This document shows, piece by piece, positions 1-64,000 of a stretch of 64,000 nt of DNA. Positions within the stretch are counted from its first letter, which is position 1. Every line of letters begins with the position of its first letter. This stretch comes from Atopsyche davidsoni (lineage: Eukaryota > Arthropoda > Insecta > Trichoptera > Hydrobiosidae), in assembly GCA_022113835.1 (NCBI GenBank), contig JAILWY010000002.1, forward strand, positions 6,798,501 through 6,862,500, given 5' to 3'. Made by a program: the position numbers and the translations under genes. Under the pieces are notes generated by a model. It worked only from the letters and a program-made list of their open reading frames with translations, ran no database searches and was not told where the DNA came from.

Positions 1-2203
1 GCGTAGAAATAAAAATCGTTATATCAAGCGATCGTTTTTCTTTTAAAGTATTTAAACCAAAATCGGAAATTCAGACAACCTGAATCAATCAGCTTTCATT
101 TGTTTTTTTTTTGTTCAATGAAAATTTAAAAAAAAAAAAACACATCTTTAAGAGTAGTATATTTAAAAGCACATTGATTTTTTTTCGTTGGGATGATAAA
201 ATAGGAAATTTCGATTCTCAAATTAATATATACTCAATTTTTTTAATTAAATTAAATGACTGTTTCAGTTTTCAGGCAGTGTCCCTTAATTTTCGCACAT
301 TCCCGTAACGTTTGAATTTCATTCATTGATTCCCAACGTAACATTTATTGCTCCGTTTGCAAGAAAATCTTACTTGTAATTATCTTTGTGTTGTTTTTCA
401 AGAGTTGGCTAATGGGAAAAAAACTTTAGGGTAGTTTTCAGGAATCGCAGCCCTCCCTCGGTCCCTCCGCAGTTGCTGAAAACGACTAGGCAAAAGTCTT
501 AATACTGTATTCACTAAGGCGGTAGCTAATTGGCCGTGCAGTTCTGTACGTGGTTCCTGGAAGCAAAAGACTCGGGATCGAATAGAACTTTCTCCTCTGA
601 ATTAACTAACTGCAAGTTATCAGAACAGGCATTCGATATAGCTGACTTAATAATATATTCGCACATAAAGTTACTAACAAAACATTCTAGTTATTGACGT
701 AACTGCAAATAATATAAGAGCTTTTGATGTTCACGTCAGAATCATCATTATATGAAATTGCTTCAATTCATTACATTAAAGCGGGTTTTTTCTTATGTGT
801 TTTTGATCTTCTTCGAGCTTCAAAGTAAAATATGATTTTTAGGGAATCCAGGCTCGAACACTGAATCTTATGCTTGGTCATTAATAGTATTAACATTATT
901 ACTCTTGTACATATGGTAAATAATTAGATATGACACTCAGGACAATTAAAATCTATAAGTAACGTTTCTTAATTAACATAAATTTCCTAATTTTTTTTTG
1001 TTGATTATATTGAAAACAACGTTCTGTACTTCAGTACATTTGCGTTACTTTACCGAATGACCTGTAATCGTCAAGTTGTAATAAAAATATATTTTCTGCT
1101 TTGGAGAAGATTTTTTGGGATATACAGTTGATTTTTTTTTTTTTTGGAACAGTTTCAGACGAAAAGTCGGATTACTTGGAAAAGTTGTGGGTCGCAGCGA
1201 TTATTCCAGAGCAAAAACCAGGTCGGGCTCTGGCGCGACGGATGGAACCCCCTCACGGGACCCACGTTGGTCCCTGCCTTCTGGCGAAAGAAAAACCCAG
1301 GCTTGGCAACAGCAGACATCAACCGCCTTTAGTTGCTTACTAGTCGAAAGTAAAATCCCAACTTCAAATTCTGATGGGGCCATATGTGCTCGTACTGGCG
1401 TTGAAAATATTTGATATATCCAAGTTTAACCTGCTGCGATATGATTGACAACCGAATGGTAGCCAATAGCATCCTCATTGGCTAGTTGTAAATCAGTTGC
1501 AAGTTATGTCACTCACGCTTTAAAAATAAATAGACACCTTGTGTGATTCAATTTTTTTGTAATTTTTCTGGAAACAGCAAAACTGTACTTCGTATTATAT
1601 TGTCTTTTACAATATCACGAATTTGTCGTTAATACACAAGAAAAATAATATTTTGAATTTGTGCATTAGTTTCTCGCGTATAACAAAGCCAAATTTAGTT
1701 TGAGGGACCTACTTACTAATTCGATCTCTGATAGGTCATTAACATTTTCAACACGTGATTTAAATACCTGTGCGCCCTATTTAACGAGAAATAAAATTTA
1801 AACGATTTATTCTGCAAAACATGATATAAGCAGGTGAAAACGTGCTTACCTACATAATTTTAAAATCGTCCTGAGCAGAAAATATAATAAAAGCAGTGAG
1901 TTATGCTTTATTTAATATTACCTGGGCATTGTTGGCGCGTTAACAGATTTTTCATTTCGCTCTCCCAGCACCGCGTGTTACCTTTTAAATTAATATTGAA
2001 ATCCTTCAGATTAATTTATCGGTCAAAACTCAAATCGGCATTTGATATTATAAATACACCCTCTGCCAGGGGCGTACACTAAGTGTTATGTCGGCATATC
2101 CATAAATATATTTAAAAAGTATTATTAAAGGTATATAGATATTCTAAAGTACGACATATTAATAAAAAAACTTACTTTTTTACAGTACTTATATATATAT
2201 ATA
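1..2203. other. Intergenic, no gene recognised
   Basis: AT-rich sequence with short open frames only, none resembling a known protein. A GC-richer stretch at about 1180-1330 stands out but has no coding signature. Positions about 1445-1520 resemble one half of the MITE family described at 27370 and 45884. Confidence 0.6.
1445..1520 (+). repeat. Partial copy of the AGCCAATAGC MITE family
   Basis: Contains AGCCAATAGCATCCT near 1461 followed by AAATCAGTTGCAAGTTATG and GTCACTCACGC. These match the two ends of the fuller copies at 27370-27525 and 45884-46042, but most of the middle is missing. It appears to be an internally deleted or decayed copy. Confidence 0.5.
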
Positions 2204-4407
2204 TTAGGGTGTCCCTTAAAATTCAAGTTCAATATTTTTTTACGCATACCTTCTTAAAAGTTTAGTAATAACTCTATATTGTCTAGAAAAAAATATTAGT
2301 TCGATTTATAAACGGTAACCCGTGCCGACTTGCGATTTTAACTTGTCCATACAAGCTGCGTAAGTACTGCGCTGTGACTTGTAACTGCATGTTTTATTTG
2401 TCATTTCATACGTGATTTTTGAGATTAGTAGTGCTCCATTGTTTAGTGCGTTAACATGTCGGTGGAATTACGGAGTGATAAACAAAATAATTTCCTTATC
2501 GGTTTGCCTAGATATCAAATAAATGGTGCAAAATTACCATCTAATCGACAAATTCCCTCGGTCCTATTTTACAATATTCGCGAGGTTAAACTGATTGTTA
2601 GTGAAAGTGCAAATCTTGTGATTAGGGAGTGCATCATATATTGGGAAAAAGCAAGAATTCCAACAAGGGCATATCCTAACTGCGTGAAGAAACTTGTTGA
2701 TTTATATCATGTTTGGAGAGAGTTGCAAAAAAAATTGTAAGAAAACTCAGGTTACGTTCAAGAGCCGTGAGAACAATTTCAAAATTGATCTTGATAATTT
2801 GTTTGATATTGCACATGCTGATGCTTTTGAGAGAATGAAAATAGAGTAAGATAAATTACTTTTAATGAAACAGAGAGAGCCAGATCGACCAGGATGCTTA
2901 GGTGGTGTTGATAAAAAATTGTCGGAAAAAGAAGATAGATCTAAACAACGACGATTGGAAGAAGAGGAAAGGGTTGTAAGACAAAGATAACCACTAGCTG
3001 CTGAAACTAGAAAATTAAGGGCAGAAGCAATAAAATCTGACTTCTTTGGAAGTAATGTACCCGACGTAGTCACAGTCCATTGGGATGGAAAACTATTACC
3101 CGGGTTAGATGTACGAAGTTCTAAAGAAGAACGCTTGCCAGTTATTGCTTCGTTTGACGATAAGGAACAGCTTCTTGCAGTGCCAAAACTAGAACATTCT
3201 TCTGAAAAACATCAAGCTAAGGCTGTCTCAACAGCTCTCTTTGACTAGAACCTTCACGATAAAGTACAAATAATGTGCTGCGACACAACAGCTTTCAATA
3301 CTGGCCGTTTCAATGGAGCTTGTGCTATTTTGGAGAAACTTTAGGAAGAGAATTGCTGCTCGTCTGTCGTCATCATGTTTATGAATTGGTCCTAAAAGCT
3401 GTATTTGAAAGCAAAATTAAGTAAATTACTAGTTGCCCAGATACTCCAATGTTTAAAAAGTTCAGAGAAAATTGGAAAAACATCGACGCTAGTAACATTG
3501 AACCATCTCTTAATTTCGTAAAACAACGTGTTGCCGAGACAGACATTCAAGCTTTGTTAATATTTTATAAGGCAGAATTAGACAAAGGTTATGTAAGAGA
3601 TGACTACCGCAAATTGGTCGAACTGTGCGTAATATTTTTGGGAGGAGACTCAGAGGAAAAATTAAAACTAAGCCCCCCCAAAGCCATGCATCAGGCACGC
3701 TGGATGGCGAGAGCGATCTATTCTTTAAAAATGTGTTTACTTCAGTCACAATGCAGAACAACTGCGAAGGACAAAAAGACTCTACAAGATGTTTGCTTAT
3801 GTTTGTAAAACACTGGATGATTTCGTATAGGAAAAGAGCAAACAATTTTTATCACGACTGCAGATCGACGACAGTTTTCTAAAGGAAGATGTATCTTCTT
3901 GGAATAATAATAGTGCTTTTGTGGAAGCTAAAAGAAAAATAAGTTATTTGAGGGTTGTGAATGATACTGCTGAAAGGGCTGTTAAAATGATGCAAGATTT
4001 TAACGGACTTATCGCGGCTGAAGAAGAACAAAAACAGTTCTTGCTGCGCTGTGTCCAGGAACATAGAAAATTGTATCCGGACTGTAAAAAAACAACTCTA
4101 TAAAAAAGTTACCCTGACTGATTGTTATTACTTTATGTTTTTGATTAAAGATTAATGTTCATTTAATTGAATTTTTACTATTATTCACTTAATTTATTGC
4201 ATTTATAATGATTTTATACCAGACCGAAATATCAAGACAAAACACGTTTTTTACTAAACTTTGAAGCTCGGTCGGCACTAGTTGCAATTTTTCTAGAAAG
4301 ATGAAATTTTATATTTGAGTATCTTATAGCATTAGTAAAAAATATAGAGGGTATGCATTTCGAAATTTGAAAAAAAATTTTTTTTGGTCATATAAGGGAC
4401 ACCCTAA
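2204..4407 (+). mobile_element. Degraded DNA transposon with long terminal inverted repeats
   Basis: The two ends are inverted copies. TTAGGGTGTCCCTTA at 2204-2218 is mirrored exactly at 4393-4407. Weaker inverted similarity runs about 130 bp inward, sharing GCATACC, TCTAGAAAAA and GTGCCGAC. Both ends sit in (TA)n, so the target duplication is probably TA but cannot be measured. The interior carries a broken plus-strand transposase relic. The 2.2 kb size and single interior gene fit a cut-and-paste element. I cannot name the superfamily. Confidence 0.75.
2456..4103 (+). pseudogene. Broken transposase-like gene inside the TIR element
   Basis: Open pieces at 2456-2740 (94 residues, starting MSVELRSDKQ), 3449-3808 and 3921-4103 lie in order but are separated by stops and frame changes. 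Between them, around 3270-3330, a frame reads CDTTAFNTGRFNGAC, followed by a leucine/glutamate-rich stretch. Later blocks include KAMHQARWMARAIYSLK and VVNDTAERAVKMMQDFNGL. From memory these blocks resemble a repetitive RNase-H-like transposase family seen in aphids and other hemipterans; I have not checked this by search. Several stops and frameshifts make an active protein impossible here. The flanking inverted repeats place it as the element's own gene. Confidence 0.65.
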
Positions 4408-6464
4408 TATATATATATATAGAAGTTTATAGATGTTATGCCTCGTTTTTTCTTTAATGTTCCGAAGTTAATGGCCTTAGTACCGGAACCGAAACATCGG
4501 AATCTTGAATTAGAAATGCGGTATAACACTTAAGAACATATACTTTCTAATAATAAAGGCCAACAAAACTTTCAAGCACATGAACAATTATATTCCCACA
4601 AGTACATAATTAACAATCTTAGTAAACAAGTACATCAAAACACTACTCGTGTATTGCTGGTATTAATTACTCTAATGGAGTACATTTCGATGTACAATAT
4701 TTTGAAACGTCAACCTTTAATAGCGATCGAAACAGGGCAGTTTTTACGATCGCCATTTCCATTCACGTTCGAGTGAATGAGGTCCGCCGCCGAGGAAACC
4801 TCCGGCAAAGACCCGCGTCTCCCAACCCTCACAATGGACCATAAATTGTCAGCCAGCCCTCTGAAGAATGGGGCGGCGGTGAATTGAAAAGGCTTGCGTA
4901 CGGCTCCGTACTTAAAAATGATTTGTTGGTTCAGCCAACTTCTTACCTGCGAACTCGCCCCAAAGAAATGACTGAGCATTGTTTCGTTAAGGCATTATTA
5001 GTTTTCAGAGGGTCACGTGTTTTTTTTTTTTTTTGTTTTTTTTTATATTTTATTTTTAGGTTTCTATTTTTAGACTCATTACTCATACAATTCATACGAA
5101 TCATATTTATAATAATGATTATTTCATTTGAACAATTTTCACATCGACAAGCTAAAAACGCTCTTCAATGCTTGAATGAAATTAAGTTAATCCAGGCATT
5201 GGTGATTTGTAGCAGCAAAGATGCCACTTATGGATTTCTTATGACTTGCTGTTTTAGCTCAAATCAAGTAGACTTATGTACGTACACTTAAAAAATGTTT
5301 TTTAAAAAACTGAAACCGGGGATCTTTTTCGAATAAGCGTTACTTTTTTTTTAGTGTTGCTAACAGCAATGGATAGGAATTCAATGAATTCAAGACTCAC
5401 ATAGCAAGGTTTTTGCAATATTTTTTCAGCTATTTTATATAAAAATCAGTGCTGAAACTGAGGACTAAAAGCTGCATGAGTACTTTTTTCACATGGGGTA
5501 CATTTTCGTCCAGTAATGGGCGCTCTACATGCCGGGCAGTGGCGTCGCCGCTGGGGGCTGTCGCTAACTATTTCCGGCCAAAGTTCCTCCGTACTTGTGC
5601 TCTTGTTAATAATGAACATTCACGACACTTCCGGCTATCGGCTGCCGACTTCTACTTGCGCCATCGGGATCTGGACTTCTGGGCGTTTTGTAAATAACTT
5701 ACTTGGAATAATTTAACAGTATCTCGGTTTTCACAAAATTTTCATTCAATTCACGTCACTTATTATTTAACTATATTATAATATATATGCAGACCAAATT
5801 TGTGGTGGATATTTAGACATACAATATTATAATTGATATTTCATGTTTATCAATTGAATGCGGTTTATGCCAAATGATCTGTGTTGTACAATTTCATACA
5901 AATAGTGTAAAATTAGTTAAGTGTTTACATACATTTGAAAACTAGATTTTGAATTAAATAATCCTCTATAATTAAAGGGTAGTAAAACCGTTAGAGATTC
6001 AGCCTTATCTGATTTAGATTTTTCATGACATTTAACAAAGGAAAGTAATTATCCGGACATAGCAATTGTATTTTTAATCGCTTCAAACAGCTTGCTCACA
6101 CTATTAATTGCTATTTGCGGTCACCGTCTTAGCTCAATGGTACACAAACTTTCATTATTTAGACTTTTGTTCAAATATATATTTTTCTTCTTCTGTGACG
6201 ATTGAACCGATGATTGTCCTCAACCGGTCTTGCTAATTTGGCTGTACTCCCGGCTTCCAGGTACTAGCGCAAGTTACGCATCCACGTTAGTTCTCTCTTT
6301 CCAATGCCTCTTTTTCCTTGGACTTTTTCGTGGACACAAATTTATTTATTATAAATATCAAGCAATGTTAACTGCACGGACTTATTTAAGAACAATTCAT
6401 AGGAACTGGTTTATATTTTTGTCGTGTACTCTGAAATGACTACAGCATGTGCTGTGATAACTTA
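4408..6464. other. Intergenic with two GC-richer islands
   Basis: No recognised gene. GC-richer islands at about 4720-4900 and 5500-5690 interrupt AT-rich DNA. Both contain short open frames but none matches a protein I know. At about 6235-6330 there is a retroelement fragment, listed separately. Confidence 0.55.
6235..6330 (-). mobile_element. Non-LTR retrotransposon fragment
   Basis: On the minus strand a frame reads GKRGIGKRELTWMRNLR, the C-terminal block of LINE reverse-transcriptase proteins. It aligns base by base with the longer relic at 13060-13840 (shared TTTTTCCTT, CCAGTGCC-like and GCATCCACGT segments). It is a short remnant of the same family. Confidence 0.6.
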
Positions 6465-6606
6465 ATATGATTAAGCATATTTTTTCACACATTGAAAACG
6501 ATTAAAGAAAACTCTCAGAAAATATCATCGTGACTTGTGAGAGTGATATTTTCTGAGAGTTTTCTTTAATCGTTTTCAATGTGTGAAAAAATATGCTTAA
6601 TCATAT
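6465..6606. repeat. Perfect 63-bp inverted repeat with 16-bp spacer
   Basis: Positions 6465-6527 are the exact reverse complement of 6544-6606. The spacer is 6528-6543. The arms contain no recognisable transposon end and no target duplication was seen. This may be a real fold-back (hairpin MITE or replication template switch) or an assembly or amplification chimera. Confidence 0.9.
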
Positions 6607-9143
6607 AAATATACTAATACCTGCATGGGTAAATAAATACGCATCCTGATTAACATTAATCTAAATTAATATGTGATAACTTAAGTTAAAGCATCACAAC
6701 GGGCTTTTCTACCGGTGTTATAATAACTTCTAAAATTCTTATCACGTCTCCGTTGGATTGCTTGTCTCTCTCCTGACACCGGAATATTTGCCTTTTGTGC
6801 TAAATCAACTCGCGATACAGGCAGTCCCTCAAATTTACCAATTTAATTTGGACTTTTATTAAACCTGTGTTCGGAATATTTTAAAATCACTCTCTCTCTG
6901 TATAAGCGAGAGCCCGATAGAGGAAAGAAAAGCACTTGGATTTTTAATAAAGTCAAGCTAGGCGCCTGTTACGGCTTGTACTGCCTCCTGCGAGGAGTGC
7001 TCATAACTCATTCGAGTTTTTCTGTCGTGAGAGCTGTTCCATAATCATTTTCACCTGGGTGTGGGCATTAGGGATATACACGCTGCTTGAAAACTCGCGA
7101 CATCACCCAAATAGGGATGACTACCATTTTTTCATGTTAATACTACTGTGGTGAGGTATTTTGCGATTCCAACATAAAAACCAGCACATTTTAATATTTC
7201 CCAATTATTTCATTTTCATACTGGTGTCTCTTCAAAAAGAGACACCAGTATGACTTTGATAAGCAATTGCAATGTAATATTTTTTTTATAAATTTTAAAT
7301 ATTTTGTACAAGTCGTAATATCGAATATGCAGTTGCGTGAAAATCTTTATTCGCTATTACAGTTATACGTATTTGATATATATTTTTTTTTAATCTGAAG
7401 CACGTTGTAGACTTCAAATTATTTAATTTCTCTGCTGAATACTTTGAAAGCGTCGTGGCTCTCAAATTTGCGCAAGCTCGGAAGGATTCGAATACAAAAT
7501 GATCAATCGTACCATCGGCGGGGAGCGCTGCAACAACATCCCTCTGAGCCCCGAACACTTGGCGAACTTCCCCGAGCCGCTGGAGCCTCGCCGGAGGAGC
7601 GAGCGATAAATCCCCCGACCTGGGAGACCCGACCAAGTGTTTGTTGCACTCTGCGTCTTATCTGAAAAATTACTCCCCACAAAGAAGTTTTTTTTCTTAT
7701 CTCGGACGTCCGAAGCCGGGCCGGGGGTCAGTCCGCCGCGAGATAATCCTTTGTGCCGGCCCGGGCTTTGTCTGAAATGAATTTAAAGAAAAATAACTCG
7801 AGGGGTTCCTTTTGACGGTCGCTTTATTATATTTTTTTAAGTAATATTGCTTGGCCTTAACCCGGATCCGCCGAGTCGACCTGCGACCCATTTTTGTTGC
7901 GGATTTTGTTCTCTGCTATTTAAGGAGTGTTTCATTTTGCTGCTTAAATTTTTAATATCGGTAATAATATTAAAAATACTTTGTTGCCCTCCCTCTTCTT
8001 TCCTGCTTCTCTGCCGCCTTTCTCGCGTCTGTGCATTGTAAGTTTATTGAAATACCAGGGCGAATCTTACCCACCTGTAATTCATTTTCGGGTGATATTG
8101 ATTTTTCAAAATAAAAATATACAGTTACTTAATAAGTTTTGCAATCAGATTGCTTACTTTTAAAGGCGATTAATTTTGAATTTTGAAAATATAATATAAA
8201 CTTGAATCATTTGTAATAAGACAGATGTTGACCATTATAGGTTTTAAATATAACAGACTGTAAATTTATATATCTTCAATCAATACAAACTGCTTTAGAT
8301 AGAACATGCTATCTATCAACATTACAAAAACCATGTGAAATATTTTTTTTCGTGAAAATAAAACAAATTCCACTTCAAATTGATGTTACTCTAATCGATG
8401 CCAACTTAAATAGGAATAAAAACAGAGTATTTACGTGAATCCGTAGGCGGATCGGGCAAATTAATTCAGCTGCATACAAATGTCCGCTTATTCGTGATTA
8501 CGGCTCGCATACATTGTAGCAAAATAATGCAAAATTGTTTGTTCTTTCCCCGCCATCAAGCATCGGCCATTTTGGAACTTCGGAAGATTTAGCAATGTTC
8601 ACGGAAGATTTCACAGAGCTTTTCTCCATTATTATTGCGTTTAATTTCAATTCTGGTTACACACAAATGAACGAACATTTGCAACTGAATGGAACTTTTT
8701 ATATCCCCCATTTGGGTATTGTCATTTATACTACTGGGTTGTTCAGAATCTATTTTCTTGGCCGCTATTTTAACCCGTTTTTCTTTTCTTTTGACACTCT
8801 GTTATACTACTATTTATTTGTCATTTTCACTCTACAGTATGACTAAGATATCATATCACTCACAAAAAGTGTTGTACATTTTTTTTTTTACGAAATCACA
8901 AAATGTTCACCATTCTTATTTATATCATATAAATCTATTTTTGTATTGAGCAAACAAGAGATCAAACTATATATTACATTAGTTTATTATAATGGTTAAA
9001 GTAGCAAGTGTTTAGATGCGATCAGAAACATTTGCAAATATTTTCATATTATCTATCTTATCATTTAATTTTCTTGATTTCTGTTCTTTTTTACTCTGAG
9101 GAATGTAATATATACAGGAAAAAAAACATTGCTTCGTCTAGAC
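6607..9143. other. Intergenic, one GC-rich island
   Basis: No recognised gene. A GC-rich island lies at about 7490-7770. A short conserved-looking segment is at about 8450-8530. A small perfect inverted repeat is listed at 7217. Confidence 0.5.
7217..7252. repeat. Perfect 16-bp inverted repeat, 4-bp loop
   Basis: CATACTGGTGTCTCTT at 7217-7232 is mirrored at 7237-7252 around CAAA. There is no T-run or gene context suggesting a terminator. It is one of five tight fold-backs in the first 15 kb. Confidence 0.85.
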
Positions 9144-9401
9144 CAGGGGTCGGCAAAATTATTAATCAAAGAGCCAAATATGTATGGTACATTACAACGT
9201 AAAAAATTTAAACCATGATAATGACCGACAAACACTTAATGCGAACGATATCCTTGCATCTCCTTGGAAAGTTTTAGTAAGTCCGGTTTGTATGTTGTTA
9301 ATTTTATTTAAAAACAATACCCGGGGATATTTGTGCCAGAGCCGCACTAAAGGAGTCAAAGAGCCGCATGCGGCTCCGGAGCCGCACTTTGCCGACCCCA
9401 T
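9144..9401. mobile_element. hAT-type non-autonomous element (MITE)
   Basis: The left end begins CAGGGGTCGGCAAA at 9144. The right end reads TTTGCCGACCCC followed by AT at 9401, a near-complement of the left end. An identical 8-bp target duplication GTCTAGAC flanks it at 9136-9143 and 9402-9409. The 8-bp duplication and CAGGG ends fit the hAT superfamily. A subterminal palindrome (GAGCCGCATGCGGCTC) precedes the right end. There is no transposase gene inside. Confidence 0.85.
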
Positions 9402-9409
9402 GTCTAGAC

Positions 9410-10489
9410 TAAAACTCAGTACTGATGGTTTTAACCCTTTCTACTCTGTTGGCGACTATAGGTGCGTATTAGAGCAGGTAAAAACCCTTTTTGTCAGTTT
9501 TGCAAATTAATTCGGACAAATTCACATTGTTAAATTTAAATAAAAAAAAAACAAAAAAAACTCCGGAGTTCAAATGTTGAAGCAAGCATATAGAGTTTTT
9601 TTATCTGAATAAATTCATTGATTTGTTAATTTGATCGAATCCACTGTTTCAAATATGCATACCACTTAACTTTAGTCGAACAGTATTAGCTAGTGGTAAT
9701 ATGTTACGCAAGGAGCAGCCCTGAGAAGTGAGGGCTGTGGAGGCTTTATTAGTATTTCATTGAAGTCTCGACCCGTTGTGATTCGGTCCCCGGCGGGGCG
9801 CGACCACCCCGTCACGTGCGTGTGACAGCCCAGCCCAGTGGGGTGCGGCGCAGCACAGCCACGCGTCCAAAGTTCCTTGAGAAGGGGAGGCCCGACCGCA
9901 AACAAGGCCTCCTGAAGATTTTTTTTACATACGAACATGAGCCAATATCCAAGCTATATATATATTGATTAGTATCAGAACATACAAATAATACAACTGC
10001 AAAGTATATGACAGCCAAGCGGGCGTCATGGTTTTAAGGTTGTAGGTGGTTTGGTCTCGTCATTTATCTAGAGTCGTAGGTTATTCGATGCTCTTGAAAT
10101 ATAACCGGTAGTACACCTCTTCAATATCCTGATACTGAGAATTGATGTGATATTATACTGAGCCGGCATAAAGCTACGCAGAAAAGCTATTTCTGGATCA
10201 GTTTTAAAATAAACGCCTGTTTTTACAGTAAACAAGAATATTTTTCATGAAATGAAATTTTCAAGAAGGAAAAACTCGGAAAATTTACAGTAAAATGAGA
10301 AACAAAATATTAAAATTTACAGTGTTTCGAGAATTTTCAATGTTTTTTTTGGTTGTTCTGTGTTCCTTGTGATCCAAATATATTTTTTATGCTTGAATTT
10401 TACTATAATTTATTGAATCATTTTATTGACATGGAATAAAAAAATAAAATAAAATAATGGCTGTCGGTAGAGAATGGATTTACAACTTC
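9410..10489. other. Intergenic, nothing recognised
   Basis: AT-rich apart from a GC-rich patch at about 9770-9900. No coding region or RNA gene could be supported. Confidence 0.5.
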
Positions 10490-10900
10490 CAAATTAAAAA
10501 CAACAATGTAAATACTTAGGCAACTGCTTAAATGAGAACTGGGATCCTGGTCAAGAAATTAAAGTGAGAATTGAGACAGTCACAGCACATTTAAAGTATT
10601 ATGCTCAATATCGTGTCAGTTCTTCTTTGTGAAGTTGGAAGCTTTGATACTCAGATAGCTACAATGCGAAGAATTGAGACGTTTGGAATTTGGCTTTATA
10701 TGAGAATCCTTAAAATACCAAGGGTCATGCACAGAAAAAGAACTCTTGACGATAGTAAAAAACCGTACGGTCTCCTATTTTGGTCACATTTTTCGAAACA
10801 ATTAATACAGCTGTATCTTACGTGGATGCGGAATTTACGCCAGTAGCCGGAACTTGGAAGTGAGACTGGCCCAGGATAGAAATATATTCATGAGAATAGG
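10490..10900 (+). mobile_element. Non-LTR retrotransposon relic (RT C-terminal region)
   Basis: One frame (about 10516-10620) reads KYLGNCLNENWDPGQEIKV. A second frame then continues with CEVGSFDTQIATMRRIETF and IWLYMRILKIPRV. A last block near 10865 reads RLAQDRNIFMRI. These are, in order, the usual C-terminal blocks of LINE reverse-transcriptase proteins. Frame changes and stops show it is dead. It belongs to the same family as the fragments at 6235 and 13060. Confidence 0.75.
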
Positions 10901-13059
10901 AATCGTTAACTTGATCTTCACTGGTGGTGTCCGTTTAAACTCCACCGCATCGCGAGGCACCTAAAATAAACGCACGTACAAATAATTCCCCCATCAATTT
11001 CTCATCCCGCCGGCAGTAGATCCCGGGCATATTGGCGAGCCATAGATCACAAATCCCCGCCGTAGACAATAAAAACCCCTTTCCTCCGCCCCCGCCCGCC
11101 CTATTAAAATCTAGGGCGGCTGAAGAGGCGCGTGTTTGATTCGAGCCTCCCGCCCGCCCATAAATTAATATTGTAATGAAGTTGTTTTTAATTGCGCACT
11201 GGAGCGCCGCGGACAACCCGGCCCCGAAATTGAAAATTGCTTAGAAGAAAATATGGCTCGCTCGGTTCAGCCGCTGGGGATGTACTCGGCCAAGTTCTGC
11301 AGCTCGCGAGTGTTATAAATCTCTTATCGTGCCTTACGTTATACTGCAAATTTTCTTTTAATTAAATTTGAGTTATAATTGCTTGGCTACTGGGTGTTGT
11401 GCCGCTTTCTTTTCTTCTTTCTCGGTCTCGTTTTAATTTTCAATTTCAACACCGAAACTGAAACGTTGTAACATTAAAATTTTAACACTGCGTATAACTC
11501 AAAAACGTTGTACCCATAATAACAACGGCCCTCAAAACCTTCGAAAATGTTAACCATCGATAAGCATAATTTTAATCAAAAATATTTATTGCATTTATTT
11601 TGATCTGTGTTTATCGATTTATCTTTAAGACTTAACTACCACTACTTCTTCGTTGTTTAAGTTTCTTAAGTTGTGTTTTAAAACAGTATAAATACTTAGT
11701 CCAGCCAACACCTGCAGTCGAAAGGGGTGAGTTTGTAGCTGTTAACCCCTTGCGACGCCGACGCTCATATCGAATTATTAAATTTATGTAAATACATGGG
11801 AAAGTTGAAACCGGAGTTATGGCTGTTAAAAAGTTGAGCTGTCCGCAGTAGCCAACTATCCCGAGAGAGGCTTCCAACTTTCCCCGCTTGTTAATTAATA
11901 AAAACTCAATTTATTTGCGGCCCCGTTGATATGTGAATTTCAGCCGGGGCGCCGAGAGCTAAGCAGTTTAATTAAATTACGCTCAAGTTTCATAATTTGG
12001 ATTACGAAAAATAATTTAATTGCTCACTGAACTCGGAATTTTTTTTTATTGCCTTTATTCGTATTCAGCGACCGTTCGGCTAAAGCACGCGGCTATATTC
12101 ATAGCGTGCGGAAAATGCCGTCGCGTCAAGTATCGCTACATTATGAATATAAAATTATAAAAAAATAAAAGCGTATTAATTTTTAATACATAGCTTTGCG
12201 AAAAAAATTCGCGTCTTCCTTATCTCGCCGAAATATTTAATTATAATATTTCAATTTTTTTTTTTTTTAATGACGCTTTATATGAAAATCAATTTACGCG
12301 TTGAGTATTATAATTGATTTCTGTTACAAATAAAAAATAAAAATTACTAGGCTTGTTTATTTATTTTTACGTGAATTTCAATAACAAATTTAGCCGAATA
12401 TTTGTTAATATCTTCTGCTACCAATTTCTGATCTTGTTACATAAATTCATTAGCTATGATATTCAAAAAAAATGAATAAAATTATGGTTATTTTTAATCT
12501 CCCACAGTGGTATTTACTACACCTGTTTTTCCATTGATATACCGAGCGTTTTTAAAAAATAAACATGCATTTTCGTGTAGGGTAAAGGTACTGTTTATCA
12601 AACAAAACATGTATACAAATTAAATAAACCGCTTTTATATACAGGGTAAACAGAAAAAAACAAGCTTAATCCCGTTAATTAGAGTAATGAAAAGAATCAC
12701 CCCCTGTTTCACCAGTCGCGGTGACTCCGCACTGTCCCCGAGGGTGGGGGCGGGGGCGAGGGTGCGGGTGTGGGCCGCTTCTAATTCGCAGTTTCCGGTC
12801 GAGGCCGTGACGGATGTGGACGGAGCCTCCCGAAGCCTCCCGGAGCCGTCATGTTGTTTACTGACCCCCCCGGTCAGCTTAATACATCCGACGAGCGAAT
12901 TATTTAAATTATTTTTGCCAATCGGGATAACTGATCAATGCACCCACCGAATATTTTAAAAAAATATTTTGGTTAAAAACTAAATGATTATTCTCAAACC
13001 GTGTGCACTCTTATACTAGTCCAAGCACAGTGGAAATGTTGCGGACCCAGTACTGGGGG
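10901..13059. other. Intergenic with GC-rich islands
   Basis: GC-rich islands at about 10940-11290 and 12690-12880 sit in AT-rich DNA. Short open frames overlap them but show no family resemblance. They are candidate regulatory elements rather than exons. Confidence 0.45.
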
Positions 13060-13840
13060 CATCTTCAGAGAATACGATATTGCCTCTCCTCATAGGTGAC
13101 CATTTCTTCGAACGCGTCTCTATCCTGGGCCAATATCACCAATCCGGCTGCACTTCCGATCTCCAGCGTAAATTCGGCATCCACGTGAATTTCCTTCTTC
13201 CAGTGCCCCTTTTTCCTTCGATTTTTCCTTTGAAAATCGGCTAAAGGATGCCATACTTATTGTTGCGAAAAATGCGGCCAAAATGGGAGACTTTTCGCTT
13301 CTTCACCAACGTCAAGAGTTTCCTTTATTTGCGCATTCTGTGCAAGACTCTTCCAAGGTATCTTAACCTGTTAACTGAGCGGGACGTATAACTACGTCTA
13401 ACGTAAACAACATCGGGTACGGGTAGGACGTATGAATACGTCCTTGAAATATGCGTAGAGTAATCTCTTTTATCATGGAAAGGTAATTTATCTTGAAAAC
13501 AATATATATCTACAAAAAGAGCTAGATTTTGAATGAAGCTGTTTATTTTGAGTGAAAGCAATCTGGATACGTACAAAATAGAGGCGGTCGACACGTCCTA
13601 GTTAAAGAGTACGCGTCCGTTGTATGTTGCGTAGTTAAAAAGGGAACTCCCCTAAAAAGGGAAAGGGGGTTAAGGATTCTTCTATACAGCCACATTTCAA
13701 ACTCGGTCTTGAGTGCCCAGGCTTCAACTCCATAAAGGAGAACTGAGACGACATAACACTTAGTGAATCTCCATCGAGATTTCAGGATTATGTCTCTTGA
13801 GTATATCTGTCGATAATACCAGCTGCCAAATAATTAAAAC
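13060..13840 (-). mobile_element. Non-LTR retrotransposon relic, interrupted by an insertion
   Basis: Read on the minus strand from about 13730, a frame gives LYGVEAWALKT then MWLYRRIL. After the inserted segment at 13367-13669 it resumes KIPWKSLAQNAQIKETL, then LPFWPHFSQQ, and near 13200 GKRGTGRRKFTWMPNLR. These are LINE reverse-transcriptase C-terminal blocks in the right order. The reading frame closes exactly when the insert and one TTAA are removed. Stops elsewhere show the copy is dead. Confidence 0.75.
13367..13669. mobile_element. 303-bp TTAA-flanked insertion inside a LINE relic
   Basis: TTAA at 13363-13366 and again at 13670-13673 flank a 303-bp segment that splits the coding frame of the LINE relic. 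The host sequence CTTAAG encodes part of the ILK-IP block. Exact TTAA duplication is typical of piggyBac and some Kolobok elements. The ends (TTAACCTG and, inverted, TTAACCCCC) share only a few bases, so the family assignment is tentative. Confidence 0.7.
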
Positions 13841-14319
13841 ACCAATTGGACATAATATTTATCAAGTTATGTGAATCTGTTTTTACGGGTTGGATTTTTT
13901 CTCGGACCTCCTTGATGCTCGTCCATTTTTGTATCCGACATTTGAAATGCTCGGCGGAGGCGTGTCGGGGGTCGTCCGTTGCGGGCCGGATAATCCAAAC
14001 ATCTACAAATGCATTTTTTCATTCACCTAAGAGCCCCCGTAATCTGCAGGCGAGCCGGGGCTGCTTTTTCCCGGGGGCGTGTCGGCCGCCATCCATTGCA
14101 GCCGGGCGGGGGCGGCGGGCCTGATTAAGTGCAGGGCCGGCACCGCTTTCTTGGGATTCGGGCGTTAATTGATTGTATCTCCGGACGGCTGTCGTCGCGA
14201 TCGTTCCCCGAGAGGAAGGGAATACTTGCGGATGATTTATGTGCATTGCGGGAATCATCGTTATTGCCATACCGTGTCCGTTTGTACCACCCTATACGAT
14301 ATACGTACTTGTGTGAATA
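13841..14319. other. GC-rich island, no gene recognised
   Basis: About 13910-14240 is GC-rich with overlapping short open frames on both strands. None resembles a known protein, and codon-level signal is absent by eye. Confidence 0.45.
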
Positions 14320-14508
14320 CATTTAAAATATTTTTGAATAGAATACTTGAGTGATTTTCCACATTTTCGTTTTTATTAGTGACCGGTTTCGCCAAGCTGA
14401 TAATCTCTGTTTGATAATGCCAACGTGAGAGGTTGGCGAAACCGGTCACTAATAAAAACGAAAATGTGGAAAATCACTCAAGTATTTTATTCAAAAATAT
14501 TTTAAATG
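14320..14508. repeat. 76-bp inverted repeat made of two copies of a GGCGAAACCGGTCAC repeat
   Basis: Positions 14320-14395 and 14433-14508 are reverse complements with one mismatch, separated by 37 bp. The inner end of each arm is TTGGCGAAACCGGTCAC, followed outward by TAATAAAAACG and AATCACTCAAGTA. The same unit recurs at 42372-42430 and, diverged, at 62917-62970. So this is a head-to-head pair of an interspersed repeat. Confidence 0.85.
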
Positions 14509-14545
14509 GAATTCCACCAAGTGAGTACTTGGTGGAATTCCATTT
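14504..14545. repeat. Perfect 19-bp inverted repeat, 4-bp loop
   Basis: AAATGGAATTCCACCAAGT at 14504-14522 is mirrored at 14527-14545. It abuts and slightly overlaps the larger inverted repeat on its left. Confidence 0.9.
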
Positions 14546-14578
14546 CAGATTTCATTAATAACGATGAATCCCAAGGAC

Positions 14579-14622
14579 AATTCAATATTTTTGACAGAGA
14601 GTTCTGTCAAAAATATTGAATT
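14579..14622. repeat. Perfect 19-bp inverted repeat, 6-bp loop
   Basis: AATTCAATATTTTTGACAG at 14579-14597 is mirrored at 14604-14622. It is the third fold-back in 300 bp. Confidence 0.9.
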
Positions 14623-17600
14623 TCTTAACATTTAAAATCTTATTATTTCTTTTGTTATGCTGTTTTGAGTCAAATTTTTAAAGCTTTTGCTTTGTGTTTA
14701 TACATAGTCCAAGATAGGCTGGTTTTACTTATAATTCGTCATATTTAAATAGCAAATACAAGCAACTTAATAGCCAGAAGATGAAGATGAGAAGTGCTTT
14801 CGCTTTTCAAAAGCAGATGAAACCCTTAGAGGGCTTATTAAAACGGTCGTAATCTTTGGACCCTTAGCTATTCATGTCTTGTCATTTTACATTGTTAAGG
14901 CTTAGAAGGAAATCAAAATTACAAAACGTGAACTCGTTTTAGGATGTTTTATTAATCCAAATGTTTGAACTTCATTTAAAATTGTTATTTTTTTTATTTC
15001 GGGGATGAATTTTATCAATATTTGTTAATACTGTCCAGGTATCCAATTGTTAATTACAGGTCCTGTCTTCTTGAAAAATCCATTTTTTGGGGGAAATTAC
15101 CTTAAAGTGTCACTTTTAAAACAAAATATTAAAAATCAAGTCAATATTTCCCAAGAGATGTTTTGAAATATGGAGTCGACTTAAATATCAAATAATTCAT
15201 TATACAATACAAATAATACGTCAATGGTTCGAGTTCCAACAGTTTATAATTCAAGAACATATAACAGAAAATCAATTATTCAAGAATTTTTCTTGTGTTT
15301 GAATCGATTACTTTAATATTGTATACACAACGAACATATATTGGCAAAAAATGCGGTTTATGAAAAATTTAAATAATATTCATTGGAAGACGCAGTCTTT
15401 ATTTCGCATAAGTTTTTACGGCGGACCTGCCCGGGCGTCATTTAGGGCGAATGACGTCATTCAAGCCAGCCTCGGTGAGCCTCCGGCATTATAAATATTA
15501 TTGTACAGGTGTGTATGCCACGTGAACTTTGGCCGATTGCAGGAGAGAAGCCTCAAAAGTCACATTTTAAATTTTTTTATATTTTCCTGGTACAACAAGG
15601 TAAGGCAAATTCAGAAAATCTAGTGAACCCGTTGTCACTTGCATATTTACTGATTGCCATCTCCTAAGCTTATAAATCACACTATTATTTTCTTTATTTA
15701 CTGTTGAAATATATATATATATAATATATACATATAGACCAAAAAATTTACACAAGAAGTAATTTTGATGGAAAACACAGGTTTATAATTAAAAATTGCA
15801 ATTTACAAGGTTATGTATGAAATAGTATATATTACGATAGAGTTCATTGAATGGATTATGGACATGAACTCTTTGAAGAATAATTCAACAACCTTTATTA
15901 CTTAAATGTGCTATTTTATATACAACCTGTATGTTTTATGAATCAATAAAAAAGTTACAAGTTTAAATTTTAAACCTTTATTTTCCAACAGTATCTATTA
16001 TCGATTGCGTGATTTTTGGGACGGCTTATTTATTGAATATTTTTATTATTCGTTGTGTCCTATCTGGCGCATAAGCTGTCTACACTCGCCATTAACTTCC
16101 AGGCAGCGTAACTAAGCAGAAGTGACGTAGAGAGAAGGTTTTTAGCACTGGCAACTTTATTCCAAGTTTTGACATTTGGCGACCCCGAATGAATGCACCG
16201 CTGTACGTGTAGTTAATTCAAACTTTGTCAGTTTCCGCTCGTCGTTACGGGAGCCAATTTAAAAACCTCGGTTGTTTCCGGTCGCAGATGTGCTTTGTGA
16301 GTTTGGATTTCTAATTTAGCTTGGAGATTTGACCGTCGGAACAGTTTATCATTCATAGTTCATTTTTATTCAGATGCTTTATCGAGAAAGTCTTTTAACC
16401 CCTCTGCATTATCAATGTCGTATCTTCAAAAATACACGTCTTAACTCGAACCAGGTATATCGCAAAAGTAGCAACGCTATAATTCACCGCAGACATGATG
16501 GGTGAGGAGATACTGAGATCCGTCCTGTCTGGGTTTAGCATTATTCGCTAAAGTACCTAGCTGTTTTCGTACTTGTTGATTTTAGATTTATTCTCGTTTG
16601 ATTGTGAACGATTATCAGGCCAGAAAAATAATTACGTAGAGCCACTCGTCTGCTGTTTTTCAATGCCCAGTCGGCGGTTAAATAAATATCAAAATAAGTT
16701 GAGGTTATAATGAATTATTGACACATTTGACAAGTGTTGCATAAATTCTCACCAGAGACAATCGGCAAGTTGTTTATGGCCGCGGATGTGTTTTCTTTTT
16801 TTATTCAGAATTCACGACATTATGCCCGACCAACGGGTTGGTGAATAGCTTTTTTGAAATTAGGACCCTTTATTTTTTCGACGATGACTTTTATTGGCAA
16901 TTATTTTTCATGATTTCGTTTTGTATTTTGAGACGTATTAAACGCCGTGGAAAAATGGGATATTCATTTTTATTTCTTTTGCGAACATGCTTTGAATTCG
17001 TTATGAAAATATATCTCTGACTGTTTGTTCTTCACCGTAAGGTACGAATCTCAGATAGCGTACTAAGCAGCAGGGAGCTCAGTCAATCTGCATAAATGCA
17101 ATGCATGCATAATAAAATTGTATTCTAAAAATAGGTCACGAATCCACGTGATTGTTCTAACGATAAAAGTTCTCATCTCTCGATAGATTATCAATACAAT
17201 ACTTCTGAACGCTGTAAGAACTTTAGATAAATGATAGCATGAGATATTTTACAGGAATCCAATATTTTTACTCCCTACTTTAGGGTTGACGTGAAGAACT
17301 ATTTAATGAATGGCCTCGCTGGCATCAGGAAATGCTTGCAGATCGAAAGTACGCCAACCGAGAGTTGCCTGTATTTGTTCGAGCTTCACTTTGCTAATGA
17401 ATAAATTTTAATCAAGCTGTGCAGCGCGGGACGAGTCTCATTGGCAGGACAAAGTTCCTGAAATCCGCAGTCAGCCGGTCGGTCGGTTTGTGGATTGTAC
17501 TTCCCCTGAACTGACGACTCATTTGAATACCCCGACCAGCCTCGAGCATGCACGGGCACTCTGCGGCAAGCAGGCCCCAAGTTATGCGCTGAGATTTAAT

Positions 17601-19540
17601 TGACTTGTAATATATGCCATGAAAATTGATGCCTCTCCGTCTTACTGCATATTTAAATGTTTGAAAACTTAACTTGAGAACTAGCTATACCCTGAGCCTG
17701 AGGTCGCGATGAAGGCTTCAATCTCGCATCGCCGGCTGCTAATACAGTCAATGCTTCTATATAACAATTTTTGAGACCATATACAATATAATGAGCAGCA
17801 TACTAAGTTCTATATTTTTCCTTTACGAGAAAATATCTAAACTTAGATCATTTTAACGAGGAGTTTATAAATTACACTATTGTGTCAGTGCAAAAGACCG
17901 CAAGCAAGACCTCTCGCAATATACAAAAAAACATCATTTAAAAAAAAAACTAAGTATACGTTTGTCAAACATAATCCCTACACAATAAATTGGTCTAATT
18001 TATACTTTCATTTTATTGTTTGTCCGACTGTTTTCACAACAGTGTATTTAAGCTTTTTATTTAGATAAAAAAAATAATTATGTAAGAAGCACTATTCACG
18101 AAGTTATTGTTGTCAAATCTGAAACCTTTTATGAAGTGTATAGTGTATTTAATGCTTGTATATACAAAATGCCAGCAGCCTATTTTTAACAAAACAGCAT
18201 TGTTTGTATTGAATGTTTCTGTTATAATTTTACACACAAAAGAATATTCATTCGTTGTATCTACTGTGTATTTGCATTGCGGCAACAATTGCTTATTATA
18301 ATAGGCAATTAGTGCCGTAATGCAGTTTCTTCTAAGAACTAAGAGGCTTTTATTTTGAAGCCTCTTATGGAAGCTGCAAGAAAATAGTAAGCTTATATGC
18401 GAAAAGAAGGTATTCAAGTTACCTTAGATGCGATGCCACTTATCACAACAAGCAGAAAAACAGTTGTTTTTTTTCTATTTATAGCAATAAAAATACTTCT
18501 TAAGTCTACATTTTCAAATCAAATATTTCATTACAAAATTAAATAATAAACAACAAGATAAATAATAAATAAAAAAGTATTTAGTACGCACCCATTTTTA
18601 TTGGTAAACAGCTTGATAACAATACATATTTACAATTTATGTATATTTTATACGTGAAAAAGATAGCATCGAAGTTTCGCTTCTTTGCGAAGTCCCCTAA
18701 AAAGTAAAAACCGAAATATAATACGTTCTGTTCGGGTAATGGGCAAAAATAAAGTAGCACTCGTACCGACTGGATGTTAAAATCTAACGACTTAACTCGA
18801 GTAATCTCTTTCTTCTCAGGGGCTAGATCGCCTGGCAGATACAAAGTTTTGCTTTGAAACAAACTCACGGGACCTCTAACCGTCGCATAAAGAGTTTCCT
18901 ATTCGGTACACTGCGACTTCTTTTTTTTAAACTGTGTAATGGCTGTTGTACTTTTTTTTTATAAAAACTGTAATTTTTTAAAGACTTTACCTTTAATAAT
19001 AAAACTTCATGGCTGAGAAAATAATTTCATGATACGTATCAGATCCAATGATGCTAAAATACACAAAGGTCAAATCACAACTTCAGTAGTTTTTTTTTTA
19101 TTAAAATATCTCGTCATACTAACATAACATTTATTATTTATTATAATACTTATATATGTACTATGAGTTTATATTAGATTATTCCCAGTCTGGATATTTT
19201 TTTGTGCAGCAAACAGCATTAATGATTTATACAGTATAATATTTGCATCGCTTTCATTTATTTATTTGCTGTTGTTGTTGGATAAAATATTTATTGCAAA
19301 CCACGTTTCTATTAAATTAGCTTGATAAAAGTTATTATGTGTAACCCATTTTTAATTGCAATATAAAATCATTCTTTTATTTTAACATTTAAAATGTAAA
19401 GCTTTTTCTGTGGAAGTACATAGATTATTTAAATTATAAATATTTTAGGACCAGAAATATTTTCTTTTAAATTTGCAAATATTTCATTAGCTACAAACAT
19501 TTTTTTTTAATCAAAATTATATATTTTTTTATAGTGGCAA
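14623..19540. other. Intergenic, mostly AT-rich
   Basis: No gene recognised. GC-richer islands lie at about 15410-15550 and 17370-17580. The first contains a perfect palindromic ATGACGTCAT (15451-15460), a CRE/ATF-type site. An imperfect hairpin is at 18273-18324. A (TA)n tract lies near 15710-15730. Confidence 0.45.
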
Positions 19541-19582
19541 CTATTTCTTCGTTATGGCAGCACTGCCTAACATGTGTCAAAA

Positions 19583-19656
19583 ATAAATATCCTACCACTG
19601 ACAGCGGTCAGTCGTCAGACAGTCTTGGGGCTTAATAGTTCTAACCAAGTAATAAT
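19583..19656 (+). promoter_or_regulatory. Putative promoter and 5' exon, upstream copy, of the isomerase gene
   Basis: ATAAATA at 19583-19589 lies 21-27 bp before the A of an arthropod initiator TCAGTC (A at 19610). A splice donor GTGAGTAG begins at 19657, giving a possible 47-nt noncoding exon. The unit is repeated about 230 bp downstream. The next coding exon begins directly after an acceptor at 22823, so a noncoding first exon is expected somewhere upstream. Confidence 0.5.
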
Positions 19657-19815
19657 GTGAGTAGAAATATTTTATTTTAAAGTTTTAAATATTCTTCTAG
19701 CCACAAGCATTTTTTTAATTTTATTTAATTTACTACTTTGCTTAAATTACACATGTTTATTTTGCAGTGGCAACTCTTTCTTTGTTGTGGCAGCACTGCT
19801 AAACATGTGTCAAAA

Positions 19816-19922
19816 ATAAATATCCCACCACTGACAGCGGTCAGTCCACGGAATGCTCCTCGATTAAAAACATCACAGATTAGAAAGTTTGGCTTGGGGC
19901 TTAATAGTTCTCACCAAATAAT
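19816..19922 (+). promoter_or_regulatory. Putative promoter and 5' exon, downstream copy, of the isomerase gene
   Basis: Same layout as the upstream copy: ATAAATA at 19816-19822, TCAGTC with its A at 19843 (identical spacing), and donor GTGAGTAG from 19923. The 5' exon would be 80 nt because about 33 bases are inserted after the initiator compared with the other copy. Confidence 0.5.
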
Positions 19923-22823
19923 GTGAGTAGAAATATTTTTATCAATACGTCTCTTAATTTACCATCTAAATCCTCCCGATATATATAACAATTTTGTAAA
20001 GAATTTAATTGATAACATCTTATTTACTTGCAATCATATAGGTGTCATGCAATCGTACGCATTCCTCGGATACTTACAAGACTGGCTGTTGCTTAAAATG
20101 ACCTGCTTACTAACTTTTTCTAAATTTTCTCTTTTATTGCGTTCAATCACTGTCAAAATTTTACGCATGAATACTTCGCATTTTTCTTTGCTTCATTTTT
20201 TTATAGTTTATTTCCTTTAAAATATTATTTGATTCATACCAAATTATTCACACGCCTTTGAGCAAGATTATTAACTGTTGACCTTGTATGTACAGCATAA
20301 TAAGTAATTGACCCTCAAAAAAAACCATCATTTGCTGTTTAGTGTAAATATTTTCATTGGTGTGTGTTTAAATTACCGTCCGTTAAAATTCAAATACTTA
20401 TTTTAAGAAAAGATGGTTTGATGTTTAAAGATTTAAGTACAAAAAAATAATATTGTAATATATGCCATATAATTATTGTTACTATTAAATGAGATGTGGA
20501 AAGTCCATGCCTGCTGTTTAAATACTGCAGTCACTAATTAGTAACAATACACAAAAATATGTTCTCACTATGCACCTTTCAAGTAGAAACAACTCTATTG
20601 CCGCTTGATAAATTTTGCAAAAAAGTAGTTTGCTTTTTATAAAAAAGTACATCTTTTGAAATAACCATATGAATGTCAAAGATGATTCATTTTGATATCA
20701 TCACCATTACAGCATTTTAAATATCCCTAAATGTCAAATTACTAATGTGTGGTTGAATTTCTATATATATTTTATTCTCACTTCAAAACATGATAACATC
20801 ATATTTTTTTAAATTAGATTTTACATTATTTTTATACTTAAAACATTCTACTTTCATGAATACTTCGAAAACCATTTGGGGTTTATTGCATTTGAGAGAT
20901 AAGGACAGTATTTATGGTCTAAACACCTATCATTATTATACTTATATTATAACTTGCAACCTACTTCTCATCTGTATTTTTGAGTGGTCCCGCATGTTTG
21001 TTGACTGATCCAATATGAACAGCTCGAGCAGTATGCACGGCCTTGAATGAACATCTCGACTGTACACATGCAGCACTTTGACACCATCATCAGATACATA
21101 TTCATATTGTTATTCAAATATTTTTTTAGTTGAATTTATTTATTTGTTGCCTTCTATATAAAGCTTGCCCTGATTGTTATCCAAACCTGGGCTGAGACCC
21201 CAAATTTCCTTAGCGTATAGTGGATTACATATGATTATATGTTATGTAAATTACACCTAGTAACCGAGGTAAAATACTTATAATTTAATAAATTATTCAG
21301 GCTTTCAAAAACTTTATTGAAAAAATTTACTGAAAAACTGTACTTCTATATTGAAAAATGATATTTTAAATTTGTGAAAATAATTTAAAACACACAGTGT
21401 TACATTGCCTGGATAGACTGAGTCTACAAAATTTAAAATTTTAAGGCCAAATATTTTTATTGTTGTATATCCGAGCTGCCATTCTATTAAATCGGGTGTA
21501 TCACCATTTTAATGTAACACATTTTTAACATTTTAAATGCCCAGCTATTTTTACTAGTGTGTTCCCAAGCCAAAAATAATTTTATAAGTATATTAAAAAT
21601 ACTTTCATATACTTATAAAAAATACATATACAAATCGGGTCATGATGAGATATACTTGTTATGAGAAATGGACTTGATTACTTAGTTAGATTACTTGCTT
21701 GAGTACTTTATTCAGCGGGCTTTAGTAATCCCTACAATTTTTTTTCTCTATATATAATCTCAAAAATTCCATGTTAAAATAAATATAAGGTAATAACCAT
21801 ATCTTGAAGATCTCAGAGGATCTTGCTTGTGTCTGAATATCTATTTTTGTCATGTATTGTATACTTAGTATTTTACATTCGACCTATGCAAAGCAGTTTG
21901 TCATATTGAACCCTGAAATCTAAGCGGAAATCATCGCACAATACTCTTTGTTGTAAAAGATATTTATAAGAAGTATAAAAACGATATTTTGTGTAGAGGT
22001 CTGACTAGTCTACCTTGGCCATTGAACGTGTGAAGTTGTTTTTTTTGTTGTTTATGTGTGAAATAACTCTTATCTGGTGATGACTTTTCCTAGTTATTGT
22101 AAACAATCAACTCATTGCCTTTTTTATTTGACTGTCCTTTGGTGGTGAGAGCGAAAGAGATTAAGGCTTTGGCTGAAATTAGGCTTGTCACAAAATTCAA
22201 AGACCCGTGCAGATAGTGAGGGTAATCTGAGGACTTGCAACCCTCAATGTATGGCCAAAGAATCTTTTACATAATTATAATGTCTAATATGATCCATTCA
22301 TTTATTTTTCACAACCAGATTATTCAAAAAAACTTTGATAATAAAAATATATACTCTTGAGAGTGCACAGAGTCAGTCACCCATGTTTAATTTTTTAACA
22401 ATCATATGGGTCATTCATCATCATTTTATTTTATCCGATCCCATGTTGATGAAAGCAAATTGAATTTAAAATAATAACCCAGTCGACTCCCTCCTTTGGC
22501 TTTGACCTATTTCAATTTGATTCATATCATTGGCCTTACTTCTCCATAAAGAGATAAATTGATTTGCTGTTGTGAAGTATGGCGTATATGATTATTTTGC
22601 TTATAAATTCATCATTTATTTGTTCAGTAATATATCTTTTGTTACTTAAAGTTTTAGGACTACAAATATTACCAAGCAAAATTTTCTTTCGTATTTTTTT
22701 GTAAATTTCTAGAAATATATTAAAAATTTCGCAATTTATGAGTTTTGTTCAAAATGGCTGACTAAGATATTTGTGGTGCTGAAATTTGGATTTTATATAA
22801 AAAATATATTTTTATGATTTCAG
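19923..22823 (+). other. Probable 5' UTR intron of the isomerase gene
   Basis: AT-rich, with no recognisable coding region. It runs from the GTGAGTAG donor to the TTTATGATTTCAG acceptor ending at 22823, immediately before the ATG. Its identity as one intron is inferred. Confidence 0.4.
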
Positions 22824-24563
22824 ATGGCTACATCTATGATCACCCGACTTGTGAGCACATTAGTCAGCAAGAGATGCTTCTCTTCTACTAGCAGTCGTCT
22901 TATAGCAATACCTCAGCTTGATGCTCTGCAAGTAAGCTTGAAAATTATCTGAAGCTGAACTTTTGTGACACATAAAAGTAACTGATTTTAACCCTCTACC
23001 TTAATATTATTTAAACTATTTCAATAATGTAGGCCTCAAGGTATGCTAGAGCAACCTAGGCCAACAAGTGTTGCTGGTGGTCTGACAGAATATTTCAATT
23101 AGAGGATTAAATATGTTACTTTTCAGAAAAAGTATTGACTTAAATGGAGTTATTTTATTAGATCAGATTATTGTTAATTTTTGGTTTGTTATTTTAGGAA
23201 GCTGCTCTAGACCAGGAGTCGTGCATTGTGGTTGATGAGAATGATCGTACCATCGGCTCCGCCTCCAAAAGAGCCTGTCATGTGGTAGGCTCCGGCGGGG
23301 ACATCCCCCTCCATCGCGCCTTCAGCCTCTTCCTCTTCAACTCCAAAGGTGACATGCTCATGCAGAGAAGAGGCAATAAGAAGGTAATTCTATGCTTTAT
23401 TTGAGACAGTAGTTTTGGAAATCATTTCTAAAATAATGTTTTTAGAATTAATAAATTTTGAAAATACTCATGATACATAAAATTCAATCCAATATACTGG
23501 AGAGATGCCTTCTTTATCTTTTTTTCATAAGCACACTATGGATCTCAAGCAAAATTTTGTGATGTTCGTAACATTTGTAACAATTGATATTTTTGGAATG
23601 TGGGTAATCAAAATTAATGTTATTTTTCTGAATGTTTTCAATAAGCGTTTGTGGGAAATTATTATATTAGAATTTAGGAAAATAAATTCTTCCAAACTAT
23701 CTGGCACAAGAAGTTAGCATAAGTTTATTAGGTGTCCTTGCAATTTCTTTTTCTTAGATTCTTCAGAAATTATATTTCGAAAACAATTGCTTCTAAGTAA
23801 AATGACTCATTGTCCTCTTTCTATTTTGAGACATCAAATTAATTTACAATAGGCAATCAATCAATCCAATTTTACCAGAACAAAAAATAAGGAGTTATTT
23901 GTTGTTGTCTTCAGGTAACGTTCCCCAATGTATACACAAATGCATGCTGTAGTCACCCACTAATGCTGGGAAACAATATTGAAGAAGACGTCCTCGCTGC
24001 TGTCCAAAGAAGACTCAATCATGAGCTTGGAATTCCCTTCGACCAGGTATGATTTGTCTTTTTTAATCAAATTAAACTGTTATTATTTTCATGTAATATT
24101 TTATATTATTTATTTATTGTGTGCTTTATTACAGATGGAAGACAAGGACTTCACATATTTAACAAGGATTCACTATCACCACGTTGGTGATGGAAAGTGG
24201 GGAGAGCATGAGATTGACTACATTTACTTCCTGCAGAAAGATGTCCTACTCGAACCTAACCGAGACGAGATCGACGAAGTTGTCTATGTACCAAAAAATC
24301 AACTCGATGAGTAAGTCTTGAAAATGATCTATTCTTGTTGCTGAAGACATAAATAACTTAACATTTTCAGTTAAGTTTTGCCATACGTTTTATCACACTA
24401 CTCTAGATGAACCTTATTTGATTTCAGGTATATATCTAAATTCCAAGCTCCCATTTCTCCGTGGTTCAAGCTCGTACTGAAGCATCGTCTGCGATTCTGG
24501 TGGGACAATCTTCATCAGCTTCATTTATGTCAAGATCAGAAAAATATTCATAAATTTGCCTGA
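22824..24563 (+). CDS. Idi: Isopentenyl-diphosphate delta-isomerase (type I)
   Basis: Interconverts IPP and DMAPP, the step feeding farnesyl-PP synthesis; in insects this supplies juvenile hormone, prenyl groups and other isoprenoids. Exons: 22824-22931, 23198-23383, 23915-24046, 24135-24310, 24428-24563, totalling 738 nt and 245 residues. All joins have GT-AG ends and keep frame. Visible family blocks include VVDENDRTIG, CHVVGSGGD-PLHRAFSLFLF (metal-binding His residues), VTFPNVYTNACCSHPL (catalytic Cys), HHVGDGKWGEHEIDYIYF (catalytic Glu) and, near the end, SPWFKL and LRFWWDNL. The first ~27 residues (MATSMITRLV...CFSSTSSRL) are Ser/Arg-rich without acidic residues, like a mitochondrial targeting peptide. 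The ATG follows an acceptor, so a 5' noncoding exon is expected. A polyadenylation signal follows closely. Confidence 0.95.
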
Positions 24564-24597
24564 TCCATCATCACTCGTATATCCCTAGGTAGAAAGA

Positions 24598-24603
24598 AAA
24601 TAA
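24598..24603 (+). terminator. Polyadenylation signal AATAAA of the isomerase gene
   Basis: AATAAA lies 35 bases after the stop codon at 24561-24563, giving a short 3' UTR. Confidence 0.6.
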
Positions 24604-27600
24604 ACAATTAAACATAAGGATTATTGTCATTTAGGGAAAATTTATAATTTCAATAGTTGTAAGGATCGGGGAAATCATTTCTTTCTAGAAGGTATAATTG
24701 ATATTTGAGGTATTTTTGTATAAGATTTATTACGACTCATATAATAACTTTGCACACCATATAAGCAATTTAAGCCAAATGCAAACATTACTAAAGGTAT
24801 ATTAGGCTTAAAATCTAATATAAGAATGCATTTAATGGTAATTTTAAATTGAGAAACCAGTAGTAAGCATTATCTATAAACTTAAATATCGACGGCAGCA
24901 AACAAATTAATGTTACTAACAGATCATGCCAATAAAATTTTAATAGTTTAATAAAAAATAATTGAAATGAGGTGTCTGCTTAAAAAAAATTACATTATAT
25001 ACCTGCACAAAACATTTGGGTCTCTTTCAAGGGCCACTTAGTTGGCAGCAACTCTCTTTCCCTATCAATAGCTGACTTTTTGAGGTATCTCTGCCACAGA
25101 AAAAATTTGTAATATCATACACAAATTCAAAATGCCTATAATTGCCTTGAATGGACACATAAATGATATTCTTCATTAAAATACGCAACTATCTATTATT
25201 AGCAAAGAGAATCAACCAAGGAAAATATTATTCTACACTCATAGCTATGTTAGTTTATTTCTCTTCACCGATTGTAGAAATACATTTTATATTATATATT
25301 TTAAAGTAAGTTGTTATATGCCTTAATAATTTCCTTTACTTAATCTTTTAACTTATTTATTTAGTGCAGTTATTGGAAATACTCAACATGTACAAAAATT
25401 AATCTATTCTACAATAAGTTTTACCGTCCATTGTAGAAACATTTACTTCTAAAAGGTGTTTCCGTCTCTTGAAAGGCTGTATTTCTTGCAATTAAAATAA
25501 CATTTTTTATTTCCTTTTTACAATAGAGACTTGTAACTGTTAATGAATGTTTAAATTAACAATTTCCATATATGACACTGAGCATTAGAAATATTCATCC
25601 TTGCTTAAATCTAGTAGCACTTTATTATCTGCGATTATCAATTTGCTTGAGATTCTATTAATCAAACAAAGTTTGCATAATCAGAACAGAAAATTCATGG
25701 GGAAAAATTTATAATCTGCCATCATATCTTTCACACTTTGACGCTTCTATTCAGATTCTGACATGGATTTTTGAGCTTCAAGCTTTCTCTATCTTACAGT
25801 ATACACAATCGGGCTTTCCGTGTTCTTGAAGCTACAGTACAGTAAATTTTTTTACTATGAAGGCAATTGTTTTAGATATTTAAACTATGGTGTCCAAAAA
25901 TACTATTTTAATACTTGACAACCATTACGGATATCAAAAAAAGTATTATTTTTGTACTAAAGATGAGTAAATAAAATATTTTTGCACTGTCAATAAATAT
26001 TACCATATAAGCGAATGGGTCTAATAAATGATTGTAATATTATCTTAAATAATTACATTTATTTTTCTGTAACAATACTAACATTGTAACATGTAGGTAC
26101 ACGTATGGTATTGGAAGACACTGATAACGGATACTATTCACAATAATAATTGTAGAAGTATGTATTTTGTATGCATTACTCCATTTTATAAATTTAAAAT
26201 TTTCCTTAAGACAATGAGGGATCTCTCTATTTCAGTAAAAAATATTTCTGCATATTTCAGTGGGATTTTTTGACCAAAATTTTACCTTTAACAGAATCAT
26301 ATACACCAAATAAAATTTTGTAAAGAAAAAGATTCCATAAAATAAATGTTAACTTTCAATTCACTGCTAAAATCCCCTGTAGCATTGCAGAATATGCTGT
26401 AGTTGGATAAATTGTTATTTTTTAGTGCATACCTCGTAATAGTCCAATTGTTATATACATTGTCACTTTACGAATTTTAGAGAAAAGTGTGGTTCATGAA
26501 ATCTCACCATCGAGCGACCTTAAGGTAAAACAAAAAATAAAGCAGGTAAAATTATATTTGCTAGTTAAGTGTCTCAAAGACTATACCTTCCACGTAGAAG
26601 GTTTAATTAAATCTATATTCTAAAGTTGTGTCTCATTATAATTTTGTTTTAATTGTAACACTAATGAAAGAAGTGTTATCTTTACCTAAGCCTCATTCGA
26701 ATAGTCGCTAGGGGCTTTTGGTTATATTGTACGCTATATTATATTATACTCGTAAAACAATAATTTTTTATAAAATGTCACATGTTTTGTTTTCCGTCAA
26801 GGTTCATCATTAGCTTTCTTTGAGAATGTATGCCAGTTAATGTCACTGTCCTCTAATTAGTACCAGTCTAGTTGCGTGCCCAAAAATGGCTAAATGAGAG
26901 AAGCGTGTCACCTTGAAAATATTGTGTGATTTCTAACTGAAAAATTAAAGAGTACCTGAAGTAATTAATATTAAAAATATTATTATAACCTGTGAATGTA
27001 TATACTTAATTAAATTCTGAAATTTTGTATACCTTGTAATGTAATTACACACTTCTATAAAATATTTGACTTTCTCTTAACATCCACATGAATATTTACT
27101 CAAAATGTATTCTGTTATATTACAAAAAGTCATAAAAGTACTCCCATTATTGGGTTCTATAATTTTTTTATGTATTTCTTGATTGTGGTGTCAACTCTTT
27201 TTAATTGATATTAAAACTACTGTAAAAAAACCCAATGTGCAATGCCTATCCCACAGATTTCCAACTTCTATCTACTACTTATCTATTAATATTTTTTTTA
27301 TATCAATTAGCACAAAAAGAATGATATAAATTCATATGTAGTTTGGGCAGCTGCGGTCTATAACCCCCTACACATGTCGCAACACAATTTGCACACACTT
27401 GCAGCTAGCTAATAGCATCCTACTTTCTCGTTGTATACTTAGGCAAAACCATAAAAACACCCAAAATATTGGGAAGTTATTGGCTGATTGCAAATCGGTT
27501 GAAAGTTGTATTGCTGCGTGCGTAGAGGTCTTATGAAATATCCCACGGTGTTCTGAACATGTATTTTCTGTACTCTTTCTTTATCTTATCAATTAATTAC

Positions 27601-28391
27601 ACAACAAACAAAAACAAATCTCACCTCTGACTACCACTGGAATTTGCACAAAACGGAGTCAATATTTGTTACCTGTTTTTAATTGATACCTTTTTCTCAA
27701 AATATTTGCAGTAAATCATTTTGATTTTATTTTTATTCACAGTGCAAGCAGACATAACCGTAAAAAAAATATTATTGTTATATTCTTGTTCGTGTTGTTA
27801 TTTTTGTCAGTCTGCTCGGATAGGAAAAGATATTAAGATATTTGCCTGAGGACAATGGTAGACATGTTGGTGAAAGTAAAGTTTTAAAAGGCGTATAATG
27901 GTCAAATTGTAGCTTTTTACATTTTTATTCGCTGCCGACTAGTCATTTTAAGTACATAGTCAAACGATTTTATTTAATAATATTCTAATATCTCTTTTAT
28001 AAAAAATTTTAAAAAAGTTTTTTTTATTGGTTATCATGTATCCTTGGTGGTATTTACATTTATTGTGAGCCCACAGCTCTCGATGAGATCGATGTCTCCA
28101 ATGATTGAAGTCAAACTGTATTGCTGGCTAATAATGTATCTTATTATAAAACTATTACGTTCAGACTAAATACCAACATTGATATCTCTTCTGTGTGCTT
28201 ATGTATTATTTTAAGATTATTCCCATGTATAAACACAGAACCAATGTGATAAGGAATATTTGCATTTTGATATGACTAGATTTTATGTAAATTTCTTTAT
28301 TATGTTCTCATTCGAAAGAACTTACTCTTGTTAAGAAGTTTGAATTGGCTAATAATATAAAGTAAAAAATATTTATTTGAAAGTATTAAGT
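24604..28391. other. Intergenic between the isomerase and P450 gene A
   Basis: About 3.8 kb of AT-rich DNA without a recognisable gene on either strand. One MITE copy at 27370-27525 is listed separately. Confidence 0.55.
27370..27525. mobile_element. MITE, AGCCAATAGC family
   Basis: The left end reads CACATGTCGCAACACAA and CTAGCTAATAGCATCCTA. The right end reads TTATTGGCTGATTGCAAATC and AAAGTTGTATTGCTGCGTG. The two ends are imperfect inverted complements. A second full-length relative is at 45884-46042 and partial ones at 1445 and 53296. No coding capacity. Confidence 0.6.
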
Positions 28392-30368
28392 ATGGCTTTT
28401 ATAAGTTCTTCAATAATCGGTGATTTTATATTTCTTGTGATATGTTTAGTGGGATTCGTTTACTTTTGGTTTCGTCAACGCTTTTCTTACTGGGAAAAAA
28501 AAGGAGTATATTCTCCCGAGGCGTGCATCCCTTCTGGTCATATTAAAGAAATCATCAATGGAACTCTTCAAATAGGTCAACAGTTTGAAGAATTATACTA
28601 CCGAACGAGAAGCCGACCTTTTGTTGGAATATACATGGTCCACAAGTACGCCCTTCTAGTGAACGACCCTGAACTCATCAAAACTATTCTCGTCAAAGAA
28701 TTCATGCACTTTACGGATCACGGTTTTGTTCATCACGATGAGTCTGAACCACTAGAAGGACATCTGTTTAATATCAACGGAAACAGATGGAGAAACATCC
28801 GAGTAAAACTCATCCCTGCGTTTACATCGGGAAAGATGAAAGTCATGTTTGATACGCTTTTAGTGCATGGGAAAGTTATGCAGTCAGTTATAGAGCCGAT
28901 AGTCAAAGCTGGAGATGTTGTCGACGTAAAAGAAACTTTAGCGAGATACAACACTGATATTATTGGAACTTGCGTGTTTGGTATTGAGTGCAACAGCCTT
29001 ACTTCAAAAGACCCAATGTTTCGTAATATGAGCAAAAAATCCCAAGTTTTACCTTTCCACCGTGCCGCTATCCAAATGATGTCTCTTATGGCTCCTTGGA
29101 TTGTCACTCGACTCAGAGTCAGTATGTACCAGAATGATGTCAATAAATTTTTCTTAGAAGCAGCTGAAGAATCTATGAAGTATCGTCAGAAAGAGAAGAT
29201 TGAGAGAAGTGATTATTTACAGATACTGATGAAACTGAGAGATGATCGAGTTGCACAAGAAACAGGAGCTGCTGCTGCAATCGGTGAGAATGTTTTTTTT
29301 TTTTTACACAAATAAGAAAATATTTTAATTACGTTTTATCATAATGGATACGAACAGTTATAAATCAATTTTGAGTTTTTTTAGTTGTATTACTTTAATT
29401 ATTTATTTATCTTGATATGTAAACAGATGAGGATGAAGATGCATCCATGACGATGGGAGATCTGGCGGCTCAGTTCTTTGTATTTTTTGTGGACGGAGTG
29501 GAAACTTCATCAACCACAGCCAGCTTTGCATTATTTGAGCTAGCTCGGAACCCTGATGTTCAGGAAACATTAAGAAATGAAATCGATGAGGTGTTAGCAC
29601 ATCACGGTGGAAAACTCACATACGAATCTCTATCGGATATGAAATATCTTTTCCAAGTGGTTGAAGGTAATATTAAAACATCTAGTTCAAATAATTTTAC
29701 AAATACTTCCATATTTAGTGTAGGTTTTGTGTAAATGACTCATCAGTAATTAAAATAGTATTGATTTGATTTACAGAGGCCTTGCGTATGTATCCACCAT
29801 TACCACTCTTGATGAGAGTTTGCACTAAAGACTTTACAATTCCTGACACTAATGTTGTAATAGACAAAGGAACGACCCTGGCGATACCCATTATGGGAAT
29901 CCATAGAGATCCCGACGTGTATCCGGATCCTCTGAAGTTCAACCCGGATCGATTTTCTGCTGAGAATAAAGCTACCCGACACAAGTTCATGCATATTCCT
30001 TTCGGAGAAGGTCCAAGAATGTGCATGGGTATGTAACACAATATTCTCTACTAATTTTAACCTAATTTATCCAATTTTATTCTCTAAAGAGTGTTACCTC
30101 TTGATAACACTCTTGGAAATATTACCATATATTTTCATCAAAATAAAATGGAATATTAAATCTAATCAACAGGATGACATACTTACTCTCTGTTATTGCA
30201 GGTACTCGGTTTGGAAGTCTTATGGCCCGCATGGGTCTTGTAAATATTATCTCTCGGTATGAAGTTACAACGGATGAGAAGTATCTTAAACCTTTTGTAT
30301 ATAAACCAAATTCTTTCATATTATCGCCGATCAATGGAATCAACGTTCATTTGACAAAACGGAAATAG
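28392..30368 (+). CDS. Cytochrome P450, CYP6-like (gene A)
   Basis: Endoplasmic-reticulum heme monooxygenase of the CYP3 clan; such enzymes oxidise xenobiotics or hormones with electrons from NADPH-P450 reductase. Exons 28392-29283, 29427-29666, 29777-30028 and 30202-30368 give 516 residues, with all introns phase 1. There is an N-terminal membrane anchor (residues ~8-28), then helix C WRNIR. The ExxR motif is EALR, the PERF-type motif is PDRF, and the heme loop is FGEGPRMCMG. The helix I motif reads FVDGVETSS, with Asp where A/G is usual before the oxygen-binding Gly, which could alter activity. The start at 28392 matches the MAF start of relatives; an in-frame TTG upstream is not used. AATAAA at 30452 probably ends the transcript. 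It faces gene B tail to tail. Substrate unknown. Confidence 0.92.
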
Positions 30369-30451
30369 CAATACGGAATGCTTGGAATAAGTATTTTTTT
30401 ACATTACATATTAGTTCTTTTTTTTAAGTTTGTGAATTTTTTGGAGTGAAA

Positions 30452-30457
30452 AATAAA
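30452..30457 (+). terminator. Polyadenylation signal AATAAA of P450 gene A
   Basis: AATAAA about 85 bases after the stop codon of gene A. Confidence 0.55.
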
Positions 30458-31441
30458 TTTTATGTAATTGTAACGATAAAAATCACTACTAGACCTTGAA
30501 GCTTACTTGAAATTTAGGGCAAATTGATTTGTGGCTGTCTGTGGCAGTGTGCTTGTTTCTTCAATATTTTTTGACTTACTCATATTTGTTATTTTAATTT
30601 TAAAGATTATCAAGTATGGAGATTGATTAACAATTTTGTTTGTGATTTTTATCATTAGTATAAAGCAAACAACAAAACAAAAAGTGATTGATCATCAAAT
30701 AAAGTTAGACCTATTAACCAGAGAGCAATTAATTAACCTGTTCACAAAGTAAGTGCACAAAGATAAGTATCACCAAATATTGCATTTCAGTAATAAAGTG
30801 CAATAATCATAAATATTAATGGAAAATCTATTTTCAGTCTGAAGTATATTGACATTACCCTTAAGTACCTTTCGGTTATCTGTAAACAGTGTTTCATTTT
30901 ATCATTTTCAGTGATGCACTTAGTAAATTAATGTCATAACAATAAACACAGATATAATGAGTTTCGTTTAGGTTATATGCCTACTTTATTTTAAAATATA
31001 TATAAGAAAGTATAAAACAGTACAACTACTACTATATTTATGTGGTATATTATTGTCACATGGTTAGAAAAACTCATTTAAAATAACTCCTCTTGTTATT
31101 GTTATTTATGAAATTCATTTTAAAAAAATGTAAATCTCTGACTGAAATCTGGCCTATCAAGAGATTCAGAGATTCAGTGCTCTGATCAATCTGATGAATG
31201 AGGTCACCAGGCTTCTCGATAAATCTACACATTCACTGGAAGTCTAGAGCACTAACTTCAATTGCAAAACAATGGATCACAAAGCCACAAATTATCACAC
31301 CACAATGGAATCAATGTGGTTGATAATTTCTGTAATTTCTTGCAGATCGCTCATATTTATGTTAATTTAACTATAAAATATAGTGTATCGTGTATTAGTA
31401 GTAGCGTTAGTAGCATCTAAAAGCACGTACTTATAACACAG
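30458..31441. other. Spacer between the 3' ends of genes A and B
   Basis: AT-rich, convergent intergenic space. No coding region recognised. Confidence 0.6.
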
Positions 31442-34110
31442 TTAAATATTTCTCTTCTTCAGCTGCAAATGAAGTCCCCCCTTGGGAGAAAGAATGAAAC
31501 TTGATCTTTCAAGTTTCATTGGAATACTCGTCTTCTCGCAGACTGATACTTCGTACTTGGAAAGTATTGAAACAAGCCCAAGTCTGATTTGCATTACTGC
31601 AAATCTATTCCCTATAATAATATATTACAAATTAACATTTGCGAAGGGTTGCTTAAAGTTTTAACTATAATAACTGATTCATGTGGGAATTTTTTATTCA
31701 TTTTACATAAACTAACACTGTTAAGTCAGATTCTAAAGTTTTGTAATTTAATTATTAGTAAATTGGGATAAAAATTCACTGAGTTGGATTTTGTTTGGAA
31801 CGCAAGTATGAGTATGGTAAATATTAAACTTTTTATCAGTAGATCAACAACATTAAGATTATTTCTATGTTTACTGAGAACTGCATAATATAACACAATG
31901 TGCAAAATGTAAAACAGAATCCAATCTTACCAATGCAGAGGCGAGGACCTTCTCCAAAAGGTAAATAAGAGAAATGATGTCTGGAATTAGTGTTTTCTGG
32001 GGTGAATCTTTCTGGATCAAATTTACTAGGTTCTGGGTAGTAATCGGGGTCCATGTGAATTCCCCATGTAGAAACTAATACCGGAGTGTCCTTCTCTATC
32101 ACAATTTCAGTCCCCGGAAGGGTATATTCTTTTGTGCATATTCTAAGTAACACAGGAAAAGGTGGATACTTCCTCAACGTTTCTGCAAATGTTATTTAAT
32201 ATTTATTTTATGTATTATATGTATATAAATTGATTCTCAAAATTAATTCCACACATTACAACAGAGTGATTTTTCATGCACACCTGTATTGGGAGATATT
32301 TGTTGATTATGACAGGGCAATGCTTGCATTATTATGCAATGCCATTGGGCATTATTTTTGGAAAAGTATAATAGTAATTGTTTCCCATAACTATTCAAAT
32401 TGAAATATTAATTCTTTACCTTGGATAACTTTATTGAGGTATGACATTTCTTGGAGAGCGTCGTACGTCACTTTACCTCCATTCTTAGTCACTACTTCAT
32501 CTATTTCTTTCTTTACGGTATCCTGAATTTCAGGGTTCAGTGCCATCTCATACAATGCAAAACCTGCCGTTGTTGAAGATGTTTCAAATCCAGCGACAAA
32601 GAATACGAATACCTGAGCGGCCACCTGAAGCAATGTCAGTCGAGTTCCATCATCAGGTGGAACTTCGTCTCCTTTAATAATAAAAGAAAATAATATATGT
32701 TACACAATTTATAATAAAGGTAGACAGACAGTCATAGATCTTTGGGCTGAAAATATGATCAATTGACTTAAAAATTTTAATTTGCTGTTTCTTTTAGCTA
32801 CTTTTAAAATGGGTCTAAATTGGGAGCTCAAATTTCAGCAATGAAAATATAAGGCAACAGATATTGTTACCATTTTATTGAATTAAATAATAGTTAAATA
32901 TTTTTGTCATTCTATGTTTGTGTAATAAAATATCTGTCAGCTTCAAGACGGGTAGATGTATAGTTTTCAAAGTAAACTTAGAAGATAGATAAAATATTTT
33001 TTCGTACATGTGCTATTTAGTATAAAAAAAACAGATTTTTTTTTCATAGTTTTCAGTGACATATAGCAATAGGATTACGATAAAATGTCTAGATAAATAT
33101 ACTAACATTTAATTATTTTAACACTAAAGCCATTGTGATGCCATTAAAATGATTCTTGCAGTTGAAAATGCTACTTTTAAATATATTTGAGAAGTCATCA
33201 TAGTTTTGAAATTTACGTGAACCATCAATTGTAACAAATAACTACCTGTTTTTTCATCAATTGAACTCTGGTGCATCAGTTGGATCAATAGCTGAAGAAA
33301 GTCGTTCCGTTCGATCGCATTTTCCTCTCGGTACTTCACCATTTCGGTGACGAGATTTATGAAGAAATCGTTGACTTCAGTCCCTAAAATCTTCGTCCTG
33401 TACTTAGTGATCACGTTCGGAAAGAAAAAATCAAAAGTCAAGACTATAATTTCGAGCACGGTCGGACTGAAAGATCTCTTGCCCATCTTGCGAAACTCTG
33501 AATCGGGATTTTTGAAGCTGTTGCACTCTATACCGAAGGCGCAGTTTCCGATCACGTCCATGTTGAAGTTCTCGAAGAGATCCTTGACGTCGACGACGCC
33601 GTCGCTTTGGGCCAGGGTGCCGCTCAGGTGCTGCTTCATCTCCTCGGAGCAGTCCGCCACGATGTCGAACATCTTCCTCATCTTGCTGGAGGTGAAGGTG
33701 GGCGTGAGTTTGTTCCTCAGGTTCTTCCACTTCTCCCCGGTGGCGTTGAACAGGTTCCCGGTGATGGGGTCGCTCTCCTCGTCGTAAACAATACCGTGGT
33801 CGGAAAAGTGGACGAAGTCCTTTACCATGATCGCTTTTAGGAGATCGAGATCATTTATGATCAGAGTCGGCCGCTGGATGATGTATATTCCGGCAAATGG
33901 ATGTTGTTTTGTTTTGAAATATAAACTTTTAAACCACTCTCCGAAGCTTGTGTATTGAAAATTTCCGAACGGCACAGAAGGGGTCGGATTGTAAATGCCT
34001 TTGTTTTTCCAAAAGCTGTATTTGCGCTGGAACCAAACATACACGTAAACTCCCACAAGTATAGTGCAAATGAGAATATCCCACCAAAATGATATCAGAA
34101 TAAATGCCAT
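31442..34110 (-). CDS. Cytochrome P450, CYP6-like (gene B)
   Basis: Exons in transcript order: 33246-34110, 32420-32671, 31931-32182, 31442-31611; 1539 nt, 512 residues. Three phase-1 introns with GT-AG ends, the same positions as in genes C, K and L. The N-terminal anchor begins MAFILISFWWDILIC. Then come helix C WKNLR, helix I FVAGFETSS, ExxR (ETLR), DPERF and heme loop FGEGPRLCIG. The last exon continues [21 protein letters not shown] chose the ATG at 34110 over 34131 because every relative starts with MA-x-x-LISFW. A clear Inr plus DPE lies 92 bp upstream. It is a CYP3-clan microsomal monooxygenase with unknown substrate. Exon 1 differs clearly from the eight V exons, so it is a separate gene. 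Confidence 0.93.
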
Positions 34111-34170
34111 GCTTGTTTTGTTTACGTTCACGGTCTAATTAGATGTGATGTCGCACTGTTTCAGTCAGAC

Positions 34171-34204
34171 GGTCCTGGTGCCTCGGAGGACGATGCCGCA
34201 CTGC
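34171..34204 (-). promoter_or_regulatory. Core promoter (Inr + DPE) of gene B
   Basis: On the minus strand GCAGTG has its A at 34202 as +1, and GGACC occupies +28 to +32 (34171-34175), matching the DPE consensus at the required spacing. The predicted 5' UTR is 92 nt. Confidence 0.5.
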
Positions 34205-34971
34205 CAAGACGAGCACTTTATTGTTCAATTAGAGGCGCTTTGACGGCTCGAGTTGCTATGACGTATAAAACAACAAATTGGGTGTGGTTCTAGTCGAGCT
34301 CTCGTAACCGAATTTCAATCTTAAAATAGACTGCATCATATTTACTTTCGTTCACACATCCTATCCTATAAATGTGGTCTAAGAACCTCCCAAAAGAAGT
34401 GAATAAATCTAATAAGCCATTAAAATTTGCGATAAACTCTTTTACTTTTTTTTGTGATATTCGACCACAGTTTTTTTTTAATTGCAGCGATAGCGAGTAA
34501 TGCCAACTCAGCATGACAAAACTGTCGAAAATAATCATTAAAATGATGATGTAAGTAGTTTTCAACTTTTATCACTGAAAGATAATTGTTGACTGCTCTA
34601 ATTTCAGCTTTTTAATAGGTGCCTCTGCCGATTCTATCAAGTTTGATTGCACCTACTCGTGGTGTTTAGACCAGTGGTTCCCAAAATCAGTAACTCAGTA
34701 AACTCAGCGTGCGAACTGGACTCTCTTATTTATAATTAAAATAAAATATTTTAAAAAAACAGGTAATTTTTAGGTTGCGTTTATGTTGTTACGTTTTTTA
34801 TTCAAATTAATAAAACAACGAGATCTCGAATAATAAGACTAAAACATTAACTCGTGAAAATAAAAATAAAAAATTTAAGCTCGTTGGTATATTCATTAAA
34901 ATAGTTTTTTTAACAAACCAAAAAACATTAGTATAAAACACTACAAATTTTTTTAGAACAATAAATTATCC

Positions 34972-36335
34972 TTATTTGGGAGTCCTTTTCTTGAGTGTCA
35001 AGTAAACCCCTCCGTCTGAAGAAAGGATGAAACTCCTGTTGTCGTACTTCATGGGCACGTGCGTCTTATCACAGACTGAGACTTCGTACTTCGAAAGGAT
35101 GGAGACGAGCCCCAGCCTGGTCTGCATCATTCCGAATCTGCTTCCTAAAATACAAGAAATCGTATTTAATATATTAATGAGCTGAACAATTAAAAATAAA
35201 TCATGGAAAAGAGTTTACATCTGAACCTCGTCCTCACACACACGTCGAAAACTAATTATAAATTATACACAAAAAACAATACCAATTACTTGTAAGCATG
35301 TATACTGTAATGACACACCACAGTGCTCCAGTTGTTTCATGCAATGTAACCGTTGAAGCAAAATTTTAAGGGTTTGTCAGGTTTATCGTACCAATACAGA
35401 TCCTCGGGCCTTCCCCGAAGGGGAGGTAAGAGAAGTGGTGTCTGGCGGCCTTGTTTTCAGGGGAGAACCTCTCTGGGTCAAACTTCTTGGGGTCGGGGAA
35501 GAACTTGGGGTCCATCTGTATTCCCCAGATGGGAATCATCACCGGCGTGTCCTTTTCAATGACGATGTCCGTTCCGGGCAGGGTATACTCTTTGGTGCAA
35601 ATTCTGAAGATGACTGGTAGAGGTGGGTACTTCCTCAGCGTTTCTAGATAAACATAAAACATGCATATAACTATGAAGTATCTTTATGTTAACTATATTA
35701 ATCTTCGACACTTCAAATTAAAAGCAAGTGAAGGTTATAGTTTTCACAATAATTAAAAATCTTGAAAATTGTCATTTCATTATTTAAGTATGTACTTGAG
35801 TTTCAGTGACAATAGTTTATTTAAAGAAATGAAACCGTATTTTGATTTCATAAATACGAGAATTATTTTCTGTATTTCTCGTCTCGTCTAAATGACACCT
35901 GCCATAGCAAAGCTCAAAAATTACGTTTTCAAGTGTCAATTCGGAGCAAACATCGTTGTATATTTGATATTCCCATTTAATTTGATAAAATGTCAAACAA
36001 GGCGTATTCCATTCTTTTGATACTTTTATGTAAGCTTCGTGGGCTGAAGACGTCTAAACCTCTGAAGACAAGGCCAGTACCTTCGATGACCTTGGTGAGG
36101 TAGGTCATTTCCCCGAGAGCGTCATAAGTGATCTTCCCGTCGTGGCCGGCCAGCACCTCGTCAATCTCCTCGCGGAGGGCATCCTGGATGTCGGGGTTCA
36201 GCGCCAGCTCGTACAGCGCGAAGCTGGCCGTCGTGGAGGACGTCTCGAAGCCGGCGATGAAGAACACGAACACCTGCGCAGCCAACTGCATCATCGTCAG
36301 CCGGGTCCCGTCATCTGGGGGAGCCTCTCCTTTTC
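34972..36335 (-). other. Constant exons 2-4 shared by the V1-V8 array
   Basis: Exon 2 (36081-36335, 255 nt) begins [17 protein letters not shown] and carries helix I. Exon 3 (35392-35643, 252 nt) carries ExxR to the heme Cys. Exon 4 (34972-35144, 173 nt) carries helix L and the C-terminus. Exons 2 and 3 are symmetrical phase 1-1. They are the only copy of these exons between 37 kb and 56 kb on this strand, although eight exon 1 copies precede them. About 92% of residues match the equivalent exons of gene K, and the introns are also alike. Confidence 0.75.
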
Positions 36336-37913
36336 CTGGTTAAAAAATAATACATTCATTACAGAATAACAACAAGTAGATATCTTACATTTTTTGGATA
36401 ATGTGATTTTTTTATTTTATTCACCATGTCACTTTCAGAAACACCGCATACTCGTTTATCCTTTTAGAAGTCGCAAAAATACTGAAAGTTTTCCACTGTA
36501 GGCAAAACAGCTGTTTTATTGAACGCCTAACGCTTGTTTTATTCGTTCAAATTTTGGCCATTTACTCGTATTTTTTTATGTATTACTTGTTACTTTTGTT
36601 AAACTAACAGCTTTTTACACGCATAACTAACCATTTTTTTGTACAATACATATTTACATTGGTATAATTCATACATACAAATGTATAACACATATCTACA
36701 TTTGTATTTTACATCATGAATATATACATATATACAAATTAACATAAATAAATATGTATATGCTACACAGATTTTCTGTTTCAATGAATGAGATTTTCAA
36801 ATGAATAATATCAATAAATTTTAACTTTTTCGAGACTTTATTAATAATGAGAGTATATTTATATATATATTTTCTTAATTATAGTATTTTGATACTATAA
36901 ATACATCGAAAGATATATTATTAATAAATAAAATAAATACTGGAATTAAAATATAGTTAAGCTCTAAAAAAGTTTATTTGTTTATGGAATTAGCTTGGGT
37001 TATTTGGAGACCTGCGTTGTGAAACGTTATTGGTACCTGCTTCATCTGAGATCGAATTCTGGTGCATTAGTTGGATCAACAACTGAAGAAAGTCATTCCG
37101 TTCGATAGAATTCTCTTCGCGGTGTTTCACCATATCGGACACCGTCTTTATGAAGAAATCGTTAATTTCAGTGCCTATTAACCACGACTTATGCTTTGTT
37201 ATTACATTAGGAATGAAAAAATCAATGGACTGTATGATGCTGACTAAGGGGGTGGGCTCGAACATCCTTTTCCCCATCTTCCTGAACTCGGCATCAGGGT
37301 TTTTAAAGCTGTTGCAGTCGATCCCGAAAGCGCAGTTTCCGATGACATCCGTGTTCAACTTCGCGTACAACTCCTTCACGTCGACAGAATCATTATCCAC
37401 CAGAGCGTCGGCCAAATGTATCTTCATCTCTTCCGAGCAGTTGGCAACAATATCGAACATGTTCTTCATCTTGCTGGACGTAAAAGTCGGTGTCAACTTT
37501 GTCCTCAGGTTCTTCCACTTCTCTCCGGTGGCGTTGAACAGGTGGCCGGCGATCGGTTCCGTCTCCTCGTCGTAATTGAACCCGTGGTCAGAGAAATGCA
37601 CAAAGTCCTTGACAAGAATCTGTTTTACGGAATCCACATCGTTTACGACAAACGTGGGCCGGTGAAGCATGAAGATGCCGACGTGAGGATGTTCCTTCGT
37701 TTCAAAGTATATATCTTTAAAATTTTCTCCGATTTGCTTCTTGCCCATAAACGTGCTCGAAACGTTTCCAAATGGTACGCTCGGTTCGGGATAGAACAAT
37801 CCTTTGTTTTTCCAGTAGCCATATTGCCGGCGGAAAAAAATATACGCAATTATTAAACCGAGTACACTAATTAACAGTAAATCGCACCAAAAACTTATTA
37901 ATATCACTGCCAT
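34972..37913 (-). CDS. Cytochrome P450, CYP6-like (gene C): variable exon V8 plus the shared constant exons
   Basis: Exons 37037-37913 (V8), 36081-36335, 35392-35643 and 34972-35144 give 1557 nt, 518 residues, all introns phase 1. V8 encodes the membrane anchor ([19 protein letters not shown]), the hinge PEPSVPFGN, and helix C WKNLR, up to helix H. The constant exons encode helix I (FIAGFETSS), ExxR (ETLR), DPERF, heme loop [10 protein letters not shown] and the C-terminal [22 protein letters not shown]8 is the nearest of eight tandem exon 1 copies, 701 bp from exon 2, so this pairing is the default reading. Seven further exon 1 copies upstream have no exons 2-4 of their own. Start chosen at 37913 (MAVILIS), not the upstream in-frame Met at 38015, by comparison with relatives. 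Confidence 0.9.
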
Positions 37914-38955
37914 GGCTACGTGAGTTATCGCGGAGCACTGTTTACAAACACTTATGTTGAACACATTTTTTACATTGCTGTTGAAACGAATTAAGGTTTG
38001 TTTGTGATTGAACACTCAGGCGTGCGCTCATGGTCACTGCCAGAGACGAACAGCCTCCGAGGTCAGGCACTGGCACGGCGGCGCCAGGCAGTCGCCGGTC
38101 TTCTCCTTCCACTCCTCGGATGATTTTAAATAAATCACTGAGCTGCCGAATACAAATCCGCAGATGAAAACTGATTTTTCACCGTGTGCGAGGAACAGTA
38201 AAAATAGGACGTATTTTCGTCTATTTCACTTTATCTGTATTGAACAAGTAACACAAGATTGATACTCATGAAATAAATTCAATATATATAACATTAACGG
38301 AAAAATTGCGTGAAGATCGCATACATATGATATATTCCTACTAATAATAAAATTATAAATGTATTACTAATGTAAAAAAAAAATTAACTAGTCTCGATAG
38401 ACATTTGGCATTGGCAGACATTGGCAGGTGTTATGAAAACTTTTATATCTCAAGTTAGTTTGATTTTTTTTCCGTCTAGTAAATTATTACGCAATACATA
38501 ATTGAGATAAAATATTATCACTATCAAAACAAATATGTAAACCGCAAGCTTGTTTTGAAATCGTTTGAATCAAAGTAAGTTATTTATTTTGTTTGATTTT
38601 AAATATGAAATTTGAATTGTTACCAACTTTTTCTCAGCGACACGTCATTCGGATTATTTATTTTAGCAATCAATAAATCAACGAAACCGGAGCGTTTTCG
38701 ATTTATTCTGTGTTGGAATATTCGACTCGGGGCTTCAGACCATAACCTGTGGTCCTATTCCCTAATAATTATTTACGAATACTACACACGAATCTCCATG
38801 GTTGGACGGCATTGAAGGTAGTCAGAGTATTAAAATAGGTCATTGTAAAAAAAAAATCATGCCACTACGGGAGCAAGCTCAAGATCAGCAAACTTTACTG
38901 AAGCTCCTGGTAGCTTCTCCCAATCCCAATAATTTATTTGTAAAAAATCACATAC

Positions 38956-39832
38956 CGGTTTCATCAGAGATGGAACTCTGGTGCATCAGTTGGATCAGCA
39001 GTTGGAGGAAGTCGTTTCGCTTGATGGAGTTCTCCTCGCGGTATTTCACCATATCAGATACCGTCTTCACGAAGAAATCATTAATTTCAGATCCACAAAT
39101 AGTCGTTTTGTACTTCGTTATTAAATTTGGAATAAAGAAATCTATGGTAAAAATTATATTTTCAAGGACACTGGGTTCAAACAGCTTCTTCCCCATCTTC
39201 CGGAACTCGGCGTCTGGATTCTTAAAGCTATTACAGTCGATACCAAAAGCACAGTTTCCGATTATGTCTGTATTTAGTTTCGCGTATAGCTCCTTCACAT
39301 CGACAGAGGTGTCATCTTCCACGGCGTCCGCCAGATACAGCTTCATCTCTTCCGAGCAGTTCGCAACAACATCGAACATATTCTTTATCTTGCTGGAAGT
39401 AAACGTGGGAGTCAACTTGATCCTCAAATTCTTCCACTTCTCTCCGGTAGCGTTGAACAAGTGTCCAGCAATCGGTTCCGTCTCTTCGTCAAAGTGAAAT
39501 CCATGGTCAGAAAAGTGAACAAAGTCCTTGACGAGAATTCTCTTTATCAAATCAACGTCGTTGATAACGAAAGTGGGTCTATGGACCATGAACACCCCAA
39601 CATACGGATGCTCCTTGTTTTCGTGATAAATATTCAAGAAATTTTCTCCAATTTGAGTTTTGCCTCTAAATGTAGAAATTACGTTTCCAAAAGGCACGCA
39701 CGGTTCTGGACTGAAAATGCCTTTATTTTTCCAATAGTTGTACCTGCGACGGAAGCAAACATACGCAAGAACCAAACCGATCACATTGACCAAAACTAAA
39801 TCGAACCAAAAGCTAATTAACACGAACGCCAT
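38956..39832 (-). CDS. P450 variable first exon V7
   Basis: Intact 877-bp exon encoding 292 residues plus one base, ending ISDET then donor GTATGT, phase 1. It has the anchor [19 protein letters not shown], hinge FSPEPCVPFGN, helix C WKNLR and the [20 protein letters not shown] block. The frame stops one codon past the donor, so it cannot be a whole P450. No exon 2-4 lies in the 1 kb before V8, so the nearest acceptor partner is the constant exon at 36335. Its first 44 residues and its promoter are nearly identical to those of gene K, where the same exon type is spliced to C-like exons 2-4. Thus it is compatible with them. It could instead be an orphan exon. Confidence 0.85.
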
Positions 39833-39939
39833 TGTAACTGATTTTATTCAACGTGTATTTTTATTAATCACAAATATTAGGCTTCTAGTTACTATACTAG
39901 AAGCTAGCTCAACACGTCATTTTAATCGATAATCGTTAA

Positions 39940-39973
39940 CGTCTTGTCATGGTCACCGACAATACCAAACTGA
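39940..39973 (-). promoter_or_regulatory. Core promoter (Inr + DPE) of V7
   Basis: Minus-strand TCAGTT with A at 39971 (+1) and AGACG at exactly +28 to +32 (39940-39944), the canonical Drosophila DPE sequence. The predicted 5' UTR is 139 nt. Confidence 0.6.
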
Positions 39974-41112
39974 CAGATTATTTTTTATCATTTTTATCAC
40001 GGCCCGGTACACATGTACCGTTGCAGAGCGACGAGTGCTCACTGAGAGTACAACCTGAGTGCTGACAAACAAATATAATGATGACCACTATCAAATATGC
40101 GCATTCGAAATGCTTAATTTTAATAGTTGATATGTGAAATTATAATAAATAAGCGATATTTATTATAATTCGTCGCATATTTAAAGTTTTCCAACGAAAT
40201 AAAATATCGGAAAATCTGAAATATAATTAAAAAACCAGTCGATAGCGAAGCAGGTCCAATATTCGACTTATTGGTCCTGGATTATTATTTGAATGTTTAC
40301 AAAGGTAAAAAAAAATTATAAGTTGACAATCGAGTATTTTTCCGAATTTATTCGAATCAAAACGATTCTGCCCATCACTACAATGAACAGATTATGTTCC
40401 ATTACCCTCCAGTACATAATTTTACTGCCCAGAGTCGCAATCGCGTGCGATTATTATCAAGTACACAATGACCAAAGAGCATTTTTAATCAAAGATAACA
40501 CGAAAGATTTAAAATGTCAATATTTAATCCAGGCTTACATCTTTAATAGTCAATTTTTAAATATCGTTTCACTTAGTACACAATTTATCTGAATTGAGTG
40601 ATTATATAAATTTCATATTTTTCTCTGGGGCTGCGTACCATGAATCGAGAGCCACCGAATCCCAGTCACCTGACGACAGGGGATTCTTATCAAAAGTAGA
40701 CATGGATTAGCATTTAATTTCCATTACTTAATAAACAAATGTTTTACTTAAATCTTCAGTCAAAAAATGAAAAAAAATTGAATCTTTTTACTTCGTAATA
40801 CGTAATCACATATACTTATGGAATAATTAATACAATAAATCGTTGTTTCATATCATGTGGTTCTAGCAGTTGCAAGTAAAATAGCTGTGATTCAAAGGTC
40901 GCATATCATATAACTAACAATAATATTATATCTGTGATTCATGAAATGACACTCAAGTCAAAACTCGCCTCAACCACACGCAAGCACGCTATAAAGAACC
41001 CATAAGCCTCAAGGTCGCAGGAAATATACTAGCGCCACCCACTGCACGTCCACTAGACAACGTTGTCCGCTTTTTGACGAGTTAAATAATTTTTATTGCA
41101 TAAAAGGAGTAC

Positions 41113-41990
41113 CTGTTTCATCGGAGATAGAACTCTGGTGCATCAGTTGGATCAGCAGCTGGAGGAAGTCATTCCTCTCGATGGAGTACTCTTCGCGGTA
41201 TTTCACCATATCGGATACCGTCTTCACAAAGAAATCGTTCACTTCAGATCCGCTTATCTTCGTTTTATACTTCGTTATAAAGTTAGGTATGAAGAAATCG
41301 AACAAAGCAACCAGCCCTACGAAGATGGTGGGCTTCAACAACCTCGTACCCATCTTCATGAACTCTGCATCTGGATTCTTGAAGCTGTTGCAGTTGATAC
41401 CGAAAGCAAAGTTCCCGATAATATCTGAGGTTAGCTTCGCGTATAACTCCTTCACGTCGACAGTGCTGTCGTCTTCCAAGGCGTCCGCCAGGTACAGCTT
41501 CATCTCTTCCGAGCAGTTCCAAACAACTTCGAACATGTTCTTTATCTTGCTGGAGGTAAACGTAGGGGTCAACTTGGTCCTAAGTTTTTTTCCATTTTTC
41601 CCCAGAAGCGTTAAAGAGATGTCCGGCTATCGGTTCTGTCTCTTCGTCGTAGTAGAACCCGTGATTAGAAAAGTGGACAAAGTCCTTGACTAAAACCCTT
41701 TTTACTAAGTCCACATCGTTTACGACGAACGAGGGCCTGTGAATCATGAACACCCCGAAATAGGGGTGGTCCTTGTTTTCGTCATATAGGGTTTTAAAGT
41801 TTCCCCCGAGCTGTAGTGCACCGCTGACGGTTTTTATGACGTTCCCAAAAGGCACACACGGCTCTGGACTGAATATGCCTTTATTTTTCCAGTAGCTGTA
41901 TCTGCGACGAAAACAAACGTAAGCGATAATCCAACTAATAAAATTTACCAGAAGTAAATCGTACCAAAAACTTATCAGCAATAACGCCAT
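41113..41990 (-). pseudogene. P450 variable first exon V6, one-base frameshift
   Basis: Two open pieces join at a frameshift: 41990 to about 41592 (MALLLISFWYDLLLVNFIS..., ending GEKWKK) and about 41585 to 41113 ([19 protein letters not shown]...). The exon is 878 bp; relatives are 877. The extra base lies in a T7 run on the + strand (41585-41591). This is a likely site for a sequencing or assembly error, but a true mutation is possible. The donor after DETG is GTACTC in the usual phase. All other family blocks are present and unbroken. With six T the exon would read through, and only one residue of WKNLR would change. Confidence 0.75.
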
Positions 41991-42084
41991 AACAACTTAT
42001 TAAACAAAAAATAGATAAAACCACTATTGTTTTTTAAATCTTTAAATTATTTTATTTTTCATTTAGAAGACGTGCTCTCGATAT

Positions 42085-42120
42085 AACTGCTACTTCCAAA
42101 GTAACAGATTTTATTTTATA
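42085..42120 (-). promoter_or_regulatory. Core promoter (TATA + Inr) of V6
   Basis: Minus-strand GCAGTT with A at 42088 (+1) and TATAAAA at 42114-42120, starting at -32. No DPE match. The predicted 5' UTR is 98 nt. Confidence 0.5.
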
Positions 42121-42371
42121 GATAATCCGTACAGTCCCGCGTGTGAAAATAATAATAAATGTTTAACCAAGTGTGGCAAATTAACATAATAAATAAACAT
42201 TATCTCCCTGAGGTAAAGAATTTATATTGGTAGAATATTGTTCATTGAGAAACATAACATGAAAAACAAATCATAAATCATCTAGAACTAAAAATAATCA
42301 TCGATGTCACGACACTGCAACTTCTTCTGTTACTGTACAAAAGATGTCAGACGATCGCCAACCTTTCAAAG

Positions 42372-42430
42372 TCGGCGAAACCGGTCACCAATAAAAATTA
42401 ACACGTGGAAAAAATCACTCAAGTATGTAA
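42372..42430 (+). repeat. Copy of the GGCGAAACCGGTCAC repeat
   Basis: CGGCGAAACCGGTCACCAAT, followed by a block ending AATCACTCAAGTA, matches the unit at 14433-14508. Just before it, GCCAAC and GTCGGC could pair as a short stem. Confidence 0.75.
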
Positions 42431-44368
42431 TTATATTTAAAATAAATAAATAAAATCACTGTCTTAAAATAAATAAATACGCGGTTAATAAAATATTACA
42501 AACCTACCGTAAATACTTGATTTCCTAAATTAGATCTTATAGATAAAAACATTTCAACTTTATTTAGTATATTATTTTAAACAATTTAACTAATACAATG
42601 CGTTTTCTCTTCTTCTAACATATCAAATGCACACGAAACAGCAAATGTTGACGGTATAAATTTACATGTAAATTATGTGGTGCATTGAATAAATATTTAA
42701 TATAAAAAGAAGTGACAAAGTTATGTAAAACGTAATATTTGTTATTAAATAATATTTTATTAATTTATTTACGAATATAAATCAACTCTATCTCGATTCA
42801 GAATGAATAAAACGAGGCGCTCAAATCCACGGCACTTAAGACAAAGGCAGGCTGGGAATAACAAAATATATAGTTAAATATATAATTTATATAAATTATG
42901 TATTTTTAATTTACAGTTGAAGAAATCGTTTCATGCTTTATTCATATCCCATATTCATAATCGCTTAAAAAGTTAAAACGCTACATATCTCGCATTCAAA
43001 GTACAAGAGTCACGCACAAGTCATCTGTAGCCGCACATCCTTTGTATACACATAATTGAATCACTAAAAGGATGGTGTGGATTATACATGTCTCTGTTAT
43101 ATCCTTTATATCCCATCGACCATATATCCCTTGTCCAGTTGATCTCGAGGATGCCGTGCATATCAAACAAACAACGCTTTAGTCCAAAATACGAAATGTA
43201 CGATCACCCAAAATACGAAATGCACTTTTCAAAATATGCAAAAGACAATAAATAAACATGATAGTCAAAATATTTAATGAACAATTTTTGCTAGGTTATA
43301 ACGATCAGTTTTATTTCATTATTTCTCAACAGCTCTGAGATATTTTAATGCGACAAATAATTAAGAATTAACTAAAAGTTTTGTCGAAAAAATTATGTGC
43401 CCGAATCGCCGATAAATTTTTAAGTTTAAATTAATTTGATTAATTACCTGATTTCATAGTTTTTTAAACGTACACTATATATTATTTGTCATAAAATAAC
43501 TTCACTTCACCAACTATTGTCTACTGGGCGATGAATGAGTCATTTTTTTTATCTTTCACATTCTTGCTTGTCCCGACAAGAATTATGTTCTATTAAAAGT
43601 ATATCACGTTAATAACCACTTTAATAATAAAACTTGTTCCGATATTTTTGATTCGTTTAATTTGGGATATAATGCACCATTATTTTGTCTGATTCCACAC
43701 TGCAGTCTGCAGCCACCACAGAGGGGCCCATTATACGTCCAATGTCAGGGTCATCGACCTTGCAACTCTCGACTGCGGTGCAGTTTGAGCAGTCACATGG
43801 TCAAGCATGGAATAAATGCAGCAAGCCAATAATGTTAAATGAAAAATTTATCATTTCATCAAAATCAACAACAACCCATCGAGTAAATGGTTGAGGTTCA
43901 AGTGGTTGAGTAATCAATTTATAGAGCCACTTTGCTGATATATCTGTTTCGCGATTATTTTCCCGTAGTAGCAATAAGTCAGAATGTTGACAATATTTTG
44001 TTTAAAATGTGTGTTTCTTTAACACATTGAGACAATAAAAGAATTAACAACAAGGAAGCCCGGGATTCTGTTTCTTCCTTAAAAAACAAATTGATTTTGT
44101 GCTTCAAATACATCACAAACGAAAAATAAGCGATGGACGTTACAAAGTGTCATGTTGTGACAATCTACACGAATATGATATATATCATAGACATTAATAG
44201 CTAGGTTTTCAATTGTGTTCTCGTGTTCTTCTTTGTGCTATGGAGCAAAGAATATCACATACACCATAAAGAAAAACACATTATATTGTGGAAAACATTC
44301 AATAAATTTCATACTGCAAATAACCGAAAACTTCACTCCATTGCTATTTATATAAGTGTTTTTATTAC
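42431..44368. other. Spacer between V5 and V6
   Basis: AT-rich, no P450 exon 2, 3 or 4 found on the minus strand. A short GC-richer segment at about 43690-43800 has no recognisable coding content. Nearby CCAAAATACGAAATG occurs twice (about 43176 and 43208) as a small direct repeat. Confidence 0.55.
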
Positions 44369-45245
44369 CTCCATCCTCATCATCCACAGAGCCGTTGTTT
44401 TTCAGCTGAATTAACAATTGCAGGAAGTCATTCCTCACGATGCCGTTATCCTCGCGGTACTGGATGGTGTTCTTCACGGTGTTGAAGAAGAATGAGTTCA
44501 CTTCTTCTCCCAAAACACTTGTCTTGAGAAGTTTAATGATCCCCGGCGCAAACAACACTAAAAATTGCAAAAATGACCGGAATACCGACAGTTCAAATAT
44601 CTGTCTCCCCATTTTCCTGAACTCGGCATCAGGATTCTTGAAGCTGTTGCACTCGATGCCGAACGCGCAGGATCCGATGACGTCCGTGTTGAACTTTGCT
44701 AGTAGATCCTTGAGGTCTAACGAAGAGTTCTTCTCAATGCTATGCTCCAAATAGTCGACCATCTCCAGCCCGCAATGCGCCACGGTCCCGAACATGTTGC
44801 GGATCCTGCTGGAGGTGAAGGTGGGAGTGAGCTTGTTGCGCAGATTCTTCCACCTTTCACCGGTCAGGTTGAAAAGATGCGCCGAGAGAGGCTCATACTT
44901 GTCGTCCATCTTTGGATTGTGATCAGAGAAATGAATGAAATCCTTCACCAAAATTGTTTTCACAATAGCTAAGTCATTAATGACTAAAGTTTTTCTTTGA
45001 AGCATGAAAACACCAAAGAAAGCGTGCTGTTTATTTTGGAAATACAAATCGTAGAACGTCTGCCCGAAAGTGGCGGTTTTCAGGAAGAGGCCTTTGATAT
45101 TTCCGACAGGGAAGATTGGCTCCGGACCAGGGACTCCTTTGTTCTTCCAGTACCGGTAGTTCTGCCTCGACCAGACGTAGATGGCCCCGACGAGGGCGAC
45201 GACGCATATGACCACGTCCCACCAAAATGACACGAGTAACACCAT
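44369..45245 (-). CDS. P450 variable first exon V5
   Basis: Intact 877-bp exon, 292 residues, starting MVLLVSFWWDVVICVVALVG with a typical anchor. Hinge GPEPIFPVGN, helix C WKNLR and [20 protein letters not shown] follow. It ends DDEDG then donor GTAATA in phase 1. Translation through the donor meets no P450 sequence and stops after 43 residues. There is no helix I, ExxR or heme-loop exon in the 2.4 kb before V6. It belongs to a subgroup with V2-V4 (MVLLVSFWWD start), distinct from V6-V8. The promoter upstream carries an Inr and a CRE at the same spacing as V3 and V4. Confidence 0.85.
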
Positions 45246-45342
45246 GGTATGCTTACGTCCACTTTATAGAAAGAGATGTCGTTATAACTTCACTTTTATT
45301 GTACAACTGATCACAATTTCACTGTCTATTAGAGATTCGACG

Positions 45343-45410
45343 CGGCCTGCCTATCGGACGCTCGGATCTTAACTGAATTTTGACGTCAAAAACAAGGTCA
45401 CTTTAATCTT
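45343..45410 (-). promoter_or_regulatory. Core promoter of V5 with CRE
   Basis: TCAGTT with A at 45374 (+1). Palindromic TGACGTCA at 45381-45388 (-14 to -7). GATTAAAG lies about 30 bp upstream. GGCCG at +28 to +32 has one mismatch to the DPE consensus. The predicted 5' UTR is 129 nt. Confidence 0.5.
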
Positions 45411-45883
45411 CAATGACCAAATGACTCATGGACGGAATTTCGCCGACAAAACATGGGCTCAGTGTATTCAATTTTTTTTTATTTATTACGCCCTTAACTT
45501 GTATCGATGGTTTGAAAGATTTATATTTAAAAAAGTTTTCATATCATTAAACGATAATATTTTTAATTTAAAAGTATATAGTATATATTAATAAAGGCCT
45601 AATTTTATAAAATACATATATGGACATTTAATGTAGCTTTTCGTAAAAAGCCTTCAGAGCAGTACGAAATATCTCGAACACTAATTATCGTCATTCTCGT
45701 TTATGACGTCATGGGAAAAATTAAATTTTAATACGAAAAATAATGAAAAATAAAAAATTACGAATTAGTCAAAGAGTTAACTCTACACAATTAAGATATT
45801 TAACGACGTTTTTTTAATACTAAAATTTAGTAATAGCTGATATAGTTACGATAAAATAAATCGAGCCGAAGATCTTTCGCCAT

Positions 45884-46042
45884 CACATATGTCGCGACAC
45901 AACTTGCAATTAGCCAATAAGGACCTATTTTGCGTTGTTTACTAGAGAAAACCATCCAAAGGTAACCAAAATAAAGGGAAGCTATTGGGTTTTCAAATTT
46001 TTGGATTTCAAATCGGTCACATGTTGTGTCACTGCGTGTGTA
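45884..46042. mobile_element. MITE, AGCCAATAGC family
   Basis: The left end has CACATATGTCGCGACACAAC and TTGCAATTAGCCAATAAGG. The right end has AAGCTATTGGG, AAATCGGTCACATGTTGTG and TCACTGCGTGTG, roughly the inverse of the left. It lies in the V4-V5 spacer. Related to the copy at 27370-27525. Confidence 0.6.
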
Positions 46043-46339
46043 GCAAGCTGGCAAGTCCTGGCCTTGAGACCGCAATATATGTTTTTTAATTACAAAACCA
46101 AATACGCAAATCATCCATGCCTGACCTGTAGGAACATGTCTGCGTTGAAATGGTTGTTTTATTATTTTTTTCAAAATATGTCTGGGGAAGAAGCATAGTT
46201 ATATACTATAGTTTGTATTATTATCGATATTCAGTAATGCTGAGAGTGTTTCTTTACAACGAGCATGTAAGACAAGGAATCCAAGGTACATGTCAACAAG
46301 AAAAACAATGTTTTATGCACTTTAATAAATTACGGTTAC

Positions 46340-47216
46340 CTGCACTTTCCTCGTCTACAGAGCCATTGTTCTTCAGCTGAATTAACAACTGCAGGAAGTC
46401 GTTCCTCACGATGCCGTTATCCTCGCGGTACTGGATGGTGTTTTTCACGGTATTGAAGAAGAATGTGTTCACTTCGTCTCCGAGCATACTAAGTTTTATG
46501 TTTCTGATCAACCACGGCGCAAACATCACGCAAACACGCAAAAACGCCTGGAAACGAGATAGTTCGAAAATGCGCTTGCCCATTTTCCTGAACTCGGCAT
46601 CAGGATTCTTGAAGCTGTTGCACTCGATGCCGAACGCACAGGAGCCGATGACGTCCGTGTTGAACTTCGCTAGTAGATCTTTAAGTTCCAACGAAGGGTT
46701 CTTCTTGATGTTATGCTCCAAATAGTCGACCATCTCCAGCCCGCAATGCGCCACGGTCCCGAACATGTTGCGGATCCTGCTGGAGGTGAAGGTGGGAGTG
46801 ACCTTGTTGCGCAGATTCTTCCACTTTTCTCCGGTGAGGTTGAAAAGATGCGCCGAGAGAGGTTCATACTTTTCGTTCATTTTCAAATTGTGGTCAGAAA
46901 AATGAATAAAGTCCTTTACCAAGATCGTCTTTATAATATCCAAATCATTAACGACTAACGTTTTTCGTTGTACCATAAAAATTCCAGCATAGGGATGCTG
47001 TTTATTCTGGTTATATAGATCTAAGAAAGTATGCCCGAAAGTGGTGGATCTCAGAAAGAGACCTTTGGTGTTTCCAAGAGGGAAGGTCGGCTCCGGGCCG
47101 GGGACTCCCTTGTTCTTCCAGTACCGGTAGTTTTGCCTCGACCAAACGTAGAAGGCCCCGACGAGAGCGACGATGCATATGAGCACATCCCACCAAAACG
47201 ACACGAGTAGCACCAT
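46340..47216 (-). CDS. P450 variable first exon V4
   Basis: Intact 877-bp exon, 292 residues, starting MVLLVSFWWDVLICIVALVG, with hinge GPEPTFPLGN, helix C WKNLR and [20 protein letters not shown]. It ends DEESA then donor GTAACC in phase 1. The start at 47216 matches its neighbours; an in-frame Met three codons upstream is not needed. The 970 bp between its end and V5's 5' UTR hold a MITE but no P450 exon. Its upstream ~270 bp are almost identical to those of V3, showing that promoter and exon duplicated together. Confidence 0.85.
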
Positions 47217-47500
47217 GGCAAACACACGTCCACTCTATAGCAAGAATACGACGTTATAACCTCACTTTTAACGTACAGCTGATAACAATTTTTCTGCCTC
47301 TGAGAGCCGACACGACCTACCTGCGGGACGCTCGGATTCCAACTGCCTATTGACGTCAAAACAAGCCTTTTAATCCTAGTGCAGTGTTTTCAAACTTTTG
47401 AATTTATTAATTAGGTAGATTATTTATACAATGTTGAAATAATTTTATTGTATATATATAAATCAATAAAAATAATTTTTCAAAGATTTATTAATATTGT
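47217..47500. repeat. Duplicated V4 upstream region (copy 1)
   Basis: Nearly identical to 49264-49540 upstream of V3, with only scattered substitutions and small indels. It covers the 5' UTR, promoter, CRE and about 120 bp beyond. Confidence 0.85.
47313..47374 (-). promoter_or_regulatory. Core promoter of V4 with CRE
   Basis: GCAGTT with A at 47344 (+1). TGACGTCA at 47351-47358 (-14 to -7). TTAAAAGG near -30. GGTCG at exactly +28 to +32 (47313-47317) fits the DPE consensus. The predicted 5' UTR is 128 nt. Confidence 0.6.
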
Positions 47501-47988
47501 TAAACGTGAAAGCATGCCGCAGGGAAATGTTGGTAAAATCAATTAAATATCGTATCAAAGAGATTTATTTTCTTTTTCAGATCCTTTGGCTCTATTTAAT
47601 AAAAAAATATATAAGTTACATTTCAATTTATTATAAAAGCTTATTAAAACGTACAAATGCAATATTATTGATATTAATATTGTGATTGAAAAAACATATT
47701 TAATATTACATTTAATAATTAATAACTCGATTCATACATTAATGATATTTTTTTTTTTTTATTTCAATAAGAATTTAAATTAAATCAAAAGCTTGTTCTT
47801 TGAAAATCTAAATATGAAACATAAATTGTCATAACGAATAAAAAAATTGAGTTTTATTTTTTGCCATCTTTACAACAATTGACCATAGTATGCCTAAATA
47901 ATAACTGGAATACAATTCTAAAAAGGTCTTCATACTGGACGTATGAAATTAATATCGTTTCCTAAAAAATCTTGAAATCAGATGGTGC

Positions 47989-48183
47989 CTAGATTCGAAA
48001 ATCACCCCAGCGCTTGTAAAGACCCCCAAAAACATAAAAGTCACCATTAGTTACAGTCCGCGGGGTCATCGGCACCATTAACAGGAACCGGTCATTCGTT
48101 CTCGCATATCTTTCAACCTGTGGAGCTGACACTGAAATGTTTTTACTTTCAATCGCATCAATAAGAAAAATTAATAAAAGCAT
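47989..48183 (-). other. Small unassigned open frame between V3 and V4
   Basis: Minus-strand frame of 64 codons beginning MLLLIFLIDAIES, a short hydrophobic start that could resemble a signal peptide, then an unfamiliar polar sequence ending in YKRWGDFRI. It does not match P450 exon 2, 3 or 4. The equivalent segment is missing from the spacer between V2 and V3. I do not recognise it and it may be chance. Confidence 0.15.
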
Positions 48184-48386
48184 TCTATCTTATTTACATA
48201 TAAACCATCGTTCATTATCGTCATCAAAAATTAGGTCAGTCAGTAATTGAAAATATGCGTATAATTTACTGTGAAACCAAACAGATAATAAACGAGCATT
48301 AATAAGTATTGCATATCTGTAGTTAAAAGCAACGTTGTCAGTAGGTTAAGAGATAATCCAAAGTCTTATTATAATTGTTCAATAAC

Positions 48387-49263
48387 CTGTTTTTTCCTCG
48401 TCAATAGAGCCGGTGTTCTTCAGCTGAATTAACAACTGCAGAAAGTCGTTCCTCACGATGCCGTTTTCCTCGCGGTATTGGATGGTGTTTTTCACGGTGT
48501 TGAGGAAGAATGAGTTTACATCCTCTCCTAGGATACTAGTTTTCAAGGGCTTGAGCAGCCACGGCGCGAACATCATGCACATTTGCAGAAACGACTGGAT
48601 ACCAGATAGTTCGATAACGCGCTTGCCCATTTTCCTGAATTCGGCATCAGGATTCTTGAAGCTGTTGCACTCGATGCCGAACGCGCAGGATCCGATGACG
48701 TCCGTGTTGAACTTTGCTAGTAGATCCTTGAGGTCTAACGAAGGGTTCTTCTCAATGCTATGCTCCAAATAGTCGACCATCTCCAGCCCGCAATGCGCCA
48801 CGGTCCCGAACATGTTGCGAATCCTGCTGGAGGTGAAGGTGGGAGTGAGCTTGTTGCGCAGATTCTTCCACTTTTCTCCGGTCAGGTTGAAAAGATGCGC
48901 CGAGAGAGGTTCATACTTGTCGTTCATCTTCGGACTGTGGTCAGAGAAATGAGTAAAATCCTTCACCAAAATAATTTTTACAAGATCCAAGTCATTAATA
49001 ACTAAAGTTTTTCGTTGCAGCATGAATACTCCAAAGAAAGGGTGTTGTTTATTCTGGTTATACAGATCATAAAACGTGTGACCAAAAGTGGTCGTTCTCA
49101 AGAAGAGACTTGTGGTGTTTCCAAGAGGGAAGCTCGGCTCCGGGCCGGGAATTCCTTTGTTCTTCCAGTACCGATAGATCTGCCTCGACCAAACATAGAA
49201 GGCCCCGACGAGAGCGACGATGCATATCAGCACATCCCACCAAAACGACACGAGTAGCACCAT
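48387..49263 (-). CDS. P450 variable first exon V3
   Basis: Intact 877-bp exon, 292 residues, starting MVLLVSFWWDVLICIVALVG, with helix C WKNLR and [20 protein letters not shown]. It ends DEEKT then donor GTTATT, weaker than the other donors but a GT in the same phase. It is almost identical to V2 from about residue 29 onward. Its first ~27 residues and its promoter match V4 instead. Thus it looks like a crossover product. No constant exon lies before V4. Confidence 0.85.
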
Positions 49264-49540
49264 GGCAAACACACGTCCACTGTATAGCAAGAATACGACG
49301 TTATAACCTCACTTGTAACGTACAACTGATAACAATTTTCCTGCCTCTGAGCCGACACGACCTTCCCGCGGAACGCTCGGATTCCAACTGCCCTTTGACG
49401 TCAAAACAAGCCTTTTAATCCTAGTGCAGTGTTTTCAAACTTTTGAATTTATTAATTAGGCACATTATTTTTACAATGTTGAAATAATTTTATTGTATAT
49501 ATATAAATCAATAAAAATAATTTTTCAAAGATTAAATGCA
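49264..49540. repeat. Duplicated V3 upstream region (copy 2)
   Basis: Partner of 47217-47500. The similarity ends at about 49535, after CAAAGATTAA. Confidence 0.85.
49358..49420 (-). promoter_or_regulatory. Core promoter of V3 with CRE
   Basis: GCAGTT with A at 49389 (+1). TGACGTCA at 49396-49403 (-14 to -7). GGTCG at +28 to +32 (49358-49362). Same layout as V4. The predicted 5' UTR is 126 nt. Confidence 0.6.
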
Positions 49541-50307
49541 TTCCTTATTCTAAAGGTTTTTTTTTTTTTTTCTAATAAATTTACTTTTAATATGATAGAT
49601 ATGTGTTTTTCCGATTTAATGGAGATTATTATGACCGATTGATTTAAGCATTTAGGTGTCCTTTTTAAAATTGGAAATAAAAGATTACACATAAACCTAC
49701 GGTAAAAGATTAGTTTAAAAATTAAATCAATTATTTTTTTAACAAACTTTGGTTTTGAAAAATCATAATTTTATCAAATTTATCAACATCTTCAAGACTT
49801 TATTTGACCTTGTAAAAGGACGAAAAATAAATAATAAAAAAATAGGTAAATATAAATTTTAATTTTTATAATATTCTGTAAATAAACCAGCTTTCAGCCC
49901 AGTAAAGTGATAATTAAATAAATGAAATAATAAAACGATTTCAATTTCCGAGTGAGATATTTCATTCGGTGTTTTGTATTTGAAACGTGTCATCATATTT
50001 TTTTAACTGTCGATTTATTTTTCTTTGTTGAATATTGTTTGTTTTACAGAATATTAAAAAAGCTTTAAAGTTCTCGCATATCTTTCAACCTGTGGAGTTG
50101 TCCACAAACAAATCGTCGGCAAACCATCGTTCATTATCGTCATCAAAAATTAGATCTGTCAGTAATTGAAAATATGCGTATAATTTACTGTGAAACCAAA
50201 CAGATAATAAACGAGCATTAATAAGTATTGCATATCTGTAGTTAAAAGCAACGTTATCAGTAGGTTAAGAGATAATCCAAATTATTAAAGTATAATTGTT
50301 CAATAAC

Positions 50308-51184
50308 CTGTTTTTTCCTCGTCAATAGAGCCGGTGTTCTTCAGCTGAATTAACAACTGCAGAAAGTCGTTCCTCACGATGCCGTTTTCCTCGCGGTATT
50401 GGATGGTGTTTTTCACGGTGTTGAGGAAGAATGAGTTTACATCCTCTCCTAGGATACTAGTTTTCAAGGCCTTGAGCACCCACGGCGCAAACATCATGCA
50501 CATTTGCAAAAACGACTGGAGACCAGATAGTTCGAAAATGCGCTTGCCCATTTTCCTAAATTCGGCATCAGGATTCTTGAAGCTGTTGCACTCGATGCCG
50601 AACGCGCAGGATCCGATGACGTCCGTGTTGAACTTTGCTAGTAGATCCTTAAGGTCTAACGAAGGGTTCTTCTCAATGCTATGCTCCAAATAGTCGACCA
50701 TCTCCAGCCCGCAATGCGCCACGGTCCCGAACATGTTGCGGATCCTGCTGGAGGTGAAGGTGGGAGTGAGCTTGTTGCGCAGATTCTTCCACTTTTCTCC
50801 GGTCAGGTTGAAAAGATGCGCCGAGAGAGGTTCATACTTGTCGTTCATCTTCGGATTGTGGTCAGAGAAATGAGTAAAATCCTTCACCAAAATAATTTTT
50901 ACAAGATCCAAGTCATTAATAACTAAAGTTTTTCGTTGCAGCATGAATACTCCAAAGAAAGGGTGTTGTTTATTCTGGTTATACAGATCATAAAACGTGT
51001 GACCAAAAGTGGTCGTTCTCAAGAAGAGACTTGTGGTGTTTCCTAGAGGGAAGCTCGGCTCCGGGCTGGGGACTCCTTTGTTTTTCCAGTACCGATAGAT
51101 CTGCCTCGACCAGACGTAGAAGCCCCCGACGAGAGCGACGATGCATATCAGCACATCCCACCAAAACGACACGAGTAGCACCAT
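50308..51184 (-). CDS. P450 variable first exon V2
   Basis: Intact 877-bp exon, 292 residues, starting MVLLVSFWWDVLICIVALVG, hinge SPEPSFPLGN, helix C WKNLR, ending DEEKT then donor GTTATT, phase 1. It is nearly identical to V3, and the ~170 bp 3' of its donor (about 50130-50307) match those 3' of V3 (about 48210-48386). Intronic flank and exon therefore duplicated together. Upstream sequence differs from V3-V5 and lacks the CRE, yet keeps an Inr and a perfect DPE. The ATG at 51184 matches relatives; an upstream in-frame Met at 51232 is ignored. Confidence 0.85.
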
Positions 51185-51267
51185 GGTAAGTAGCACACCA
51201 ACGCAATGTTTCACAAGGCTAACCGCAAACAACCTTCGTCACCGAGCAAATCACTGGAAGACCGATA

Positions 51268-51301
51268 CGTCTAGCCCGACGGACGCTCGCCACTCAACTG
51301 G
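51268..51301 (-). promoter_or_regulatory. Core promoter (Inr + DPE) of V2
   Basis: CCAGTT with A at 51299 (+1). AGACG at exactly +28 to +32 (51268-51272). No CRE at the position used by V3-V5. The predicted 5' UTR is 115 nt. Confidence 0.55.
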
Positions 51302-52270
51302 TGTTTGAAATTTGATCTTAGCCGAATCAACCTTCAGGATCAAAATTTCGTTGATCTTGGTCACGGTACATATTAAGTATATAAATAATAGTTACGTCGA
51401 TCGTTGTCAAAATCACTAGCCTTACTGACGTTTATTCAATTCTACTATCTAATATGATTAACGATTATCGCAGTGCCTCTTCACATATATTAGAAAAAAA
51501 AACGCTTATCAAACAAGTGATCATAAAATGTGTCTTTAAATATTACAATAATAATAGCCACACGAGTTATCAAAACAACACGTAGTTAAAATGAATATTT
51601 ATTTTGAAAGGAACATTTATATTATATTATACGGGAGATATCCTAATTCAGATAGACTGAATGGGGAGTTTAAATATCCCGTTAAAAAGCATCGGTGTCT
51701 AAATTAGGAAGAAGTGGGTGAGTAGATATTTTTTTTATTAATGTTTTCTAAATGCACGAAGACATTGATATTATTACATGCGGGCGACATTCAAGAAAAG
51801 TATTCAAAAAAAATACCTTACAATCCATACATTCATCAATTGCTGGCACTATATAATATAATTTGTATTTTTTTATACTGTGATAAATATGAAATATATA
51901 TATATATATATATTAGCACTGATAAAAAAGGAGTCAGTGACCTCAAAGCTTTTATATATTATCAAATTTTTTTTGACAAGATTTAACCTCTTGAGTTCAT
52001 GAGACTTGGTGAAAACAACGATATCTAAAACTTATAAAAAAAATTATTGATCAGAAAATATTGGCGTTAAACATAGGCATTTTGATTCATTAGGATTCAT
52101 CAAAGTTATAATTGGTAAATATACTATAACTCAAAATTATCGTATGTAATATAAAAAATACACAGCATACACACAAATGTATCATTGAAATATTTAGGGT
52201 CGTGGTCGTTAACCAGTTTAAGGTAAGTTCAAGGAGAGTTAATTGGGATTATAACAATAAGTTTCCTTAC
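51302..52270. other. Spacer between V1 and V2
   Basis: AT-rich, with a (TA)n tract at about 51895-51915. No P450 exon 2-4 found. Confidence 0.55.
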
Positions 52271-53149
52271 CCAAAATCTCATCATCGATACATCCTTTAT
52301 CCTTTATCTGCATCAGCAGTTGCAGGAAGTCATTGCGTACGATGTTGTTCTTCTCGCGGTACTCTATTGTGTCCTTCATCAGGTTGAAGAAGAAGTCAGT
52401 CACATCTCTTCCCAGCAGACTCCACTTAACGAAAAAACTCATTTTCGGTACGAACACTACCAAAAAATCCAGTATAGAAGTAATCAGATTCGGGTGGAAT
52501 ATTTTTGATCCCATCTTTCTGAACTTTGAATTGGGATTCAAGAAAGAGTTGCATTCAACCCCAAACGCGCAAGATCCTATAACATCCGTGCTGAACTTTT
52601 CCAGCAGGTCCTTGACGTTCGTTTCATCATATTGGTGGATGTTACTCTCGATGTACTCTTGCATTCCGGTGGCGCAGTCCCTGACAACTTCGAACATGTT
52701 CTTCATCTTGCTGGAGGTGAAGGTCGGCGTCAGCTTGACTCTCAGGTTCTTCCACTTTTCCCCGCGGGCGTTGAACAGATGCGCGGAGAACGGCTCATAT
52801 TTCTCGTCCAAACTATTCCAGTGATCAGTGAAGTGGTCGAAGTCTTTGAGAAGGATCATCTTGATCAGTTCTAGATCGTTCACCAGCACGGTGCTCCTCT
52901 GCACCATGTATATCCCTGCGAACGGTTGAGCTTTTGTCTTCTGGTAAAGATTTAAGAACCCCTCGCCGAAGCCTTTCTTTTCGTGAGAATATCTCCAATA
53001 TTGCCAAAAATCATATGCGGCTTGGGGCCTTTCACCCCTTTCCTTTCCCAATATTGAAGGGCGTACTGCAGCCATAGACACAAGCCACCGACCAATAAAC
53101 TAAACACCATGAACAAATCCCACCAAAATGATATCAAAATTAACGCCAT
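52271..53149 (-). pseudogene. P450 variable first exon V1, one-base frameshift
   Basis: The most distal exon 1 copy. It opens MALILISFWWDLFMVFSLLVG at 53149 and reads to about 52980 (FGNIGDILTKRK). The frame must then shift by one base near 52965-52985 to continue GFGEGFLNLYQKTKAQPFAG to the donor. The exon is 879 bp; 880 would restore phase. It ends DDEIL then GTAAGG, a good donor in the array's phase. Helix C WKNLR and FGVECNSFLNPNSKFRKMGS are present. It is more diverged than V2-V5. A lost base, a polymorphism or an assembly error are all possible. An Inr-like CAGTC lies near 53247. Confidence 0.75.
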
Positions 53150-53295
53150 GGCTGTTTATGAAACCTTTTTATTTATAATTGACGTCGATAACTTCAATAG
53201 ATAGCACAAAAATTATAGATCAACTCGTTCACGTTCTACGTAAGACTGGGCGAGTTAATATTAAAACTCTAAAATAAATATTGAAACAAGACACA

Positions 53296-53350
53296 AGCTG
53301 CGACACAACTGATAACTGAACAGTGATTAGCCAATAGCGTCCTCATATTT
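53296..53350. repeat. Partial copy of the AGCCAATAGC MITE family
   Basis: CTGCGACACAACTGATAACT and ATTAGCCAATAGCGTCCTCA match the left end of the family seen at 27370 and 45884. The right half is absent. Confidence 0.5.
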
Positions 53351-53426
53351 TGATATGTTTATCTTTATATATCGCAAATAAAAAAGCTACGGGTTTGTTA
53401 CTATCAGTTGTGATTTAGCAGCGTAA

Positions 53427-53529
53427 AGCGCCCCACACACGTACCAACAAATTGCCCTCGTTCAACAAATTGAACAATAGTGTAGCCATTTTTGTTGTAG
53501 GCAATTCGTTGGTACGTGTGTAGAGCGCT
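53427..53529. mobile_element. Short snap-back MITE-like element
   Basis: AGCGCCCCACACACGTACCA at 53427 onward is mirrored by GGTACGTGTGTAGAGCGCT ending at 53529. The arms are about 30 bp with a few mismatches, the spacer about 40 bp. No clear target duplication. Confidence 0.6.
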
Positions 53530-56280
53530 TAAGGCGCTAATTTTCAATATATAACAATCTGAAGCCATTAAAAAACAGAGAACCATGAACAGACTTGGTC
53601 GCTAATTTCCTCTTAGGAAAGGTACATGAGGAAGAAGAACCCATGAGCACCGAAACATTTATATTAAAATATTTATATTCAAAATTCACGAATACACTAT
53701 CATTTTATTCAAACAAAAATAACACAAAGCAAACGTTTTAAACACGTCAACTTATATTCAAATAAAAATTGGATTTCATATTGACAACGTTTGGGAGGTT
53801 GAGAGTATATTCAATGCTTCTTTAAAACCTTAAACCTTAAGTCACCCCTACCCCCCTAATTGTAGATAATCAAACCCATCATCGTTCCTCGCCCACAGAT
53901 ACTCCAGCTCCAGTCGGAGTTGCATCGCTATTCAGATAACACAAAATTTTCTGAAATTTTGGGCTAACCTTGAAAAAGATTGCAATAATTGAAATCAAAT
54001 AAATATTTATATGTTTACAAAAATCAAGCACTGAATAAGCACAAAAACCTTTTTTTTTTTTAAATAATAACATAATTTATTAACACTATTCTGTTTTTTG
54101 TTAGCATAAAATATTAATTTATGCTAAAAAAAAATAGCAATGGGCGATACCGGTTTACGTATACTTTTATATTTTATGTTTAAATTTTTTTTATGCGAAT
54201 TCATCTTGACTGCGCAGAAATCCGTAAAACTGGTTATCTAAATAACTAATCGTGATAAAACGTTTCGATTATGTCGCTTATTTTCAAGATATTACAATCT
54301 AATATAATAATAAATTTGAATTATATATTATCAGCTTTTATAACGAACACGTGTTTAAAGATAAGTTTTTAAAGATTTTTAAAACCAAAAATCAGCCATC
54401 CTAGTCGTAGATATTCGACCCCATCCTTTTTCAGCCGACCAATTGTTGGACACTAGTATATGACGTGAAATCACAGTTCTAGTTGCAAATCCAAATATTA
54501 CAATACAGGCAAAACAATAATCAAGCTTTGCTGACAAGACTATAAATTTATAATTTATAAAGACACCAAGAATATTTATTATTATTAATAATAAAAACCA
54601 CATGCATCGGGTCCCAAAATATGCACCGCCCGGGACTGCCGCTCCCATCGCGCCCCCTGAAATACGCTACTGTTTCTATATAATCTTTTTTATAATATCG
54701 CTTGGATATCGACTTAAAAAACATATTTAGTGCAAACAAAAAAACAAGTGGTAGGAGACAACCTTGTTACCGATAACAAGAAATTCATTTTATCACCTTT
54801 TTTTGTATTTTATCCAACGAAGGTAGAATTTTATTAACATACATATTTATATTCAAATTTTATTGCATCCGTTAGATCTAATGTCTTTTTTTTTACCTGC
54901 GATAAACACTATACCAAAAAACCAAAGTCAAGCATTCACTTATTTCTAATGTTTTTCATAGCTTAGCCCAAGTAGTCGCCAATTGGTTGCAGCGTGTACA
55001 GGCAGCATTTTACTTTGAGTTTTATAATAATATTTATAAGCGCAATAAACAAATTATCTGCTGTGGCAATTTGGTATTCAAGCCCGAGTGGGCGGGACGG
55101 GGCATGCTATGCATTACGCGCAGATGTTTTAAAGCTCACGGATCTATTTCTAAATCCATCGACATAAAACTGAACACAGCCGGCGAAACTTCAATTTCAA
55201 TCTGATAAATTAGTATGTTATGCGTCCAGTGGCGCAAACTTGTTATAAACCTCTTTGAGTAGTTATAACAAGCCTTTGCGCTGTGATATTTTTTCGCATT
55301 ATATTTAATATTTCAAAACACGTGTAAAAATGCACTTACACATCAAAATCATTTATAAAATATCTTTACATGAAAAGTATTTATCAAAATATTAACACAG
55401 GTAATTTAAAAAATAATTAAACCAATATCAAAGCATTCAACTTAAATATTCAGCAGGCAGAATATTAATCTAACATTAATGTTAAAAAATGGCACCGTCG
55501 TTTTCTGTGTTTCTTCCGTATTAACATACATGTATAAAACAACAATTTTTTTTTAATGATTATTAGTCTCGCGAATCATTCCAGTAAGAATAACCTCACG
55601 CCACTGGCATGAAAAGCGTCTGTCTACAATCACGTCGCCTATTCACCCAGTCGTCTCCTGAATCTCTGATGTAGATACTACCCACGCTAATATTACAAAA
55701 TAATAAAAAGTAAAAATAAAATGCACTTAGAACCAAAAGCGATACACCCACACCATGATGTCAACCCTTACTGTACTCGTGCAGCTACCTCTGTGACAAA
55801 ATAACGCGTATTTTATAAAAAATATAATATTTATTACAATACAGATACCTCTGATCTATTCTAAAACATTAAAACCTACTTATATAACCACATATTTTGT
55901 AAGAATGCTCCTATTTTCTCCCATTTTCTTTTGAGCTGTAGATGAATTATATCGATCCAAATAAACTTGATGAACCAAGACATAAATATTGTTTTCGGAT
56001 AATATCGTTCAAGCAAATCCCTTTTGCCAAACTATTAGGAATTAAAGAATAATACAAATAATTAGGTTTGCGTTTTACACCCATTTTAAATATAAATACA
56101 ACAACGAGATATCTTGGTTTAGTTTTGATATCAAAAAATTATCACAAGTCAAAAAACGTTAGACCATTAAAACAAACAAAAAGTAAGTACATTTGAAACT
56201 CGTTGGTATATTCACTGAAATATTTTTTTTTAAGATAAAATTAAAAAAACTTAAAATATAATTACAATGAAATTCGATTT
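53530..56280. other. Spacer between V1 and gene K
   Basis: About 2.7 kb without a recognised gene. Short open frames near 54380-54740 and 54990-55205 show no family resemblance. Confidence 0.55.
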
Positions 56281-58795
56281 TCATTTGATAGCTCTCTTCT
56301 TAAGTGTCAGGAAAACTCCACCCTCAGAGGAAAGAACTAAACTATTCTTGTAGTATTCCATTGGCACGAGCGTCTTAGCGCAGACGGACACTTCGTATTC
56401 TGCGAGGATGGAGACGAGCCCCAGCCTGGTCTGCATCATTCCGAATCTGCTTCCTAAAATACAAGAAATCGTATTAACATTTTATTTCTTACTTGTAATG
56501 AGCTACACAATTAAAAATATAGCACCGAAAAGAGTTTACATCTGAACCCAGTCACACACACACATCGATAACAGGGAAAACTAATTATAAATTATACACC
56601 AAAAAACAATGCCAATTAATTGTAAGCATGTAAACTATAATGACACACTACAGTGCTCCAGTTGTTTCATGCAATATAACCGTTGCAGCAAAATTTAAAG
56701 GGTTTGTCAGGTTTATCGTACCAATACAGATCCTCGGGCCTTCCCCGAAGGGGAGGTAAGAGAAGTGGTGTCTGGTGGCCTTGTTTTCAGGGGAGAACCT
56801 CTCCGGGTCAAACTTCTTGGGGTTGGGGAAGAACTTGGGGTCCATCTGTATTCCCCAGATGGGAATCATCACCGGCGTGTCCTTTTCAATGACGATGTCC
56901 GTTCCGGGCAGGGTATAATCTTTGGTGCACATTCTAAAGATGATCGAAAGAGGTGGATACTTCCTCAACGTTTCTAAAAATGTAAAAAAATAATATAGAT
57001 CTTAGTATTGCATATTGTGAATACCCAGACTTTATTTATATTGCATAATATATTTGATGTTCTAATTTAATTTTATAATTGTATGTAAACTCCATGAGCT
57101 GAAGACGTCGAAACCACAGGACGCCAATCTGAAGACAAGGCCAGTACCTTCGATGACCTTGGTGAGGTAGGTCATTTCCCCGAGAGCGTCATAAGTGATC
57201 TTCCCGTCGTGGCCGGCCAGCACCTCGTCCACCTCCTCGCGGAGGGCATCCTGGATGTCAGGGTTCAGCGCTAGCTCGTACAGCGCGAAGCTGGTCGTCG
57301 TGGAGGACGTCTCAAAGCCGGCGATGAAGAACACGAACACCTGCGCAGCCAACTGCTCCATCGTCAGCCGAGTCCCATCGTCTGCGAGAGCTTCTCCCTT
57401 TTCTGTTAGCGAACAATATATTCATTAGAACATAACAGCAACAGGCCCAGGATAGACATAAATTCAGTAAGATAGTCACCAAGCTTCACTGAAGAGAAGC
57501 ACCCGAGTAAGATAACAACAATAGCTAACTATTTATTTTTTCGTTTCTTGTTGTCTTTTAAGAAACATGACATACTCACCTGTTCTCTCGTAAGCCGCAC
57601 AAACGCTAAATTTTCGTCTGCGTGCACAACAGTAGTTATTTTAAATGCTACCTTGTCTTTGAAATTCAAGCAACGGTTTTATGTCAATTAAAATTATTTT
57701 AATTATATTTAGCAGACCACTTGTATTTTTAGCAAGGTCAATACGAGTTGTATTAATATAAAATCATGTACAAACATAACATTACCTACGATCAAAATAA
57801 ATATTAAAAATAAAGTCAGCTCGCTCCCTGTGTTTGTGTGAAAAATTTAAAAACTATAATGTTTATTCGTCTTATGTTAATTTTATAAAAAAGTTACAAC
57901 TTCGTTAAAAACAGGTACCTGTTTCATCGGAGACAGAACTTTGGTGCATCAGTTGGATCAGCAGCTGGAGGAAATCATTTCGCTTGATGGAATTCTTTTC
58001 GCGGTATTTCACCATATCGGACACCGTCCTCACGAAGAAATCATTGACTTCAGATCCTGCAATCTTTGTTCTATACTTCGTTATAATGTTAGGAAGAAAG
58101 AAATCAATTGTGAGTACTATTCTTTCACGAATGGTGGGTTCAAAGAACCTCTTCCCCATCTTCCGGAACTCGGCGTCTGGATTCTCGAAGCTGTTACAGT
58201 CGATACCAAAAGCACAGTTTCCGATGATGTCCGTATTTAGTTTCGCGTATATCTCTTTCACGTCGACAGTGCAGTCCTCCTTCACGGCGTCCGCCAGGTA
58301 CAGCTTCATCTCTTCCGAGCAGTTCGCAACAACTTCGAACATGTTCTTTATCTTGTTAGTAGTAAACGTGGGAGTCAACTTGGTCCTCAAGTTCTTCCAC
58401 TTCTCTCCGGTGGTGTTGAACAAGTGTCCAGCAATCGGTTCCGTCTCTTCGTCAAAGTGAAATCCATGGTCAGAAAAGTGAACAAAGTCCTTGACCAGAA
58501 CTCTCTTTATCAAATCAACATCGTTGATAACGAAAGTGGGTCTATGGACCATGAACACCCCAACATACGGATGCTCCTTGTTTTTTTCGTAAATTTTCCT
58601 GAAACTTTCTCCAATTTGACACTTCTTTGTAATTATATTCTTGACATTTCCAAAAGGCACGCGGGGCTCTGGACTGAAAATACCTTTATTTTTCCAGTAG
58701 TTATACCTGCGACGAAAGCAAACATACGCAAGAACCAAACCGATCACATTGACCAAAACTAAATCGAACCAAAAGCTAATTAACACGAACGCCAT
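56281..58795 (-). CDS. Cytochrome P450, CYP6-like (gene K)
   Basis: Exons 57919-58795, 57148-57402, 56722-56973 and 56281-56453 give 1557 nt, 518 residues, all introns phase 1, the same exon lengths as gene C. Exon 1 begins [19 protein letters not shown] and is closest to V7. Exons 2-4 ([49 protein letters not shown]) are closest to the array's constant exons. Intron 3 is also alike. It is therefore a duplicated, self-contained version of a V7-constant pairing. Its transcript ends before V1, so the V exons cannot splice into it in cis. It is a microsomal monooxygenase, substrate unknown. Intron 1 carries a LINE scrap near 57440-57500. Confidence 0.93.
57440..57510 (+). mobile_element. LINE fragment in intron 1 of gene K
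   Basis: Plus-strand frame [16 protein letters not shown] resembles the terminal block of LINE reverse-transcriptase proteins and the RLAQDRNIFMRI block at 10865. Very short, so tentative. Confidence 0.4.
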
Positions 58796-58895
58796 TGTAA
58801 CTGATTTTATTCAACGTGTATATTTATTAATCACAAATATTAAGCTTCTAGTTACTAATATGTGGCTAGCTCAACACATTTATATATCATCAATG

Positions 58896-58929
58896 CATGC
58901 TGCCATGGCCACCGTCATTGGCAAACTGA
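58896..58929 (-). promoter_or_regulatory. Core promoter (Inr + DPE) of gene K
   Basis: TCAGTT with A at 58927 (+1). GCATG at +28 to +32 (58896-58900) fits the degenerate DPE consensus. The region downstream of +1 is recognisably related to V7's. The predicted 5' UTR is 132 nt. Confidence 0.5.
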
Positions 58930-59718
58930 CATGCACTAAAAAGCTTATGCCATATCTCAAGCGCTCGCAGCGCAACCTCCCAGGCGTCAAACACACAAAC
59001 GCTGCCACTTCGAACATACTAAATTTTTATTACATTACCGTCTAATTAATCTATGATTAATATACAACTTCTTTAAAATTTAAATAAATTTAAAAAAAAA
59101 AAATTACTTAAACTTCTAATCACATCCGCAGGCATATTTTTTCAAGTACGCCGAGTATCCAGACCATGATTATTAAACAGATTCATCGTACGAGTACAAA
59201 CAAATATAACGTACAAAAAATTAAAACTTCATTAATACAGTCCCAAGTGTTTTCAAAAATGCTCTCTATGCCAGATACAATCCATAATCCGAGACTAATA
59301 GATGTTTCTGGAGTACGACGTCGGTGACAAAATCATTATTAAACAATAGAAAATATTACAAGTGCGGAGGCTAAACACCGTAAATCATATTTAAAGATAC
59401 AACGGTTATTAAATCAAATGCATACGCACGCCCTTTGCTTTGCTCCCCGCAGCTCACACCACTGAGCCGGTAATGTTGGTCGTTATTTCATACCCATACT
59501 CATACGTTTAATTATTAATCTCATATCTACGCCCTCACGCTAGACGCTGGTTTATCGGCTACTTGTACAGATGTACAATGCGTTTGACAGGACTGTATAA
59601 TTTGAGTATCACACAACACTCATTTCCCGTCAACAGCCGCGGTGTGCGGACGTGCATTGACAAAACGCACAACTGGAGTGTATTCTGTGATTTTGGCAGA
59701 ATAGCTTTGCGTTTAATT
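58930..59718. other. Divergent spacer between genes K and L
   Basis: Head-to-head intergenic region holding both promoters. An open frame extends upstream of gene L's start to 59563 but encodes no P450-like residues before 59719. No clear Inr was found for gene L. Confidence 0.5.
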
Positions 59719-62700
59719 ATGTTTTATATATTTTTTTTGTTTTGGTGTTTTCTGCTCGGGTGTTTGTTGCTATTGGTTGGTGCGATATACGCCTGGTTCA
59801 AGCATTCATACACATACTGGGAAAAGAGAGGAATTTACGGCCCGAAGCCGTCGTTCCCGGCCGGAAATGTTCCGGAAATACTGCGCAGGAAGCTACACAT
59901 GGGAGAAATTGTGCAGAAGATATACATGGAGAACAGGTCACATCCGTACGTGGGCATATATTTCTTCTGTCGGAAGATTCTGCTCGTCAACGATTTGCAG
60001 ATGGTCAAAAATATTATGGTGAAGAATTTCTCGCATTTCACTGATCACGGGCTACAGTTCTCGCAGTCTGAAGTATTATCTCAGCACTTGTTCAACTTCA
60101 ACGGGGCCAAGTGGAAGAACGTGCGAAACACGCTAACTCCGGCGTTCACGTCCAGTAAGATGAAGTACATGTTCGAGACGATAGCCTCGTGCGGCGAAGA
60201 GCTCGAGGAGTACCTGGCGGGCGAAGCGGCGGCGGAGCAGGAGGTGAACGTGAAAGAGATCGCGGCGAAATTCACGACGGACGTCATCGTCTCCTGCGCC
60301 ATGGGCCTGGACAGCAACAGCTTCAAAAAACCGGACGCGGAGTTCAGGAAGATCGGCTTCAAGATCTTCGATCTGAGCCTCGCTAAGAGTATAATCCAAT
60401 CCATGGTGATCCTCGCCCCGAAGCTGCTCGGGCTGTTGGACTTGACCTTTTTAGATAAGGAGGTGAATGACTTCTTTACTAATGTCGTGAGGGACACCGT
60501 CGACTACAGAGAGAAGAACGGGATCACCAGGAATGATCTCATGCACCTTCTGATCAAATTGAAGAATAACGAATCGATTAAAGATGATCAATCAGGTAAA
60601 TATAAAGTGATTATCCATTTGTTCAAGTACTGTTTGGGTTGTGTTAATTTTTGACTAACTCGATTAATTGACCAACATCACAACAGCTGAGACTTTTATG
60701 GCTATTTAATTTGATAAAATATTGATTGTTTATATAAAACATATACAATTTAAAAAAAACATACACTTTTAACGGCTCAACAGTAACTTATATTCATACA
60801 TTTATCGAATTATTTATTTTATCATATATAATATATGCACCTGTATCCTCGATATGCATTTTATTACGACTTGACAGTAAGTAGGTCTATTGTCCCAAGT
60901 TCCTGCATTTTAATGAGCTTAAAATGGCAGTTTTGAAATAAATATTATACTATTTAAGAATAATAAAAGTATGCGCATCTAATCAACATAGGTTTAAAAA
61001 ATAGCATGTCGTAGTACATCGTTATAAATTGCCAGGACGACTTCGTCATTAACCTCGGCCGTAGATAATTTAAATCATGGATGACAAACCTTTCAAAAGA
61101 CCAATCTAGTTCCAATGAATCTCAACTTGTGAAGCTGCGCCCACCCTGTCAATCGATTATTTTCAGATTATCTTTATACAATATTGGACTAGACGCAAAT
61201 CAATTATTAAAAAAAACACCAATAAAGTACTGATTTTATTTTAGATGAGAACGAGACTCCAAAAGACGACGAAGAAAAGCCAAGCCTGACCATGAAGGAG
61301 CTGACGGCGCAAGTGTTCGGCTTCTTCCTGGGAGGCTTCGAGACGTCCTCGACCATGTCCTCGTACATCCTGCACGAGCTGGCCAGGGACCGGGCCATCC
61401 AGGACAAGCTGAGAGAGGAGATCGACCGGGTCCTGGCCAAGCACGACGGAAGGATCACGTACGAGGCCGTGGGGCAAATGGACTACTTGACGATGGTCAT
61501 CAAAGGTACACGCTCTCTTGTTTAACATGCATAACTCATTAAACTCATAGCCAATTAAATCCGCATTTTTCACCCATGAATTATTGTGCATACATTTAAT
61601 TTTAGGTAATCAAAAATCGTGTTTTTTGTGATAAAACGTAATATAATTTTTTTTCATTATATTATATGTACTGTATCTATATATTATTTGTTGTTTCACA
61701 ATTTCTGTCAAAAATATTAAATTTATTGTATCTTTGAAAAATGTCATTTTTCAGCTTTTACTTTTTACTGTTATTAATCACAGGCTAAGTTTTGATTACT
61801 CGCAGAATAATTCTGGAGTAAAAACTATAAAAACGATAGTTAACTTTACAAAACTAGTTATTACTGAATTCATAAAAGGTGAAATCTAAAATACATTTTC
61901 TGAAAAATGAAATTTTTTCATGAACTCAAAACTTACAGTACCATCGGAAAGGAACTAGCGGCGTATCTTTGATATTTTATTTAAAAACGATGATATTATG
62001 TAGCCTAGCGGACATGTGCAATTGTAATTTTTTTTCGTATGATAAAAATAATATATATTAAAAAACAAGAACTAAATATTGAATTTGTAAAAATACTAAA
62101 TATAAAATATATTCCATCCAGTTTTACTGTACTTTTGAGTGTAGACAAAATTATATAATCAATATAATCGCTGTTACTTAAATAAACATTATATCATTGA
62201 ACACTCTTCTGACAATCTACAATATTTTCCCACTACCCAACCATTAGAAACAAACAACAAAACATGACTTCGGCTTAATTTTTTTTTAAAAAATCGAAAG
62301 AAAAAATATTATTCTCAGTGACTTTTGAAGTTGATTAAAAATCGCATTTATGTGAAAGATTGAATAATAATAAAACGACTACAAAATAATAGCAATAAAA
62401 ATATGCAAGTCATCGCAAACAAATATAGACTGGTTTACATTAATTAAATAAATTTTATCAACAATATTATGTCGAGACACCATGACAATGCAAAAATATT
62501 ATAATAAACACGAGATACTCGTTAGGATAAATTAACAATAATAACTGGTCAAATGTTTATTTGTGATAAGATTGTTTTGAATTTCAACAGAGGGACTACG
62601 GAAATATCCAACGATTCCCAACCTTGTGCGCGTCTGCACGAAGCAGTTCCAGATGCCAGACTCGGACGCCATCATCGAGAAGGGCACCCAGGTGATGATC

Positions 62701-63686
62701 CCGGTCCTGGGAATCCAGCGAGATCCCAAAATCTATCCCGATCCGCTTAAATTCGACCCGCAACGCTTCGCACCCGAGAACGCGACAGAAGTCAACAACT
62801 TCTCTTTTTTGGCATTCGGCGAGGGACCGCGTATTTGCATTGGTAAGCTTTAATTTTTTATCATTTTTTCAACAGTAAAACAACCGAGACCAGGTCGTTC
62901 GTTTGATAATGCAAACGTTGGCGAAACCGATCACCAATAAAATAAAATATCTTAAAAAATCACAAAAATAGTTTTATAAACTTGCAACGAGTATAAGGAC
63001 AATGTGATAAAGAAAATATGTCATTGTAGATATTATAGATTAGTTGTAACTCTCAATTCACCCTGTTTGAGTTTGATACACAGGAGTAAGAAAATCATTG
63101 GTGTTTGCTAACATCTTGATTATCAAATAATGTGCTTATTCCTAATATATACAACTTAAACAAACAGTAACAATCGAAACTGAATTGAATAGCAAATGTG
63201 AGGTTTCAATCCTTATGGTATACAACATCCCACTGAGAGATTGAATAACCACCCAAGACTTGGTGCTCCCACTGCTACAATTAAGTTATTGAATCGCTCA
63301 AGTAATTGGAGATTTACGACAAGCAAAATCTAAAACAATGGATGACTTGATAATTATTCTGTATTTATAGAGACCGTTGCGTAACAGACCATGGTCACTC
63401 ATATATTCCTGTTATCAGGCTTTCACAGCACTGACAAAAATCAACTGCCATTAAAATTCAAAATTTACATTTAGTTACTAACCTATTCGTGTATATATGT
63501 ATGTGTGTGTTTCCAGGTAATCGGTTTGCAATGCTGCAAATGCGTATAGCCTTGATCTCCATTCTGAGGAAGTATGAAGTTTTTCCAGTCAAAGAACCAG
63601 TCGAGCCTCTTCAGATTGACATCAGGACTTTTATCTACGCTCCCAAGGATGGTGTCACGCTGCGCATCAAGAATCGAGCTAAATAG
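59719..63686 (+). CDS. Cytochrome P450, CYP6-like (gene L)
   Basis: Exons 59719-60595, 61245-61505, 62591-62842 and 63517-63686 give 1560 nt, 519 residues, three phase-1 introns with GT-AG ends. Exon 1 is again 877 bp. The anchor is MFYIFFLFWCFLLGCLLLLVG. Then hinge GPKPSFPAGN, helix C WKNVR, helix I FLGGFETSST, ExxR as EGLR, DPQRF, and heme loop [10 protein letters not shown]. The last exon reads NRFAMLQMRIALISILRKYE. Start chosen at 59719 because the preceding in-frame residues are not P450-like. The exons are notably GC-rich against AT-rich introns. It is a microsomal monooxygenase, more diverged from C and K than those are from each other. AATAAA at 63853 probably ends it. Confidence 0.92.
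62917..62970 (+). repeat. Diverged copy of the GGCGAAACCGGTCAC repeat, in intron 3 of gene L
   Basis: GTTTGATAATGCAAACGTTG, then GCGAAACCGATCACCAATAA, parallels the copy at 14409-14460, which has GTTTGATAATGCCAACG before the same core. Confidence 0.6.
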
Positions 63687-63852
63687 GAGTAAAACATCAT
63701 ATTGATGAAAATATTTTGACTGTTTTCTTCACACTGAAAATTAGTACATAAATAACAATTGACATATAAATGTAGTACTGGAGAATATTCTGCAATTTTT
63801 TTTATGCATTTTACTTTGGTTTGAAAAAGCAAAAAAGAATATCTAACTATAA

Positions 63853-63858
63853 AATAAA
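63853..63858 (+). terminator. Polyadenylation signal AATAAA of P450 gene L
   Basis: AATAAA about 167 bases after the stop codon. Confidence 0.5.
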
Positions 63859-64000
63859 GAATTTTGTGCACTTTAAAAAGGATTAAAATACAATTAATCT
63901 CAGAGTGGCTGTGACCGATTAATTATTTCTGCACATATTATTAAATTTCATATCAAAGAACCAAACTAATTAAAGAATCTCAAGAACAACTTTTACATAT

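What the first reader, a model, noticed from the sequence alone, without database searches (positions are those of the whole stretch)
34972..53149. UGT1A/protocadherin-like P450 locus: eight tandem first exons upstream of one set of constant exons
On the minus strand, eight exon 1 copies (V1-V8) precede a single exon 2-3-4 set. Six copies are exactly 877 bp and open throughout; the other two differ by one frameshifting base. All end in a phase-1 GT donor compatible with the acceptor at 36335. I found no helix I, ExxR or heme-loop exon between any of them. In an ordinary tandem P450 array each copy would have its own. Long intact frames, shared phase and individual promoters argue against debris. 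The predicted output is up to eight chimeric P450s from one locus by promoter choice and cis-splicing over as much as 16 kb. Insect UGT genes and vertebrate UGT1A use this design; I know of no P450 array organised this way.
Basis: partly seen in the sequence, partly recalled or inferred. Interest (0 to 1): 0.95.

Follow-up and report, generated by a model that had tools for sequence, protein, structure and literature searches.

The report
Caddisfly P450 gene with swappable starts
In what looks like a caddisfly genome, eight alternative first exons of a detoxification enzyme (a cytochrome P450) line up in front of a single shared set of end exons, a layout known from vertebrate UGT1A detoxification genes that could let one gene make several enzymes with different substrate pockets.

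Summary
On the minus strand, eight P450 first exons (53149-37037; six open at exactly 877 bp, V1 and V6 frameshifted) precede one exon 2-3-4 set (36335-34972). No exon 2-4 or relic was found in the spacers by blastn, tblastn or unfiltered HMM search.

Three things favour function over debris. V2-V5 show dN/dS 0.17-0.25, with no complete gene of their type found where I could look. V3 looks like a crossover product of V2 and V4, so exon-1-only units duplicate as such. In the caddisfly Arctopsyche grandis, NCBI models 'P450 6a14 isoform X3' and 'X4' share 225 identical C-terminal residues from the start of exon 2, yet are 47% identical before it.

I conclude, at 0.8, that this is a UGT1A-type variable-first-exon P450 locus: promoter choice plus cis-splicing onto a constant catalytic half. 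Splicing is unshown (no RNA). Poly(A)-like hexamers are not depleted in the spacers, four of eight promoter-flank comparisons show no conservation, and class-by-class orthology with A. grandis is only suggestive.

The parts
52271..53149 (-). V1, variable first exon, 879 bp, frame broken near codons 57-60; donor GTAAGG
   Evidence: groups with A. grandis X3 exon 1 at 84/86 and 88/87 support, below the starred level
50308..51184 (-). V2, variable first exon, 877 bp, open; donor GTTATT
48387..49263 (-). V3, variable first exon, 877 bp, open; likely V2/V4 crossover product
46340..47216 (-). V4, variable first exon, 877 bp, open; donor GTAACC
44369..45245 (-). V5, variable first exon, 877 bp, open; donor GTAATA
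41113..41990 (-). V6, variable first exon, 878 bp, frameshifted in an A run; donor GTACTC
38956..39832 (-). V7, variable first exon, 877 bp, open; donor GTATGT; near 5' flank like that of the complete gene at 58795
37037..37913 (-). V8, proximal first exon, 877 bp, open; donor GTACCA
36081..36335 (-). constant exon 2 (helix I, AGFETSS)
35392..35643 (-). constant exon 3 (ETLR, FDPERF, heme loop [11 protein letters not shown])
34972..35144 (-). constant exon 4 with stop codon
49264..49533 (-). conserved 5' flank of V3 (94.9% over 272 columns with that of V4; 74% over 155 columns with V5), putative own promoter
56281..58795 (-). neighbour: complete four-exon paralogue G58 (upstream flank of the array)
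31442..34110 (-). neighbour: complete four-exon paralogue G33 (downstream flank)

Best explanation
A UGT1A-type variable-first-exon P450 locus in a caddisfly-like insect. Each usable first exon has its own promoter. A transcript starting at one first exon runs through the downstream ones, which act as exons only when transcription starts in front of them, and its phase-1 donor is joined to the acceptor at 36335. Products are 518-residue CYP6-like enzymes: the exon-1 half carries the membrane anchor and the N-terminal substrate-contacting parts (B-C and F-G regions, roles recalled), and the shared exons 2-4 carry helix I, ExxR, PERF and the heme loop. Shown: layout, no private exons 2-4 found, six open frames, selection on V2-V5, full-length P450 match of one predicted product. 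Inferred: promoter use, cis-splicing, and the enzymes' different substrates.
For: Layout 8:1 with clean spacers, against 5:5 and 7:8 N-part to heme-exon groups in two other clusters of this genome. dN/dS among the six pairs of V2-V5 is 0.17-0.25 at dS 0.05-0.54; in a substitution-only neutral simulation 0.3% of 2000 copies stay open at 0.2 changes per site. V2-V5 have no complete gene of their kind in the window. V2 and V3 share 187 bp of 3' flank at 95.7%, and V3 and V4 share 272 columns of 5' flank at 94.9%, so V3 arose as an exon-1-only unit. Near 5' flanks are conserved in four of eight pairs compared (V3/V4, V3/V5, V4/V5, V7/G58). A. grandis models X3 and X4 (P0008, P0027) share an identical 225-residue C-terminus beginning at the residues of exon 2 and are 73/155 identical before it; of six pairs sharing 60 or more identical C-terminal residues among the 277 proteins fetched, this was the only one with N-part identity below 0.7. 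A V5+constant product matches Pfam p450 over positions 2-456 of 462, 368 bits.
Against: No transcript evidence. Two of eight first exons are broken as assembled. The poly(A) hexamer AATAAA is not depleted on the sense strand of the spacers (41 found, 19 expected from a first-order model; antisense 50), so read-through must be explained. Four of eight flank comparisons (V2/V3, V7/V6, V7/V8, V1/V2) were at background. Gene conversion among copies (patchy identity, and synonymous as well as nonsynonymous change high in the same stretch) can prolong open frames. Both A. grandis models lack their N-terminal part, and X1 and X2 were not among the 120 best hits of any of three searches. Holding X3 and X4 together as one clade is not rejected (p-AU 0.152).
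Confidence: 0.8

Rival explanations
1. Relic exons: partial tandem duplications left seven unused first exons, and only V8 is joined to exons 2-4. Solo 'detritus' exons are common in P450 clusters (recalled).
For: Two of eight are frameshifted; AATAAA is not depleted; four of eight flank comparisons are at background; gene conversion blocks.
Against: dN/dS 0.17-0.25 over dS up to 0.54; eight of eight donors keep GT; where flanks are conserved, conservation sits near the ATG; A. grandis isoform pair; neutral simulation.
Confidence: 0.13
2. The V exons are expressed but end otherwise: as truncated proteins by polyadenylation in the spacers, by trans-splicing, or joined to the exon 2 of the next gene downstream at 32671.
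For: AATAAA hexamers on the sense strand of every spacer, 3 to 8 each; G33's exon 2 is the next same-strand exon 2 downstream.
Against: A truncated P450 lacks the heme loop and would hardly stay under purifying selection; the A. grandis models show two first-exon parts joined to one C-terminal part.
Confidence: 0.05
3. Assembly artefact: exons 2-4 of each copy were lost or collapsed in assembly.
For: The copies are similar, and V2/V3 are 97.8% identical.
Against: Genome in 80 contigs, window on a 13 Mb contig and without N; most of each spacer has no match in the others; complete, similar neighbours are present with all exons; isoform models with the same junction in another species.
Confidence: 0.02

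Closest known systems
Vertebrate UGT1A locus
   Same: Many unique first exons with own promoters in front of common exons. [quoted passage not shown] That the variable half binds the substrate and the constant half the cofactor is recalled.
   Different: Unrelated enzyme family (heme monooxygenase, not glycosyltransferase); UGT1A splicing is established, here it is not.
Clustered protocadherin loci (recalled)
   Same: Tandem variable first exons joined to a constant set by promoter choice and cis-splicing.
   Different: Adhesion proteins with stochastic promoter choice; nothing here speaks for stochastic choice.
P450s with alternative coding first exons, such as Drosophila Cyp4d1 (recalled; one search found no paper holding both 'Cyp4d1' and 'alternative promoter')
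   Same: One P450 gene, alternative N-terminal coding exons.
   Different: A few exons, as I recall two, not an array of eight, and a different CYP clan.
Arctopsyche grandis 'putative cytochrome P450 6a14' isoforms X3/X4 (NCBI models P0008, P0027)
   Same: Identical C-terminus from exon 2 on, different first-exon parts; C-terminus 181/224 identical to the window's constant exons.
   Different: Gene models only, N-terminally incomplete; genomic layout not seen here.
Ordinary tandem CYP6 cluster
   Same: Same family, neighbourhood and exon structure; four complete members in this window.
   Different: Each copy normally has its own exons 2-4; seven here do not.

Membership tests
UGT1A-type variable-first-exon locus (as a design) | several intact coding first exons in tandem, same strand, upstream of one constant exon set | tested here: met
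   six open of eight, one set
UGT1A-type variable-first-exon locus (as a design) | no private constant exons between the first exons | tested here: met
   no relic by three search methods, with positive control
UGT1A-type variable-first-exon locus (as a design) | donor phase compatible with the shared acceptor | tested here: met
   phase 1 in the six open exons; six 518-aa products without internal stops
UGT1A-type variable-first-exon locus (as a design) | own promoter for each first exon | tested here: inconclusive
   near 5' flanks conserved in V3/V4, V3/V5, V4/V5 and V7/G58; none in V2/V3, V7/V6, V7/V8, V1/V2; no start-site data
UGT1A-type variable-first-exon locus (as a design) | transcripts joining different first exons to the constant set | not testable with these tools
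   no RNA reads; indirect support from A. grandis isoform models
UGT family | glycosyltransferase sequence | tested here: not met
   the only Pfam match of the V5 product is p450 PF00067; it works like UGT1A, it is not a UGT
Cytochrome P450, CYP6-like (CYP3 clan) | P450 domain with helix I, ExxR, PERF and heme-cysteine motifs | tested here: met
   PF00067 368 bits; [28 protein letters not shown] in translation; best solved relative CYP3A4
Cytochrome P450, CYP6-like (CYP3 clan) | over 40% identity to named CYP6 members (family rule, recalled) | tested here: met
   51% over 98-99% of the query to P0032 and P0034, which sources call P450 6a13 and 6a14; no official name assigned
Ordinary tandem P450 array | each copy has its own heme exon | tested here: not met
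   seven of eight copies lack it; two other clusters of the genome keep about 1:1

The most novel reading that the evidence does not exclude
The first P450 locus built like UGT1A or the protocadherins: a caddisfly array in which four to six independently promoted substrate-binding halves share one catalytic half. It would predate the split from Arctopsyche and grow by duplicating first exons alone, a cheap way to add detoxification enzymes.
Probability: 0.7. Interest if true: 0.82.

Novelty: new variant of a known kind. Interest (0 to 1): 0.74.

Why it matters
P450 diversity is usually thought to grow by duplicating whole genes. Here the unit of duplication would be the N-terminal half alone, with the catalytic half shared, the same solution UGT1A reached in another detoxification family. 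It would mean that P450 gene counts miss enzymes, that one mutation in the constant exons hits all products at once, and that a natural domain-swap series exists for testing which P450 half sets the substrate. Caddisflies are widely used water-quality indicators (abstract of PMC6302954), so their detoxification genes are of practical interest.

Tried and rejected
Looked for hidden exons 2-4 in the spacers with blastn (word 7), tblastn (word 2, no masking) and hmmsearch --max, using the exons of four of the window's five sets: only chance-level hits. Looked for A. grandis isoforms X1 and X2 with a longer query scored on the constant part: not among the 120 best listed. Tested AATAAA depletion in spacers: the opposite, 41 against 19 expected, told as evidence against. 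Tested whether F-G variability is positive selection: pN/pS 0.46 in residues 216-245 against 0.20 elsewhere, below 1, with synonymous change also high there, so no claim of positive selection. Termite pairs with a shared C-terminus (Cryptotermes P0034/P0053 and P0050/P0077) were set aside because their N-parts are 88% and 73% identical. Literature: ten searches, seen as listings that were cut (one search listed 15 of 2,301), with passages of PMC9209448, PMC4654499, PMC8010143 and PMC6302954. No paper on a multi-first-exon P450 array was seen in them; the library holds only open-licence papers.
Full report
What is there. The window lies at positions 6798501-6862500 of a 13 Mb contig in a 370.7 Mb, 80-contig genome. 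Its P450 content, by tblastn with four exon-1 proteins and two exon 2-4 proteins at E 1e-3, is twelve first exons and five sets of exons 2-4. Four complete genes (28392-30368 +, 34110-31442 -, 58795-56281 -, 59719-63686 +) enclose an array on the minus strand of eight first exons with one set of exons 2-4 at its 3' end. No further P450 exon was found in the 10 kb beyond either window end; one chance-level match, E 0.94. Exon limits were read from the sequence and checked by translation (for the 59719 gene the exon 2 end was not settled by translation). Six first exons are 877 bp, open and phase 1. V1 (879 bp) and V6 (878 bp) are frameshifted. The six predicted products have 518 residues without internal stops, and the V5 product matches Pfam p450 from position 2 to 456 of 462.

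Are private exons 2-4 hidden? None was found. The seven spacers between V1 and V8, the G58-V1 spacer and the V8 intron gave only chance-level matches to the exons 2-4 of four window sets: best E 0.32 by blastn, 0.67 by tblastn, 5.2 by hmmsearch without filters. The same HMM found 15 exon 2-4 pieces in the window at E 2e-56 to 7e-12. Two other clusters of the genome differ: in 40 kb of contig C14 there were 5 N-part and 5 heme-exon groups, and in 40 kb of C28 there were 7 and 8 (8 of the 20 stretches fetched were counted). So loss of heme exons is not the rule in those two clusters.

Function or debris. Among V2-V5 the six pairs have dN/dS 0.17-0.25 at dS 0.054-0.542 (Nei-Gojobori, my own script). 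V7 against the complete gene G58 gives 0.245 at dS 0.33, and exons 2-4 of the two sets give dN 0.057 over dS 0.229, so V7 looks about as constrained as the exons of complete genes. In a substitution-only simulation, 0.3% of 2000 neutral copies stayed open at 0.2 changes per site. V2-V5 form a clade without any complete gene of the window (support 96/94), so their constraint is not borrowed from a complete neighbour; a donor elsewhere in the genome is not excluded. I looked for one in part only. The Pfam scan of the genome scored 92 of 307 candidates and missed V6 and the first exon of the 59719 gene; most of its N-part matches lie in this window, but one at C10:310024-311004 (model 1-319, 155.5 bits) and long matches on C13 do not. 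Against the loci fetched from that list, the V4 exon-1 protein reaches 34-40% identity on C13 (up to 194 bits, L001-L003) and has no match in L005, the C10 place, at E 1e-3. In the 200 kb of other clusters it reaches at most 86 bits. Members of V2-V5 are 83-97% identical to each other, so none of these is of their kind. A whole-genome search with an exon-1 protein did not complete.

How the array grows. V2 and V3 are 97.8% identical and share 187 bp of 3' flank at 95.7%. V3 and V4 share 272 columns of 5' flank at 94.9%, though their exons are 87.7% identical. V3 is therefore best read as a crossover product with V4's 5' side and V2's 3' side, made when neither had exons 2-4. Identity along the exons is patchy, a sign of conversion.

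Promoters. Eight pairs of 5' flanks were compared in steps of 100 alignment columns going up from the ATG. V3/V4 gives 94, 94, 78 and then 43-62, apart from one step of 99 about 1.1-1.2 kb up, which reaches the preceding copy; V3/V5 gives 74 and then 49-61, with 78 in the last step; V4/V5 gives 75, 64 and then 46-61; V7/G58 gives 86 and then 46-57. The shuffled control is 46-60. V2/V3, V7/V6, V7/V8 and V1/V2 show no conservation. Where present, the conserved flank is short, as expected of a promoter and 5' leader. V2's lack of a flank like V3's fits the crossover; V1, V6 and V8 have no demonstrated promoter.

Where the copies differ. Of 70 variable residues among the 292 of V2-V5, 19 lie in the 30 residues 216-245 (hypergeometric p 1.2e-6, interval chosen after seeing the data; best 30-residue stretch reached by 1 in 10,000 permutations). 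By the alignment to CYP3A4 this is the F-G region; its role as a substrate recognition region is recalled. pN/pS there is 0.46 against 0.20 elsewhere. This fits diversification of substrate contacts, but does not show positive selection.

Independent support. Among insect proteins, the two closest by identity to a V5+constant product are NCBI models of the caddisfly Arctopsyche grandis (Hydropsychidae), 'putative cytochrome P450 6a14 isoform X3' (66%) and 'X4' (67%) (longer fusion models of other insects rank higher by bit score at lower identity). That the window is from a caddisfly rests on this. The two models are identical over their last 225 residues, starting at the residues that open the window's exon 2, and 73/155 identical before that point. 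Among the 277 proteins fetched, six pairs share an identical C-terminus of 60 or more residues; the A. grandis pair is the only one whose N-parts are under 70% identical, the others being 73-100%. These 277 are best hits of three searches, not a survey. The A. grandis C-terminus is 81% identical to the window's constant set and 77% to G58's. In exon-1 trees X3 falls with V1 (84/86; 88/87) and X4 with V2-V5 (89/88; 79/89), below the program's starred level, and keeping X3 with X4 is not rejected (p-AU 0.152). By plain identity X3 is nearest V4 (58%), and X4 is 51-52% to V2-V5 but also 51% to V7, V8 and G58. So a shared design is well supported, and orthology class by class is only suggestive. 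That NCBI isoform models usually rest on RNA reads is recalled, not checked; both models lack the N-terminus, and X1 and X2 were not among the best 120 of any search.

Against. No RNA was available. AATAAA is more frequent in the spacers than a first-order model predicts (41 against 19), and there are 50 on the other strand, so nothing suggests that spacers were cleared of poly(A)-like hexamers. Two of eight first exons are broken; human UGT1A likewise has 13 first exons for nine functional enzymes (PMC9209448, passages).

Verdict. The design is that of UGT1A, in an unrelated enzyme family. It works like UGT1A by inference; it is a P450 by membership. I saw no paper describing such a P450 array in the searches named under Tried and rejected. 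A smaller precedent, alternative coding first exons in single P450 genes, is recalled.

Noticed in passing
window 49264-49533, 47217-47488, 45255-45408: The 5' flanks of V3, V4 and V5 share a TTGACGTCAA-like stretch (CRE-like, by recall; V4 reads TGACGTCAAT), and those of V2-V5 share CAGTT and GAGCG blocks; possible common regulation.
   Followed up: partly
window 56281-58795 and 36335-34972: G58 and the constant set are close copies (exons 2-4 dS 0.229), and V7's exon and near 5' flank resemble G58's, so the two may exchange sequence.
   Followed up: partly
G000 contig C28, about 3.24-3.39 Mb: A large P450 cluster with many heme exons; in the 40 kb read, the N-part is split over several exons, unlike the unsplit 877-bp first exons of the window.
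   Followed up: partly
P0034, P0053, P0063, P0050, P0077 (Cryptotermes secundus): Termite P450 models that share identical blocks (225, 336 and 184 residues): exon sharing, conversion or model error in another insect order.
   Followed up: partly
window 3425-3808 +: A 127-residue open frame that is not P450-like by eye, possibly from a mobile element.
   Followed up: no
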